DNA from: Clavaria fumosa
Lineage: Eukaryota > Basidiomycota > Agaricomycetes > Agaricales > Clavariaceae
Assembly (NCBI GenBank): GCA_951802425.1
Contig: OX637799.1
Coordinates: 3,534,001-3,598,000, forward strand
Direction: 5' to 3'
Length of the DNA: 64,000 bases
Shown: positions 1 to 64,000 of the stretch, in pieces
Layout of the letters: the number at the start of each line of letters is the position of its first letter
Position numbering within the stretch: the first letter of the stretch is position 1
Translations under genes and position numbers: made by a program
The notes under the pieces: model-generated
The model's input: the letters and a program-made list of their open reading frames with translations, nothing else
The model's database searches: none
What the model was told of the DNA's origin: nothing

Positions 1-2285
1 ATTTTCAGATGAGGAAAACAGCAAGCGGGCAAGGAGAATAGCTCTCACAGCACAGATCTAGCTGTTTTACATGCCAGTTAGCAGTCCTGTACCTGGTTGT
101 CATCGAGTATATAATACAGTTATATCTGACTTGAATATTCAAATTATGTAATACCAACTGTCCAGGCATGGGCTCATGCACACCTCATGGCCTCAGTGCT
201 GCCTCTGAGACTTGAACATTCTTGAACCACTACTTATGACTGACAACTCACAGTTTCTATCCAGCATGCTCTTCAAGCTTTGGATACAACTTTTGGCTGC
301 TATTGAAGGTGTAGTACACTCAAAGATGGGTGAAGCTGAACAATCATTTTTCCAACAAATCCAGGATCATGATGAAGCCTAGCAGAGGCATGAAGAAGAG
401 GCATGCGCTGGCATTCGCTGAGTCCTGCTGCGCCAACAGCAGTGCCTGCATAAACGAGTGGTACAGCATGGGCATGTGGTGCTGGGTCACCGCCACGACC
501 AAGAGCACATCTGCAACCTCTCGCACGAGCCGCAGCGTCTGCGCCTCGCCCTCCCAGAATGCACACAGCTTGCACTAGCACATCTTCAGCAGGCTCAGCA
601 CTGCATATGGTGTGAACACGATGTGTGTGTCTGGAGAATGCCTGAGACCCAAGCCTGTCCTGGATGATCAGCACACATGCTGTTCACGTGCTCAGAGGTT
701 CCAGATGACGCAGGCAGGCTTCAGGTGAGCTGCTCCTTATCATACATCAATACATTTTGATAGAAAGCAATAAATATTCATATCTGCATACTTTGGAACC
801 TACCTGACCTGCAGAAGGTTCCTTTGTCCTTTGTTTTGGTGTTGATGTTGAGCAGAAGGGGTTACCAAATGGCCATGCTGCTCATTACCACTTGCGCTTT
901 TGATGCACATCCAAATGCATGGCACATGCACACAACTTGTATGCCACTTGAAGGCTGTGTGGTTGCTGATGAGGCCTAATTAGACAATGGATAAGTCACA
1001 CAGGTGGTTGAGGGAAAGTGATGGCTGTCATGCCTGAACACCATAGCAGACAATTTTGATACCAAAATATTATATTATATTATATGTCACAAGTGGTCAC
1101 ACAAGGCACAATAACAGAACAACTACAAGAACAGCTACAAGAACAGCACACATTTTCACATAAAAGAACAGTTAGATCTGTGCCATGTCTATAAGATCCA
1201 TTCCCTACAGTGTAATACTCTTCCTTTGACCAAGGATTCTCCTGAAGTGCATTTTGGCTGCTGTGTGTATGGCTCATACTTGTTACAGTCATGCTACCAG
1301 ATATTATACCAGATATTATGTGCAAATGCTAAAATTTTTATACTGGGTTGTCTCAAAAGTTGCCCTGCAGTGAGACAAAGTGTGAGACATAAGGTAATCA
1401 CACAAACCTAGTAGCTGAAAGACTGATAATAGTGGTTGAAGCCTTGACAATAGTAGGCAGCCATTATGGAGGTATGAGGTTGGAGTTAGTGATGATCTTG
1501 TTGATGCCACCAATTCACATATAGTCCTAGCTGATATTGGAGATTGACCATAATATTCAAGCAGGCTGATATTCCCAAAACCCTATCAATGATGTCATCA
1601 CAGGTCAGCCAACATGAAGGTCAGGATACAGGATTTGGCACACTGGGATCAGGCTGATTTGATAATGCAACACCAATACATAGGTCTTGGCCAATGTTCA
1701 AGCCAGTAGATTGTGCAGATTTAATCTTGAGCCAACATTATATCTTTGTTCCATGCATCTCTGGTAGCTATGGTTTTATCAACAGGTGCCAATACTACAA
1801 TCTTGATTGGGCCATAAAGAAAAGTTCACCACCATGTGACTTCAAATTGTTTTTGACTCACCTGAGTTCTTGGCCATTAATTTGCCTCACTTCCATTGAA
1901 CTCTGCTACCCAACCCTGTTGCACAAGGTGAGTTGCTACTAATCTCTTGTGCACCCTTGAGCTATGATTTGGCCAAGGGTTGACACTACAGCCCTTGTCC
2001 TCACTAGTTGCAAGGCTGTTTGACTCAGAGTGAGGACACAATAGATTGCAAAACATGGTGATATATTGAGGAGTCACAAGAGTGTAATACAGGAGCACTG
2101 CAGAGGGCATAAGGGTTATGTACCAGGAGGAAGAGCCCAGAGTAAATGCATGTGCTAGAGTGAAGCAAGACTCTAGGACTAGCACACAGTCATGGATGCA
2201 TGACTGTTGGCAAGTGTTGATGTCTTTCTCATGCATCATGGTTGGGTGACCATGACTCTCAGTTGGTGACTGGCACAACACTGGT
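1..2285. other. No recognisable gene; mixed unique DNA
   Basis: I recognise no complete gene here. The stretch is mostly AT-rich and CpG-poor, with a TA-rich patch near 1065-1086. One segment, about 345-660, is clearly more GC-rich and on the minus strand reads as a plausible protein piece (including ...REVADVLLVVAVTQHHM..., in a frame open over 344-526). It could be a captured or relict exon, but I cannot assign a family. The other short open frames overlap each other on both strands and show no motif. Confidence 0.5.
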
Positions 2286-2298
2286 GGAAATTGCCCAT

Positions 2299-2667
2299 CC
2301 CTACATTGTGTGTGGGAAATTGCAGGGGTGGTCATGTGTCCCTACATTGTGTGTGGGAAATTGCAGGGGTGGTCATGTGTCCCTACATGGTGTGTGGGAA
2401 ATTGCAGGGGTGGTCATGTGTCCCTACATGGTGTGTGGGAAATTGCAGGGGTGGTCATGTGTCCCTACATGGTGTGTGGGAAATTGCAGGGGTGGTCATG
2501 TGTCCCTACATGGTGTGTGGGAAATTGCAGGGGTGGTCATGTGTCCCTACATGGTGTGTGGGAAATTGCAGGGGTGGTCATGTGTCCCTACATGGTGTGT
2601 GGAAAATTGCAGGGGTGGTCATGTGTCCCTACATGGTGCGTGGAAAATTGCAGGGGTGGGTATAAAT
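2299..2667 (+). repeat. 41-bp tandem repeat, nine copies
   Basis: A minisatellite of 41-bp units starts at 2299 and repeats at 2340, 2381 and so on to 2627. Each unit begins CCCTACATGGTGTGTGG and contains GCAGGGGTGG. Copies differ by only one or two bases (CATT versus CATG in the first two; GTGTGGA/GCGTGGA in the last two), so the array is young or homogenised. Because 41 is not a multiple of 3 and the unit lacks stops in every forward phase, all three forward frames stay open. These open frames are a by-product of the repeat, not evidence of genes. It lies just upstream of the ParB-like gene. Confidence 0.95.
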
Positions 2668-2843
2668 TTCCATATTTGCATGGAATGTTGATGCTAATTT
2701 GTGTGATGCATGTTTGACCTCACAAAGCTTGCCACATCATTGCTGCCATTGCCACACACAACCCCATCCTCACAGGCTTCATCTGCTAAGGGGACTATGG
2801 TGAGTCACCCAATTATCCAAGATTCAACATAGTCTAATGACAG

Positions 2844-5800
2844 AACACAGGCCAGCCCCAATCGTTACAAAGATCTGTTTGCAAATGCTCACACTGAGAC
2901 CCAACGCCATCTTGCCAGCACTTTTGTGGGATATTACTCTATTGACTTGCTTGAGTCACCTTACTCTTTCACCTGGGGCACTTACAATGACCGGCCACTG
3001 AATGATGAGAAGGTTGATGAACTTGTTCAATGCTATTTCACAGAAGGCCTGCTTCACTGCGAACGTGACAGTGCTCTGCCAGTTGGGTTGAAGCCTGAAT
3101 GGATTGATGATGTATCACCACTTGCAGACATTGATGGATGCACCATTGAAGAAGTACCCAACTTGCAACTCAATCAACTTGGCATCGATGCAGTGAACAA
3201 GGGTGAAGCTGAAATTTTTGGAGGGAACCACCGCTGACATGCCCTGAAAAAGTTCATTGCTGAACTCGAAGAAAAGCTGAACATCCTACGGGCAGACTTG
3301 GAAAACATGAAGGAGGCTGACAAATTGAAACAAGACATTACGACACTTGAGGAGTCTATTCAGAAGGCAAAGCGTTGGGCAATTGCAGTTTGGGATATAG
3401 GTAATGTCTATTATTCACAAATTTTTGACTGATTTAAATTAAATATTCAAAGGAAAACTCTTCATGTTGCCAGACAAAGGTCTGGCCTGCATGCGTCTCC
3501 TAGCTCGCAACCAGGCAAAATTTGTTTTTGGTGAAACCCCTGAGGAACGTATTGTTGAAAAGGTTCGGGATATCATCATGGCTGATGATGAGGATGAGAA
3601 GGTCTATCAAGCAGCTGTGGATGATGGCCTTGATGTCATTCGTAGCACCGAGAAAAAGGATCAAGCTATCACTTCAATCCGTCGGTGGGCAACTGATACA
3701 TCCAGCGTATACTCACGAATCTTTGCAACCAATGATGGGATTGCATTTCTGACAATGATACTATCACTTGGCAAACACTTCCGTGATGCTCCTTTCCTCA
3801 AAATAAGCTGGATGGCAGACACTTTATCTGGCACCCATGGCGGTGTGAGTATCCAGGCTCATTTGATTTTTATTATTGTCTTTTCATTTTGTTTTAGCTC
3901 CTTAGTGCAATAGTCAATATGGCAGCCAGCAATCTATTTTGCATGGTTGGTGATGGTGAATTTCCTTCACTCCAGGAAGTTCAGACTCTCCTTGCACAAT
4001 GGGCAGACTGGGACCCTACCATTGAAAACCCTGACCTCAAAGCTGCAATAACCAAAGTTGAGAAGCAGGCAGTTGGAGTGGCCAATACTCAGAAAATGCG
4101 TGCCAGATGGCATGGACCACTTCTGGACAGGATTGATGATGCGTTCAGGGATCGCCTATTGGGCTGCCCACCCAACATGTGGAGCCAGGACTGGACAACT
4201 GCCTTTCAGCTTTATGCCCAAGATGTAGTGCGTCTTTGCCAAGAGGAAACACGCAGAAGACATGCAGCAAAGCTTGATTTTTGCAGGACATTTCCAGCAC
4301 GTGTTGCTTGGAAGCTTTGCTACCCAGGGTCCTCAAGATACGCACAACTGCCAATTCCCACCACATCATTTATTGTCTGGATAGATCGGTCACTCAAACG
4401 TGTAGGCACAGCACTTGAGGAAGTGAGTTCATTATTCCACACTCTTAATTGGCTGCCACTTCATATTGTGGGTTTGACTTGGGATCATGGCCCTGCACTT
4501 TGTTGGCCTATGAAGTGTGGTTTGCCTTGGGGTCATGACCCTGCACTTCATAGGCCAACAAGGTGTGGGCCCAAGTAAAACCCACTATGGAGTGCAGACC
4601 TGACCTATACTAACATCTGCATCACATCTACATCATTGACTCCACTTTTGCAGATCTTATTCTGGATTGATCCCATAGCAAGTTACTCAGCAATTTTTGC
4701 AAAAGTCACCAAATCTCGCGATGTGTCTTCCTCTATTCTTGCTGCACTTGCTAAGGATCCACTCATCCAAGAACATAATGAGGCTCATGACTTTGTGTGT
4801 TTTCTTGAATTATTTATCAACTTAACCATTTTGATTCTGCCATGTTAGTTTATCAAGACCATCTTGCAGCACCTATCCACCCATATGATTGACATGAGCT
4901 ATGATGTCTCTGCTGCTTGGTCAAAGTTACCTATCTCCCACCCGAAGTCTGGCGCCGAGCTTGAAGCTATATTTCCTACAGGCGTGCTACATGCCAAACG
5001 ACGTGGCGACTCAGTGAAGGATATCCACCCCTACTTGGACAAGCTGGGCTTGAAACCCAGTGGTGTGTTTGACACTGTTGATCAACTATTGGAGTTTGTC
5101 AAGAGGAAGTCAGACTGGTCAATTGAAGATCGTGTTGATGCAGACTTTACAAAGCGGGCCCTTGTTGCAACTGCCTTTCCAATTGACCCCTCTGACTCTC
5201 ATGCCCTCCGCCGTGACTATGGACGAGTTGTGCTCTCAGCAATGCTTGAAAGCTACCTTGCTTTACACTACCGCCCAGACATACTCAAGGGTGCTGCAGG
5301 ACATGTCCGACAATCCCTCAACAATATTTTTTCCTCAGTTTCCTGTGAACATAATGTCTTGGTCAGCCCAGGGAAATTTAAGGCTGTAAAGGAATGGAAA
5401 TGGGTTGATGGTTTGGTAGTGCAAGATGTACTGAACACGATTACACCCTCTCAACAGCGTCAAGATGCCCGACAAACTGCTGACAAATTCCACTCTCACC
5501 AAGCTGCAGTCCAGAAATTCATCTCAAGTATTGAGAGGTCTGAAGTTGCTAAGCTGAGGGGTGGGGTGAAAGGTAGGGGAGCCATTGCAAGTGAGGTTGC
5601 CATTGCCATTGATGGTCTCATCAATGTAAGTTTCATTTGCAGAATTCTAGTATTTCATAACTAAATGATTTTGCAATTGCAATCATCAGGCCTTGCAGCA
5701 CAATTCAGCCCGTCAGCGTCACTTTTCTGTCAGTCCTCATGAACCTTTCATCTTTGATGAAAAACAAGATTCGTGGTCCCTCAAACGACTTCCGTCTATA

Positions 5801-7309
5801 AGCCATGAAGAGCACAAGGAGATGACTTCGGTAAAATTTTATTCAAATTATTTATTGTTTATTATTGCACCCACTTCCCATACTCATGAATTGAACAGCG
5901 CAAAGGCAAACAGCCTGCAAAGGCCCTGGAACCACCTCAGATCACAGTGACAGAAGAAGACGATGACAATGAGCCAATGATGGCAAAGGTGGATACTGAC
6001 TACCAGTCATCAAGTAGGAACAGGGAGAGGGCGAGGGCAAGAGTAATTTCAAATTTTATCGCAGCTGATCCATGACTGATTGATAAGATATTATTAAAGA
6101 CTAAGGCTCATCCTCAATCCAGATTGAGAGGCACTCCTAGTCGCACTGCAAAGGCGATGCTGAAGCCGGTTGCACACACAAGTAATGAGGAGTCAGATGT
6201 CACTGAAGATGACGATGAGGCAGAGAAACATGTATGTCATTCTGCTCAAGTTTTGATATAAATTCCTCAAGCTCGACAATGCAAGCAACTTGACCCAGTT
6301 GTGCCCACCTCATCCTTGCCAATTCCAGATTTGTCCCTGCCAAATCCGACCTCATCATCACTGATTCCAGCTTCATCTTCTCAAATCTCAATGGAAAGGT
6401 TGAAGATTACATCAGGTAGGTACCAATATTCAGCTACAGTTTATGGTTTGCAGATCCCTTTCGTGCTCACCCGCACATCAACTGGCTATGGTTCGCGGGT
6501 CCTTCGTTTCCTTGCACCCACTTTAGCTTCTCACCTTTTCTCTGTTCACCCACACACCGACTGGCTGTGATTTGCGGGTCCCTTTTTTCTGGCTCCCACT
6601 CTGGCTACAGTTTGCTGCTCACCCGCACACCGACTGGCTACGATTTGCGGGTTGCCCTCTTTATCCTTTAATTCTGTTATTATGGCCCTCAGCAAACTGA
6701 TTCTTTCTCAACTACAGCAATGGAAACAAGTGAATTGTCTTCAGGTGAGATTTTTTGTTTTCCTCGGCAATGAATTGAGCCATGAATTCTTGCATGAGTG
6801 CCAGATGATGATGACTCTCCAATGGAGCAAGGTGAGTGCTTTGCTGTTCAACATTTCTTTGGATTAACTTATTACTATAGATAATGATGATATCATCGGT
6901 GATGTTACTTTGAAGGATAAACAGAGAGCATTGCTGCCACCTCGTGAGTACAAATTACCACTATGATTGTTATTGCTCCTGTGGACCTGTGGATATTTCA
7001 GGTGAGGTTGGGAGTCCAATGAAGAAGCCGACAACAGCATCAAAGTCTCATCAGAAAACAAAGGGTCAGAATTTGCTATGTTTGCTCTATTCATGTTACA
7101 ATAACCAATCCGATTGCTTATTCAGGCGCGAATATCTCTGCACCTGAGACCTCTGATGCATCACGAAAGGCAAAGCGCAAGAATGTGTCAAACTCTCGTG
7201 AGTTCTAGTCATCTTCTTTGGGCCTTGCTTGATACTGAGCCACATCCCAGCTCCAACAGCGAAGAAGAGCAACACCCGCAGGCTGACAAAGAAGAGAGAT
7301 CACCTGTGA
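2844..7309 (+). CDS. Multi-exon gene with ParB/sulfiredoxin-like segment, coiled coil and microexon-rich tail; one in-frame stop
   Basis: The function is unknown. The first clear exon (about 2844-3400) reads ...GYYSIDLLESPYSFTWG..., then an ALP..LKPEWIDD stretch, then GGNHR..ALKKF. This resembles the GxxHR box of ParB/Srx-like nucleotide-binding folds. A charged coiled coil follows (EELEEKLN..LEESIQKAKRW type). Introns that keep frame: 3401-3452, 3843-3913, 4423-4653, 4795-4848, 5626-5689, 5831-5898. From about 5899 the protein is low-complexity, alternating acidic and Lys/Arg-rich, and is spread over many short exons. It ends in a basic, NLS-like tail (KKSNTRRLTKKRDHL) with stop at 7307-7309. 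An in-frame TGA at 3235-3237 directly after GGNHR suggests an Arg CGA-to-TGA change, so this copy may be dead. The true 5' end is not resolved; a short exon near 2785-2810 is likely. A second family member lies at 48.7-50.8 kb. Confidence 0.6.
4468..4585. repeat. Foldback/MITE-like hairpin in an intron
   Basis: An imperfect inverted repeat fills much of intron 4423-4653. The outer arms are GTGGGTTTGACTTGGG and its near-complement ending AAACCCAC. The inner arms are TTGGCCTATGAAGTG and CACTTCATAGGCCAA. The whole unit could fold into one long hairpin. It explains why this intron is far longer than its neighbours. No convincing target-site duplication is visible. Confidence 0.75.
6466..6660. repeat. 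Three small CCCGCA...TGCGGG hairpin repeats in an intron
   Basis: Three copies of a ~32-bp dyad lie in the intron before the exon at about 6717. Arms are ACCCGC(A) and (T)GCGGGT around a spacer like CACCGACTGGCTACGATT; the middle copy has a mutated left arm (ACCCACA). The same core (TGGCYTACGATTTGCGGG) recurs in the intron at 8.9-9.3 kb of the next gene, so this is an interspersed mini-hairpin family. Confidence 0.75.
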
Positions 7310-7933
7310 TATAGTTGTTTGTTGTTTGTTTACCGTCTCCAGTACTGTTTGGCCAAGCCCATGTCCCCTTCGTATGCTCAGCTGTGCTTTCTGAAGCTGT
7401 CTGTCCATTTGTTGCTTCTTGCCTCCTGTACCCATGCCATCCCAAATGTGTCCGCCCTTCTTGGATATGGTTCCCTGTTTTTCTCAATTCGAACAAGTTG
7501 AATGAACTTGGATTGATTGATATTGATTGACAGACGTTTAACTGATGGACACAAAAATGGTTTCAGTTGCAAAATTGTAAAGATGACAAATGAGATTTGG
7601 GTAGGGCATGCCCACCAGGACATATCAGTCAGAAATTAGAAGTAGCACATGGAGGAGCAGGTAGTGATGCCGAAGTCCAGCTCAGTCCAGTTCATTACCA
7701 AACTGAGTTTGAACTTTTAATTAATTAATTTTGAAAAATTGATGGTCTAACCATAAAAGTACTCCATAGAATTCCACAAGGAAAACTCAGGGTGTAGCCC
7801 GGAAAAATCAGACCATGTAATTTAAGAATTCTGATCTTAGTTTCTAGTGCACTTTTCTCATCAGGGTCCATATAAAGCCTTCAAATATAAGAAAGACTTT
7901 CCACACGACTCCTGAATCCCTCCACCTTGCATC
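7310..7933. other. Intergenic space with a partial hAT-MITE end
   Basis: This lies between the ParB-like gene and the large unknown gene and is mostly unique AT-rich DNA. Around 7664-7715 it reads TAGTGATG..AAGTCCAGCTCAGTCCAGTTC in pieces. That matches the left end of the MITEs at 13838 and 17975, but no right end follows, so it is a truncated copy. The promoter of the gene starting at 7934 should lie in the last few hundred bases; I see no firm TATA assignment. Confidence 0.55.
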
Positions 7934-10900
7934 ATGCCACCGAACGATGCCCCTCCTGCTATTGACATTTCAGAGTCTGAGGTTGAAGTTGAAGCCAACC
8001 AGGACATCAATGAGATCCCTGATCACGTGATGTATCCATCAGAGTATGTCATACAATCAGTCCCACAATTTCTTTAGTTATTAAGTCACTGACTTATGTG
8101 GAGAAGTCCTGGCGAAAGTGAATGTGAGGAGCAAAATGCTCCACTTGACATTGCTGCTGTCAGCCAGGCACTGCAAGCAGATGATGGCCTTGACCAAGAA
8201 ACGATCCTGCGAGCGCTGCGTTCTGTGGATGCCATTCTTCCATCTTCAGAACAAGACGAATATGAAAGAAAGAAAGTGCACACCATCCCTCTTTCAAAAT
8301 ATCAGACCATTTACGAGAAGAAAAATGCCCGAAATGCAATCGCCCTCTTACAGAACCGGTGCCAGGTCTTGATTGATGTCAACTTGAAGATTCCAGTTGA
8401 TGAAGATGCCCTTCTCTGGGACTGCTCTAGGCACCGACTTGACTTCATGCTTGCTGTTTCAAACACACCTGGACTATGGGCAGTGATCCCAAATGTTGAA
8501 AGTGATCATACTTTCTCATTTGAACTTGATCTGCATGCTCCTTATCGAGACTTCAAAACAAAGTTTGCAAACCTTGGGTACAACCCAGCTGGGCGACTCC
8601 TGCATATTGGTCGTTGCAGAAATGAAAACGTATATCTGGCTATGTGTCCGAAGGGTATAGTTGATGGGACAGCAGAAGACAATGTGTCAAGCTTTTGCAC
8701 TGGAGACAATACCCGTCTTTCCTCAAAGCATTACCGAATGATAGTGATGCTCTTTGCTACTATTCTAGCCAAGATATCTGGACGATCCTTCGACTGCTTT
8801 AACCCTTATGGAATCAACATTGGGTCTGGGGAACCGGGTTTCGACGAAGTGACAAACATCATGTACGTTCTCTTCACTCCAGACCCTATTTTTCTACAAC
8901 CATATCTTCTGGCCTATTATTGTCGGCTCAAATGGGTAGTTATTGTGAGCGAGTGCTGTGTGGGCAGGATTTTTCCATACACCATTGCTTACAATGATGA
9001 GGGTCTGTATCCTGCCCGCATAGCATTGGCCCACGATGTGCGGGCAAGATTCCAGCTCATTGACATTGTAGGGACTGTATCCTGCCCGCATAGCGTTGGC
9101 CTACGATTTGCGGGCAAGACTCCAGCTCACCCATATTTATTGCTTGCCAATGCTGACTGGGATGCTCTGTGCCCGCTCATCGTGAGCCAACGCTATGCGG
9201 GCGGCATTCAGCCCCACTTTATCAATGTGAGCCGACACTGTGGGCACTGAAACATTCTGCCCGCAAAGCACTGTCTCACAATGTGCAGGCTGCCCGCCTA
9301 ACATTGGCAAGCGATATGCGGAACGCTTGTTAAAAATTTCAATCATCCATCATTAACTTTCTTTGTTTCAGGGAGCAGCCAAAAATACAACTTCGACTTG
9401 AAGATCTCCTGTTCCTCAATGAGCGGCTCATCAAGGAATATTCCAAATTTGTGGAGAACTCCCCTCCTGAATGGAGATCAGATGGCTTCTTGCAGTCACA
9501 CCTGCCCTGTTCTGTAACGTCAATCTTTGGGCAAGACCAACTTATATGTCAGCAACACACACTTGACACAGAGGGTGGCAGGTGGAACTCAGAAAGACAC
9601 TATGACAAGGTGGACTATGTGATGTTTGCTTTGGTCACTGACATCAGGTGTGTTTGTGATCAGCCGTGAAGGGATTATTGATCATTTCCAACTATTTTTT
9701 GTTTCGCAGTGCTCAGCAAGTTGTTGGCTGGGATCCAACCCCCATCGAGGAACTGCAAGACAACTATGATTATCATCACGGATCTGTGTTTGATCACTGG
9801 GATCCCAACCACAGACAGGAAGTCAACCTTCTGGATACTCCTCTTTTGGATGAGATGGGGCATGAAATCAGGCTATATGACTCTTCAGGGCTCAAGATAC
9901 CTCGGCGTGAAGCTTTTGTTGACGAGGATGAGGATCCTTGTGGTGTTCTCGTCAACCTTAGGACTATCGAGTCACTCTTCATCTATGGGAGTGACAGCAT
10001 CGAGCTCATGTATAGGTCAGAGGGTGAGGATGCAGATGTTGATGATGGTGGATCCAAGCCCACCGAAGTCAAGGTTTTCCCCCAGGCCTTCCTCCGTGAT
10101 TTTGGACACATTCAGGCCAATGGGGTCATGCCTGCCTTTAACCAAACAATCAAGGAGGTCAACGTCTACATGGGAAGACGTACCATGGGTGGCACTGAAT
10201 CTGATGACCAAAGTGACACTGAAGTCGAACAAGCTCTGAATCCATCTAGCAAAGTTCTCACTGCTGTGGCATCTCAAGCATACAACGAACTGAGCCATCG
10301 TGCTGCCCACTGTGCAGGTGGACATGATGTCCAGAAAGGTTACATCACTGCTGCTTTATCAGGTGCTTATTCCGCCACTGCAAAGGCCAAGCGCATTGCA
10401 ATGAAGAAACAACAACATTGTGCAAGTGCCCTCCCATTCGACCGGTTCAAGCACAAAATCAATGTTCCAGGCTGTCCCCGAGCACTCAGAATGGAGCAGG
10501 TTTTCCGTGTTGACCTTCGAAAAATTCATTCATCCAAACGAAATGGAAGGCAAGCCCAGGTTTACACTCCTCAATTGCAGCCTTGTATATTAATGTTCTT
10601 CTGTAACAGAGAACTCTTCCACAACATTATTACACCACTCACTGGTGCCTGGTCCCGACCAGAGGTTTTTGAACAGCTGAAACAACATTTACTAGTTTTG
10701 AGACCTGAGGTATAAACACCACATTGTTCAGACCGTCTAATGTGAAAGTCTGATTCTGAACTCAATTTTGTCAGGTATTTCCAAACCTCTATAAATGGAC
10801 CACCTATGGCATCTGTCACCTCCTCGAGACTATCTGGGATACTGAACACAAGAAGATCAGAGCAGGGGGAAAGCCATCCCCTTACGTTGTTGAATTTTCA

Positions 10901-13074
10901 TCCACCTTGGAGAGGGCACTTGCATATGCTCTCGGAGGGAATGCAAAAGTCCTAAGCAAGAACCTGATGGAGCCATTGTGGATTTCCCGAGGCCTAGTCC
11001 AGCATGGCATGCCCACAGTCCGGCCATTGTTTGGAAGCGCTATAACAGTCGATATGACAGCACCACTTTGCATGGATGCGACTCAGTGGCCACTCTCTGC
11101 CAATGGGAAATACCCTGCCACATCCTCAAAGCGGGCTCAGATGCTTACATATGGTGAAGCACACTATTTTGTGAGTCCTTCCAACAATATTCATTCCTCA
11201 GTTGCTGCGATGTCCCGCCCACTGGAGATAGTTGGATGGCGGGGACTGGCCAACTTTGCACATTAGGAATGAACATTTCAATGTCCCGCACACCAGAGAC
11301 AGTTGATGGGCGGGACAGGCAGTCCATGACCTATGTGTGAAATTATTCATTCAGGTTCAGGTCTGGAATGTTGTCAGGCATTAAATTTTCATTCATTTTC
11401 TCTTAACAAATTTACTTCTGAAGCTAAATCATATCTTTCTTGCTTTAGGCTTATGAAGCAGAATTTCGTATTCGTCATGCCCTGGCCCACTCCTCACCTG
11501 ATTTCTTCCGGGAAATTTCAGATGACACACTGCGGAAGGGCATAATCATCGCTGATATAGCTTTGGAAATGTTCATCTCAGATGTGAAAGCCATTGTGAC
11601 ATCTGGTGTTGAGTCAGACATCAAAACTCCCCATTCTGATGACGACACAGACGAATACACCTTGGTTCCAGCACAAGAGAGGCAACGTGCTTTGAAGAAT
11701 TGGTGTAAAACAAACTACCCTCTTGACTATGGTGCCCTTGGTTTTCAGATGCTGTTACGGGCAATTTGTCGGAAACGGGAGGAGATTGTTGATGGGCTTC
11801 CAAACATGACACAAAACAAGATGTCTCCAGACGAGTTTGCAGGATTGCTCTATTCCATGGCCAAAGAGACAAACTCAACTGTGGTTAAGGCCCCTATCCT
11901 TCCCTCAGGTACCTTCTTGCCTGTCCTCAAAGTTGCAGTTCGATACATTGGCCGACTTAACTTCAATGCCAAAGGAAAGGAGGAATTCGTCAAGCATGTG
12001 CTACGCATTGCTACAAATCTCAAAAAAATCCACTTTGTGCCCTGGACGCTGAACAGAAGTCATGGAGCAGGTCGCCCCACTCGCATCCCTGTTTGGAACT
12101 CATGGGCACAACTTGGACTTGCAGAGAAAGGCAAGGCACAAGTGCAAGGTGCTAGGGTGATGGCCATGCATCCAGCTGAACAAATGGCTCAAGCACTTCG
12201 GGACGCTGAGAAGGCAGCACAAGGAGACGACCACCATATTGATTGGACTGCATCAGAAACCACATTGGACAACCTCCACAATTTTCTTCATTGTACAAAG
12301 CTGCCAATGGACTGGAGTATTCCCAGGGACTCTACTGGATTTATTCAGGATACCTACCTCTGGTTCCAAAATTGCTATGATCCAACAGTGGTCACCCATC
12401 ATCTAGGCCTGCTGATTGGGATCCTCTTGTCACGGTGCCTCCCAAATATGTTTGCTCCAGATGACACACGTCTCAGTTTAAAGGGGGCCACCAGGCGAAG
12501 GACTCGTGAAATTGCTCGGACAGCTCCCTGGATTGCAAAGCCAAAACGACGGGGCATGTCAGACCCATCTATTTTCATGTCCATGTTCAGCACCTTCATT
12601 GCTGCCCTCTATGACAATACAAGCCCACTACGGAAACATATGGCAGCCAACAAGAACAGCCTCGGTGATTGGGCAACAAAACATAGTCAGTCATCTAGAT
12701 TTCATTTTAATTCATTATCATTCATGATTTCAGGTGTCAAAGGGGTCACATCTTTCAACCTTCTTCGGGTGGGTGTCACTTGGGGACATGGTGCTGGGGC
12801 TCTCAAGGCTGGAGTCTTTGGTCGTGACTGGGGCATACTTGCCCAAGATGAGATTCAGAATGTGTACCATTCATTGGTAACACTGCTCAAGGAGAAACCA
12901 TTTGGGCCCTATGATGCTCTGACGTTTCTGGTTGGGGAAACTCAAGCAAAGTCAGTTTCAAGTGTGGAGTGCATCACAGCGCGCACATTGACTGGCCAGA
13001 AGAGGCGCCGAGCAACCTCCAGTGATAATAGTGATATTGAGATAGTAGCTGGTCCATCTAAGCTCAGATATTAG
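7934..13074 (+). CDS. Large multi-exon gene of unknown function (~1352 aa)
   Basis: ATG at 7934 opens an acidic first exon (MPPNDAPPAIDISESEVEVE). Exons that keep one frame: 7934-8043, 8104-8862, 9372-9647, 9710-10549, 10610-10709, 10775-11170 and 11449-13074. A further 48-nt, multiple-of-three intron is possible at 12686-12733. Joining 10549 to 10610 requires a GC-AG intron (GCAAGC donor). The total is about 1352 codons with no internal stop, so the gene may be functional. I recognise no catalytic motif. There are acidic linkers (GEDADVDDG; SDDQSDTEVE) and a C-terminal basic then acidic tail (QKRRRATSSDNSDIEI). It runs in the same direction as the ParB-like gene ending 625 bp upstream. Introns at 8863-9371 and 11171-11448 are enlarged by hairpin repeats. 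Confidence 0.65.
8950..9330. repeat. Cluster of TGCCCGCA...TGCGGGCA hairpin repeats in an intron
   Basis: Within intron 8863-9371 at least four related dyads occur. Two have near-perfect 8-bp arms TGCCCGCA/TGCGGGCA around TAGCRTTGGCCYACGATK (about 9011-9045 and 9081-9116). A third, in the opposite orientation, lies near 9170-9205, and a degenerate one near 9280-9325. They are separated by shared filler (CAGCTCA..., GTGAGC...), so the cluster looks like local duplication of one mini-element. Confidence 0.75.
11208..11322. repeat. Two GTCCCGCC...GGCGGGAC hairpins in an intron
   Basis: Intron 11171-11448 holds two dyads: GTCCCGCC-ACTGGAGATAGTTGGAT-GGCGGGGAC near 11211, and GTCCCGCACACCAGAGACAGTTGATGGGCGGGAC (in pieces) near 11283. 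Arms are about 8 bp with ~18-bp spacers sharing GAGAYAGTTG. They resemble the other CCCGC/GCGGG hairpins in design but have a different spacer. Confidence 0.7.
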
Positions 13075-13829
13075 CATAGCCATTACATAAAGTAGGTAGG
13101 CATCATTTTAGGAAAGATAATAGCCATCCATCTATCCATCAATCAACCAGTTGCCAATAATGTTCATCAAAAGATAGCAGAATCCTACATGTCAATCACT
13201 ACTGCAGCATGGCCAGTGTTCGTGCATTCCCCCACATTACCACAATGTGCAGGGAGGGATAGTACGACCCATATGTCAAGCATGGGCCAAGGCTAATGCA
13301 TTGCTGCAACCCAAATACTAACCACTGATGTGCGGGTCAACAATATATTGCAGTCCCGCAAATCAATTACAACCGAAGTGCGGGACCATGCCATCCTTGA
13401 TCTGCACATTTGCACGTTGCAAACTATTTATTATTATAATTTTTGAGAAAGGAACCTGTGAGATGATTCAACCCAATACACTGCATTTTGCTAGCCTTTC
13501 ACATGCAAATCCACCTTGGACTAGCAAGCTGATATTATGAAAATGCACTGCAAATTGCAATTGCAAATCACAGTTAGCACTGGCTTTATAATGCAGATCC
13601 AGAAGTGAGCAACCAAGGAAGCTCACTCTGAAATCATATAATTAATGCAATGCAATACAAAGCATGGGTGTAGGATTTTGCCATTCAGTAGTGGATTACA
13701 GTTCCCCAACCCTGCATCATGGGTTGGAGCAGGATGCTGAATGAATTTATGTCTCTCCCCTGCAGCCAGTGTCTCAGCTGTCCAAACCACAGGGTCAGCT
13801 ATTAGCAGCAATAGAGTAGATATTAGTCT
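13075..13829. other. Intergenic; small GCGGG hairpin remnants, otherwise nothing recognised
   Basis: This is the 3' flank of the large unknown gene. TGCGGGTC and GTCCCGCA motifs near 13330-13390 look like another degenerate copy of the CCCGC/GCGGG hairpin family. The rest is AT-rich and I find no coding signal. Confidence 0.5.
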
Positions 13830-13837
13830 GAATAGAG

Positions 13838-14075
13838 TAGTGATGTAAAAGTCTGGTTCAGGCAAATTTTCGAACCTTGAACCTGGTTCTGGTCCAGTTT
13901 GGGGTTCAAAAACCGGACTTTTACCTAATTTGGTAATGGCTCGACCAATTTTGGTCCTCTTGAACCTGAACAAAGGTTTGGTTCAACCATTGACTGAACC
14001 TTGAACTGGACTTTGGTCTGGTTCTCAAAAGTTCAGGTTCGAACCCTGGTTCAGAACCAAACCATCCCATCACTA
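13838..14075. mobile_element. hAT-type MITE (238 bp) with 8-bp target duplication
   Basis: It begins TAGTGATG and ends CATCACTA (8-bp terminal inverted repeats) and is flanked on both sides by GAATAGAG (13830-13837 and 14076-14083). An 8-bp duplication with TAGTG-type ends fits the hAT superfamily. The interior is itself strongly dyadic: (A)AAAGTCYGGTTC near the start and ACCGGACTTTTACC further in. It has no coding capacity. It is the same family as the element at 17975-18267. Confidence 0.9.
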
Positions 14076-14083
14076 GAATAGAG

Positions 14084-14445
14084 TCAGATCCTTAGTTCTA
14101 AATGAAGCTATAAGTTATATTGATAGATACCTGAATAGAGTAAGACTAGCAACTCTATCAGTAGAGGAAAACAGTAAGTACTCACTCCTTAGTTCTGGAC
14201 AAAGCTATGGAGTGTGGATGACTATACTAAGGCTCATACCAGCCTGTGGTAGCCATAGTAATGATAATTGTGAAACAAAAATAAAACAAGGAGTAATGAA
14301 ACTTCCCCTGGAGTCCATACTCCATTGTACCAGCCTTCTAGGCCTGTTACTCTTCGTCACAGCCATCTAGGCTCATTGGACATCCCTTTAACATCAGCTT
14401 CATTATCACAGTCAAAAACCATTTTGTGCTTGACTCTAATATGTT
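14084..14445 (-). pseudogene. Decayed tail of copia integrase and flank
   Basis: From about 14445 down to 14325 the minus strand continues the copia integrase C-terminal region in broken frames (a KHKMVFD-like stretch is visible). Below that the DNA is AT-rich with no recognisable reverse transcriptase or RNase H. The copia copy therefore looks truncated at its 3' side. Confidence 0.45.
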
Positions 14446-14783
14446 TTAATCAGGGAAGTAAATCCAGTAGCTTGTGCTCATCTGATCAAAACCAACGAAG
14501 TAGCCAAAGCATGCACATGTGTCGAGCTTTTCGGCATCGACTATCTTCACCCATGCATGAGTCCCGAACAGAACAGCTTTCAAGAAATCTGGGTGTTTGC
14601 TGTACTGAGCTTGGTATGGCATATTGCTGTTGAGTGTGCAGGTAGGTGCACAGTTTTTTATCCATGCTGCATGACTCATAGCTGCAGCCCAGAGACTCTT
14701 GGGAAGCATGGAGTCTATGAGCATAGCTTGTGCTAGCTCAGCTTTCGTTCTGTTCCAGCGTTCCACAATGCTGACTTGCTCAG
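14446..14783 (-). pseudogene. Ty1/copia integrase, C-terminal half of core (fragment)
   Basis: The minus-strand frame reads PEQVSIVERWNRTKAELAQ, then LPKSLWAAAMSHAAWIKN and FGTHAWVKIV, then a GYFVGFDQMS stretch. This is the standard copia order: x-E-R-x-N-R-T (with the catalytic Glu), LW..A...A.yi.NR, then FG..ayv and the G.fvGyd box. The preceding part of the integrase is 1.9 kb away because a foldback element is inserted exactly between Thr and Pro-Glu. It is part of the truncated element spanning about 14.4-18.6 kb. Confidence 0.8.
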
Positions 14784-16683
14784 GCAATTCAAGTAAATTA
14801 ATGCAATAATCTATTGTAATTACAGTAAGCATGTGATGCATAGAAAACAGTAAGTTTGTGAATGGTGAGGATGCATCATCACACAAAGGGAAATGATGCA
14901 TGGCCATGGGGTACATAATGCATGACTCCTGGAGGGGATAATGCATCATCCCTCATGCATCACTCTTGCCATCATGCATCACACTCGCTGATGCCTGCTG
15001 CCTGCCCTGCTGCCGCCACCCGCCGCCCGCCATGCTGCTGCCACCCGCCTCTGCCCTTCTGCTGCCACCTGCTGCCCGCCCTTCTGCTGCCACCCGCCAC
15101 CCGCCCTTCTGCCGCCACCTGCCACCCGCCCCCCACCCCGCCGCTCCTTCCCTGCTGTTGCTGCCACTCCCTGCCCAGCTGCTACCAATGGCCCCAGTCC
15201 CCACCACTGGTCTGTGACCACAGTTGGGGGCTTGGAGGGAGGGTGCACCTGGCAGGCAGCCTATCGTGGCCGCTGCCCTCGTCGCACCTGTCGCCCCCAT
15301 CGCCCCTGTCAGCCCTGTCGCTGTTGTCGTCGTTCTTGCCCCTCCCACCACTGTCATCATTTTGCCACTGCTGAAGAGAGGGAGAGAGAGAGGGGAGAGA
15401 GAGAGGGGGGAGGGTGAAAGAAAGAGAGAAAAAAAAGAGGGAGGAACATGCACCAGTGGTCATCGTCATCACTGTCATCGCCTGCACCTCATTGAGACCC
15501 ATAAGTCACAGCCACAGTATCTGTCCTACTGACAGAAAAACTGTCCTTGCATCCTAGTCTGAGTATAATAAATTCTGAAAATAATTGGGAAGGATTGAGT
15601 CCACATGCTCAACAATCCTATGTTAAATTTACAATGTAAAATGCTGTCTAAAAAGTGTGATGATGATTGAATCAGTTTCTTGCTTTACAGTTACATGTGT
15701 GACTAGACAACTGCCTTGACCAGCCACACTTGTGCTAGCAATGGTGCATCATTATCCCCATCCCCCTTCTCCCCTCACTAATCCACCATTTAGCAGCTGG
15801 CAATGACATTGACAACACCTGTGGCAGACAATGATGGCGATAATGGCCCCAGCAGACAGTGATGGTGACTATGACAGCAGTAGGCGATGATGATATGACA
15901 GCAGTGGCTAGGGCTCTTCCCCCAGGCGACAATGGCGATGGCGACAACTGCTGGCACATGTTCCTCCTTCTTTCTTTTTTCTCTTTCTTTCACACTCCCC
16001 CCCCTCTCTTTCACCTCCCTCTCTCCCTCTCTTCAGCAGTGGCCCAATGACGATGGCAGCAGGAGGGGCAACAATGACGACGACGGTGACGGGGGCAGCC
16101 CCAGCCGCAGCCGCAGCGCCCGTACACGAAGCAGCCAGCGCGAGCGCCAGACCCACCATGTCCCATGTGTCCGTCGGCCTGATCACCCCGTCGTCCCACA
16201 GATGTGTCATCAAGTAGTATGCGGTCGACTGCGCCAGCACGGCGTGGCAGCCACAATAGGCTGCCTGCCAGGTGTGCCCTCCCTCCCTGTAGCAATGGCC
16301 CAAGCCCCCAACCGTGGTCACAGACCAATGGTGGGGACTGGGGCCATTGGTAGCAGCTGGGCAGGGAGTGGCAGCAATGGCATGGCAGGAGCAGCGGGGT
16401 GGGGAGTGGGCGGCGAGTGGCAGGTGGTGGCAGAAGGGCGGGTGGCAGGCATCAGTGAGCAGGATGCATGACAGCAAGAGTGATGCATGAGCTCGGATGA
16501 TGCAATGTGCTGGGAGGCAGGGATGATGTAACATGACAGGAGCTGGGGAGGCGAGGGTGATGCAATGCGACGGGAGCTGGGGAGGTGAGGGTGATGCAAT
16601 GCAGTGGCACAGCAACTTACCATCTTCCATGCATAACCAACTAATGGTAATTAGCCTAAATAATGCATCAGATTGCTCACCTC
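14784..16683. mobile_element. 1.9-kb foldback (inverted-repeat) element inserted in copia integrase
   Basis: Both sides are flanked by CTCAGG (14778-14783; 16684-16689). On the coding minus strand this is CCTGAG, and removing the insert plus one copy restores the copia frame ...HKQVT-PEQVS. The interior has two long inverted arms, roughly 14955-15490 and 15930-16480. Both contain GATGCATGA-type ends, CTGCCNCCACCYGCC repeats, CCCAGTCCCCACCA, GCAGGCAGCCTAT and a (GGGAGA)n tract. Open frames on both strands are a by-product of this low-complexity, palindromic DNA. A related end (TTCAAGTAAATTAATGCA) recurs at 21667 next to another CTCAGG. Confidence 0.75.
16120..16236 (-). pseudogene. Captured fragment resembling methylcrotonoyl-CoA carboxylase beta C-terminus
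   Basis: In the right arm of the foldback element, and absent from the left arm, the minus strand reads STAYYLMTHLWDDGVIRPTD followed by TWDMVGLALALAAS. This matches the conserved C-terminal pattern of biotin-dependent carboxyltransferases of the MCC-beta type (aYy.s.rLWDDGvI.P.DTr.vLGLaL.aa). It covers only ~35 residues and is embedded in non-coding repeat, so it is a transduplicated relic and not a working enzyme. Confidence 0.7.
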
Positions 16684-17102
16684 AGGTGACTTGCTTGTGT
16701 GTGTGCTTTGTGCCCTTTTCTGCGAGGTGGTCCAAGAACGCATTGCCAAGGAACTCTCCACCACAGTCTGAACAAGGGTATTTGACCTTTGTATTCCCAT
16801 GAGTATTGATTTCAGCTTCGAGCTTCTTGTATGTGCTGAATGCCTGAGACTTTTTCTGTATAGCAACCATTGTCAACTAAATCCACAGTGTAGCAGTTCC
16901 TGCCAATCGATGTGGTGGGTGTTGGGCCCCATACATTGGTGTGGATGTATTTGCCATACTTCTCCACTCTATTTGATGCCTTTTCAGGGAATGGGGGGCA
17001 ATTTGGCTTGGCCTGAGCACAGGTGTCACAAAAAGGTGTGTCAGCTGTGTCCTCTATCTTGATCCCAGTAACTTTCTTGGTAGAGATTGCATGTTTGACC
17101 AC
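16651..17102 (-). pseudogene. Ty1/copia integrase N-terminal zinc finger and first half of core
   Basis: The minus strand shows the HHCC end CDTCAQAKPNCPPFP, then YGKYIHTNVWGPTPTTSIG and YTVDLVDNG, the copia integrase core start (normally hTDvwGP...yyv.fiDd). The catalytic first Asp (hTDvWGP) is Asn in HTNVWGP, a G-to-A type change that would inactivate it. A second frame (16876-16682) continues ...YPCSDCGGEFLGNAFLDHL up to the foldback insertion (…THKQVT). Confidence 0.75.
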
Positions 17103-17840
17103 TGCATAGTTTACATGGCCAAAGACACAAAGTTTGATGCAAGGTGAGTTTATAAGGGTTGATCGCTATGTGAGCAGTGTCTGTTGTAACTGACAAGGCT
17201 GAGATGCGATACAGGTCATTTGTTTTTGGAATGCAAGCTATTACTCTGCCTGCAGGATCACTCACCAGGCAGGAGTTCACTGTGAACTCTGCAGTACATC
17301 CAGCATTGTTGAGCTTTCCAATGGATATGAGCATGAATGCCATGCTCAGTGCATGAGCGACATTTTTGAGCTTGAACTTACTAACCCCCATTCCATTAGG
17401 AACATTGAGGAGTATGTCCCCACATCCAATGGAGCTAAGAATGCAGCATCAGCAGCTGTAACTGCTTTGTGGGCAGTAGCATGGACATTGATTTATCTGG
17501 GAAGAAGTGTGTGGTCACTCTGCTGTTGAGGATAACCTCATGCAGTCACTTGACACTGGGAGAGGTGGCAGTGGCAGTAAGAGGGTCACCAAGACAGGTG
17601 AATGCGAGGTAATCCTCATTATCTTTCTGCTTTGGAGTTGATGTAGCTGCAGTATTTGCCTTGTCTGCCTTCTTTTGCCAGGGTGCTTGGCCCTCTTTTG
17701 CCTACCGTGCCGGAAAGGCTAGTGGCATGAGTGATCATGTGAAGGAGTGAGCAGTAGCTGTGTGGGAGCAAGGTAAGTAACATTGTTCCAAAGTCTTCAT
17801 CCAGATGTGCCTATTCCTTCTAGCTCATGTCAGAGTTTTG
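17041..17840 (-). pseudogene. Ty1/copia GAG-pre-integrase and degenerate protease/gag linker
   Basis: From 17391 the minus strand reads LKNVAHALSMAFMLISIGKL, the usual copia l.dVl.vP.l..nLiSvg.L segment between protease and integrase. Upstream (17400-17840) only scattered gag/protease remnants are readable, in broken frames. It belongs to the element whose gag starts near 18.6 kb. Confidence 0.6.
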
Positions 17841-17849
17841 TCATGGCAT

Positions 17850-18605
17850 TGAGGTGCACCTTGACATCTCCATCCTTATCACAGAGTATTGATTGGAGCC
17901 TGCAGCAGGTATCCACTTTGTGTACTGACTTTTCTTCATAGCATCATTATGGATTGCTGTCCACATCTTGGATGTAGTGATGTAAAAGTCCGGTTCAGTC
18001 CAGTTCTTGACCATAAATTTCGAACTCCGAACTGGACTTAAGGTCCAGTTCAGGCAAATTTTCAAACCTTGAACCCAGTTCTGGTCTGGTTCGAGGTTCA
18101 AAAACCGGACTTTTACCTAATTTGGTAATGGTTCAACCAATTTTGGTCCTCTTGAACCTGAAAAAAGGTTCAGTTTGACCATTGACTGAACTTTGAACCA
18201 GCCTTTGGTCCAGTTCTCAAAAGTTCAGGTTTGAACCCTGGTTCAGAACTGAACCATCCCATCACTACTTGGATGCAGTCATAGACTTGATGAGGGTGGT
18301 GAGGTGAGGCAATATTGTGGTGAGCATGACATGCTGCACACCATACTCCTGCTCATACTCATCTAGTCTCTTTTCTTTCTCTTCCACATCATTGTCAGTA
18401 GCCTCAAGACCTGGCTTTTTCATCAGGACCCCATTTACTTCAGGGTAAGGTACTGGTTTTCTCACAGTTCCATCAACATGTTGTATTAACACTCTCACAC
18501 CCATAGCTGTCCTGGCTTTCGACTGGTAGTCTGGCCAGTTCACTCCATTGTCACAGAGTCAAGGGACAGCAATAGTACTGTTTGACAAGTTGGGGTTAGG
18601 CATGT
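17850..18605 (-). pseudogene. Ty1/copia gag, interrupted by an hAT MITE
   Basis: An ATG near 18605 begins MPNPNLSNSTIAVP, then an in-frame TGA (18559-18561), then LCDNGVNWPDYQSKARTAM and LIQHVDGTVRKPVPYPEV. This is copia gag (G.nW..y...m...L...gl..hvdGt). The frame runs to SMTASK at 18268, is broken by the MITE 17975-18267, and resumes MWTAIHNDAMKKS; precise removal of the MITE plus one TSD restores gag. The TGA probably replaces an Arg codon (CGA). Confidence 0.75.
17975..18267. mobile_element. hAT-type MITE (293 bp) inserted in copia gag
   Basis: Ends are TAGTGATG/CATCACTA, flanked by the 8-bp duplication CTTGGATG (17967-17974 and 18268-18275). The interior is similar to the MITE at 13838-14075 (shared TGTAAAAGTCCGGTTC and AACCGGACTTTTACCTAAT). 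The insertion is younger than the copia copy it interrupts. Confidence 0.92.
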
Positions 18606-18609
18606 CGTT

Positions 18610-20040
18610 TTGTGCATTGGATCTCATAATCTATAGAAATCAAGGCTAAGGGATATCTGTTAGCTCAGTCATAGTATGGACTCCATTGCAAACTACCTAA
18701 GGGATATCTGTTCTACATTTGGACATCAGAAAATGTGAAATGATTGATGAAAACCAGAATTACTCACAGCTCAGTTGTAGTACAGACTGAGCTGTGGCAG
18801 CATAACTAGAAAGGCAAGAGGATTATGTAAGGTGGCAGCTTGATTACCATCATCCTGCAGCATGAACAAGTTGATCACCAGCATTGCATACTCAAAGTGT
18901 AACCATGTGACCAGCTGCTTGTAGTGCAGGTCCAGCCCCAGTTTGTCTGGCAGGAAGGATATTCTGAGCCATTTTGGTGACTATGGACAGAACAGAAAAC
19001 GTACCATCTGCTTGGGACAGATAGGAGAACCACTAATCTCACCATGCAAAGAACTGCAACTCAAACATTTTAATGACCAGCAAATGGTCACACTGCATCT
19101 GCAGCCTAGAAGGATTGCTCATCCCTGCATACAGCAAATCAAGGCTCTGCAAGAGCAGCCATTACAGGCCCTAAAAATACAGAAAGTGCCATCAACACTG
19201 CACCTGAAATAACAAAGAGGGGGCAGAATGCACAACATAGGCAGCATTCAACAAGTCTGTCAGCTGCACAATAGGTGAGCAGAACCACATATCCACATTG
19301 CAAATGATATAACTAAGACACATGCAAAAGAAGTGTCAGTGCCATCCACAACACCAAAGGAAACACTGCCTCACTGGTATGAGGCTTGCCCATCTGCACA
19401 CTCAGGCTCTGGTTGAGGCAGAAACATAGCAGCCACATCTTGTCCTTTGAGTGTGGCAACAAGCAAGTGTCAGACTTCAAAAGAAATTCAACATAAGATC
19501 ATGTGATCCTATGTTGCAATTTCTTTCAAGTCCAACACACTGTCTTCAGCTCAGCCCCACTTTGTCCATCAGCAGCAACGGCAACAGACAACAACCATGA
19601 CAGCAGTGGTGGCAGCACCCAGCAGCATGCAGTGGCAGGTGGCAGCAGCAACTGGCAGCAGCAACTGGCAGCAGTGGCAGCAGCGACTGGCAGCAGTGGC
19701 AGCAGTGACCAGCAGCAGTGGGTGGCAGCAGGTGGCAGTGGCAGGCAGTAAGCACCAGTGGGTGTGGCACCTAGCAGTGAGTGGCAGGAACAACAAAGCT
19801 AGTCAATCTGTTTGCTTTCTTATTATTGTGTTTGCATGTGACCTTGCCAAACAGAAAAACATCACTTACTGTATTCCAGCAGCAAATTTCAATCTGCTCT
19901 AGCTCCTCCAAATCTGCATGTATCAGTGAGATATTGAAAATCTGAGTTCCTGCATTCAATCTCTCAGAGTTGGTAGCTTCAATGGTCCTAATTCATGCAA
20001 AATCAGAAACCCACTTTCAGCACCCAAATCTCATCTCTGT
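18610..20040. other. Repeat-derived spacer: palindrome and CAG-rich tract
   Basis: No gene is recognised. A near-perfect palindrome lies at about 19474-19531, with arms around CTTCAAAAGAAATTCAACAT and its complement and centre GATCATGTGATC. A compositionally biased CAG/GGCAG tract occupies about 19570-19770 and opens frames on both strands (poly-Gln/Ser or poly-Cys/His); I treat these as shadows. The segment may include LTR remains of the neighbouring copia copies. Confidence 0.5.
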
Positions 20041-20048
20041 CTTGTGTC

Positions 20049-21257
20049 TAGTGATGTTCCAGCCCGGCTTGGCCTGGAAGCCGGGGCTTTGGCCTGGCCT
20101 CAGAGGGCTCCGGCTTTCAGAATATCTGGGCCGGGCTTTTGTATAAGACCAATACTGTACATGTATATGCACAAAAAAGATCAGTCCAAGTCTATCACGA
20201 CATCTTTGCTGTCATCCTCAACAATGCCCGACCACCCTTCTTCTTCTTGTTCACCACCTTGAACCCACCCCACTCCGGTTGCGTTGGCTTGGGCTGCGCC
20301 TTGACTACGTCGGCTGTGGATATTGATTTTGCCGCGCTGCCCCCAGTGCTCGCGCCTCTGGGATGGGAAGCAGCATCTGCTTTCCACTTGGTAACGAATT
20401 CGGATGCAAAGCGTCGCAGCTACACACTGTTGACGGTGTTGTTGAGACCCTTGAGCGAATCAGTCAACCATTTGAGGAACTCATGTGAAGGCAGGATGGG
20501 GAAGTCTTCGGCCTTGCCCGACGACGCTTGAATAGGTTTGACAATCACTGGACTTGGCGTCGACCGGTTCGTCGTGGAACCATTCGCTCGCATCGAGCCG
20601 GTGGATGCGGTGTTCGCAGTTGACGCAGATGGAGCGACTGGAGGTTTAGATGAAGCGACAGGCACAGATGGCTTTCCTCCCATTCCTACAGTCGTCCAAG
20701 TGCCCCCGGCCATCTGCGAAGCTATGGACTGTAAGAGAACCGCGTAAGTCGAGAATCTTGTATGTAGGATGAAGACTCCAACAAACCTTTGTCGGAGCCT
20801 CCCCATGTAGCCTTCGTGCTGCGGCCGACGTGACCGCTTCCTTCAGGCCCAACTTCTTGCGCTTTTCCTCTTCCTCTTGGATCTCCTTCATGCTCTTCTT
20901 TGCCGGTTGAGTCTTGGCCACAGCCGTCCACACTGGACCAGCGGGTGGTGTCGGGTCCTTCGAAGAGGCATGATTACGGGCAGCGCCAGCATGTGAAGCT
21001 GTGAGCCCCCACGATGTAGTGAATGGCTTATGCAGATCGTTCGAGGGAGGGGTAGATGCAACGTTCCGAGCAGCGCTCTCCTGCGTCTTCTCAGTGATCA
21101 CATGATCTTCGTATCAGCCCCAGCCTCACGGCCCGGCTCAGGGCTTGGAAATGTCTGGGCCGGGCCAAAAGCCTCCAGAAGCCGACCAGCCGGCCCAGCC
21201 TAAATGGGCCTGGCCCGGCCCAGCTGACGGCCCAAAGCCGGGCTGTGTCCATCACTA
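20049..21257. mobile_element. 1.2-kb hAT-like non-autonomous element carrying a gene fragment (Pack-type)
   Basis: It starts TAGTGATG and ends CATCACTA, flanked by CTTGTGTC on both sides (20041-20048 and 21258-21265), an exact 8-bp duplication. Subterminal DNA is rich in GGCCCGGC/GCCGGGCC palindromes at both ends (AGCCCGGCTTGG at the left; GCCAAGCCCGG-like in the complement of the right). The middle carries a spliced-looking piece of a cellular gene on the minus strand. It has no transposase, so it must be mobilised in trans. It sits inside a copia LTR. Confidence 0.9.
20417..21101 (-). pseudogene. Captured fragment resembling a GYF-domain (SMY2/GIGYF-type) protein, with intron
   Basis: Minus-strand exon 21101 to about 20809 reads ...PVWTAVAKTQPAKKSMKEI then QEEEEKRKKLGLKEAVTSAA and RRLHGEAPTK. 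A GT...AG intron (about 20752-20808) keeps frame, and the next exon reads SIASQMAGGTWTTVGMGGK, a Ser/Thr/Pro-rich linker, then LPSHEFLKWLTDSLKGLN. A (S)LKEIQ-E-E run followed by GGxWTTVG and a PS.eFl.W...l.gLn segment is the order seen in C-terminal halves of GYF/SMY2-like proteins. The GYF domain itself is absent. The family call is from memory of the pattern and is moderately sure; capture as genomic DNA with its intron is clearer. Confidence 0.55.
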
Positions 21258-21265
21258 CTTGTGTC

Positions 21266-21561
21266 GAGTGGCATTGGGGCAAGCAATACATTGTGGTATA
21301 GCGAGGTGTCTGTCTGGCAGTGGTTAACTGTAAAGACAGTAAGCTAAATCTCAGTCTCGAAAGAGAGAACTAAATTCATTTGCCTGTAAAGACAGTAAGC
21401 TAAATCTAAGGACAGGCTATTAGTTAGGACTGATATAGTGAATGTAATGGGAGTCATACCTCAGTCTCGAAAGAGAGAACTGAGGTAAAGTGGTGCGAGT
21501 GTCAGGTAATATGTATGTTACGTAATGTTGCCCAATATGGGCGAACCTCCCATATCCAACA
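21266..21561 (-). mobile_element. Copia LTR (left part), host of the Pack-hAT insertion
   Basis: On the minus strand an LTR-like start TGTTGGATATGGGAGG begins at 21561, just after a copia pol stop codon and a purine-rich GAGTGGGCG tract. The LTR contains repeated CAGTCTCGAAAGAGAGAACT blocks (about 21353 and 21461). It is interrupted at 21258-21265 by the hAT element, and its other end is not resolved. Confidence 0.6.
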
Positions 21562-21574
21562 CGCCCACTCGAAC

Positions 21575-21666
21575 TTATGCGGGCAACATCAATCCCATCG
21601 TCTTCACGAATGCCTCATGCTTTGGTCGTGACAATCCCTTGGTGAAGGCATCTGCAGCCTCAGGCG
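21575..21666 (-). pseudogene. Last residues of a copia RNase H
   Basis: The minus strand reads PEAADAFTKGLSRPKHEAF and then VKTMGLMLPA-stop. ADAFTKGL is the classic copia RNase H C-terminal motif (ADifTKpL). The upstream part of the gene is cut at a CCTGAG hexamer by an element of the same family as 14784-16683. Confidence 0.8.
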
Positions 21667-21965
21667 ATTCAAGTAAATTAATGCATTAATCTATTGTAAT
21701 TACAGTAAGTGCGTGATGCATAGAAGATGGTAAGTTTGCGAATGGTGAGGATGCATCACACAAAGGGAGATGATGCATGGTCATAGGGTACATGATGCAT
21801 GACTCCGAGGGGATGATGCATGGCCATAGGGTACATGATGCATGACTCCTGGAGGGGATGATGCATGGCCATAGGGTACATGATGCATGACTCTTAGGGG
21901 ATGATGCATAACTCTTGGGTAGACAATGTGTGACCGCAATTTAGATAATACCTGACTGTAGGTAT
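21667..21965. mobile_element. Partial second copy of the foldback family with short tandem repeats
   Basis: It starts CGATTCAAGTAAATTAATGCA directly after CTCAGG, matching the left end of the element at 14784. It then has 40-50 bp repeats of GATGCATGGCCATAGGGTACAT alternating with GATGCATGACTCCTGGAGGG. The far end is not identifiable; the sequence changes to unique DNA near 21930-22240. Confidence 0.6.
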
Positions 21966-22242
21966 ACCACATCGTTCAGTCAGATATTTCAATTACAGTT
22001 GCTGTACCGGAGGGTGAATATCCTAGGGCAAAGAAGTAGCAACGGACTCCGGCGGAGATATTCACATTATGCAGTACAGTTGCAAGCGGCAGAAGGATAT
22101 TGACTACAACAGACATGGCGCCCCCGGATCAGCCACAAGAGTGAGATGAATAATCCCTAGCAGTCAGCATCAGGTGCCGGACAACACAGGAATAATCCGT
22201 TGCCATCTGCACCCTATCCGCTGGAAAGTGAAGAATAATAAT

Positions 22243-24465
22243 CATATGCATGGGCTCAGCTCCGCCGAAAATATTCATTAGCCATCACAACAAGCTCTGC
22301 CGAACATTGCGAGAATATTCATCAACCATTAGGCATAGCTCCGCCAGACCATGCCAGAATATTCAACCACCATTTAGCATGGCTCCGCCGGACATTGCCA
22401 GAATATTTGTTAGCCATTACGACCAGCTCTGCCGGACTATGCTAGAATATTCTGCAACCATTTGGCATAGCCCTGCCGGACTATGCTAGAATATTTGTTA
22501 GCCATTACGACCAGCTCCGCCAGACTATGCTAGAATATTCAGCCACCATTTGGCATAGCTCTGCCGAACATTGCGAGAATATTCATCAACCATTGAGCAT
22601 AGCCTGGCCGGACTATGCTAGAATATTCTGCCACCATTTGGCATAGCTCTGCTGGACATTGCCAGAATATTTGTTAGCCATTACAACCAGCTCCGCCAGA
22701 CTATGCTAGAATATTCAGCCACCATTTGGCATAGCTCCGCCGAACATTGTGAGAATATTCATCAATCATTGAGCATAGCTCCGCCGGACTATGCTAGAAT
22801 ATTCTGCCACCATCTGGCATAGCCCCGCCGGACTATGCTAGAATATTCTGCAACCATTTGGCATAGCCCCACTGGACCATGCTAGAATATTTGTTAGCCA
22901 TTACGACCAGCTCCACCGGACTATGCTAGAATATTCAGCCACCATTTGGCATAGCTCCGCCGGACATTGCCAGAATATTTGTTAGCCATTACAACCAGCT
23001 CCGCCGGACTATGCTAGAATATTCAGCCACCATTTGGCATAGCTCTGCCGAACATTGCAAGAATATCCATCAACCATTGAGCATAGCTCCGCCGGACTAT
23101 GCTAGAATATTCAGCCACCATTTGGCATAGCTCCACCAAACATTGTGAGAATATTCATCAACCATTGAGCATAGCTCCGCCGGACTATGCTAGAATATTT
23201 GTTAGCCATTACGACCAGCTCCGCCGGACTATGCTAGAATATTCAGCCACCATTTGGCATAGCTCCGCCGTACATTGCCAGAATATTTCTTAGCCATTAT
23301 GACTAGCTCCGCTGGACTATGCTAGAATATTCTGCAACTATTTGGCATAGCTCTGCTGAACATTGCGAGAATATCCATCAACCATTGAGCATAGCTCCAC
23401 CGGACTATGCTAGAATATTCAGCCACCATTTGGCATAGCTCCGCCGAACATTGCAAGAATATCCATCAACCATTGAGCATAGCTCCGCCGGACTATGCTA
23501 GAATATTCAGCCACCATTTGGCATAGCTCCGCCAGACATTGCCAGAATATTTGTTAGCCATTACAACCAGCTCCGCTGGACTATGCTAGAATATTCAGCC
23601 ACCATTTGGCATAGCTCTGCTGTACATTGCCAGAATATTTCTTAGCTATTACGACTAGCTCCGCTGGATTATGCTAGAATATTCTGCAACTATTTGGCAT
23701 AGCTCCGCCGAACATTGCGAGAATATTCATCAACCATTGAGCATAGCTCCGCCGGACTATGCTCGAATATTCTGCCACCATTTGGCATAGCCCTGCCGGA
23801 CTATGCTAGAATATTCTGCAACCATTTGGCATAGCCCCACCGGACTATGCTAGAATATTTGTTAGCCATTACGACCAGCTCTGCCGGACTATGCTAGAAT
23901 ATTCAGCCACCATTTGGCATAGCTCCGCCATACATTGCCAGAATATTTCTTAGCCATTACGACTAGCTCCACTGGACTATGCTAGAATATTCTGCAACTA
24001 TTTGGCATAGCTCCACCGAACATTGCGAGAATATTCATCAACCATTGAGCATAGCTCTGCCGGACTATGCTAGAATATTCAGCCACCATTTGGCATAGCT
24101 CCGCCAGACATTGCCAGAATATTTGTTAGCCATTACGACTAGCTCCACCGGACTATGCTAGAATATTCAGCCACCATTTGGCATAGCTCTGCCAAACATT
24201 GCGAGAATATTCATCAACCATTGAGCATAGCTCCGCCAGACTATGCTAGAATATTCAGCCACCATTTGGCATAGCTCCGCCAGACATTGCCAGAATATTC
24301 ATCAGCCATTAAACATGGCTCCACCAGACTATACCAGAATATTTGTTAGCCATCTTGCCCAGCTCCGCCAGACAATGGCAGAATATTCATCAGCCATTAG
24401 GCATGGCTCCAAAACTTTCATGAGCCATTAAGCATGCCAGACAATGCCAGAATAATCCTGAGCAA
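22243..24465. repeat. ~44-bp satellite array (about 50 monomers)
   Basis: Monomers of about 44 bp alternate between a few subtypes: ...GAATATTCAGCCACCATTTGG / CATAGCTCCGCCGGACTATG..., and versions with TTTGTTAGCCATTACGACCAG or TTCATCAACCATTGAG. Each monomer holds an inverted repeat (A)GCATAG...CTATGC(T) around CTCCGCCGGA, plus the perfect 8-bp palindrome GAATATTC at the junction. Subtypes recur in higher-order blocks of several monomers. Open frames across it (LEYSATIWHS...) are periodic shadows. The array decays toward 24.3-24.47 kb, next to the KDZ gene end. Confidence 0.93.
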
Positions 24466-24499
24466 ATTCATTCACCCTTGATCTGCTAGACTGAACAGG

Positions 24500-27400
24500 T
24501 ATGAGAAAATCTAGCCTCCTCCACTAACCATAGTGGTTGCCTTATCACATAAATCCTCTGCTTCTTGCTCAAATTGCTCCCATACATTTGCCTGCCTGAA
24601 TGCGTAGCATGTCAAACCACTCTTTGCCTCTTCCATCTCTCCCAGTCTCATCCACTCCTCTTTCCTATGCCTGAAGAAGGCTACTGTCCATTGCATCTCA
24701 TGTTTTAGCAAGTTGACTTCCTCATCCCATCTCTGAAATCGTGCACTTGCTCTCAACCAGTTGACTCTGTAGACTAATCAAAGTTGCCAGACATTTCATG
24801 CATATTAATGATTTGTCACTTACATTCCTTCATTTGCTCACTCTGCTCTCCTTCCACATTGACATCCAATCTCCAAAACCATGATAGTTTGTCTGATCGC
24901 TGTCCAAACTTATTTCCTTCTATGATATCACCTGGCATCTTCAAGTCTTCCTTGGTGATGTCATTGAATGTTGGCTCTGTAACACCCAATCTGCATAAAG
25001 CAGACTTAGCCCGCTTGTAATCTTGTACTGCCTGCTGGACTCTTGACTCCATCTGCTTCACCTGGCTCCATGCTCGTGTTGAAGTTTTCTGGCTGCGAGC
25101 ATTTCGGACCTAATGGCAGTTAGATTGTCAATGACAGCAGAGCTAAAACTTACATTTGCCCTATATATCATAGACTTCTCACCCAAAGCAATCCTGAGCC
25201 GCCATAAAGCATCATTCATCTGCCCTATGCGAAGCTTTGCCTCCCAGTTCCCCATCTCATCCAAGTTATGTAATTGCTGAACTTCTTTGGACAAATTGGA
25301 GGGCAGAAATAGTGTCACAGCCTCGGGCTGTACTACTACATCTTCCTCATCATCAGAAGCAGCAACATCGACACTGACTTCTTCATCGAGCTGAGATGAA
25401 TGGTTTGCCTGCAGTTCAATGGCTTCTTCAAAGAGAGATAAAGTGGCCCATTTCTTCTCATATTTGCTGATCTCACTCTGGAGGCACCTTCACTTTTCCT
25501 CCAACTCCTTTTTATCAGAGAGTGAGGGTTGCCTCAAAGACTGTGTATAGGCAACCAAAGAGGCCCTATTTTGTTGTGAATGACAGGCAATGGAACTTTG
25601 CAATACGACTCACTGAGTGGCTTCTATGCTCAATCCTAGAGCCAAGAGATTAGATATGCCAGATAGATTTCCAGCAGCACGATGTTTTTGAGAAAGCTCC
25701 AGTAGAACCTCAGCACAACCTGGTTCTGTGTAAAAGTGTATGCCATTAGCCAGGCAATATAGCAACTATAGATATGTTTTCCAAGTACTGGCCTTTCACA
25801 TTTGTGACATCGTACACCGAAAGAGCATCTCCCCGTTGAGTCATTGCCTTCTCCTCTAGGTCCTTCCATTCTAATACCCATGTTGGTTCAAGCCGTTTTG
25901 TCAACTCATCCAGGGCTAACTTCTTGTCCTCTCTTTCAGTCATTGCTTTTTTTAACTTGGTGACAATAGATTGTGCTGTGCCAAGTCATCAGCAAAGACA
26001 CATGTGAGAATATGGGGATTTACTTACATGCTCTAGACATTTTCTTCCAATTGGAATCCTGCATGTAGCTGTCCAGTATCTCCTGCCGATGTGGTTGAGA
26101 CATGCCCCTTGTATGGCTTGCTGCCTTATTAAGTGATGACCAAAGGCTTTCCAATACTTCCCCATCCAACTGCCCCACACCTTGCACAAAGTTCAAAGAG
26201 AACCGTGCAAAACATTTTTGGATGTGAGCACCTAAGTGGAATTTTCCAACTGCAGTTATCACTTCAAGATCCTCCCACACATACAAGTGCCCACTGGCAT
26301 CAACTCGCTGCTGAAAATTGATGTGCCACTCACATCCAACATCATATACAAAAATGACTCTCTTGGCAAGTAAGACTTGCTTAAGAGCCTGACAGAAAGA
26401 ATAGTCAATGTTCATCTGTCTTTGGCAATGTCAATTGGGAGAACAGAATTCAATGGCATTCCCCACACACCTCTCTCCTTTTTGGAGATCCACTACACTA
26501 TGAGGATAGAAACAGCCATGGCGTCCACATGCAGATGCAGCCACTCCAGTAGCACGTAAATGGTTTCTTTGCAATCCACTGTGTCCATTTGCTTGGGTTA
26601 TTGCACGGTGGTTGTGACATTTAGACTTCTGAAAGTGAATTGTCAATAACTATAGAGGAAATAATGCAGGAAATTTGGACCTGTTTTATCTCAATAGATG
26701 CCTTAATATGTTCCTGATATACTGCATCTTCAACCATATAACCTCGTCCATCACTGAGATAGACATCCTCCTCTGGCTTCTTAGTTACAACAATTTCCAG
26801 TTTGAAATTGCCATCTGCAACAATTGATGGTTCATAGATGGATCTATATGCTCCTGTTACTCTGAACATCTTCACAAGATGTGAAATTACTTACGGGTCT
26901 TCTGCATGTTTGACTTCATGCTCTGAGACATTTATTCCAGGTTGAGGACAACTGGGACAAAAGAGTGCCAAATCTCCAGGTTTTTGCATCTGGTTGGGGT
27001 TATGTGCAACGCCTGTCCGCTTCAAGGACTTGAGGTACCTCCACTCCCTTGATACCCTCATGAGTTCTCGGTAACAATCCTGGAAAAAGATAATCAATAA
27101 TTTTTCAAAGAGACTTTCCATGTGTGATATACATACTGGAACAAGTGAAGGAAGCCTGTTGTATGTTATTCTCTGCAGCTTGGTGTAGAAATTACAAGCT
27201 GATGTGTGGCACTCCAAAGTTTCAATATGAAACTGATCAAGGACATTGAAGGTAAACGCTGTGGAGGGCCTCTTGAGGGTAGATGGGAAAAATCGCATAC
27301 AAAGCAGCTGCATGTGTGCTGGTAGGGCATCTTCACAATTACACCATTGCACTTGATGCTTGTAGATTCCTGAGGTAGTCACAAACACCATGCTTTTTCC

Positions 27401-28200
27401 CCTCTGAAATGCACCATCCTCAACATCTGGTTGTATGTCCCCTTCTGATTCTCCCTCTTGAACAAGATCATCCTCCCAGATGTCATCCCCAGGGGTGTGA
27501 ACAGAACTGGCAAAGAGTGTTGGGCAAGGTTTCCCATCATGTCCAAGGTGAATAAGGAGTCCTAAATTTCCCAGGTCCTCTCTCTCAAAGAACTTCCCTG
27601 TCCATCTCCGTATACGATGGAAAGGAAGATGTTGATGTTGTACCAGGCAACAGTTATGACAAAGAACTTGTTGGCCCTGGCAACAGTCAAGACAACGAAA
27701 TAAGGCTAATGGTCCACCACAAACCACACAACTAGAGTCATGTGGGAGAGCCTCAAGTCCAACTATTGCAGAGAGGTGAAGACTGCACGCATCCTCTTTC
27801 CACTCTCGCAGGAAGTCATTTTGAGTCTAAATAATTTTGAGTAAGACATATGGTCATACAGTGTGTTTGGTTTGCACACCTTTCCCTTCCGCAAACATTT
27901 GGGAGTAGGACTTTTTGGTGTCTCAAATTCCAAAGTCATTGAAGCCAAGGCTTCAGGACTTATCTCTCTGCCTCGTTTCTTTGATGGTGATTGAGATACA
28001 GCCCTCCTTTCTTGGAATACTGGCTGATCTCTCCCTACCACCTTCCTGCCCCTTGTCCTCTCCTTAACCTCAAAAACCCTCTCTATGGCTCGTGTTGCTC
28101 CTTTCTTGCGAATGACTGCATGCATGGTTGGTTTCACATTAAACAAAGTCACATGATCACATGAGGTGAGACAGGGACGTGACCAACGAAGCCTCATCAC
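24500..28200 (-). CDS. KDZ (Kyakuja-Dileera-Zisupton) transposase with CxC2 cysteine cluster
   Basis: Exon 1 (28200-27880) is basic. A GTGTGC...TTTAG intron (27827-27879) leads to TQNDFLREW, then the CxC2 cluster (CVVCGGPLALFRCLDC...LCHNC, H..LPFHRI..W.GKFF, LGHDGKPCP). An in-frame 57-bp intron is likely near 27080-27136 (GTATGT...CAG) before DCYRELMRVSREWRYLK. The DDE-type core keeps its candidate acidic residues: VADGNFKLE (near 26800), VYDVGCEW (near 26350) and GQLDGEVLESLWSSLNKAA (near 26160). The C-terminal part (25318-24511) shows WEAKLRIGQMNDALWRLR, typical of the family. The gene is split over about nine short-intron exons. It may be intact; I did not find terminal inverted repeats. 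KDZ elements are known as expanded DNA transposons in agaricomycetes. Confidence 0.85.
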
Positions 28201-29020
28201 GTGCAGCCTTTGTCCTGAAGCTCGCCACTAGATTCACATTGTGTCATGAAGTCTGAACAGCTTGTTGTTACTCTGAGCAACAGTGTAGATAAATATAAAA
28301 TGATCATAGTTTTTCATACATAACATGTGAAAAACTTGGTCACTGCTGTCAAATGCATGATTGAACTACAACAGTTCACATGACAGAAAAAATGATTCAT
28401 GAAGCAGAAGTATGATTTCACAACGTAGAAATTATTTGTACAAGGCAAGAAATTCCTAGAACATGTAGTAAAAATCTCGGGAGGCCTTCCAGATGGTCAA
28501 GAAGCTGGCAGGAGTCCCGTACAGGAGGCGCTTCCCCCAGCCCACAATTCCTCCACTTGTAATCTCCAAGCCACTCTTGCCTGCTTTCTGCCCTTTCCAG
28601 CCACATGAACAAGAGACAGAATAAAAACCGGGCTTTGCCATCTCAGTGCCAATTGTCAGTGTATGAACAGCATGACAGACTGGGCACTGTGGCGAAATCA
28701 GGTCCCCGAGCGGATGGAGATTCTAATAGCATAGTCCTTGTGCAGATGGAGTATCTGTGCTTTCTTTCACTGCAAGCTAACCACTCAAGCTAGTCTTATG
28801 AGATTTTGTGTGCCTATATCTACCCCTCTAATCCTCAATTTCCATGGTTTACATTTTCCCAAAACTCATTTCCCAATGCATGCCAAAGCTGCTGACCAAC
28901 CCAGTCAAAATTCTCCCGTTTATCAAAACCAACCATAGGATTCCAAAACAAATGCAATGCTATACTGGGCCATCCCATACCTATCATATTCCATCCCTCT
29001 CTCCCCCCTCCCATCATCCT
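28201..29020. other. Spacer between KDZ gene and decayed LTR; nothing firm
   Basis: A somewhat GC-richer minus-strand frame at 28641-28456 (…KSGLEITSGGIVGWGKR, LLYGTPASFLTIWKASRDFY) looks protein-like, but I cannot place it in a family. It may be a relict exon. The remainder is AT-rich and featureless. Confidence 0.4.
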
Positions 29021-29024
29021 GCTT

Positions 29025-29451
29025 GGAGTTGCTTGGATGATGTGAAGAATGTTGAGGACAATGAGGATGAAAGCTCAGAGTTCAGGATCAAGGGATGATA
29101 ATATTCAAATTGCAGAACAGGGAACTACAGGTGGGATCTTATACTGCAAGGACAGGAGTAGAAGAGTACTCTGAAACATAGTATATATCAAATTTCCAGG
29201 AGGGTTTCACCACAAGTGCCTGTGCAATCTTCAAGGAACAAAGGAACCACAACAACAATGACTCCCATGGGTCATGGGCATCCACCCATTGGTTACAAGA
29301 ACAGGGGGATGGTGGGAGAAGGTTCTAGAACAGAGTCTGAGGGAAGTGTGAAGCAGAGTATGCAGAGTTATGGCAGAGCAGATCAGAGAAGGTGCAGAGT
29401 CCAGAGCCTGGAGTGGAGATAGTGCTTATGTGATTGGATGGGGTCATAACA
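29025..29451 (-). mobile_element. Old, CpG-depleted LTR of the gypsy family found young at 52.4-63.4 kb
   Basis: Read on the minus strand it starts TGTTATGACCCCATCC, then TAGAACCTTCTCCC, ACCCATGGGAGTC, TTGCACAGGCAC, CCTTGCAGTATAAG and GAGCTTTCATCCTCATTGTC. These align in order with the 52449-53171 LTR (TGTTACGACCCCATCC etc.). Almost every CG of the young LTR is TG or CA here. The downstream part of the LTR is missing or unreadable. Confidence 0.85.
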
Positions 29452-29483
29452 GTTGCTGACATTGCTGGGGTATAGAGTATGTC

Positions 29484-30692
29484 TCATAATAAAAAATTTG
29501 TCTTGGTTTCCCCCTTTGGGACCATGATGTACATATCCCCCTTGCCAGTGGCACAGAAGGTATGCCAGTAAGCTGTGTGAATGTTCTTGGGAGGGATTTC
29601 AGTGAAGTTTACAAACTTCAAACAGTAAGGGGACATGTGCCACAAAGTGCTGGAGTTGTATATTTTGACATTGCCATAGTCATGTGTCAGGTGAGTGGCA
29701 GGCTTTTTGCCTGTCTCAGGCTGACAATCTTCTTCTATGACAGCCAGCCATGCTATCTTGTCACTGTCATGCTCAGCAGTGGCAGCCTTCTCAGTGTTTC
29801 TGCCCTTTTGTTGGGGGTCTTGCCCTTCCTTTCCCTCCCTCTTTTGCCCAACAATCATACTGATAATGTCCTGTCTTCTGCAGATGTAACACTTCCCTTT
29901 CAGCCAGTCCTTTTCCTTGGGTCTGGCAGAGTTCATTGTGGTGGTAAGTGCTGCCTCACTGCTTTCTTTCTTTTGCGTAGGCCCTTCTCTGAGAGTGCAG
30001 CAATCAGCCCCTTGGCTGAGCAGTTCAATGAGCAGGTCAAGGCTGATCTTCAGCAGGGTGATAATGGTAGTGAAGGCAGGTATTGTGACTCTTCTTATAC
30101 TCCATTCAGGGACATGCACAGTAATCAGGATGGGTCCAGTGGGCATGAGTTGTCACAAGACACTGGCCATCACATGGGCATGATTGAGGTCACAGGCTGC
30201 AGGTTTTCACCACCATGCAGGGCTTGCTGGAGATGCACACCCCCCTTCCAAGGGACATTGGAGAAGATGTGCTAGGCTCTCACACCAGCCAGGATGTTGC
30301 ATGCCACTGACCCTGAGTACTGGCCTGCAAGCGAGGCACCAAATTGGCAGAGGGACTCAGAAGCTGGCAGGCAGTCTTGCACTGGGGCACTATTTGTGAA
30401 GCACAAATTGAGGTAAGCAGTGATACCACAGTTGTGACTCTGCCCAGGACACAGCTAGGGCAATAGACACTGCATCATTTCCCAATGGCAGAGGTGAGAT
30501 CACCAATTCCATTGGAGATGCTGGCCCATTGTTCACAGATGCAGGGTCAGCCACATTCAACTGGCCTGCTGGGGTGCTGGCAGGAGCTGGGACCATGGCC
30601 TCAATATGACCAACCATGATGGCAATGAGGGCAGTTGCAATGATTGACTCAGAGTGTGACAATGGCATTGAACAAGGGAGTGAAGGGAGCAA
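29484..30692 (-). pseudogene. Ty1/copia gag-protease fragment
   Basis: On the minus strand, gag remnants (30692-30200) lead to a broken zinc knuckle (KCYICRRQD) and then the protease region IYNSSTLWHMSPYCLKF...GKGDMYIMVPKGE. This matches copia lyDSGaS.HMsp..f...G.Gdm.i. The catalytic D of DSG is Asn (YNSST), again a G-to-A type change, so the enzyme is dead. An old gypsy LTR lies immediately downstream. Confidence 0.7.
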
Positions 30693-30699
30693 CTTCCTT

Positions 30700-31019
30700 T
30701 CTAGGCAACCCCAACAACACCATAAAAACCCAACAACAAAATCAAGAATACCCAGTCACCTAGTACCATAGTCCTTACAAGAGCCTCTTAACTACCATAT
30801 CTACATTTCCAAACCACCTACCCATACTAGAGCAGAGCAGAGAACAGCAAAATAAAGCCAAAAACCAAATGTTAACCAATGCCAGCAGTCACCAGACTGA
30901 AGATGCAGGGAGCAGCAGGACTACATGAACACAACCCCCCCATACTGACCACCAGGACACACCCTGCCAGTCAAAAATCATGAATGACAACACCACCCAA
31001 GCCAGGGCCATTGAAAGGC
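30700..31019. other. Spacer, nothing recognised
   Basis: An A/C-rich stretch on the plus strand (many ACCA/CAACA runs) with no coding signal, between copia gag remains and the LTR of the next gypsy copy. Confidence 0.4.
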
Positions 31020-31024
31020 AGCTT

Positions 31025-31238
31025 ATCCCTCAAAAGAACTGGACTCAATGGTATATTGAGTAGGTAGTTCTATATAGAGGGATCTGCCCTCTCTGTACAG
31101 TTGTGACATTGTATATATAGGTGAGTGGCCCCACAGGGGCTGCTGATGTAAGCATAGCCAAGCGGCTATGCTTATTGGACTAAATATGGTATGTAGATTA
31201 TGTAATAGGAAATATAGAAGGCCTGGGGCCTTACACCC
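31025..31238 (-). mobile_element. Probable 3' LTR of the decayed gypsy element on the minus strand
   Basis: On the minus strand a purine tract AGTGGGGGAGGG is followed at once by TGTAAGGCCCCAGGCC, a typical polypurine tract/LTR junction. The LTR contains a small hairpin GCATAGCC..GGCTATGC. It runs toward about 31025, where the end is not certain. The matching 5' LTR is not seen; the 2.4-kb palindrome occupies that side. Confidence 0.6.
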
Positions 31239-31239
31239 T

Positions 31240-33353
31240 CCCCCACTGGAGAGGCCCCTAACCAGAGATGATGCGCAGGCAGTGCAGGATGACAAGCAGG
31301 ATTGTAAAATAATATTAAAGGGGTGCATCCCCTTGGGCAGAGTTGTCACCATGTCATCAGGCACAATCCCCTCCTGGGGCCTTTGCCTGGTGCTGACAGG
31401 TCCAGCCAAGTGGTCTGCGTGACCTGCCCCCAGTTGGACAGTGTGTCACAAGTGGCACACCCTGGTGGGGGGTGTATTGTTAAACCTCCAATAGGCAGCC
31501 CTAGGGGGTTTCGGACAGTGGATGTACTTCCACTGTCTTCCAGGGGCATGTTGCCCCTCCATTTGTCCCCTGTCCTCTCCCCCACCCAGAGGCAGCCACA
31601 GATGTGCACTGTGCCCTATGCACTCTAGCAGTGCATACATTCGGGGGGTATGGGAGGCTTCTCCCATTCAGCCAGCACTAGCTGGATGTCATCATCTAAG
31701 GGGGCATTCCCCTTTCACATGTACTTGTGTGGGTACATGAGTAAAAATTTGTCCCAGAGCTTCTTCAACAGAGACTCTGGCATCAGCAAATGCCTTGATT
31801 GTCTGTGCAACTGTCAGTGTTACTTTTGTGGTCCAGAATCTGGACCATCACACAGGGAGGACTCTCCCTTTGATGGCCTGCGCATATGCCCCCTTTGAGA
31901 CAAAGAGGGCCATGGCCATGGCCAGGAACAGGCACCGCATCCGGGCCTGGGATGGCACACATGCCATTATGGTGTGCCAGATGGCCACCTTGCATGCAAA
32001 AGACAGGGGTGAGTCCCCATCTTTATCAATGCCAAGGATGGCCACTCTGCCCATCCTTATTTCCTCAACATAGCAGTGCAGGTCTGACACTGCGCCTCTG
32101 TCACCTTTTGGATTCATAGGGGGAATTTCCCCCTTCTCTCCTACAAAGGAGAGCCACAACTCTTGGGGGAGCAACAGCTCCCCAATGTCTATAAACTCCC
32201 TCATGGGAGGCACAACTACTCTCATCATTGCCAGCAGCAATGTCTGGTACAATGGATAGGAGGGTACTCCCCCTCCTGTAACTTCCGAGGGTCCTGTCCT
32301 CAGGGATGGGTTGCCCATCCCTCCACTCTCTTGCAACATCTGCCCTTGCAGATGGCAGGCTACCTGGTCTGCTGATTTCTTGACCCTGGCAGGAACTCTC
32401 CAGTTCCTCACCAGCCAGTCCTCAACTGGCATGGGTGGCTTAGCCACTGTGGTGTTCTTCTGGGCCTCCTTGACAGCCCATCGCATCTTCATCATGGCAG
32501 TCATATCATAACTGCCATCAGGCACTCCATGATGCACCTATTGGTTGAGGGCAATCACCTCCTCAACTGTCTTCAACTTGACAACCCATGCACCAGGTTT
32601 CATGGACACCCCAGATGGCCAAGGGTAGCCATCTGGAGCTCTGTCTGGTTGAGGGGCATTAAAGGGATAACCCCTTGTCAGAGGTGTGAGAACCATCTCT
32701 GAGAAAGTTCATTTATGCCTCAGTGAGGCATCAGGATTCTGCTGACTGACACCAGCAGGTGGAAGAGGGGGATATCCCTCTTCAAAACTCATGGGGATGT
32801 CAATGTCCCCTGTAGGCAGTGCTATGTCCGCATACGAGACAGTGGTGCGGGCCCATTTTGGGTCCCACTCCAAGGGGTCCCTTTCAGGTCCCTTTCCCTT
32901 TGCTGTGGTTCTCAGTGTGGCAAGCTCCTCATTGGTGCTTGCCAACTTTTCTGTCAAGGAGAGAATCTTCTCCTGTGCCCCTCTAAGGTCTTCTTCAACC
33001 TTGTCCAAATTATCATAAGCTTTTTCAAGCTTTTGCTGATGACCCACACAAAGGGCACTGCCCTTCTCATTATCCTTGCACAAGTCTTCCAGCTTGCACT
33101 GCATCACCTCAAGCCCCAGCCCAAGTTTGTGCTTAGCACTTTCCTGCACTTCCTTAAGTGTTTGCTGAAACACTTCATCCAAGTGCAACAGCAACTTGAA
33201 GATGTGACAATGGAACCTGATGCACTGAGGGCACCAGGATCTGTGAGTGATCGCATGAATCATGTGGTCTTGGACCCAGGGGAGGGCCTCCTCCCCTTGT
33301 GACAATAACGGCTGGGACAACCCAGCCATTCTGATGATGCTTGTCAGCAACAA
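31240..33353 (-). pseudogene. Sense-strand extra ORF downstream of gypsy pol (coiled coil, unknown), broken
   Basis: Two minus-strand frames survive. At 33353-32709 there is a coiled-coil protein (LEKAYDNLDKVEEDLRGAQE, then KGPERDPLEWDPKWARTTVS). At 32537-31848 a continuation reads RWAVKEAQKNTTVAKPPMP, VEDWLVRNWRVPARV, then PSEVTGGGVPSYPLYQTLL and PPMREFIDIGELLLPQE. Further scraps run to 31350. They lie between the chromodomain of pol and the LTR, in the same direction, i.e. where an env-like or accessory ORF would be. I know no function. Frameshifts and stops make this copy non-functional. Confidence 0.55.
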
Positions 33354-33580
33354 GTTTCCTGGTGCAAGGCCAGGGACAGTGGCAGCAGGGATAGCATGAG
33401 GAGATGGGGTCTCCCCATCAGACCATCCATGGTTATGGTTGATGGAGAAATAAGAAAAAGAGGGTGGATCCTCTTAAGGTTTCATACCTGAGCCACCATG
33501 TGACTCAACTGTGGCTAATGACCCTGCGGTCTGGCTCAATCTGTTTACTACTCTGCATGGGTGCTCTGTCTGCACTCTGC

Positions 33581-33871
33581 TCAAGGGTGCCTAGGCAGTG
33601 CCCTCCACGATTCCACCCCTTGCAATTCAAGGTAGTGGTCTAGAGCTGCTAGCTCTTTGACTCCCATATATGGCTCCCAAGTTGTATCCCCAAGAATCCA
33701 TTGGACCTCACATTCTAGGTGGTGTCCTTCCCACCTATGGCCAATAATGGCATCGACCAGCCATTCCTCCTTTGGATCCATTCCAAAGTCATAAAAGACT
33801 TTCACTTCATGGTGCAGAAACAACATGTTGTTGTTTGGCTCATGTTGCTGTAGCCAGCTGACATGGAACAT
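33581..33871 (-). pseudogene. Gypsy integrase C-terminal chromodomain
   Basis: The minus strand reads FHVSWLQQHEPNN, then VKVFYDFGMDPKEEWLVDAI and IGHRWEGHHLECEVQW, then LGDTTWEPYMGVKELAALDH. This is the chromodomain of chromoviruses (EW.V..I..HR..g...e..V.W.g....tWEP...l). It is separated from the integrase above (33936) by a short broken stretch. Confidence 0.8.
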
Positions 33872-33935
33872 CGGGTGGATTCTCCTTGACTTTAGTGAGT
33901 CAGGGAGCTCCAGCTCGTATGTGGATGATTCCGGT

Positions 33936-34736
33936 CTACATGACCATATTGGGTAAGGCCCAATAAACTAATTCTCCCTCTCTAAATGGGTGCTCTTCCT
34001 GTCTATGCTGATTAGCATAAAACATCTGGTGGATGCAACTTTCTATGATCATGTCATGTGCCATTGAAAGGTTGAGTGCAGCCTTCTCTGCGAACATCCT
34101 TACTCCTCTGGGATGTGCCCAGAGTTTGTCTGGCAACTCTGCCATCATCTGGGGCATATACCCATAGGTTAATTCAAATAGGGTGAACCCCATAGACATG
34201 CTTATCAGTGTGTTAATGGTGAACTTGACCATTGGGATTCGCTCCGCCCAATCTGTCTGGTCTGGCTGGACCACAGATCAGATTGACTGCTCCATCACTC
34301 CATCTGTCTGCAGATGGAAAGCTGTGGACATCCACAGCTTAACACTGAGTAATTGGTGAGTTTCCTGCCAAAAGGCAGATGTGAATCTAGGATCATTGTT
34401 GGACACAATCAATCCTGGCAACCCATGTAGTCTCACTACATGTGTTAGAAAGAGCCAGGCTAGCTCTGCTGCCATTACCTGTACTGCTGCATCTACCAGG
34501 CATAATATTGGTGTTTTACATGCCAATGCCTTGATCATCTCCATGCATCTATCATGGAGCAGCCTCCAGTGAAACATTTGCATTTCACTATACAGACTGG
34601 CTAATGGGCCAGTATATGCAGACAGATTGGGCAGGAACTGTCCAATGTACTGTACTAACCCAAGGAACCTCTGTACCTTGTTAACGCTTGTTGGTGTTTT
34701 CCATTTTATCCACTGTAATGTGGATTCGCCAGGCAT
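33936..34736 (-). pseudogene. Gypsy RNase H start fused by deletion to integrase core
   Basis: Minus strand: VQRFLGLVQYIGQFLPNLSA (RT connection/early RNase H) runs directly into integrase sequence HVVRLHGLPGLIVSNNDPRF then TAFHLQTDGVMEQSI. The RNase H domain and the integrase zinc finger are therefore deleted. In the core, IVSD.D is IVSNND, replacing the second catalytic Asp. After a stop the frame continues (34274-33936) with the integrase C-terminal region (DWAERIPMVKFTINT). Not functional. Confidence 0.75.
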
Positions 34737-35493
34737 CTATTATGTGCCCTAAGCAATCTATGCTCTTTGCATATAATGAGCACTTTTTCTTGCTCAAGAA
34801 AAGGCTGGTGCCTTTGAGGGTCTCAAAGACCATCCCTAAGTGATGCTCATGGTCCTCCAAGGTCTTGGAGAGGGTGAATACATTGTCTAAGTACACATGC
34901 ACATACTTCCCCAGCTGATGACAAAATATGTGCATCATCAGGCACTGAAAGGTAGCAGGGGCATTACATTCCCCTATCTGCATCACCTGTGAGAACATGG
35001 TGCCCAAGACGGTCACAAATGCCATCTTCCACACCTCCTCAGGCTCTACGCATACTTGTTCATTCGCATCTGATAGGTCAATCTTTGACCTATATGCGGC
35101 TCTAGACATGTCCTCTCTGATCTGATCTTGATCAGGCAATGGGGTAATATCCTGTACAGTGTTTGCATTCTGTTTCTGGCAGTCTACAACTGTCTGTAGC
35201 AGCGGGTTCCAGCTGCTTTTCAGTATACACAGCATAGGAGCTGCCTGTGATGCTGCTCCTGCTTCCCACCAACTGTTAGTAATGTAATGGTTCACTTTCT
35301 CAAGGAATTGTTCCTTGAATGCCTCAGCACACCAAGGCAAGTAATAGTTATAGACTTTCTTTTTGTCTATCAAGGGTATATGGTGGTTTACTGCCCAAAA
35401 TGGAGGCAGTCTGGAGGGGACTCCCCCAAAGAGTTCAGCATACTGGTTAAACCAGTACTCATGCCTGCCCTTGAGGTAGGCATCATCTTTCAA
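34681..35493 (-). pseudogene. Gypsy reverse transcriptase (Ty3/Tf-type), catalytic site mutated
   Basis: Minus strand: RLPPFWAVNHHIPLIDKKK, ITPLPDQDQIREDMSRA, YRSKIDLSDANEQVCVEPEE, ECNAPATFQCLMMHIF, then VHVYLDNVFTLSKTLEDHE. The order and motifs are those of Ty3/gypsy RT, but the YxDD box is YLDN, so the enzyme is dead (GAC/GAT to AAC type change). Upstream (35893-35507) is a short broken stretch of unclear nature. It belongs with the chromodomain and downstream ORF to one decayed element. Confidence 0.8.
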
Positions 35494-35699
35494 TTTTACA
35501 GAGGCATTAGCCTCTCCCCCTTCCAGTGCTCACCCTTGTCACAGGGGCCCAAGTGTAGTCAGCTCTTTGGAGCTTCCTTCCTTGGCACACTCTTTCCCAA
35601 TACATGGAGGCGTAACACTTCTGTTTCCTCACTCGGGTGACATAGCCTGAAGGGTTTTTCCTTTTCCTTTGCAGATATGGATTGCCCACAACCAGCATA

Positions 35700-36011
35700 G
35701 TCATCTTCCACGACTTCCTAGGCAGTGCAAGCAGGGTGAGCAGGTGAGTGGGGCAATCATGGTTAGCAGTCAGCAGTGCAAGTGGGATGGGCAGGGTGGA
35801 TGTCACAAGTGGGTTGAGCAGGGTAGGCAGTGCAAGTGAGGCAAGTGGGGTGGATGATGGAAGTGGTGAGAGTGACATGGATGGCACAAGCATGATTACT
35901 AGTGCAGTACAAGCAAGGTGAACATGATAGACAGGTACTTACATTGAGGGGTAGGGTGACTTGCTGCCTGTGGACAATGGAGGTCTGAGATGAGTGGGGA
36001 CAAGCAAGCAC
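35700..36011. repeat. GCAAGTGRGG-type minisatellite at the palindrome edge
   Basis: Degenerate repeats of GGCAGTGCAAGCAGGGTGAGCAGG/GTGGGTTGAGCAGGG. The same motif type occupies 36660-36880 inside the palindrome arm (and its mirror at 37530-37750). Frames through it are shadows. Confidence 0.6.
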
Positions 36012-38397
36012 ATCATCCTTCACCCATATTGTATATTCACATGAATCTGCAACTCATCTTAAGAAATGGAATTTTGTTTTCACATTTCATCAGTATTTCT
36101 TGTCCACATGGATGACATTGTTATGCCTTCCTGTCTCTACTACCAACTAAGGGCCTTCTTCTTCCATTCCATCTAGCATCCATTCAAGCCCTCCTCCATC
36201 TGAGGTGCTCCCTGTTGTCCCTATAGCACCATCAGATAGTCACCCATGTACCAGCATACCATTGCCCTTGTATGATTGTCTGCTCTCCTGTCTCTTCCCC
36301 AGTCTCTTCATTCAGCAATTGTGTCTCCCCCATTCTCCCCCATGTGTTGATAGCTGTGGGCCACACACATGCTTTCAAGCTTTGACACAAACTCAACTCA
36401 TCACTTAACTGACTTTGTGAGATGGGGCATCCAGGACACCCACTTTGACATTCACATCTAGTCAACTTTGTGTGTCATTTGGGCATGGCAGTCCTGGACA
36501 CCCACCTTGAGGCACACATCCAGTCAACTTACTTTGTACATTATGAGAGATGTGGGTGTCCTGGTCCTCCTGGCATGGCTTACCTGTATCTGTATGATAT
36601 CCCAGCCTGCATCACATTGGATCTTGGTAGGTATGTAGGACCTAGGTTTGGCATGCTAAGAGTGAGTAGCACAGGTGGTGTAAGTAGGATGGAGGGTGGA
36701 CAGTGTGAGTGGAGTGAGTGGGTGGCACAGGCAAGGTGAGTAAGGCAAGTGGCACAAGTGAGGAGGTGCAAGTGAGGCAAGCCATGTGGTGTAGCACCAA
36801 TGAGGTGAGTGGGTAGGCAGTGCAAGCAGGGTGGATGGCACAATTGGGGGTGAGCAGCATGGGTGGCACCATTGGGACAAGTTTGGTGGACAGTGCATAT
36901 TATCAGTCAATGATAAGTTAATATTTCCTTGTATTATTCATGACATGTCTGCTTGAGTAATGTATGTGTTTACTGTGCTCATGCTTGCCATACCTGGCAC
37001 TGCTCATGTTCATCAGTCATTGCTTATGTGTGCCATACAGTGCCTAGGCTATGTCCATGCTGCTCATAGCAACCCACCTCCAGACCCTGTTCTTTTTTCC
37101 CTTCCCCAGGTAGTCCAGCACAATGCAGTTCTGCCTCCACCCCTTCCTTGCCATGTGCTATCCACTCTATGCTGCTTGTCTTGTTCTTGGGTCTATGTTA
37201 ATCACCAGACTCCTAGACAGAAGAACAAGACAAGCAGCATAGAGTGGATAGCACATGGCAAGGAAGGGGTGGAGGCAGAACTGCATTGTGCTGGACTACC
37301 TGGGGAAGGGAAAAAAGAACAGGGTCTGGAGGTGGGTTGCTATGAGCAGCATGGACATAGCCTAGGCACTGTATGGCACACATAAGCAATGACTGATGAA
37401 CATGAGCAGTGCCAGGTATGACAAGCATGAGCACAGTAAACACATACATTACTCAAGCAGACATGTCATGAATAATACAAGGAAATATTAACTTATCATT
37501 GACTGATAATATGCACTGTCCACCAAACTTGTCCCAATGGTGCCACCCATGCTGCTCACCCCCAATTGTGCCATCCACCCTGCTTGCACTGCCTACCCAC
37601 TCACCTCATTGGTGCTACACCACATGGCTTGCCTCACTTGCACCTCCTCACTTGTGCCACTTGCCTTACTCACCTTGCCTGTGCCACCCACTCACTCCAC
37701 TCACACTGTCCACCCTCCATCCTACTTACACCACCTGTGCTACTCACTCTTAGCATGCCAAACCTAGGTCCTACATACCTACCAAGATCCAATGTGATGC
37801 AGGCTGGGATATCATACAGATACAGGTAAGCCATGCCAGGAGGACCAGGACACCCACATCTCTCATAATGTACAAAGTAAGTTGACTGGATGTGTGCCTC
37901 AAGGTGGGTGTCCAGGACTGCCATGCCCAAATGACACACAAAGTTGACTAGATGTGAATGTCAAAGTGGGTGTCCTGGATGCCCCATCTCACAAAGTCAG
38001 TTAAGTGATGAGTTGAGTTTGTGTCAAAGCTTGAAAGCATGTGTGTGGCCCACAGCTATCAACACATGGGGGAGAATGGGGGAGACACAATTGCTGAATG
38101 AAGAGACTGGGGAAGAGACAGGAGAGCAGACAATCATACAAGGGCAATGGTATGCTGGTACATGGGTGACTATCTGATGGTGCTATAGGGACAACAGGGA
38201 GCACCTCAGATGGAGGAGGGCTTGAATGGATGCTAGATGGAATGGAAGAAGAAGGCCCTTAGTTGGTAGTAGAGACAGGAAGGCATAACAATGTCATCCA
38301 TGTGGACAAGAAATACTGATGAAATGTGGAAACAAAATTCCATTTCTTAAGATGAGTTGCAGATTCATGTGAATATACAATATGGGTGAAGGATGAT
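36012..38397. repeat. Giant near-perfect palindrome: two 1177-bp arms, 32-bp loop
   Basis: Arms 36012-37188 and 37221-38397 are reverse complements. A position x on the left pairs with 74409-x on the right across the whole length without any length change, and I notice only one or two mismatches (for example the TTTTCACAT/TTTCCACAT site near 36080/38328, and TTGCCATACC/TTGTCATACC near 36987/37422). The loop is 37189-37220. The arms contain minisatellite GTGCAAGTGAGG repeats, ~65-bp direct repeats with GTCCTGGACACCCAC, and no recognisable gene; every open frame in one arm is mirrored in the other. Confidence 0.97.
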
Positions 38398-38409
38398 CAG
38401 CAGGGGATG

Positions 38410-39660
38410 CACATGGGTTGATGATCTAACTGATCTAAAACTTGGGATAAAGGAATCATCCCAATGTCCCACCTTGTCCCGCCTTGTCCCACCTTCCTTA
38501 TTTAGTAATCCCCCTATGAGAGTGTGATTAATGTCAACTTACACTAAACACTAAATCACACTCATCAGTCCTCACAAGTTTGTACTTAGCAGTGGCACCC
38601 CGACAAGGACCCCACTTGCAATATTCTCAAAAAAAAAATTCCCTCCTTTCAGTCCTCATCATGTCTTTGATAATGTTTACTCTCATGTGGTGCTTGCCCT
38701 CAAACATTTTTTTTTCTCCCCAAAAATTGATTTAGGGTTCCTGGGGTCTTCCAGCCAACTTTGAAATGTGGTGGCTCTGAAGTAGTTATTAGTGCTGTTG
38801 ATATTTATGAGGAATGTGTCTGGCAGTAATGATACTGACTATGGCCCACAGGCCTGAGATGGGATCTGATATGTACACCTTAAACCAATATTCATGATTG
38901 TAGGGATGCTCTCCTGAGATCATCAATTCCAGACCTACATGTGATCCACTGCCACAGTCTGACATAGACTTGTTGTACTGACCCCTGTCTGATCACTTTC
39001 ATTCTACTAGTACTTCGTTGGCAACCTTAGTTGCAATGCTCAGCATCCATGGTAATGCTACATGACTGTCTCAGTATTCAGCACTGAACACTGTTTCATT
39101 GACACTAAATTTGCTTCTCATCACTGTCTTCCAAGACTTCCATGAAACCCCAGGAGGTCTTTGTTGTCATGACCCAGTGGTCTCTAAATGAGTTAGTGCA
39201 TCTACCTCAATGATGTTAGACTGTAGGGTATTGATATGGTGCCTGAAAGATGTCTCTGGGCATGCTACAAGTGTGCTTGGGCAGATCAGGCAGATTGGAG
39301 TGAAGTCTAGTCAGAGTTCAGGTTCAGGATTCCAGATGTTCTGGAATTGGGCTTCAGGGTTCAGGTGGGACTCAAACATATTGATATGATGCCCATACAG
39401 AGTCCTGAGGTCTCAGATTTTAGAGTTATGGGGTTATGGAGTTATGGAGTTATGGGGTTTGGGGTAAAGTCCAGTCAGAGGTAAGTTGGATTTGACTTCA
39501 TTAAATTATTGAGATGGGGATGGATGGGAGGGCAGAGGCAGACCGAGAGGCTGGAGTATGGATTAGACACTGGTACTAAGGGAGCAATGGTGGTTTGGGG
39601 CTCCCTAACAAGGACCCCAATCATATTATAATCCATTCTGTGACATAGGTGTATTGATTG
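38410..39660 (+). mobile_element. Decayed gypsy fragments (LTR/PBS-like start, protease piece, LTR-like piece)
   Basis: TGGCACCCCGACAAGGACCC at about 38592 looks like a tRNA-type primer-binding site following an LTR-like stretch. Around 39085-39165, CACTGAACACTGTTTCATTG followed by ACACTAAATTTGCTTCTCATC aligns with the protease region of the young gypsy pol (54539-54620), with CG changed to TG/CA. Around 39280-39640, GTGAAGTCTAGTCAGAGTTC and CTTCAGGGTTCAGGTGGGAC align with the CpG-rich block at 51735-51810. All frames are broken. Confidence 0.6.
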
Positions 39661-40156
39661 CATCTTGGATCATTTGAATAATGTCTAAGTTATTTCATTC
39701 AGTAGGTCATATGCAACACCATTTAATTTTGTTTCTACCTGGCTGCTTACCCTCTATTCAATTTATTCCCCAATGCTCTATGTTATGATATTTGCATGTG
39801 TGCTTCACATGTTTTAATTGTTGCAAAGCCACAGTGGCTAGCTTAGTGCATTTTGTAACTTCCCTCCCCTTTGTCATTGTCAAGTGATGTTGTGGCCCAC
39901 ATGAACATTCACCACTGCTTGGCATAAGATATTCTTGCAAGTTTTCAGAATTGTGCTGCAGGTGTTGACTTGGTTGTGATTATACAGATAGAGGCTCTGG
40001 AAATGACATTAATTGCTTGCAGGGAATGGGCCATTTTATTTGACACATTGAAGACAAGATTATACATGATCTGGACATTTTAGAATATGTTGTGTCCAAG
40101 GAACATGCCTACTGCTTCCAGTTCCACTTTGACAGGCTTTAGTAAGCAAAGTGTAG
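39661..40156. other. Spacer 3' of the RecQ-type gene
   Basis: AT-rich DNA with no recognisable motif. It may hold the 3' untranslated region of the minus-strand RecQ-type gene that ends near 40157. Confidence 0.4.
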
Positions 40157-41110
40157 CTACTTTTGTTGTGTCAACTGATATTGGTAGAACCACATGAACA
40201 ATGCAATCAAATTGCTCGTATGCCCAGGCATAGGTTTTGCATTAATCCAAACCAATGCAGACATGGAATCTTGCCAATCTTGTCCAAAGGCCTTTGTAGC
40301 AAGTGTGATCAAACTTGGAGTAGTCAACACTGCATGCACAAGGGGGGCAACAATGTCTGGGAAGTCACATGAATCTGCAGAACCCCTCACAAAGGTTCTA
40401 TGCAGTTCCCCATCACACTGGGGAACATGGCAGTAGTAGCAGATAGCTTCATGATTGTCATTGTACTTGAGTTCACTTTTAAATTGTCGATACTTGTGAA
40501 AAGTCCTCTGGAACAAATTGCAGTCCTTCAATATGTGGGACTGGCTTGTTTCTGTTCTGGGCACCACTGCTGAACAATGTGCACATCCACCAAGGTAGCT
40601 GCTGAGTGCTTGATGGATTGGCTTGGCATACTCAGCTGCTTCCAACTGCCTTTGCACCACTCTTCTGCTCCCTTCTGCATGGGCATGTCCAAATGCTTCC
40701 AGAAGCTGTCGTTTCAGGGGATTGGCCCCAGTGGAAAAGCTGTGTTGCATGGCAGAGTGCTGAGTGGTTATGCATGGTGATGGTTTGGAAATCCTTTGTG
40801 AAGGGATCCTTGTGCTTGCTTCTCCTCTTGTTAAGCCTGTCTTTTTTAAGCAGCCGCTGCATAGCTCTGCCTTGGGGTCTTCATGACAAAATGTCCCCTT
40901 GGCATCACAGAAGTTGGTTGTTGCAAACCGAATGCAATCCCTATGTCCTGTTCGATAGAGAAGTTTGTACATGGCCAAATGGCCCTTGTGGTCAATCTGG
41001 CCATTGGGTAGGCCAGGTGGAGGATGATGGGTGGCCTTTGGAATGATGATGGATTTGGCTGGCCTTCCATCCCGTTCTGCATGTCCTTTCTCCTGAGTGA
41101 ACTCTATCAT
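40157..41110 (-). CDS. RecQ motif VI and Cys-rich C-terminal part
   Basis: It starts SMIEFTQEKGHAERDG (degenerate RecQ motif VI; the Arg finger position of GRAGRDG is His and a Gly is Glu). It then continues to CIRFATTNFCDAKGTFCHED and ELCSGCLKK, which has the spacing of the RecQ zinc-binding segment (CRR..l..yfd....C......CD.C). The remaining ~200 residues hold another Cys/His patch (LGGCAHCSAVV... LKDCNLF) of unknown role. It is in frame with the helicase except for the TGA at 41114-41116. Confidence 0.7.
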   Translation of the reverse strand: MIEFTQEKGHAERDGRPAKSIIIPKATHHPPPGLPNGQIDHKGHLAMYKLLYRTGHRDCIRFATTNFCDAKGTFCHEDPKAELCSGCLKKTGLTRGEASTRIPSQRISKPSPCITTQHSAMQHSFSTGANPLKRQLLEAFGHAHAEGSRRVVQRQLEAAEYAKPIHQALSSYLGGCAHCSAVVPRTETSQSHILKDCNLFQRTFHKYRQFKSELKYNDNHEAICYYCHVPQCDGELHRTFVRGSADSCDFPDIVAPLVHAVLTTPSLITLATKAFGQDWQDSMSALVWINAKPMPGHTSNLIALFMWFYQYQLTQQK

Positions 41111-41113
41111 AGA

Positions 41114-42083
41114 TCAAGGGGATCCTGCATGAATGACCACACGAACATGTGGATAGTCATTTCCTGCACCAAATGCCGATGTGCACACCATGATCTTGTT
41201 TTTCCCATCTAGCCAGTCCTTATGGAATTGTTCTCGAAGGTCTGGTGCATGCATGTTGTTTTTGTCAATGCCATGATAGAAGTCACATCCAAGCTCCACT
41301 GCCATAGCCTTGCCTTCGTCTAGGAATGGAGCAAATATAAGCGCACGATCTTTGGATCCAAAGTGTTCCATTTCATGATGTAGAACTTGCTTCAATTGTT
41401 GTATGATGTGCTGTGAGGATGGTTGTGAAGCTTCAAGAATGTACTGGATTTCTGGACGATGGGTGGTAGTGCGAGAGATAAATGGGTTGTGCAACCCAAA
41501 GGAGTCACAAATGACATCTTGACTCTGCAGAGGAATGGTTCCTGAGAGCACTACAAGCTGCATGGGAAAGCTCCTGAGTGCATACAGGTCTTGAAGGGAC
41601 TGTCGAAAATCATTGGCTGTGAATGCAAAGTGGCCTTCATCAAACACTGTTCTGACCACAGATTTATGTGTGTGGAGCTCCACCAGTGCCTCTTGGTACA
41701 TTGTAGTCCTTGCACGATCTGCTGACAGTATGACCAGGTTTTTATGTCCATCAATGTGGGTCCCACCAGTGTAGAGCTCAAAGCCAATCCCCATGATGGT
41801 GAGTTTGCGAACATAGTCAGATATCAATGAATTGAGAGGGAGGATTCCAATTGTAATTTGACCCTTTTCCAGAAGAGTGGGCAAGACCATGATCATTGAT
41901 TTTCCTGACCCAGTTCGCATGATGCCAAGAACATCCCTTTTTAAAGCCAACACCTCAACAAGTATGTCCCTCTGCTCTGGGCAGGACCATGTGGCCCCTG
42001 GATTACAGAGCACTTTTTGGAGCATGCTGAGAGCTTTCATCTCTACATCATGGTTGGGCACTATAGAAGCCCTTGTTTGTGAG
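41114..42083 (-). CDS. RecQ-type helicase core
   Basis: After an acceptor at 42084-42085 (CACAAAG) the protein reads ISQTRASIVPNHDVEMKAL, then LGIMRTGSGKSMIMVLP (Walker A, GSGKS), FDEGHF (DEAH-like motif II), LSGTIP (motif III), LIFAPFLDEGKA, and VCTSAFGAGNDYPHVRVVIH (motif V of RecQ: t.AFG.G.D...VR.ViH). The aligned Ala of DEAH is Gly. ATP-dependent 3'-5' DNA unwinding is the known family activity; whether this copy works is doubtful given the next exon. Confidence 0.85.
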
Positions 42084-42097
42084 CTTTGTGGTTTTTT

Positions 42098-42430
42098 ATA
42101 TATGAATGTTAATCACACTGGAAGTAGGTTGATAATTGTGTAATGTTGCTTACATTTCCACCTTGGTTGAGACAGCCTTCTCAGCATGTGGCATTGGGTG
42201 TGTGGAAGAGGAACCATTCAGTTCACTTGTGATTAACATACTTGAGTGTTAATCACATAGTGATGATGAGTGACAGGTGTTGCTTACATATCTGCTCTGG
42301 TTGAAGCCACAATCTCAGCATGCATCTTCTGGAGTGTAGGAGAGTGGATGTGTGGTTCACTTGTGATTAACATACTTGAATGTTAATCACATTGTAGTTA
42401 CGAGTGACTATTATTTTATATTGCTTACAT
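42098..42430 (-). repeat. Tandem duplicated 72-nt exons with hairpin-bearing introns
   Basis: Two exons of exactly 72 nt (42288-42359 and 42154-42225) are separated and followed by similar introns with GTAAGCAA donors. Both start after TTAATCACAAG and keep the same phase. They encode EPHIHSPTLQKMHAEIVAS... and ELNGSSSTHPMPHAEKAVST..., which share the H..AE..(V/A)ST(R/K)..(D/E)I pattern. The introns upstream of each exon carry perfect 11-bp inverted repeats TGTGATTAACA/TGTTAATCACA (42228-42257 and 42362-42391). The duplication unit is about 134 bp. Confidence 0.8.
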
Positions 42431-42917
42431 GTCCACAAGGGGTAAAATATTTTCTCCATCATGAGTATGCCATGGTGCATCTAGTGAACTGGATGTATAA
42501 AATGAGCAATTTGACTGTCCATTTTCTCTTGACAATGACAGAAACTCACTCATCGCCTTCCTTAACTTCAAGTCTGGGTTTGATTGGTGACAATCTATGG
42601 GTAAGAGATAGGTACATTGTATCAGATTCTTATGAAGCAGACATGTAGGCATACATACCTTCTGACTTGGAAAGAGGTGCCTTGCAATGATGCTACCTTT
42701 ACACCTTGGATCATTCTGCTTTCAGCACCCTGAATGGTTTGGGAAATGGCTTCTTGGAATGTTTTGCTGATAGTTGCATTGAGTTTCCTTGCAACCAAGT
42801 CTGCAAAGCCTTCTTCCTTTCCCCAGGCCCTCATTTCCTGTCTTATGATGCCATTTTCAAGTTTTTCTTGGAAACTGCTACACCTTGCCTGTTGATATGG
42901 TAGTTGAAGCCCACCTG

Positions 42918-44507
42918 TCAGTACAAACATTGTATGAGCATGGTGTAGAATGAGGCAATTCCAATCTTACCAGGGACCATATGTACTTCTGTCTGCCAGT
43001 GAGTGCTGCAGTCCAAATACTGAGGCAGGATGTCTTCTGCACCAATTAAAGAATCACTGCTGATGCCATAAATGCGAAGATCTGTGCTGCGTGAATGTCC
43101 AAATTGCAGAGCTCCAATGCTGTCCATCTGCCCATCCTCTTCCAGCATATCTGTGGCAAATACACATAGCTTGCGTCTGAATGCAGCATAGATATGACGC
43201 CATGGATTGATTCCAAACTTGACACCAAGAATGGGGAGTGCAAAATCTCCCATGATCTGGCTTAGCTTTTCTGATGTGAACTCCCTCAGGTAGTCAACAA
43301 AGAGCCTGTTGTGATACAGCTCCCATAGCTCAGCTTTATGAGGAAAGCATATGTTGACTGCCATTTGAGCAAAGGGCCGAGCAAGAGCCAGATCTTGTAC
43401 CATGAGGTCAGAAGTAACTGCATCTAGGCTGTGTGGGATAAGCTTATCCACCCCAGACAGGGCTCCTGGCTTGTGATATTGCCAAACAATAGCAATATGG
43501 GCACCAAAAGCATGTAGGTTTCCATCCCTGGTCACAGTATTCCTGTAGTTCATGGCTGTCAGCTCTGTTCCTCGGCTTGGTGCTCCACTCCCCATCTCTG
43601 CCCTTGTCATCTGGATTCCATTGAATTCAGCATAGTCCATTAACCAGGTACGAAGCTTGTGTCTGTTCCAGGTCAAAGAACCAGTTACTTGATCCTTAAT
43701 AGTAAATGCTGCCTTTTGTACTGGATTTGCCAGCAGAGCTGTCATCAAATGATCCTGATTTTCAAAGCATGGATTGCATTCATCTTGAAGGAAACAGTAG
43801 CCAACATTCTTGTTGGTCAAGTCTTCAGCAATATCCCCATAGTTGATCCTAATGTTGAGACCACATAAAACCCTATTCTCCCAAACATCTACCAATGTGT
43901 CCTCCATCCTAGAAAACATGGCCCTGATTTGATCCATATGAACAGGGGTCCCTTTGTAGAGCAAGGATGTCCAGTTGTTGCGGTCAGTCCACCAGACATG
44001 AGGGAGTGACATGGTGGCATAAGAGATGGCACTAGCTCGATGTTGGAGAGACCGAAGGCTGTTAAATGGAGACTCCACCTTCTCTATGAACCATTGCTCA
44101 ACCTCATCACATGCCCTAGTATCATTACCAGAATACTTTGTATTGCTGAGGAACTTCATCTGCCTGAGGCAGACAAGCTGGATAGCCCGCTCCCATTTGG
44201 CTATGTGACCAGTCACATACTTGGGATGTGCAAAGCTGCCATCTCTCTGCAAGGTCATCAGGGCCAGAGCTCGAATAGTTGGACAGGGTAAGGTGTTGTC
44301 AAGAGTCGGTAGCCATTCCTGCATCCACAAGCCCAAAAACACTTGATGGAGCTCTTCCAGTCCATCCATCTCCCCTGAGGCTGGCAGGCAAAATCTTAGT
44401 TGCTCAATCAAGTCTTTTAGAGTCTTTGGGAGTGGCATTTTGTACATATCATGGGGCCTGAGAAGCATGGCAAGTTGGCAGAGTGGGGGTATTATGTAGG
44501 CATTCAA
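42918..44507 (-). CDS. Middle domain with tyrosine-recombinase-like residue pattern
   Basis: About 530 residues without stop. The second half carries, in order: GAPSRGTELTAMNYRNT (near 43572; compare box I Arg ..R..EL..l...d..), WQYHKPG...DKLIP (near 43470; compare the catalytic Lys hairpin), INPWRHIYAAFRR (near 43195; compare H-x-x-R-H..A, with the first His replaced by Asn), then LQFGHSRSTDLRIYGIS (near 43065-43110; compare lGHs..tT..iY with the Tyr nucleophile). The order and spacing fit a tyrosine-recombinase catalytic domain. The first half is an all-alpha-looking Trp-rich region. This assignment is my inference and needs structure prediction. Confidence 0.55.
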   Translation of the reverse strand: MNAYIIPPLCQLAMLLRPHDMYKMPLPKTLKDLIEQLRFCLPASGEMDGLEELHQVFLGLWMQEWLPTLDNTLPCPTIRALALMTLQRDGSFAHPKYVTGHIAKWERAIQLVCLRQMKFLSNTKYSGNDTRACDEVEQWFIEKVESPFNSLRSLQHRASAISYATMSLPHVWWTDRNNWTSLLYKGTPVHMDQIRAMFSRMEDTLVDVWENRVLCGLNIRINYGDIAEDLTNKNVGYCFLQDECNPCFENQDHLMTALLANPVQKAAFTIKDQVTGSLTWNRHKLRTWLMDYAEFNGIQMTRAEMGSGAPSRGTELTAMNYRNTVTRDGNLHAFGAHIAIVWQYHKPGALSGVDKLIPHSLDAVTSDLMVQDLALARPFAQMAVNICFPHKAELWELYHNRLFVDYLREFTSEKLSQIMGDFALPILGVKFGINPWRHIYAAFRRKLCVFATDMLEEDGQMDSIGALQFGHSRSTDLRIYGISSDSLIGAEDILPQYLDCSTHWQTEVHMVPGKIGIASFYTMLIQCLY

Positions 44508-44612
44508 TGTTGCAGCCTGTTGGTGTTCATGGAATGGGGTATTGTTGATACCACTGTATATGTATCAATTAGTATGAAGGGTGTGATTAATGTTCTGGAA
44601 TGTTAAGCACAC

Positions 44613-45266
44613 TCACCTCTTAATTGGATCAGGTGTATTGAGGCGCTGCAAGGGGAGCTCTGCTGTGCTCCTGATGAGCTTTGTTGCATCTTTCATGTAC
44701 TTGAGCACCAAAGATCTAAGGCCTGGAAACTCCTCCTCTTTGGGCAATGCAATGAGACCCACAAGTTCATCAGTTGAATGTCCCTGCACATGCTCATGCC
44801 ACCTTGTGGTAAGGAGCCAAGGGCTGATGCTACGAGAGTTGTGTGGATGATGATGTCCTTCTTTTGTGAGAGCTGCAGCCTCAGACTTCAGCTGCTCCAC
44901 CATTTCATCATCTGATATCAGGTGCTGTTTCCCCAGTGGCTTGACTTCAAATAAAACTCTATCATGGCCTGCCACAAGGTTCAGCCTTTGAACTTTGCAT
45001 TGAGGCCATACATTTGGTCTTGGTTTCTCTTTATGCTGTTCAAAGTGGTGCCTTCGCATGGACTCAGGTTTGCATGCTACTTTTGTGCAATGGATGCACC
45101 GTATGCCATCCAATATCTTGATCCCTTCAAAGGCATCAATGACATTTGCTGTGTCATGACTTGGAAGAACATCAAAGATGTCATATTGTTCAACCATCTG
45201 TGCCAAGAGCTTTTTGTCCATGTGCATTTTGGATGATTGATGAGATGTCTTTAAGTGACCCTCCAC
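44613..45266 (-). CDS. OrsD/DUF3505-like zinc region
   Basis: It contains GIRCIHCTKVACKPESMRRH then HFEQHKEKPRPNVWPQCKVQ, i.e. C..C...........H....H followed by a Trp and a VQ, the pattern of the OrsD-type zinc finger at the head of many fungal helicase-like proteins. An upstream H-K-TSH (EGHLKTSHQSSK) suggests another finger. It is followed, after an intron of about 100 bp, by the recombinase-like domain. Confidence 0.65.
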   Translation of the reverse strand: MEGHLKTSHQSSKMHMDKKLLAQMVEQYDIFDVLPSHDTANVIDAFEGIKILDGIRCIHCTKVACKPESMRRHHFEQHKEKPRPNVWPQCKVQRLNLVAGHDRVLFEVKPLGKQHLISDDEMVEQLKSEAAALTKEGHHHPHNSRSISPWLLTTRWHEHVQGHSTDELVGLIALPKEEEFPGLRSLVLKYMKDATKLIRSTAELPLQRLNTPDPIKR

Positions 45267-45399
45267 CTGTGCAGATGATAGGGTGATGCCACAGGCCTGA
45301 CAGCAGAAGCAGTGGAGGAGAGTGTTGACAACAATTCCAAAGGGGGAAAGCCCTTCTGGGTATTCCAGTTGCCAAGACTACCCCTTCACAATTAATATC

Positions 45400-46140
45400 T
45401 AGTTGTTAATGGCAGAAGCAGTATCACACACATGAGCAGACTGCTTCTCATGTCTGATTTTCTCCACAGTACCAGTGAGAGCAGAACCATGATGGGATCC
45501 AGAATCCAATAAAAAAGGCTTCATGTTGTTGATTGCATCATCCAGTTCAGAGAGACCATCTGCCTTCTTACTTGCCATGCTCATCATGCTAAGAGAACTG
45601 CTTGGTCATGTGAGCTGTGGTGAAGTCAAAGGGTAATCATCATCTTGATCTGATGTGTCACAAGACTGTCATTCACATCAGTTATACACCACATGCCTCT
45701 GCATTGAAAAGTTTGACAATACCTTTGTTACTGGCCCCTGTGTCTTTAAATCGTCTCCTGTTCTGCTCTCTCTTGCATTGGGATTAAGGTATTTGTGTGT
45801 TAATCCAATTTTCCCCTAGTTTGCTGTATTCAGCAGAAGGCATGCAGCATTTACTGATGTCTCCTACCTTCACACAAATATCATCATCTGATGCACTACA
45901 AGGCTATCATCATTCACTTCAGGTCAAGAGAGAAGTATGCATATATGACTCGTCAAACACACCTTGATTGCCTGCCTTTGGGATCTGACCAACTCCTCTC
46001 CCACTCTGCTTCTTTCACTGTGATTAACAGACATGTACACTAATCCCATTTGCCCCTGGGTTGGCTTTTCTCAGTGTTCAGTGGGAAGCAAATACAAACA
46101 GTTGAAAACTCCTTACCTTTTCCTGAACAGTATGGTCAAT
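45400..46140 (-). repeat. Exon/intron region with an old ~250-bp tandem duplication
   Basis: Segments around 45640-45880 and 45885-46125 resemble each other (ATCATCATCTGATG, ACTTCAG/TCACATCAG, CTGCTCTCT/CTGCTTCTTT, GGGATTAAGG/GTGATTAACAG, TTTTCCCCTAG/TTTGCCCCTG, GTATTCAGCAG/GTGTTCAGTGG). They probably contain duplicated small exons of the minus-strand gene, but I could not fix the borders. Confidence 0.45.
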
Positions 46141-46219
46141 GCTAGAACTAACAGTGTTTGCTGTGGAGCCCACTCCAACCTGGATAATCTTAGCAAGGTA
46201 AGAAGCTCCATGAATCAAT

Positions 46220-46501
46220 TTATTTACTCACATTGTCCTGCTCTGGTGATGTGCCTAATTGCTCCTTCCATGTGGACTTGGCTCTTTGAATATGTTTTCT
46301 CAAGGTTTCAATCTTGTCAAAGGGTCTTGGGCAATCTTTGTGTGTGCATTGGCACATGTACATGCCACTACTATCTCTTTGAAGTGTAACTTTGCCTTGA
46401 GGGAGATGGAGTACTGCTATAGACCTGCAGTTGCGCAGATGGTACTTCATCTGAGCACTGGCAAAAGTGTTCATGCAGCTAGGACACTGAGAGGGGGGCA
46501 T
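46220..46501 (-). CDS. N-terminal zinc-finger exon of the OrsD/RecQ-type gene
   Basis: It begins MPPSQCPSCMNTFASAQMKY then HLRNCRSIAV (C..C...F.....H...C), followed by GMYMCQCTHKDCPRPFDKIE then TLRKHIQRAK (C.C....C..F.....L..H). These are C2H2-type fingers with slightly irregular spacing. The ATG at 46499-46501 is the likely start: upstream DNA in this frame is not protein-like. Confidence 0.65.
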   Translation of the reverse strand: MPPSQCPSCMNTFASAQMKYHLRNCRSIAVLHLPQGKVTLQRDSSGMYMCQCTHKDCPRPFDKIETLRKHIQRAKSTWKEQLGTSPEQDNVSK

Positions 46502-47140
46502 ATTGGGGGGTCAAGTGGGTAAGAGTTGCATGGGAAGGAGCAGGGTATATATATGTGTGCTTACATAATCATTCCTTGGGCTGAGTTTGAAATGGTTAGG
46601 TTAGGTTACACAATTATGGCTTAGGCATACTTTGAAACATAACTGTTGCAGGTCTTGCTTATCCTAATGATCAGAGTCTGACTAGTTAGTAATTACAATT
46701 GTCCAACAGGGAATGTGCATGGTATTAATCACATCATCAATTAGTTGGATGTGATTAGTGTAAATCACCACTAATCATATTTCCTATTAGGTCATTGTGA
46801 ATAACATAACTCTCCACTAATCATTATTTGCTAAAAGAGAACATGTTCTCAAATTGTACCATTTTATAGTATGAAAAGGGAAACATACTTATGGTATGGA
46901 AAGGGAAACATACTTTTTCAAAAGGTGAGTGCAAAACCATAGGACTGATGATGAGGAACCAAGTTATTAACAGGGCAATGACTCAAGAATACCTCAAAAA
47001 TAGTTATAGAAGTGGTTCCAATCAAATAGAATTGAGGTCTTAGATAAGTACAGAACTTCATCATGCCAATTGTTTGAGTTCTCACATGTGGAACAAATTA
47101 GCTAAACTTATGAAAATACTATCACAGGTACTAGTGATAT
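46502..47140. other. Divergent spacer with intron-like motifs
   Basis: AT-rich DNA upstream of the minus-strand gene. Around 46735-46825 it holds GTGATTAGTGTAAATCACCACTAATCA, in pieces ending TTCCTATTAG, which resembles the introns of the microexon array at 48.7 kb. A short tandem TATGGTATGGAAAGGGAAAC occurs near 46870-46915. No exon is clear. Confidence 0.4.
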
Positions 47141-47149
47141 GTAGTTACT

Positions 47150-47510
47150 CAAAACAAATTGGTGAGGATTGATAGAGTGGCTGTGGAGACATACTCAGAA
47201 GTGCAAAATGCAGATTTTGCCACTGTCAGAGTTTAAAAATGGGTTGATGCAGATTTGATCTCACACTTACAATAAATTTGAGAAATTTATGGAAATGTTT
47301 TTGTTATCCTCCTAAGAATGTCCCATCCACTGACAAAGTTTGGTGGAGTTCCTATGGGGCCTATGACCCTACAAAGTATGGTGTATTGAGTGGTTGTTGT
47401 GCTCTGACAAGTTGCACATTTCTGGGTTTGAAAATGGCAAATGTTACAATGCTTTGTAATATTGCCATATCAGGGCAGAGTTTTAAATATGGATATACTA
47501 ACTACAACTC
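47150..47510 (+). repeat. Direct repeat copy 1 (partner at 48400-48660)
   Basis: It shares long ordered blocks with 48400-48660: CAGAGTTTAAAAATGGG/CGGAGTTTAAAATTGGC, GATGCAGATTTG/GATGCGGATTTG, GGGGCCTATGACCCTACAAAG/GGGGCCTATCACCCTACAAAG, and GTGGTTGTTGTGCTCTGACA then AGTTGCACATTTCTGGGTTT in both. Stops interrupt all frames. It is probably an old dispersed element. Confidence 0.75.
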
Positions 47511-47514
47511 TCAG

Positions 47515-48225
47515 AACCCTCAACCTCACGACCTTCATAACATAACCCACCCCACCTTTACCCTCACTAACACTCTTACTCACCCACCCTGATTTTCTCT
47601 ACCCATAATCACCAACAGCTACCTTCAGTCACCCACAGTCACCCCCAGTTACCCTCAATCACCCTCACCCTCACTTGCCCTCATTTATTGCTCACTTCAG
47701 TTACCCTAGACTCACTTACACTTACACTCACCTACTGCACCTCCACTCACACTTTCCTCAGCTCACCCAACCTCACTTGCCATGACCATGACTTTCACTC
47801 TCACATTAACAATCAACCTGCCTCACTCACAAATGTTCACTGATCCCTCACTAATCTACTCTCACTCACTCTCACCTGCACACTCATACATCTTTCCCTC
47901 TCTCACACTCCTTCACACCCACTCATGCTCATGTCCACCCATCACACTCATGCTTCAATCATTGTCATTCTCACCCTTGCTCACAATTCCCCTTCACCCT
48001 TGCTCATATAACCTTATTCTCCTTCACTCTCCCTTCACTCCACACACTCCACATACCCCTTTCATACTGCCACCACTCTCAACACCCCACATGCTGAGCA
48101 CCTTCACCCTCACATAACCCTGTTCACCCACCCTCATTCTAACACCTTTTCACACCACACCCCCTCATGTCCTCTCACCTCCCCATCACTTCCCCTTCCA
48201 CCCTCTCACTCCCCCTTCACCAATG
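47515..48225. repeat. C/T/A-rich, G-poor simple tract (CTCAC/CACCC-like)
   Basis: About 700 bp in which the plus strand almost lacks G and is built of CACTCAC, CTCACCC, CTTCACC and CACCCTC variants. The strand bias is extreme compared with both flanks. It lies between the two direct-repeat copies at 47150 and 48400. Open frames (e.g. 47782-48117) reflect the composition. It does not match the CCCTAA telomere unit. Confidence 0.8.
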
Positions 48226-48229
48226 TGGC

Positions 48230-48660
48230 CACAAAGGGAAACCTTGGGTATAGCAACAACACTTTCGCTTTCTTGCTTCCCCATTAAATCACTATAATTC
48301 ATGTAAATATTAATGTAGACACTATTCATAGCTGCCCATGTACTCACGAAATCTGGAGAGAATCCATCCAGTGGTTGCTGAGATATGGCCATAGAATTGT
48401 AGTCAGTGCAACTTTGTGGAATGTCGGAGTTTAAAATTGGCATGATGCGGATTTGCTCCCATGCTTGCAATTCTAAAGATAAAATTTCAAAAATATTTTG
48501 GTAGGGCCTCCTCATAGGGGCCTATCACCCTACAAAGTTTGGTGTAATTCTATTCAGTGGTTGTTGTGCTCTGACAAGTTGCACATTTCTGGGTTTAAAA
48601 ATGGCAAACTTCACTGTGTATATCCAGGTGGAGCTTGAAATATGGATATATATGCCCAGT
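48230..48660. repeat. Direct repeat copy 2 and inverted partner of 51540-51660
   Basis: 48400-48660 repeats the 47150-47510 block. 48290-48400, read on the minus strand (ATATCTCAGCAACCACT, CAGATTTCGTGAGTACATG, TAATATTTACATGAATT, GTGATTTAATGGGGA), aligns with the plus strand at 51548-51660 (ATATCTCAGCAAACACTT, CAGACTTTGTGAGTAGATG, TAATATTTGGATGAATTTAC, TGATTTAATGTAAAGG). The microexon gene therefore lies between inverted repeats. Confidence 0.65.
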
Positions 48661-48722
48661 CTATGTAGCTGAGTTTAAAAGTGCCTCTTGAACCACAACC
48701 ACCACCTTCCTATTTGAGAAAC

Positions 48723-49793
48723 ATGTCTGACAAATCAGTAAGTGACTGGCTGATTAGTGTTCACACATGCTAATCACATTCTCACTTGGCACAGGAGAAA
48801 AGAGAAACAGGTCAGGGAGAATCAAACCAAGTATGTGATTAGTGTAAATTTATGATAAACAGAATTCCCATTTTCATAGGGAGATAAATCAAGGCCAAGC
48901 AAGGTATGTGATTAGTGTGAAGTTCTGATAAACACATTTCTCATTTGGCACAGGGAAATGAGCCAAAGGTGTCTGGCAAGGTATGTGATTAGTGTAAATT
49001 TCTGATAAACACCTTTCTCATTTGGCACAGGGAAGTGAGCCAAGGGTGTCTGGCAAGGTATGTGATTAGAGTAGATTTATGATAAACACATTTTTCATTT
49101 GGCACAGGGAAATGAACCAAGGGTGTCTGGCAAGGTATGTGATTAGTGTAAATTTCTGATAAACACATTTTTCATTTGGCACAGGAAGATGAACCAGCTC
49201 TGCCCAGCAGACCAGGAAAGGTATGTGATTAGTGTAAATTTCTGATAAACACATTTCTCATTTGGCACAGGGTAATGAGCCAAGGGTGTCTGGCAAGGTA
49301 TGTGATTAGTGTAAATTTCTGATAAACACATTTCCCATTTGCCACAGGGGGATGAACCTGCTCTTCCATGAGGGCCTGGCAAGGTATGTGATTAGCACAA
49401 ATTTATGATAAGCAGAATTCCCATTTTCTTAGGGAGATAAATCAAGGCCAAGCAAGGTATGTGATTAGTGTGAAGTTCTGATAAACACATTTCTCATTTG
49501 GTGCAGGGAAATGAGCCAAAGGTGTCTGGCAAGGTATGTGACTAGTGAAAACTTATGCTAATCATAATTCTCATTCGCAACAGGGAAAACAAGTGGCAAG
49601 CACAGGGGAGTCAAGCAGGGTATGTGATTATTCTAGATTCATGCTAATTACAATTCTAATTTTGCACAGAATGGAGTTCCAGGAGCACAAAGTGATTCAA
49701 ACAAGGTGTGTGGTTTGCATAATTCAATCTGAGCCCTCAGCTTATTTCTTGCAGACAAACCCTGATCCAGAGGAAGAAAGTGATCTAAGTGGA
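48723..49793 (+). CDS. Tandem microexon array (14 exons of 15-39 nt, phase-0 introns of ~50 bp)
   Basis: ATG at 48723 starts MSDKS, then GT..AG introns alternate with exons at 48795-48830, 48880-48903, 48954-48980, 49031-49057, 49108-49134, 49185-49220, 49271-49297, 49348-49383, 49433-49456, 49507-49533, 49584-49619, 49670-49705 and 49755-49793. All exon lengths are multiples of three (24, 27, 36 or 39 nt). They encode GNEPKVSGK (five near-identical copies), GDKSRPSK (twice), EDEPALPSRPGK-type units (twice) and relatives: a hydrophilic Pro/Lys/Asp repeat tail. Introns are 49-50 bp, start GTATGTGATTAG, contain CTGATAAAC (branch-point-like) and end TTTGGCACAG. Reading into an unspliced intron meets TAG at the fourth codon. 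The exon at 49348 has an internal TGA (49369-49371). It probably continues into the ParB-like part downstream. Confidence 0.8.
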
Positions 49794-49843
49794 GTATGTG
49801 ATCAGTCTTCTGTGTGATACACCAAATCAATAATATATTCTAA

Positions 49844-50821
49844 GACCAAAGCCCTATGGTGTACAGCCCATCACAGGAAATTCAGGTATGTTTACTATTA
49901 ATATTAGAGACTGTTGTCTGACAGACTAAGATAGCCTGTTGCATGGGACTGTGAACTCAGGACAAACCTGGCAACAATGGCTGAGAGTGTCAAGAGTGAC
50001 ACTCTCCTTGGCTATGCATACATCAATTTGCCACCACAAAGGCACAAATAAAGTGGGATGGAGCTCAACCTATTTCCACGGCCCAAGTCTCTGCACTTGA
50101 CAAATATGTAGATCAAGATGGTCTGCAAAATGATTCAATACCCAATGCCATGTTCTGCCTTGTTGAAAAGGAAAAATTCAAACTCAGTTCAATGAAATCA
50201 TTCCGGCTGAAGAACTTCTGTCATCTCCAGTGTGCACCTGGGCTTAAGGAGGAGGAAGTAGTGCTAGAGATGCTTGCAGGCCAACATCGTCATGCTTGGC
50301 TTATCACCAAGGCATTCAAGAATGAACTCAACAAACGTGGTAAACTTGTGGCATCCTTGAAGGAAGCAGTAGAAAAGAAAAAAGATGAGATGAAAATTAG
50401 GGAAGATCTGGAGTTGAATGAGGAAGCTTTGGAGCATTGTGTGTGGCTGGTGGGCTTTTGGGACAAAGGTGTAGACCAACTTACTCCATCATGAAGACCT
50501 TGTTGAACCCTAATACCATTAAACACAGGGGCACTGGAAGCCTCACCATTGGGTGACATTGTCAAACACAAGTTGGCAGAAAATTGCAAGACCATTCAAA
50601 GGATAGATGACCTTGCCTCTCAGTTGGTGCACCTCATACAGTCTCTCCAGGGCAAACCAAAGTACTCCTGGGATGGCATTCTCCAGGGATTATCTGGGAG
50701 CTATGCTACCAGCAGAATGGATATTCGTTGGATAATGAACAACCCAACAATCCTGGCCCTCTTGGTGCACCTATTCCAGCACAAGTACTTTGAGGGCATG
50801 GCACATGTCCTCAATCCATGA
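49844..50821 (+). pseudogene. ParB/sulfiredoxin-like gene, second family member (with frameshift and stop)
   Basis: From about 49844 the frame reads TKALWCTAHHRKF, then after a short intron a stop (TAG, perhaps from CAG) and PVAWDCELRTNLATMAESVK ... LLGYAYINL. A one-base shift follows, then IKWDGAQPISTAQVSALDKY and the box LEMLAGQHRHAWLITKAF, then a coiled coil (KLVASLKEAVEKKKDEMKI). This parallels the gene at 2844 in order: GYYSIDL.., ..P..V..L, GGNHR..AL, coiled coil, ...W..G. A further exon (about 50530-50821, ALEASPLGDIVKHKLAEN... to stop) has an AG acceptor at CACAG. The box GQHR..A is shared by ParB-like folds. Damage makes this copy probably inactive. Confidence 0.55.
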
Positions 50822-51707
50822 TTTTTCAACCAACTGCACCGGGTTTCACTCTCTGTGAGTTTTTTTCCAATCTATTTATTTGTGCATGCTCACTAGCTGT
50901 AAAACAAATGGCCAATGCAAGTTTGGCCACATAATAAAAAACTGCAAAATGTGTTATAGGAACCTTGTAGACATGTTCTATAGGTAAAACAATACAACTT
51001 TTGTATGGATCATGTCTCACCCCACTTGCTACTTCAAAAGATCCCCTGGTTTTCATTTTGGCCTCTTCCTAGTGTATCATTACAAAGAATAGCATATTTT
51101 ACAATATGTAGGCATGGGAGGCCTATGAAACTTTGAGGAGACATTCTCTATAGTATATCAATGGTTTATGGCCACTTACCTGATCCCCTGAGCTTCTACT
51201 TTCAAAGATCCCCTGAAAATGCCCAAAAAACTCATTTTCCCGGGATCTTTGGACCTGGACACTAAAACACTTATGTAAAGCACCCACACCCTTTCCCTAT
51301 ACCCCCTCTAACCCCCCATACCATTCACTACCAAGTGGCCAATGCTCCACTTTCTGCTACCCACAACACTTGGCCAATGCAGCATTGGCCAACTTCTGTT
51401 AAATAATTTCCAATAATCACCAAAATATTCATATGCCTAGTTCCCATTTTTGGCATCATCTTTTGTATGGAAACCACATCCCACTTTCCATCTGTTCCAA
51501 AGATCCCCATTATTCTTGATATTAAATGAGCATGGCACATTGGCTATATCTCAGCAAACACTTCATATATTTTCATCAGACTTTGTGAGTAGATGCATAC
51601 CTATGAGCAGTATCTTCAGTAATATTTGGATGAATTTACATGATTTAATGTAAAGGGGAGAGTGGGTGTGCAGATGAAGCAGAAGTGTGAGCCAGGGTGA
51701 GAGTGAA
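50822..51707. repeat. Spacer with internally repeated blocks; ends in an inverted-repeat copy
   Basis: CAAAGATCCCC/AAAAGATCCCCTG, TTGTATGGA(T/A)..CATGTCTCACCCCACTT versus ACATCCCACTTTCC, and GGCCAATGCA(A/G) blocks recur, giving a loosely tandem structure. 51548-51660 is the inverted partner of 48290-48400. No gene is seen. A sharp switch to CpG-rich DNA occurs at about 51708. Confidence 0.55.
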
Positions 51708-52443
51708 TGTTACGTGCGTGCTCGGAGGGTCGGGGTGAAGTCCGGTCAGAGTTCGGAGTTCGGGTCCGGGGGGTCCGGAGGTCCGGAGTTGGACTTCGGG
51801 GTTCGGGTGGGACTTTGGCGAACGTATTGAAACGACGCCCTTACTGAGTCCTGGGTGTCCCATATTTCGGAGTTACAGGATTCGGGACTTCGGGTCTGGT
51901 GCTCGGGCGAGATGTCCGGGATGGACTTCGTCATATTCGAGTTGAGGGACGGATGGGAGGGTGGAGACGGAGTTCGGATGGAGTTCGGGTTTAACAAGTG
52001 ACTAAGTAGAGGAGACAGAGGCCAGGGAGGAGGAGGGATACGGAGTTCCGGAGTTCGGGGATGATTTCCGGAGGTCGGACGGATGGTGTAGGCTGTCGGG
52101 ACAGATTCCGGGTGTCGGGTGGAAGTCAGGAGTTGGTCAGGAGTTGGTCGGGACTTGGTCGGGACTTGGTCGGGACTTGGCACAACTGACGTAGGGGACA
52201 GAGGACGAGGGTCGGATTAGACATGATACAAATTACAAGGTGGCGGGCGGAAAGGACAGAGGTGCGGAGATAGACAGAGGGACAGGAGACGGGGAGTCGG
52301 ACAGGAGTACGGAGGTGCGCAGATATACGAGGGACGGGGGGACGGAGGTGCGGGGGAGTTCAGGGGTATACAGGAGGGGTGTACGTGGGTATACGAGGGT
52401 GTACGAGGGCGGTATCCGGACTGCAGAATACTCTACGAAGTAG
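51708..52443. mobile_element. CpG-rich LTR-like element, left part (split by the gypsy insertion)
   Basis: It begins TGTTACGTGCGTGC at 51708 (an LTR-like TG start, similar to the inserted gypsy LTR start TGTTACG). It is dense in TCGGAG/TCCGGA repeats and GGTCGGGACTT triplications. The composition continues after the gypsy element at 63403. A decayed relative lies at 39280-39640. No coding frame is credible. Confidence 0.6.
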
Positions 52444-52448
52444 GTAGG

Positions 52449-53171
52449 TGTTACGACCCCATCCGCTTGCATAAGCACTATCCCCACCCCGGACTCCGAG
52501 CTCCGTACCAACTCCGATCCGCTCCGCTGTAACTCCGTACGCCCCGCTCTGCACCTTCATCGGACTTTACTCCGCTGACCTTCGAACCATTCGGACTTCG
52601 TTCTAGAACCTTCTCCCTCCATCCCCTCATTCTGTTCACTACTGAGAGGATACCCTTGACCCATGGGAATCGCTTTTGTTGTTGTTTCTTTGTTCCAAGA
52701 AAATTGCACAGGCACAAGTGGTGAAACTCTCCTAGTAATTTGATAAGTACATTGTTTCACATTACTCCTATACTCTGTCCTTGCAGTATAAGTTTCCACC
52801 TGTATCTCCCTGCTCCTCAGTTCGAATATTAACGTCTCTTGATCCTAAACATCTCTGAGCTTTTGTCCTCATCGTCCTCGACGTTCTCCACATCATCCGA
52901 TCAACTCTGACCAACTCCGACGGACTCCGATCAACTTCGGAGTTTTGACTTGTGTTCTGATCCTCCCTTAGGTATTGTTCTTGTTTGATAAATAGGGACA
53001 CGTATATACGCGGTGGCACAACACATACGTTGAGGCCGCAGTCCCATAAGTCTCTCTTCCTTGTGTTTACTTCTCCATTTCTCCGATATCGGACTCCGAC
53101 CGGACTCCGATAGAATATCTCCGCTCTGCTCTGCTAACCCCTTCGCCGCTAACCTTGTTAGGACCTTGACA
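52449..53171 (+). repeat. 5' LTR of young gypsy element
   Basis: It starts TGTTACGACC and ends CTTGACA (TG...CA). It contains a TATA-like CAGTATAAG (TATA from 52787), and 32 bp downstream AGTTCGAATAT (52819-52829), which I propose as the start of R. An old, CpG-depleted relative is at 29025-29451. Confidence 0.95.
52787..52829 (+). promoter_or_regulatory. Predicted TATA box and transcript start complementary to the primer site
   Basis: TATAAG at 52787-52792 lies 32 bp before AGTTCGAATAT at 52819-52829. That 11-mer is the exact reverse complement of ATATTCGAACT at 53174-53184, two bases after the LTR end. In Tf1/sushi-type elements the first 11 nt of the RNA prime reverse transcription in this way. 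The tRNA-type TGG... site is absent at the LTR edge. Confidence 0.6.
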
Positions 53172-53186
53172 GTATATTCGAACTTC
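53172..53186 (+). other. Primer-binding site, self-priming type
   Basis: Immediately after the LTR: GT then ATATTCGAACT (53174-53184), complementary over 11 nt to the proposed 5' end of the element RNA within the LTR. See the TATA/R entry. Support is sequence complementarity and correct distance to a TATA box only. Confidence 0.6.
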
Positions 53187-53211
53187 AAACCTCGTATATA
53201 CAAACTTAACA

Positions 53212-54387
53212 ATGCCTACTACACGTTCCGGTGCTCGACCTCCACCTCCTGTTGCCGACGACGTCGACATTCCAGAACCGGCCGACAATACTCCGACTCC
53301 GAATGTGTCCGGACCTCCGGACCACGACAAAGAGTCAGATCCCGCGGTCACTGACAACGATGACGAGCTAAATGAACCTCTGACACCTCGAGCAGAGCGC
53401 GAACCAACTCCAGCACGCCTTCTTCAGCAAATTATCAATGCCAACAAGCGCCCGGATACGGTAAAACCACGCGACCCCGACACATTCGATGGCTCGGATG
53501 CTAAGAAGTTGAAAAGCTTCTTGGTCCAATGCCAGTTAAACTTCCTTGATCGCCCAAGAGCGTTCAAATCCGATTCTCATAAGGTACGCTATGTCCTTTC
53601 CTTTCTCCGAGGCTTCGCCTTGGAATGGTTCGAACCAATGATCCTGGATGGTGAAGACCATCCGGTTCTTTCGAACTATAAGATGTTCGTTGCTCAACTT
53701 ACAGAGAACTTTGGTCCTTACGACGCGATCCGCGAGGCGGAGTTCGAACTCGAACGCCTCCGGATGCGTGAGGACCAGAAGTTGACGAAATATACCATTT
53801 CGTTCAACAGATTTGCGTCCATTGTCCATTGGGACAAGTACGCGTTGCAGCGGCAGTTCTACAAAGGACTTGCTAGCCGCATCAAAGACGAACTGGCCCG
53901 CGTTAACCGCGCGGACACGCTCCGCGGACTCCACGAGCAAGCCAGTGCGATCGATGGCCGTTATTGGGCTCGTCAGCAGGAGATCTCCTGGGACTCCGTT
54001 AAAGCTCCAACGCCTAACAACACCATAAAAAAGGAGACTTCGGATATTCCCAAGTCCCCAAGCACTTCCGGCGCTAATACCAAGTCCGAGAAACCCTCGG
54101 ATAAGCGTCCGGTGAACTCCGGTTCGACTTCTGGGAACTCCGTTCCAAAGGTCACTGAGGGCTCCGCTAACTCCGGTAGCTCCAGCGACACAAAGAAGGC
54201 CCATCTGGGTCAGGATGGAAAACTGACTCCAGAGGAACGCCAACGGCGTTTCGATAATAATCTGTGCCTCTTCTGTGGAATAGCGGGCCACAAAGCCAAC
54301 GAGTGTCGTAAGCGGACCTCGCGGGCCAGTGCCAGCGCTGCACGAATCACCTCCGAGGGAGGTGACTCCATGCCAAAAAAAGATTGA
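53212..54387 (+). CDS. gag: Gypsy gag (capsid/nucleocapsid), 391 aa
   Basis: The ATG at 53212 is 41 bp after the LTR. An acidic, proline-rich N-terminus (PEPADNTPTPNVSGPPDHD) precedes the retrotransposon-gag core (KLKSFLVQCQLNFLDRPRAF; VRYVLSFLRGFALEWFEPM; FGPYDAIREAEFELERLRM; KYTISFNRFAS). A Ser/Thr-rich linker leads to one CCHC knuckle CLFCGIAGHKANEC near residue 351-364. The stop TGA at 54385-54387 lies inside the frameshift hairpin. The frame is intact. The role is forming the virus-like particle and packaging element RNA in the cytoplasm. Confidence 0.92.
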   Translation: MPTTRSGARPPPPVADDVDIPEPADNTPTPNVSGPPDHDKESDPAVTDNDDELNEPLTPRAEREPTPARLLQQIINANKRPDTVKPRDPDTFDGSDAKKLKSFLVQCQLNFLDRPRAFKSDSHKVRYVLSFLRGFALEWFEPMILDGEDHPVLSNYKMFVAQLTENFGPYDAIREAEFELERLRMREDQKLTKYTISFNRFASIVHWDKYALQRQFYKGLASRIKDELARVNRADTLRGLHEQASAIDGRYWARQQEISWDSVKAPTPNNTIKKETSDIPKSPSTSGANTKSEKPSDKRPVNSGSTSGNSVPKVTEGSANSGSSSDTKKAHLGQDGKLTPEERQRRFDNNLCLFCGIAGHKANECRKRTSRASASAARITSEGGDSMPKKD

Positions 54388-54424
54388 GCAGCCCAGAGAG
54401 CATAGTACGACTCTCCGGCTGCTC
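54375..54424 (+). promoter_or_regulatory. -1 ribosomal frameshift signal (A AAA AAA + stem-loop)
   Basis: In the gag frame the last codons are CCA AAA AAA GAT TGA. The heptamer A AAA AAA (54375-54381) is a perfect X XXY YYZ site. A stem starts 4 nt later: GAGCAGCC (54386-54393) pairs with GGCTGCTC (54417-54424), with an inner stem GAGAG (54396-54400)/CTCTC (54411-54415). The pol frame is exactly -1 relative to gag and continues open. Confidence 0.85.
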
Positions 54425-57400
54425 CGACTCCGATCGTACGGAACCGATACTCGATACCCTTTCCTTTCATCGTTCTCTTTCCCTTCTTGCCTCCTCTCCT
54501 TCTATTTCGTCTCCGTTCAAAGCTATGATAGACTCTGGCACTGAACTTTGTTTCATTGACGCCAAATTTGCTTCTCGCTTCCGTCTTCCGAAAACTCCGG
54601 TGACCCCTCGGGAGGTCATTTTTATTAATGGGACCACCTCCATATGGGTTACCGAAGCGGTCTGGTTATCCATTCAGCTCTCCGCCATGGATCCGACTGA
54701 CATCTTGTGTGTAGTTACCAATCTTGATCCCTCTAGTGATGTGATCTTGGGAATGAATTGGCTGTTCCAAAACAACCCGCTGGTTGACTGGATTACTGGC
54801 CAGATAAAGCCCAGACCATCTACGAAAGAGGAGAAAACTCCGAAATCTGATCCAGAGGGTGCACCGGCCAGCACTCTCTACTCTGTCCCTCTGTCCACCT
54901 CTGTCCCTCTGTCTGTCTCCGCTCCGTGTGCTCCGGTTCAAATGTCGTCTGCAGCGACTCCGAACCAGACCCGGACTCCGTCTCCATCTCTGCCTCTGTC
55001 TCCGTCTTTGACCCAGTCTCTGACCTTTCCGTCTACTCCGTCTCTCCAGGAGACACTCAAAGTTTCTTTTGTGAATGCTGCCGCATTCGTCACGGCTTGT
55101 GGACTTCGCGGGTCCCAAGTCTTTGGCATGACGTTGTCGAGCGAGTCCACGCGCGTGGCCTCCGCTTCGTTCAACATCCCCGACACCACCCCCCAGGACC
55201 TCCTCTCCGTTCCGGAGGAGTACAGGGACTTCCCAGATGTCTTCAGTAAAAAGAAGGCAGATACCCTTGCTCCGCATCGACCGTATGATTTAAAGATCAA
55301 CCTGCTGGATGGCCAATCCCCTCCGCCAGGTGCGGTCTACTCTCTGTCACAGTCCGAACTCAGCGAACTCCGCGAGTTTTTGGACGAGCACCTCCGCATC
55401 GGATTTATCCGTCCAAGCCATTCTCCGCACGGAGCACCTGTGCTCTTTGTCCGGAAGAAGAACGGAACGCTCCAATTATGCGTTGATTTCTGTGGTCTCA
55501 ATAAATTGACCAAAAAAGACCGTTATCCGCTCCTGCTGACTAAAGATCTTCTCGACGTTCCAGGAAAAGCCCGAATCTATACAAAACTCGACCTCCGACA
55601 CGCGTATCACCTGGTCCGTATCGCTGAGGGTGACGAATGGAAGACCGCATTCCGCACCCGATACGGATCCTTTGAATGGTGTGTGATGCCTTTCGGGCTC
55701 ACAAACGCGCCCGCCACATTCCAGCACTTTATGAACGACATATTCTCCGACCTTCTCGACACGTTCATGGTCGTCTACCTCGACGACATCCTAATTTACT
55801 CCGAGGATCCGAAACAACACGTTGAGCACGTCCGAGAGGTACTCCGAAGGCTCCAGGAGCACGGTCTCTTCCTGAACCCGGCTAAGTGTGAATTTCACGC
55901 TGAAACCGTGGAGTATCTCGGATTTGTTTTATCTCCGTCCGGACTTTCTATGGACACGGCTAAAGTGAAAACTATTCAGGATTGGCCGACTCCGCGGAAG
56001 GTCAAGGATGTCCAGTCCTTCCTCGGGTTCGCCAATTTCTATCGCCGCTTCGTCCATGGCTATTCCGAGATCGTCGCTCTGATGAACCGCTTGACGCATA
56101 AAAACATTGAGTGGCAGTGGTCCGACGATTGCCAGTCCACGTTTGACTATCTAAAAACCGCGTTCTCCACGGCTCCGATCCTCTCGCACTTCATACCTGG
56201 AGCTCCGCTGATAGTCGAAACGGACACCTCGGACTACGCTGTCGCTGCGATACTTTCTACGGTCACCTCCGATGGTGAAGTCCACCCTATCGCTTTTCAT
56301 TCCCGCACCCTAGGCGTCTCCGAACTGAACTATGACACCCACAATAAGGAACTTCTCGTTATATTTGAGGCGTTTACCGCTTGGAGGCACTATCTCGAAG
56401 CTTCTGGAATTCCGGTCGACGTTGTTACCGACCACAAGAACCTAGAGTACTTCTCCATGGTCCGCCTACTCACCCGGCGTCAAGCCAGGTGGTCGGAGTT
56501 CCTTTCCCAGTTCAATTTTGTGATCCGATTCCGCCCCGGGCGCCTCGGAATGAAACCCGATGCGTTGACTAGACGTTGGGACGTCTATCCCAAAGAGGGG
56601 GATAGCGACTATGCCCGCGTCAATCCACAAAACCTCCGGCTGATGTTCTCCAGTGAACAATTGATATCGTCTCTCCGAGCTTCGTCGCTTTACGTACCCG
56701 CACTCCGCGCGTCGTTTGTGATTGATGATCATCAACTCCGAGAGGACATCCAGTCTGGACTCTTGCTCAATCCTGTAATCATCCCGATCCTAGAAGACCT
56801 CCACTCAAACTCCGCGGACCCTAAGTGGTCCATGGACGATGACAGACTTCTCCGCGAGCGCGGACGGATTTATGTACCGGACGTCAATGACCTCCGACTC
56901 CGCGTTTTACGCGCGAGACATGATCACCCGCTCGCCGGACATTTCGGTCGGACCAAGACTACGGCCTTGGTCTTCAGGGATTATACCTGGCCGAAACTCC
57001 GAGGATTCGTATCGGACTTTTGCAAGTCTTGCACGACTTGTGGTAGGGCGAAAGCCCCTCGGCATAAGCCATATGGAACGCTCAAGCAGCTACCCATACC
57101 CGAGAAACCGTGGAATTCCATTTCGATGGATTTCATCAAGCAACTCCCTGAGAGCTCCGGTTTTACCGCAATATTGGTGGTTGTTGATAGGTTTACGAAG
57201 CAGGGAATCTTCATCCCGACGACCGACAAAGTGAACTCCATGGAGTTGGCTCGTCTATTCGTATTCCACGTCTTCTCGAAACATGGAGTTCCGTCGCATG
57301 TCACCTCCGATCGCGGCTCCGAGTTCATTTCCTGTTTTTTTCGCTCGTTGGGTAAAGTCCTGGACATGACTTTACACTTCACCTCCGGATATCATCCGGA

Positions 57401-57872
57401 GGGCGACGGACAGACGGAGCGGACTAACCAGACGTTGGAACAATACCTCCGTTGTTACTGCAATTACCAGCAGGACAACTGGTCGCAGCTTCTACCCCTT
57501 GCCGAGTTTGCCTACAACAATGCCCCGAGCGCCACCACTGGGGTTTCTCCGTTCTTCGTGAACAAGGGTTATCATCCGAATATCTCGGTATTTCCCGAAC
57601 GCGAAGTAACTTCGGTCCGTGCCCGAGAGCTCGCTGTAGACTTGGATCAGCTGCACCAAGAACTCCGTAACCAAATCGCCGAAGCGCAGAGTCGCTATCA
57701 GGGTCTGGCGGACAAACGTCGGACTCCGGCACTGGAGTTTAAGGTCGGAAACCGAGTATACGTAAAGGCGAAGTTTTTCCGTACGACCAGACCCTCCAAA
57801 AAACTCTCCGACAAGTTCCTCGGACCTTTCGAGATCATCGGAGAGGCCGGTTCGCACTCCTTCATACTCTGA
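54384..57872 (+). CDS. pol: Gypsy pol: protease, reverse transcriptase, RNase H, integrase
   Basis: Read by -1 frameshift from gag (no ATG is needed). Protease: AMIDSGTELCFIDAKF near residues 48-63. RT: the PSHSPHGAPVLFV start, CVDFCGLNKLTKKDRYPL, LDLRHAYHLVRIAEGDEWKT, and the intact catalytic YLDDILIYSED near 465. RNase H: VETDTSDYAVAAILS near 610 and THNKELLVIFEA. Integrase: the zinc finger H..H/C..C (DHPLAGHF...CKSCTTCG) and core residues in MDFIKQL, TSDRGSEF and GDGQTERTNQ (D, D, E present). The R of DFRGLN is Cys and a Pro is Leu, both C-to-T type changes. The frame stops at TGA 57870-57872 (SFIL-stop-LPE), where an Arg codon would be expected before the chromodomain. Confidence 0.93.
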   Translation: MSSPESIVRLSGCSDSDRTEPILDTLSFHRSLSLLASSPSISSPFKAMIDSGTELCFIDAKFASRFRLPKTPVTPREVIFINGTTSIWVTEAVWLSIQLSAMDPTDILCVVTNLDPSSDVILGMNWLFQNNPLVDWITGQIKPRPSTKEEKTPKSDPEGAPASTLYSVPLSTSVPLSVSAPCAPVQMSSAATPNQTRTPSPSLPLSPSLTQSLTFPSTPSLQETLKVSFVNAAAFVTACGLRGSQVFGMTLSSESTRVASASFNIPDTTPQDLLSVPEEYRDFPDVFSKKKADTLAPHRPYDLKINLLDGQSPPPGAVYSLSQSELSELREFLDEHLRIGFIRPSHSPHGAPVLFVRKKNGTLQLCVDFCGLNKLTKKDRYPLLLTKDLLDVPGKARIYTKLDLRHAYHLVRIAEGDEWKTAFRTRYGSFEWCVMPFGLTNAPATFQHFMNDIFSDLLDTFMVVYLDDILIYSEDPKQHVEHVREVLRRLQEHGLFLNPAKCEFHAETVEYLGFVLSPSGLSMDTAKVKTIQDWPTPRKVKDVQSFLGFANFYRRFVHGYSEIVALMNRLTHKNIEWQWSDDCQSTFDYLKTAFSTAPILSHFIPGAPLIVETDTSDYAVAAILSTVTSDGEVHPIAFHSRTLGVSELNYDTHNKELLVIFEAFTAWRHYLEASGIPVDVVTDHKNLEYFSMVRLLTRRQARWSEFLSQFNFVIRFRPGRLGMKPDALTRRWDVYPKEGDSDYARVNPQNLRLMFSSEQLISSLRASSLYVPALRASFVIDDHQLREDIQSGLLLNPVIIPILEDLHSNSADPKWSMDDDRLLRERGRIYVPDVNDLRLRVLRARHDHPLAGHFGRTKTTALVFRDYTWPKLRGFVSDFCKSCTTCGRAKAPRHKPYGTLKQLPIPEKPWNSISMDFIKQLPESSGFTAILVVVDRFTKQGIFIPTTDKVNSMELARLFVFHVFSKHGVPSHVTSDRGSEFISCFFRSLGKVLDMTLHFTSGYHPEGDGQTERTNQTLEQYLRCYCNYQQDNWSQLLPLAEFAYNNAPSATTGVSPFFVNKGYHPNISVFPEREVTSVRARELAVDLDQLHQELRNQIAEAQSRYQGLADKRRTPALEFKVGNRVYVKAKFFRTTRPSKKLSDKFLGPFEIIGEAGSHSFIL

Positions 57873-58205
57873 CTCCCCGAGGCCATGCGAGCCGTCCACC
57901 CCGTCTTCCACATTTCCATGCTGGAGCCAGTCACTCCGAATACAATTCCGAATCGTACCATCACCCTGCCTCCTCCGGTAGAGATCGATGGAGACTTAGA
58001 GCACGAAATCTCCGAAGTGCTCGACTCCAAGATCGACAAACGCCGCACCTGCAAACTCCTATACCTGGTGCGGTGGTCCGGATACGAAGGAACCGATGAA
58101 GAAACATCCTGGCTTCCCGCTACGGAACTTGTCCATGCCTCCGAGGCCGTTTCGGATTTCCACCAAGCTTATCCGAACAAGCCCGGACCTCTCAATACCC
58201 TCTAG
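57873..58205 (+). CDS. C-terminal chromodomain of gypsy integrase (split off by a TGA)
   Basis: In the same frame as pol after the single TGA: LPEAMRAVHPVFHISMLEPV, then ISEVLDSKIDKRRTCKLLYL and VRWSGYEGTDEETSWLPATE, a chromodomain with the usual LV.WsGY......W.p...l pattern. In chromoviruses this domain directs integration to marked chromatin. It ends at a TAG just before the repeat region. It would be expressed only by readthrough here. Confidence 0.88.
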   Translation, partial: LPEAMRAVHPVFHISMLEPVTPNTIPNRTITLPPPVEIDGDLEHEISEVLDSKIDKRRTCKLLYLVRWSGYEGTDEETSWLPATELVHASEAVSDFHQAYPNKPGPLNTL

Positions 58206-58211
58206 ACCCTT

Positions 58212-58540
58212 CTCCGTTCACTCCGATACCCCGAAATTTCTCTTATACTTCTATTTACGTACATTTTCCATTCAATCCAATTCCGTCTCTCTTCTCCGTT
58301 CACTCCGATACCCCGAAATTTCTCTTATACTTCTATTTACGTACATTTTCCATTCAATCCAATTCCGTCTCTCTTCTCCGTTCACTCCGATACCCCGAAA
58401 TTTCTCTTATACTTCTATTTACGTACATTTTCCATTCAATCCAATTCCGTCTCTTTTCTCCGTTCACTCCGATACCCCGAAATCTCTCTTATGCTTCTAC
58501 TTACGTACATTTTCTGTTCTATACTACTCCATCTCTCGCT
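58212..58540 (+). repeat. 82-bp tandem repeat, four copies
   Basis: Units begin CTCCGTTCACTCCGATACCC at 58212, 58294, 58376 and 58458 and are nearly identical, the last one somewhat diverged. They follow the chromodomain stop directly. The open frame across them (58096-58572) is due to the lack of stops in the unit. Confidence 0.93.
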
Positions 58541-58884
58541 TCTCCGTCTTCATCTCAAAAAAAATAAAATAAAATAAAAAAATCCGTATTTCTGTCTCTC
58601 TGTCTCTCTGTCTCTCCGTCTCTCTCTCTGTTCCTGCCTCCGAAAACTCCGAAAACTCTAAAAAACCTCCTTTCTTCTTATTCCTTTTCTCCGTAAACTC
58701 TGAACCTTTGATTTTTTCTCCCAAGTCCGACTCCGAACCTCTCTTCGTCTTCTCCGTATTGTCTTACTTTATTTTCCTTTCACTCCGCTTACTTTTCACT
58801 CGAGTTCAAAGATAAAAAACAAAAATTTTATAAATAAATAATAATAATAAAAAAAGAAACAATAAATAAGTATATAAAATATTT
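58541..58884. other. Simple-sequence 3' region of the gypsy element
   Basis: AAAATAAAATAAAAT, TCTGTCTCTCTGTCTCTC and AT-rich TAATAATAATA tracts. No gene is seen. It separates the sense pol region from the antisense ORF. Confidence 0.6.
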
Positions 58885-59574
58885 ATTTTTTTAGGCAGAG
58901 GGGGGCGAGCCGGGCGACGCCTGCAAAATTCCTTCGGGCTCCTTAAGCCCTCCGCCTCCGCCTCCGCCTCTTCCTCCGCCTCTTTCTCCGACCCCACCTC
59001 CTTCGCCTTTCCCTTCTCCTTCTCCTTCCCTGTCACCTCCACCACCATGTCCTCCGCCTCCGCTTCCTCCGCCTTCTCCTTCCTCACCTCCTCCGCTGCC
59101 TCCGCCTTCTCCGCCACCTCCATCCTTTTCCCCCACTTCTCCAAAATCCCGCGGAGAATCTTCCGATCCTCCGCCGCGGCCTTCCGCTCCACTGCGGCCT
59201 CCGCCCTCCACTCCTCCATCGCAAACACCCCCCTCAGGACCACGCTATGCGTGGCCTGCATCAAATTTTTAATCTCCTCCTCCATCCGCCCAACCCCGCG
59301 GCACCCACATCTCCGCCCTATCCTCCTCCGACTCCGCGGACCGCTTGGTCCGTGTCCCCTTCGCCTTTTTCCGCTCAGGCCTCTCCGCCTCTCCTCCTCC
59401 GCACTTCTGCTTTGCCCCCGCACAGGCGTTGCAGGCCGTCCCCCGCCCCCCACTCGGCCACACACAGGCCACCCCCAACCTATGGCATCGCGCGCACTCC
59501 GCACGATCCGCCTCCGTCTCCGGTGTCGGAGACCGCTTCCTCCCCACCCCTTGCTCCCGCGCTGTCACACTAGA
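58885..59574 (-). pseudogene. Antisense ORF in gypsy element: Cys-cluster and coiled coil (C-terminal part)
   Basis: The minus strand reads VTAREQGVGRKRSPTPETEA then ECARCHRLGVACVWPSGGRG and TACNACAGAKQKC, a C..C......C.........C..C....C zinc-cluster-like motif. A frameshift near 59290 follows, then MEEEIKNLMQATHSVVLRGV and a long Glu/Ala/Lys coiled coil ending ARPPLPKK near 58895. It runs opposite to gag-pol, between pol and the 3' LTR. I know no function. Its N-terminus is probably at 62446-62160, displaced by the nested CpG-poor block. Confidence 0.55.
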
Positions 59575-59804
59575 AGCAAGTTAGTGAACAGAAGAAGACA
59601 AATAGAAGACCACTTACTCATCTGATGGACAGTGCACACAGGCAATGTCCTAGGTTTACTAGGATCCTCCCCATCTACCTTGATCTCCACAAGCTGAGTC
59701 CCATCAGCCATCCTCACTGTCTTGACAACAGTTCCATATAGGATGCCTAAGTGCCCAAAGATCCAGACTCTGGTGCCATTGGGGAAGTGGGGAGGAGAGT
59801 CCAT
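59565..59804 (-). CDS. Small conserved-looking beta domain, first exon(s) of a minus-strand gene
   Basis: The ATG at 59802-59804 opens MDSPPHFPNGTRVWIFGHLG, then ILYGTVVKTVRMADGTQLVE and IKVDGEDPSKPRTLPV. The G..YGTVV......DGTQ.V.IK.D pattern looks like a small SH3/KOW-like barrel. A GTAAGT donor follows at HQM-S and a CTTCTAG acceptor lies at 59575, just at the border to the antisense ORF. The simple splice does not keep frame, while a weaker GTGGTC donor would. It lies in CpG-poor DNA, unlike its flank. Role unknown. Confidence 0.4.
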   Translation of the reverse strand: MDSPPHFPNGTRVWIFGHLGILYGTVVKTVRMADGTQLVEIKVDGEDPSKPRTLPVCTVHQMSKWSSICLLLFTNLLLV

Positions 59805-59899
59805 GAGTTTAGAATGTGGAGTTTATTGTTAGAGAATAGCAGTGAAATGAGATGAGAGAAGAATGAGAGAGCGAGAAGCCGCACCTGCATTGTTCAGAG

Positions 59900-59920
59900 T
59901 GTCACGTGATGAGCACGTGA
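59900..59920. promoter_or_regulatory. Double CACGTG palindrome between divergent ORFs
   Basis: GTCACGTG (59900-59907) and CACGTGAC (59913-59920) form an inverted repeat with a 5-bp spacer; each contains an E-box CACGTG. It lies about 95 bp upstream of the minus-strand ATG at 59804 and 206 bp upstream of the plus-strand ATG at 60126, so it could serve a shared bHLH/bZIP-controlled promoter. Function is inferred from sequence only. Confidence 0.4.
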
Positions 59921-60125
59921 CAACAATGGACGCACCTGCGCCACACCAAGGCCACACCCCCAGAACACATTTATTTTCCACCACCACCACTACCTTTTAC
60001 CACCACCACTACACTCTATTCCTACTCAGACCACTCAGAAACACTAGTATGTTCTTGATTCTACACTATTAGAGATTCTCTAATGTGTTATTCCAAGCAG
60101 AATGTTCTTTTTCACTATTGTCAAT

Positions 60126-60416
60126 ATGGATCAGGCCTCCCTCCTTGGGCAGGACCTCCCCTCTCTCTCCTGGGGAATCACCATTCACCCCATTGACCCC
60201 ATTGTCCCCTGGACAATGATAGGAGTGTGGCTAGATGGACAGGTTGTCCCAGTTATTTTTGGTCCAGTGGCTCATGTTGGACCAGATAGGATTTCATTTC
60301 ATCTTTTTCATGACCACCCTCAGCTCCCCTCTCATGTCTTTATTATGAGAAGACCAGGGATGTATAACTTTACTGTCCCTGTCCTATGTTCTGAACTCTT
60401 TTACTATGACTTGTAA
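60126..60416 (+). CDS. Unknown small protein (~96 aa)
   Basis: The ATG at 60126 begins MDQASLLGQDLPSLSWGITI, then VPWTMIGVWLDGQVVPVIFG and HVGPDRISFHLFHDHPQLPS. It has no recognisable domain but a protein-like composition (aromatic, Gly/Pro turns) and a stop at 60414-60416. It is divergent from the minus-strand gene at 59804 across ~320 bp. It may belong to the same nested element. Confidence 0.35.
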   Translation: MDQASLLGQDLPSLSWGITIHPIDPIVPWTMIGVWLDGQVVPVIFGPVAHVGPDRISFHLFHDHPQLPSHVFIMRRPGMYNFTVPVLCSELFYYDL

Positions 60417-60479
60417 TTTCCTTCACCTCCTTGATTTTTTTGTTCTATGGCAATAATGATGTTCTGATTCAGTTACAAG

Positions 60480-62060
60480 TCAAATGAGGGAAATGGAGTA
60501 CCTCTACAGGCCTATGGAAGGTCTATCATATTACATAAGCCTATGGAAGGCAAAGATCATGTTACATAAGCCTATGGAAGGCTAGTGAATGTAATGGAAG
60601 CCTATGGAAGGCAAAGATCATGTTACATAAGCCTATGGAAGGCTAATGAATGTCATGGAAGCCTATGGAAGGCTGAAGAATGTTATGGAAGCCTATGGAA
60701 GGCTAAAAGAATGTTATGGGAGCCTATGGAAGGCTAAAGAATGTTATGGAAGCCTATAGAACATCATTCAAAGACAGTCATGGAAGGTTATGGAAAGTTA
60801 TGGAAAGTCTTGGAACATTATGGAACATTCTAGAATTTGAAGGAAGCTCATGGAATGTCATGGAAAGCTATGGAAAGCTATGGAAACTCAAAGAAAGTTA
60901 TGGAAGTTTATGGAAGGTTCTAGAAGAACAGTAGAACATTGTAGAATGTTCTAGAATTTGATGGAAGTTCATGGAATGTCATGGAATGCCATGGAATGCC
61001 ATGGAAACTCAAGGAAAGTCATGGAAGTTTATAGAAGGTTCTAGAAGGTCAAGGAAGGCTACTGGAAGCTTATGTAAACCTTATAGAATGTCAAGGAAGT
61101 CACATGGACATGTTATGGAACATCACTGGAATGTAATGGACATTACTCAGCAGGATTATTTGTCATACATTACTCAGCAGGATGATTTGTCATTCCTTAT
61201 TCAGCAGGATGATTTGTCATTCCTTATTCAGCAGGATGATTTGTCATTTCTTACTCAGCAGAATGATTTGTCATTTGATTATTCATCTCTACTATAGCTT
61301 ATTCAGCATTTATATTGTGATTACTCAGCTCATGTATTCTGCTTACTAAGTCTCTTTTGTAGATTAGTAATCTTCTCATTACTAATGGTTTGATGACTCA
61401 GCTAGTTACTTTATTTAGTATAGTTTTCCCATGTGCTGACTAAGTCAGTCATGTGAAGGTCATGTGACAGTCATGTGAAAGTCATGTGAAAGTCATGTGA
61501 TCACTAGTATATAAGGCCAGCTCACTGGTCATTTGCAATATATTCCATCTTAATCCTCAACCACCATCATCTCTGCCTAAGTCCAGTAGTTGTATAGGGT
61601 ACTCAAAGTGCAGTGCTAATACAACTACCCAGTCATCAATTGGTTGTATAGGATACTCAGGAGCAGTATTAATACAACTACCCAAGTCTGTTGAGTTGGA
61701 TACTCAGTGCAGTATTAACCCAACACATATATTCCCTCTTAACCTTCAACCACCATCATCTCTGCATAAGTCCAGTAATTGTATAGGGTACTCTAAGTGC
61801 AGTACTAATACAACTACTCAGTCATCAATCAGTTGTATAGGATACTCAAGAGCAGTATTAATACAGCTACAGTCTTTTGAGTTGGATACTCAGTGAAGTA
61901 TTAACTCAAGGCCCTACAGCCTCAATCATACATACACTCAAAGACTATAGGAGTCTATCCTAAGTCCTCATCACTACACTCACTCAAAGACTATAGGAGT
62001 TTATCCTTAGTCCTCATCACAACACATCCTCAAAGACTATAGGAGTCTATCCATAGTCCT
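60480..62060. repeat. Minisatellite cluster inside the nested CpG-poor block
   Basis: Several different short repeats follow one another. 60500-61140: degenerate CCTATGGAAGGC/ATGGAATGTC. 61142-61279: five 27-bp units (TACTCAGCAGGATGATTTGTC), encoding nine-residue QQDDLSFLI repeats. 61436-61500: ~11-12-bp GTCATGTGAAA. 61570-61920: ~150-bp blocks with GTTGTATAGGATACTCA. 61935-62060: ~55-bp AAAGACTATAGGAGTCTATC. No convincing gene is present; the frames follow the repeats. Confidence 0.8.
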
Positions 62061-62159
62061 CATCTAACCCTAACAAAGAGAACAACAGGGGAAAATTTGA
62101 GCTAAAGACTGTTCCAAGGACCCCTGGAAGTTTGAGAAGAATACTTCTAATCAAATTTC

Positions 62160-62446
62160 AACCTGAGAGCGCCACCTCTGCCGCCCTCCGCTTCGCTTCC
62201 ACCGCCTTCGCCCTCTCCAGCTCCTCCCGCCGCACCCTATCCACTACCTCCCTCGCTTTCCGCTCCTCCTCCTCCCACCTCCGTCGCCCTTTTCTCCCTC
62301 AGCGCGTTAATTTTCTTCGTGAGGGCAGCGATCTCGGGGTCCTCGTCCACCGCACGAGGTTGCGTGGGGGTGGCGATGACGGGTCGTGGGCGAGGGCAGG
62401 AGGGGCGACTGGGCCCGGCTCCGGGCGTCGATTGCGTGTTGGACAT
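62160..62446 (-). pseudogene. N-terminal part of the antisense gypsy ORF
   Basis: ATG at 62446 (minus) gives MSNTQSTPGAGPSRPSCPRP, then DEDPEIAALTKKINALREKR. After a one-base shift a coiled coil EEEERKAREVVDRVRREELE continues to about 62165. The CpG-rich, Glu/Arg-rich style matches the piece at 58885-59574, and the two are separated exactly by the CpG-poor block. The start lies about 230 bp from the 3' LTR. Confidence 0.5.
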
Positions 62447-62660
62447 GATAAGTTTTTTGAAAGGAATTGCCCGTGTTAGGGGCGAGTGGTGGGAGTGATG
62501 AGTTAAGGAAGAGAAAAGCGGAGTGCGACGCACACAATCGTTTTAACCCCCAAAAAAATTTCGGACTCCGATCGAAGCACCGCAAAACTCCGGTGCTAAC
62601 TTGATATGGGAGCCACGTTTTCATGCGGACTTTGGCCACAGGGTCTCAGGGGTTCGACCC

Positions 62661-62674
62661 TAAGAGGGGGATAC
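62661..62674 (+). other. Polypurine tract
   Basis: AAGAGGGGGATAC directly precedes the TG of the 3' LTR at 62675; this is the expected plus-strand primer of the gypsy element. Confidence 0.8.
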
Positions 62675-63397
62675 TGTTACGACCCCATCCGCTTGCATAA
62701 GCACTATCCCCACCCCGGACTCCGAGCTCCGTACCAACTCCGATCCGCTCCGCTGTAACTCCGTACGCCCCGCTCTGCACCTTCATCGGACTTTACTCCG
62801 CTGACCTTCGAACCATTCGGACTTCGTTCTAGAACCTTCTCCCTCCATCCCCTCATTCTGTTCACTACTGAGAGGATACCCTTGACCCATGGGAGTCGCT
62901 TTTGTTGTTGTTTCTTTGTTCCAAGAAAATTGCACAGGCACAAGTGGTGAAACTCTCCTAGTAATTTGATAAGTACATTGTTTCACATTACTCCTATACT
63001 CTGTCCTTGCAGTATAAGTTTCCACCTGTATCTCCCTGCTCCTCAGTTCGAATATTAACGTCTCTTGATCCTAAACATCTCTGAGCTTTTGTCCTCATCG
63101 TCCTCGACGTTCTCCACGTCATCCGATCAACTCCGACCAACTCCGACGGACTCCGATCAACTTCAGAGTTTTGACTTGTGTTCTGATCCTCCCTTAGGTA
63201 TTGTTCTTGTTTGATAAATAGGGACACGTATATACGCGGTGGCACAACACATACGTTGAGGCCGCAGTCCCATAAGTCTCTCTTCCTTGTGTTTACTTCT
63301 CCATTTCTCCGATATCGGACTCCGACCGGACTCCGATAGAATATCTCCGCTCTGCTCCGCTAACCCCTTCGCCGCTAACCTTGTTAGGACCTTGACA
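62675..63397 (+). repeat. 3' LTR of young gypsy element
   Basis: It has the same length (723 bp) and ends as the 5' LTR. Differences I see: AATCG/AGTCG, CACAT/CACGT, CTCTGACC/CTCCGACC, TTCGG/TTCAG and CTCTGC/CTCCGC. It is followed by the target duplicate GTAGG at 63398-63402. Confidence 0.95.
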
Positions 63398-63402
63398 GTA
63401 GG

Positions 63403-64000
63403 TATATATACTACGAGTCCGGGGCATTTCCAGCAACCCGGAGTTTTGACGGTAGTTACGGAGAATGGCCTGGAGATACATCGCGGGACTTACTACGGAA
63501 CAACAGGATAGCAACGGGGATCAGTTTCCTGATCCCGGAGTCAGATACTGCTACCGTCAGAATGGTAACTACGCAGCCTAGCAACTGCGCGGATTGTCTG
63601 GTTTCCACGCTCAGAGTTCGTTGCTGGTGGAGTAACCACGGACGTTGGTTCACGACTGTCGGGAAGTCGGATTCGGGAATTGGCGATCGGGATCGGGATC
63701 GGGACAGCCTCTTGGGGAACTATCCCCGGATGTGGGTTTGGTGCCTGCCCCACATGTGGGGCAGGTACCCTCAGATGCTGAGGCACCAGAGCGGGAGTTC
63801 GGAGGTCCGGGTCCGGAGACCGGAGGTCGGCGGTCGGATCCGGGGATCGGAGGTTGGCGGTCGGGGCCGGGGATCGTGTTTCCGGTCCAGACCGGAAGGG
63901 AGCGGCACGGACATGACAGTGCCTCCCCTTTAAGGTCGAACCCTTGAGACCTTTAGATCGGAGCCAGGAGATTGGAGAAGATCGGGTTGTGATGGGATCA
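63403..64000. mobile_element. CpG-rich element, right part (continuation of 51708-52443)
   Basis: After the gypsy target duplicate the DNA resumes as CpG-rich, with GGAGGTCCGGGTCCGGAGACC and GGTCGGCGGTCGG type repeats as on the left side. It includes a perfect 22-bp palindrome at 63744-63765 (half-site CCTGCCCCACA). No credible coding frame is seen. The element runs out of the window. Confidence 0.55.

Follow-up and report, generated by a model that had tools for sequence, protein, structure and literature searches.

The microexon array at positions 48723-49793 of the window (the whole stretch of 64,000 nucleotides analysed here) is probably the spliced N-terminal repeat region of a lineage-restricted protein gene, recently duplicated, present in several subtelomeric copies and equipped with intron-flanked cassettes. 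Judged from the sequence, the array is genuine, and its gene architecture is regular and out of the ordinary. It consists of 14 predicted exons of 15-39 nt, all of them multiples of three (15, 36, 24, 27, 27, 27, 36, 27, 36, 24, 27, 36, 36 and 39 nt from exon 1 to exon 14), separated by 13 introns of 49-57 nt, every one of which is bounded by GT and AG and 11 of which carry the donor GTATGT. The exon and intron borders and lengths put forward in an initial annotation were recovered. The predicted features are listed below; the labels of the exon types (1, 2, A, B, C, D, K, N, T) are our own.

40157-46510, minus strand: divergent neighbour, a RecQ/tlh-type helicase gene of several exons with DEAD, Helicase_C and OrsD matches
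48723-48737, plus strand: exon 1, MSDKS, presumed start codon; same exon in all five copies
48795-48830, plus strand: exon 2 (type 2), EKRETGQGESNQ; in four of the five copies, C9 being without it
48880-48903, plus strand: exon 3 (type B), GDKSRPSK
48954-48980, plus strand: exon 4 (type C), GNEPKVSGK
49031-49057, plus strand: exon 5 (type C), GSEPRVSGK
49108-49134, plus strand: exon 6 (type C), GNEPRVSGK
49185-49220, plus strand: exon 7 (type D), EDEPALPSRPGK
49271-49297, plus strand: exon 8 (type C), GNEPRVSGK
49348-49383, plus strand: exon 9 (type A), interrupted by an in-frame stop (TGA, 49369-49371) where other copies have a sense codon
49433-49456, plus strand: exon 10 (type B), GDKSRPSK
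49507-49533, plus strand: exon 11 (type C), GNEPKVSGK
49584-49619, plus strand: exon 12 (type K), GKQVASTGESSR
49670-49705, plus strand: exon 13 (type N), NGVPGAQSDSNK
49755-49793, plus strand: exon 14 (type T), TNPDPEEESDLSG
49877-49885, plus strand: tentative 9-nt exon, EIQ, after an 83-nt intron, proposed by homology to the C11 model
49935-50898, plus strand: gene-body remains, the first large exon starting at 49935; frameshifted near 50030, interrupted by an in-frame TGA at 50819-50821, similar to C11 up to 50898

TRF detected in the window a period of 77 nt, repeated 9.7 times between 48831 and 49588. The B-C block occurs twice, 143 of 150 positions being identical between 48831-48980 and 49384-49533, in agreement with the higher-order copy at an offset of 553 bp that had been proposed. 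Retention of an intron would introduce an in-frame stop for 12 of the 13 introns; the exception, the 50-nt intron at 49620-49669, contains none and would shift the frame instead, so that the earlier claim of a stop in every unspliced unit holds for all units except this one.

The longest chain of donor, acceptor and open exon had eight members in the array region compared to at most three in 1000 dinucleotide shuffles. As the same measure gave chains of six in a plain 100-bp tandem repeat (L034), this test is evidence of order and not of coding. When 224 kb (the window plus 16 loci of 10 kb, both strands) were scanned, chains of at least five came from four arrays (window, C2, C9 and C11), from the 100-bp repeat of L034 and from no other place, the short C7 array giving a chain below five. 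The L034 repeat, at 54-1254 and near the C9 end, yields chains of donor-like motifs.

The in-frame TGA of exon 9 (GDEPALP*GPGK) splits the open chain of the window array into 8 + 6 exons. This stop had been overlooked when the locus was first read as encoding a repeat protein. Since it has this stop and a frameshift near 50030 and ceases to resemble C11 at 50898, the copy in the window is probably a degraded, 3'-truncated pseudogene. In the C11 model the array makes up no more than the 5' end of a larger gene.

Searching the assembly (48.8 Mb in 17 contigs) at the DNA level revealed five copies of the array, each named here after its contig: C2, C6 (which holds the window), C7, C9 and C11. The distance to a contig end is about 85-155 kb for every copy, and telomere-like repeats of the TTAGG/TTAG type are present at the relevant ends of C2, C6, C7 and C11 (four of the five), the C9 end being without them. 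Being placed near several chromosome ends, the copies qualify as a subtelomeric gene family. The telomere-like ends (the starts of L030 and L031 and the ends of L032 and L033) consist of TTAGG and TTAG units mixed without regular order, appearing as CCTAA/CTAA at contig starts; neither TTAGGG nor CCCTAA was found in the 400 terminal bases checked at these contig ends. C2 and C11 have about 20 kb in common at 99.5-99.9% identity, and the window has about 12 kb in common with each of them at 97-99%.

The number of array exons was 14 in the window, 15 in C2, 15 in C11, eight in C9 and six in C7. The module strings were 1-2-B-C-C-C-D-C-A-B-C-K-N-T in the window, 1-2-A-B-C-C-C-D-C-A-B-C-K-N-T in both C11 and C2, 1-C-A-D-B-K-N-T in C9 and 1-2-C-K-N-T in C7, so that the five copies of this genome show four distinct arrangements. 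The initial annotation had postulated serial duplication of exon-plus-intron units with variation in length; these counts are as expected from it and, on the predicted borders, the paralogs strengthen the duplication idea. In C11 the A-B-C block occurs twice, with 224 of 236 positions alike. Across the five copies, 57 of the 58 array exons are multiples of three, the exception being a 35-nt exon in C7. The introns measure 58, 40, 50, 39, 61, 50 and 49 nt in C9, and lengths of 39, 40, 49, 50, 57, 58 and 61 nt are among those found across the copies.

All 15 array exons are open in C2 and in C11, and the C9 array is open too, whereas three of the five copies (window, C7 and C9) are broken somewhere. 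C7 has the 35-nt exon, a stop in the array reading and a stop in the body, and the C9 body has deletions that break the frame as well as three in-frame stops. An insertion of about 3.8 kb (L021 5140-8988) with direct terminal repeats, apparently flanked by GATCA, lies in the last array intron of C9 and looks like an LTR element.

The halves of the array introns were compared for 35 introns from four copies; C2 was omitted as a near-duplicate of C11, as was the last array intron of each copy, which is unlike the rest. The 3' halves (last 20 nt) were 92% alike when they preceded the same type of downstream exon and 68% alike otherwise, a value that none of 2000 label shuffles reached, although such shuffles overstate significance because the compared copies are related. 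Sorted by upstream exon, the same 3' halves were 83% versus 70% alike. The 5' halves (first 28 nt) were 86% versus 72% alike by upstream exon and 85% versus 72% by downstream exon. The intron halves do not separate cleanly by exon type.

By eye, some array introns look chimeric. Downstream of exon 2, the window, C11 and C7 have the same 5' part of the intron (one base being different in C7), but three different 3' parts, which match those of B, A and C, respectively. The intron behind exon 2 of the window has the same sequence as the one behind the extra A exon of C11, and the 61-nt intron of C9 appears by eye to combine a B-type donor half with a K-type acceptor half. Together with the 3' halves that track the downstream exon, these chimeric introns suggest joins inside introns that leave the exons whole. 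We infer that the moving cassette is a half-intron, an exon and a half-intron, and that joins within introns would alter the number and order of cassettes without touching the frame. The duplicating unit had been described as an exon plus its intron; duplication of units stands, and only the limits of the unit would have to be redrawn.

In C11, the array is followed by the 9-nt exon and by a modelled body of 1,069 codons, which is open. The C2 body is also open over the 938 codons compared, with a single non-synonymous change relative to C11. Two modelled introns of the C11 body have weak donors (GTCAAA and GTCAGT), so C11 may carry a hidden frameshift. No Pfam family was found at the cut-off in the body pieces tried. 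Homologs were sought with a 419-aa piece of the body, with none at E <= 0.001 among 5,059 candidates from a database that may lack the host species, and with residues 150-1210 of the C11 model, with none at E <= 0.001 among the best 7,998 candidates (those with most shared words). As a control, the neighbouring helicase produced 70 matches in the same database, of which 60 carried the name of a fungal species. These 60 belong to what we take to be exclusively mushroom-forming genera, which indicates that such fungi are represented there. Structure prediction with AlphaFold for two body exons gave low confidence (pLDDT 39 and 38).

The predicted N-terminal region has 83 residues in C9 and 151 in C11; the 154 array residues counted for C11 include 26 G, 21 S, 19 K, 19 P and 16 E. 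Rich in Gly, Ser, Pro, Lys and Glu, it is probably disordered, as its composition suggests. Exon 1, MSDKS followed by charged residues, showed no signal peptide by eye.

Traces of selection were weak. Introns had been described as being as conserved as exons, and this agrees with the comparison of the window with C11, in which four codons were changed in 417 exon nt and three positions in 654 intron nt. All four codon differences change the residue, one of them to a stop, so no purifying selection is visible between these recent copies. Between the bodies of C11 and C9, dN/dS was 0.46; allowing for the excess of transitions, 48 of 133 changes were synonymous compared to 28.5% expected (P = 0.035), and the surplus at third positions was not significant (P = 0.17). 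There were one synonymous and six non-synonymous changes between C11 and the window, and two and six, respectively, between C11 and C7.

C2 and C11 contain the duplicated helicase alongside the array gene, C7 contains both in rearranged form, and C9 is without the helicase side. The helicase matches tlh-type proteins of mushroom-forming fungi, including tlh2 of Grifola frondosa. Six helicase relatives at 59% identity occur elsewhere in the assembly, and the array gene was not found in the 7 kb beside one of them. In Agaricus bisporus, tlh-type helicase genes are described as subtelomeric and variable between strains (PMC7473861). The likeness to subtelomeric RecQ (tlh-type) helicase families belongs to the neighbour of the array, not to the array gene.

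Other features were observed in the window. On inspection by eye, long ORFs at 53170-58205 resemble the gag and pol genes of an LTR retrotransposon, and the stretches at 52448 and 62672, which match the same place in C11, could be the terminal repeats of this element. A tandem array of 24 copies of an 88-bp unit occupies 22293-24410, and several tandem periods, from 10 to 121 bp, overlap in a nest at 60537-61275. A cysteine-rich ORF on the minus strand at 26891-27826 recalls by eye the cysteine-cluster proteins that are, we presume, linked to KDZ transposons.

In the mechanism that we favour, each microexon would be a cassette of phase 0, with a length divisible by three, flanked on both sides by half-introns that share an origin. 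Unequal recombination, whether inside one array or involving two chromosome ends, would fuse the 5' half of an intron with the 3' half of a different one; because a join inside an intron would still be spliceable and any number of cassettes would preserve the frame, copies could gain and lose cassettes while the array stayed unbroken. Its product would have a probably disordered repeat region of variable length at the N terminus, fused to a long lineage-restricted body.

Part of the same evidence would be expected of a non-coding 77-bp minisatellite, or of the relic of a gene dead in all copies, spread by subtelomeric segmental duplication and owing its exon and intron look to the identity of the repeats. 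Exons no better conserved than introns between the window and C11, defects in three of the five copies, the open chains obtainable from a plain tandem repeat such as L034 and the weak selection tests between C11 and C9 all agree with such an origin. We nevertheless regard it as unlikely, given that the lengths of the exon types vary in steps of three nt, unlike those of the introns, that splice-like borders are kept in all five copies, even in C9 with its altered intron lengths, and that the C11 body is open over its modelled codons. Near-identical 50-nt introns within one gene also recall introner-like elements, inserted repeatedly into that gene. The 5' half of the intron (up to three mismatches) had 28 matches in the genome, all 28 of them within the five arrays and none in unrelated genes, and exons repeat along with the introns; as the intron is confined to the five array loci, such elements do not fit, and this origin is very improbable.

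If the array were instead a micro-exon gene of the schistosome type, it would make many isoforms by regulated in-frame skipping. Any array exon of the window, C2, C11 or C9 could be removed without loss of frame, and the stops or frameshift produced by every retained intron of the window array would suit this mode of expression. Duplication of units alone would also leave frame-neutral units, however, and exon 1 is unlike a signal peptide by eye, which makes regulated skipping quite improbable. The joint presence of helicase and array gene in the window, C2 and C11, and in rearranged form in C7, would be explained if both were cargo of a mobile element and the copies arose by transposition, not by exchange between chromosome ends. 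To this we attach little probability, because the ends of the similarity blocks differ between copies, C9 is without the helicase side and the 59%-identical helicases lie elsewhere.

Should C2 or C11 be expressed, the spliced N-terminal repeat that we favour would be small-scale exon shuffling caught in the act, with joins apparently inside introns and exons untouched. The turnover of units could be measured between strains, the arrays would illustrate how the frame of a tandem repeat can be shielded by introns, and the fungal spliceosome would be put to the test on a run of exons of 9-39 nt. Genes with such microexons would probably be missed by ordinary gene finders. A further reading, possible and offered tentatively, is a fungal diversification system in which subtelomeric copies swap tiny exon cassettes by recombination in near-identical 50-nt introns, each chromosome end holding its own in-frame arrangement of N-terminal repeats, as an independently arisen counterpart of the polymorphic mucins of schistosomes.

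The initial annotation knew no named system of this kind in fungi, and our literature search concurs, having shown no recognisable fungal precedent for a microexon array among titles and the beginnings of abstracts, although close analogues exist in schistosomes. A functional microexon of Trichoderma was introduced in 2024 as not previously described in filamentous fungi (PMC11121469). Fungal introner-like elements, of which one account mentions hundreds of copies in unrelated genes (PMC4457414), share with the array the near-identical introns in a fungus and differ from it in that the array introns are confined to one family.

The closest analogues of the array family appear to be the micro-exon genes (MEGs) and the polymorphic mucins (SmPoMuc) of schistosomes. 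A review describes MEGs as containing series of tiny symmetric exons whose omission keeps the frame, with observed skipping and, in most of these genes, a signal peptide (PMC4015677). Many symmetric and very small exons are also predicted here; the predicted array genes differ in the long body after the microexons and in exon 1, which by eye has no signal peptide.

The SmPoMuc genes of Schistosoma mansoni are described as a multigene family in which exon 2 and its flanking introns are tandemly repeated at a variable 5' end, with gene-specific numbers of repeats, a proposed ectopic recombination between units and some groups that are probably pseudogenes (PMC2576457). The array family resembles them in its predicted architecture: C11 likewise combines a 5' tandem of exon and flanking intron with a non-repeated 3' part, and the paralogs differ in their number of array exons. 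SmPoMuc units are about 1 kb long with polypurine or microsatellite spacers (PMC2576457), whereas the array units measure 73-86 bp, with introns of about 50 nt and several exon types. Transcripts of SmPoMuc are known, whereas the array gene is predicted, and its copies are subtelomeric, in contrast to the mucin cluster as located in a later study (PMC10900676).
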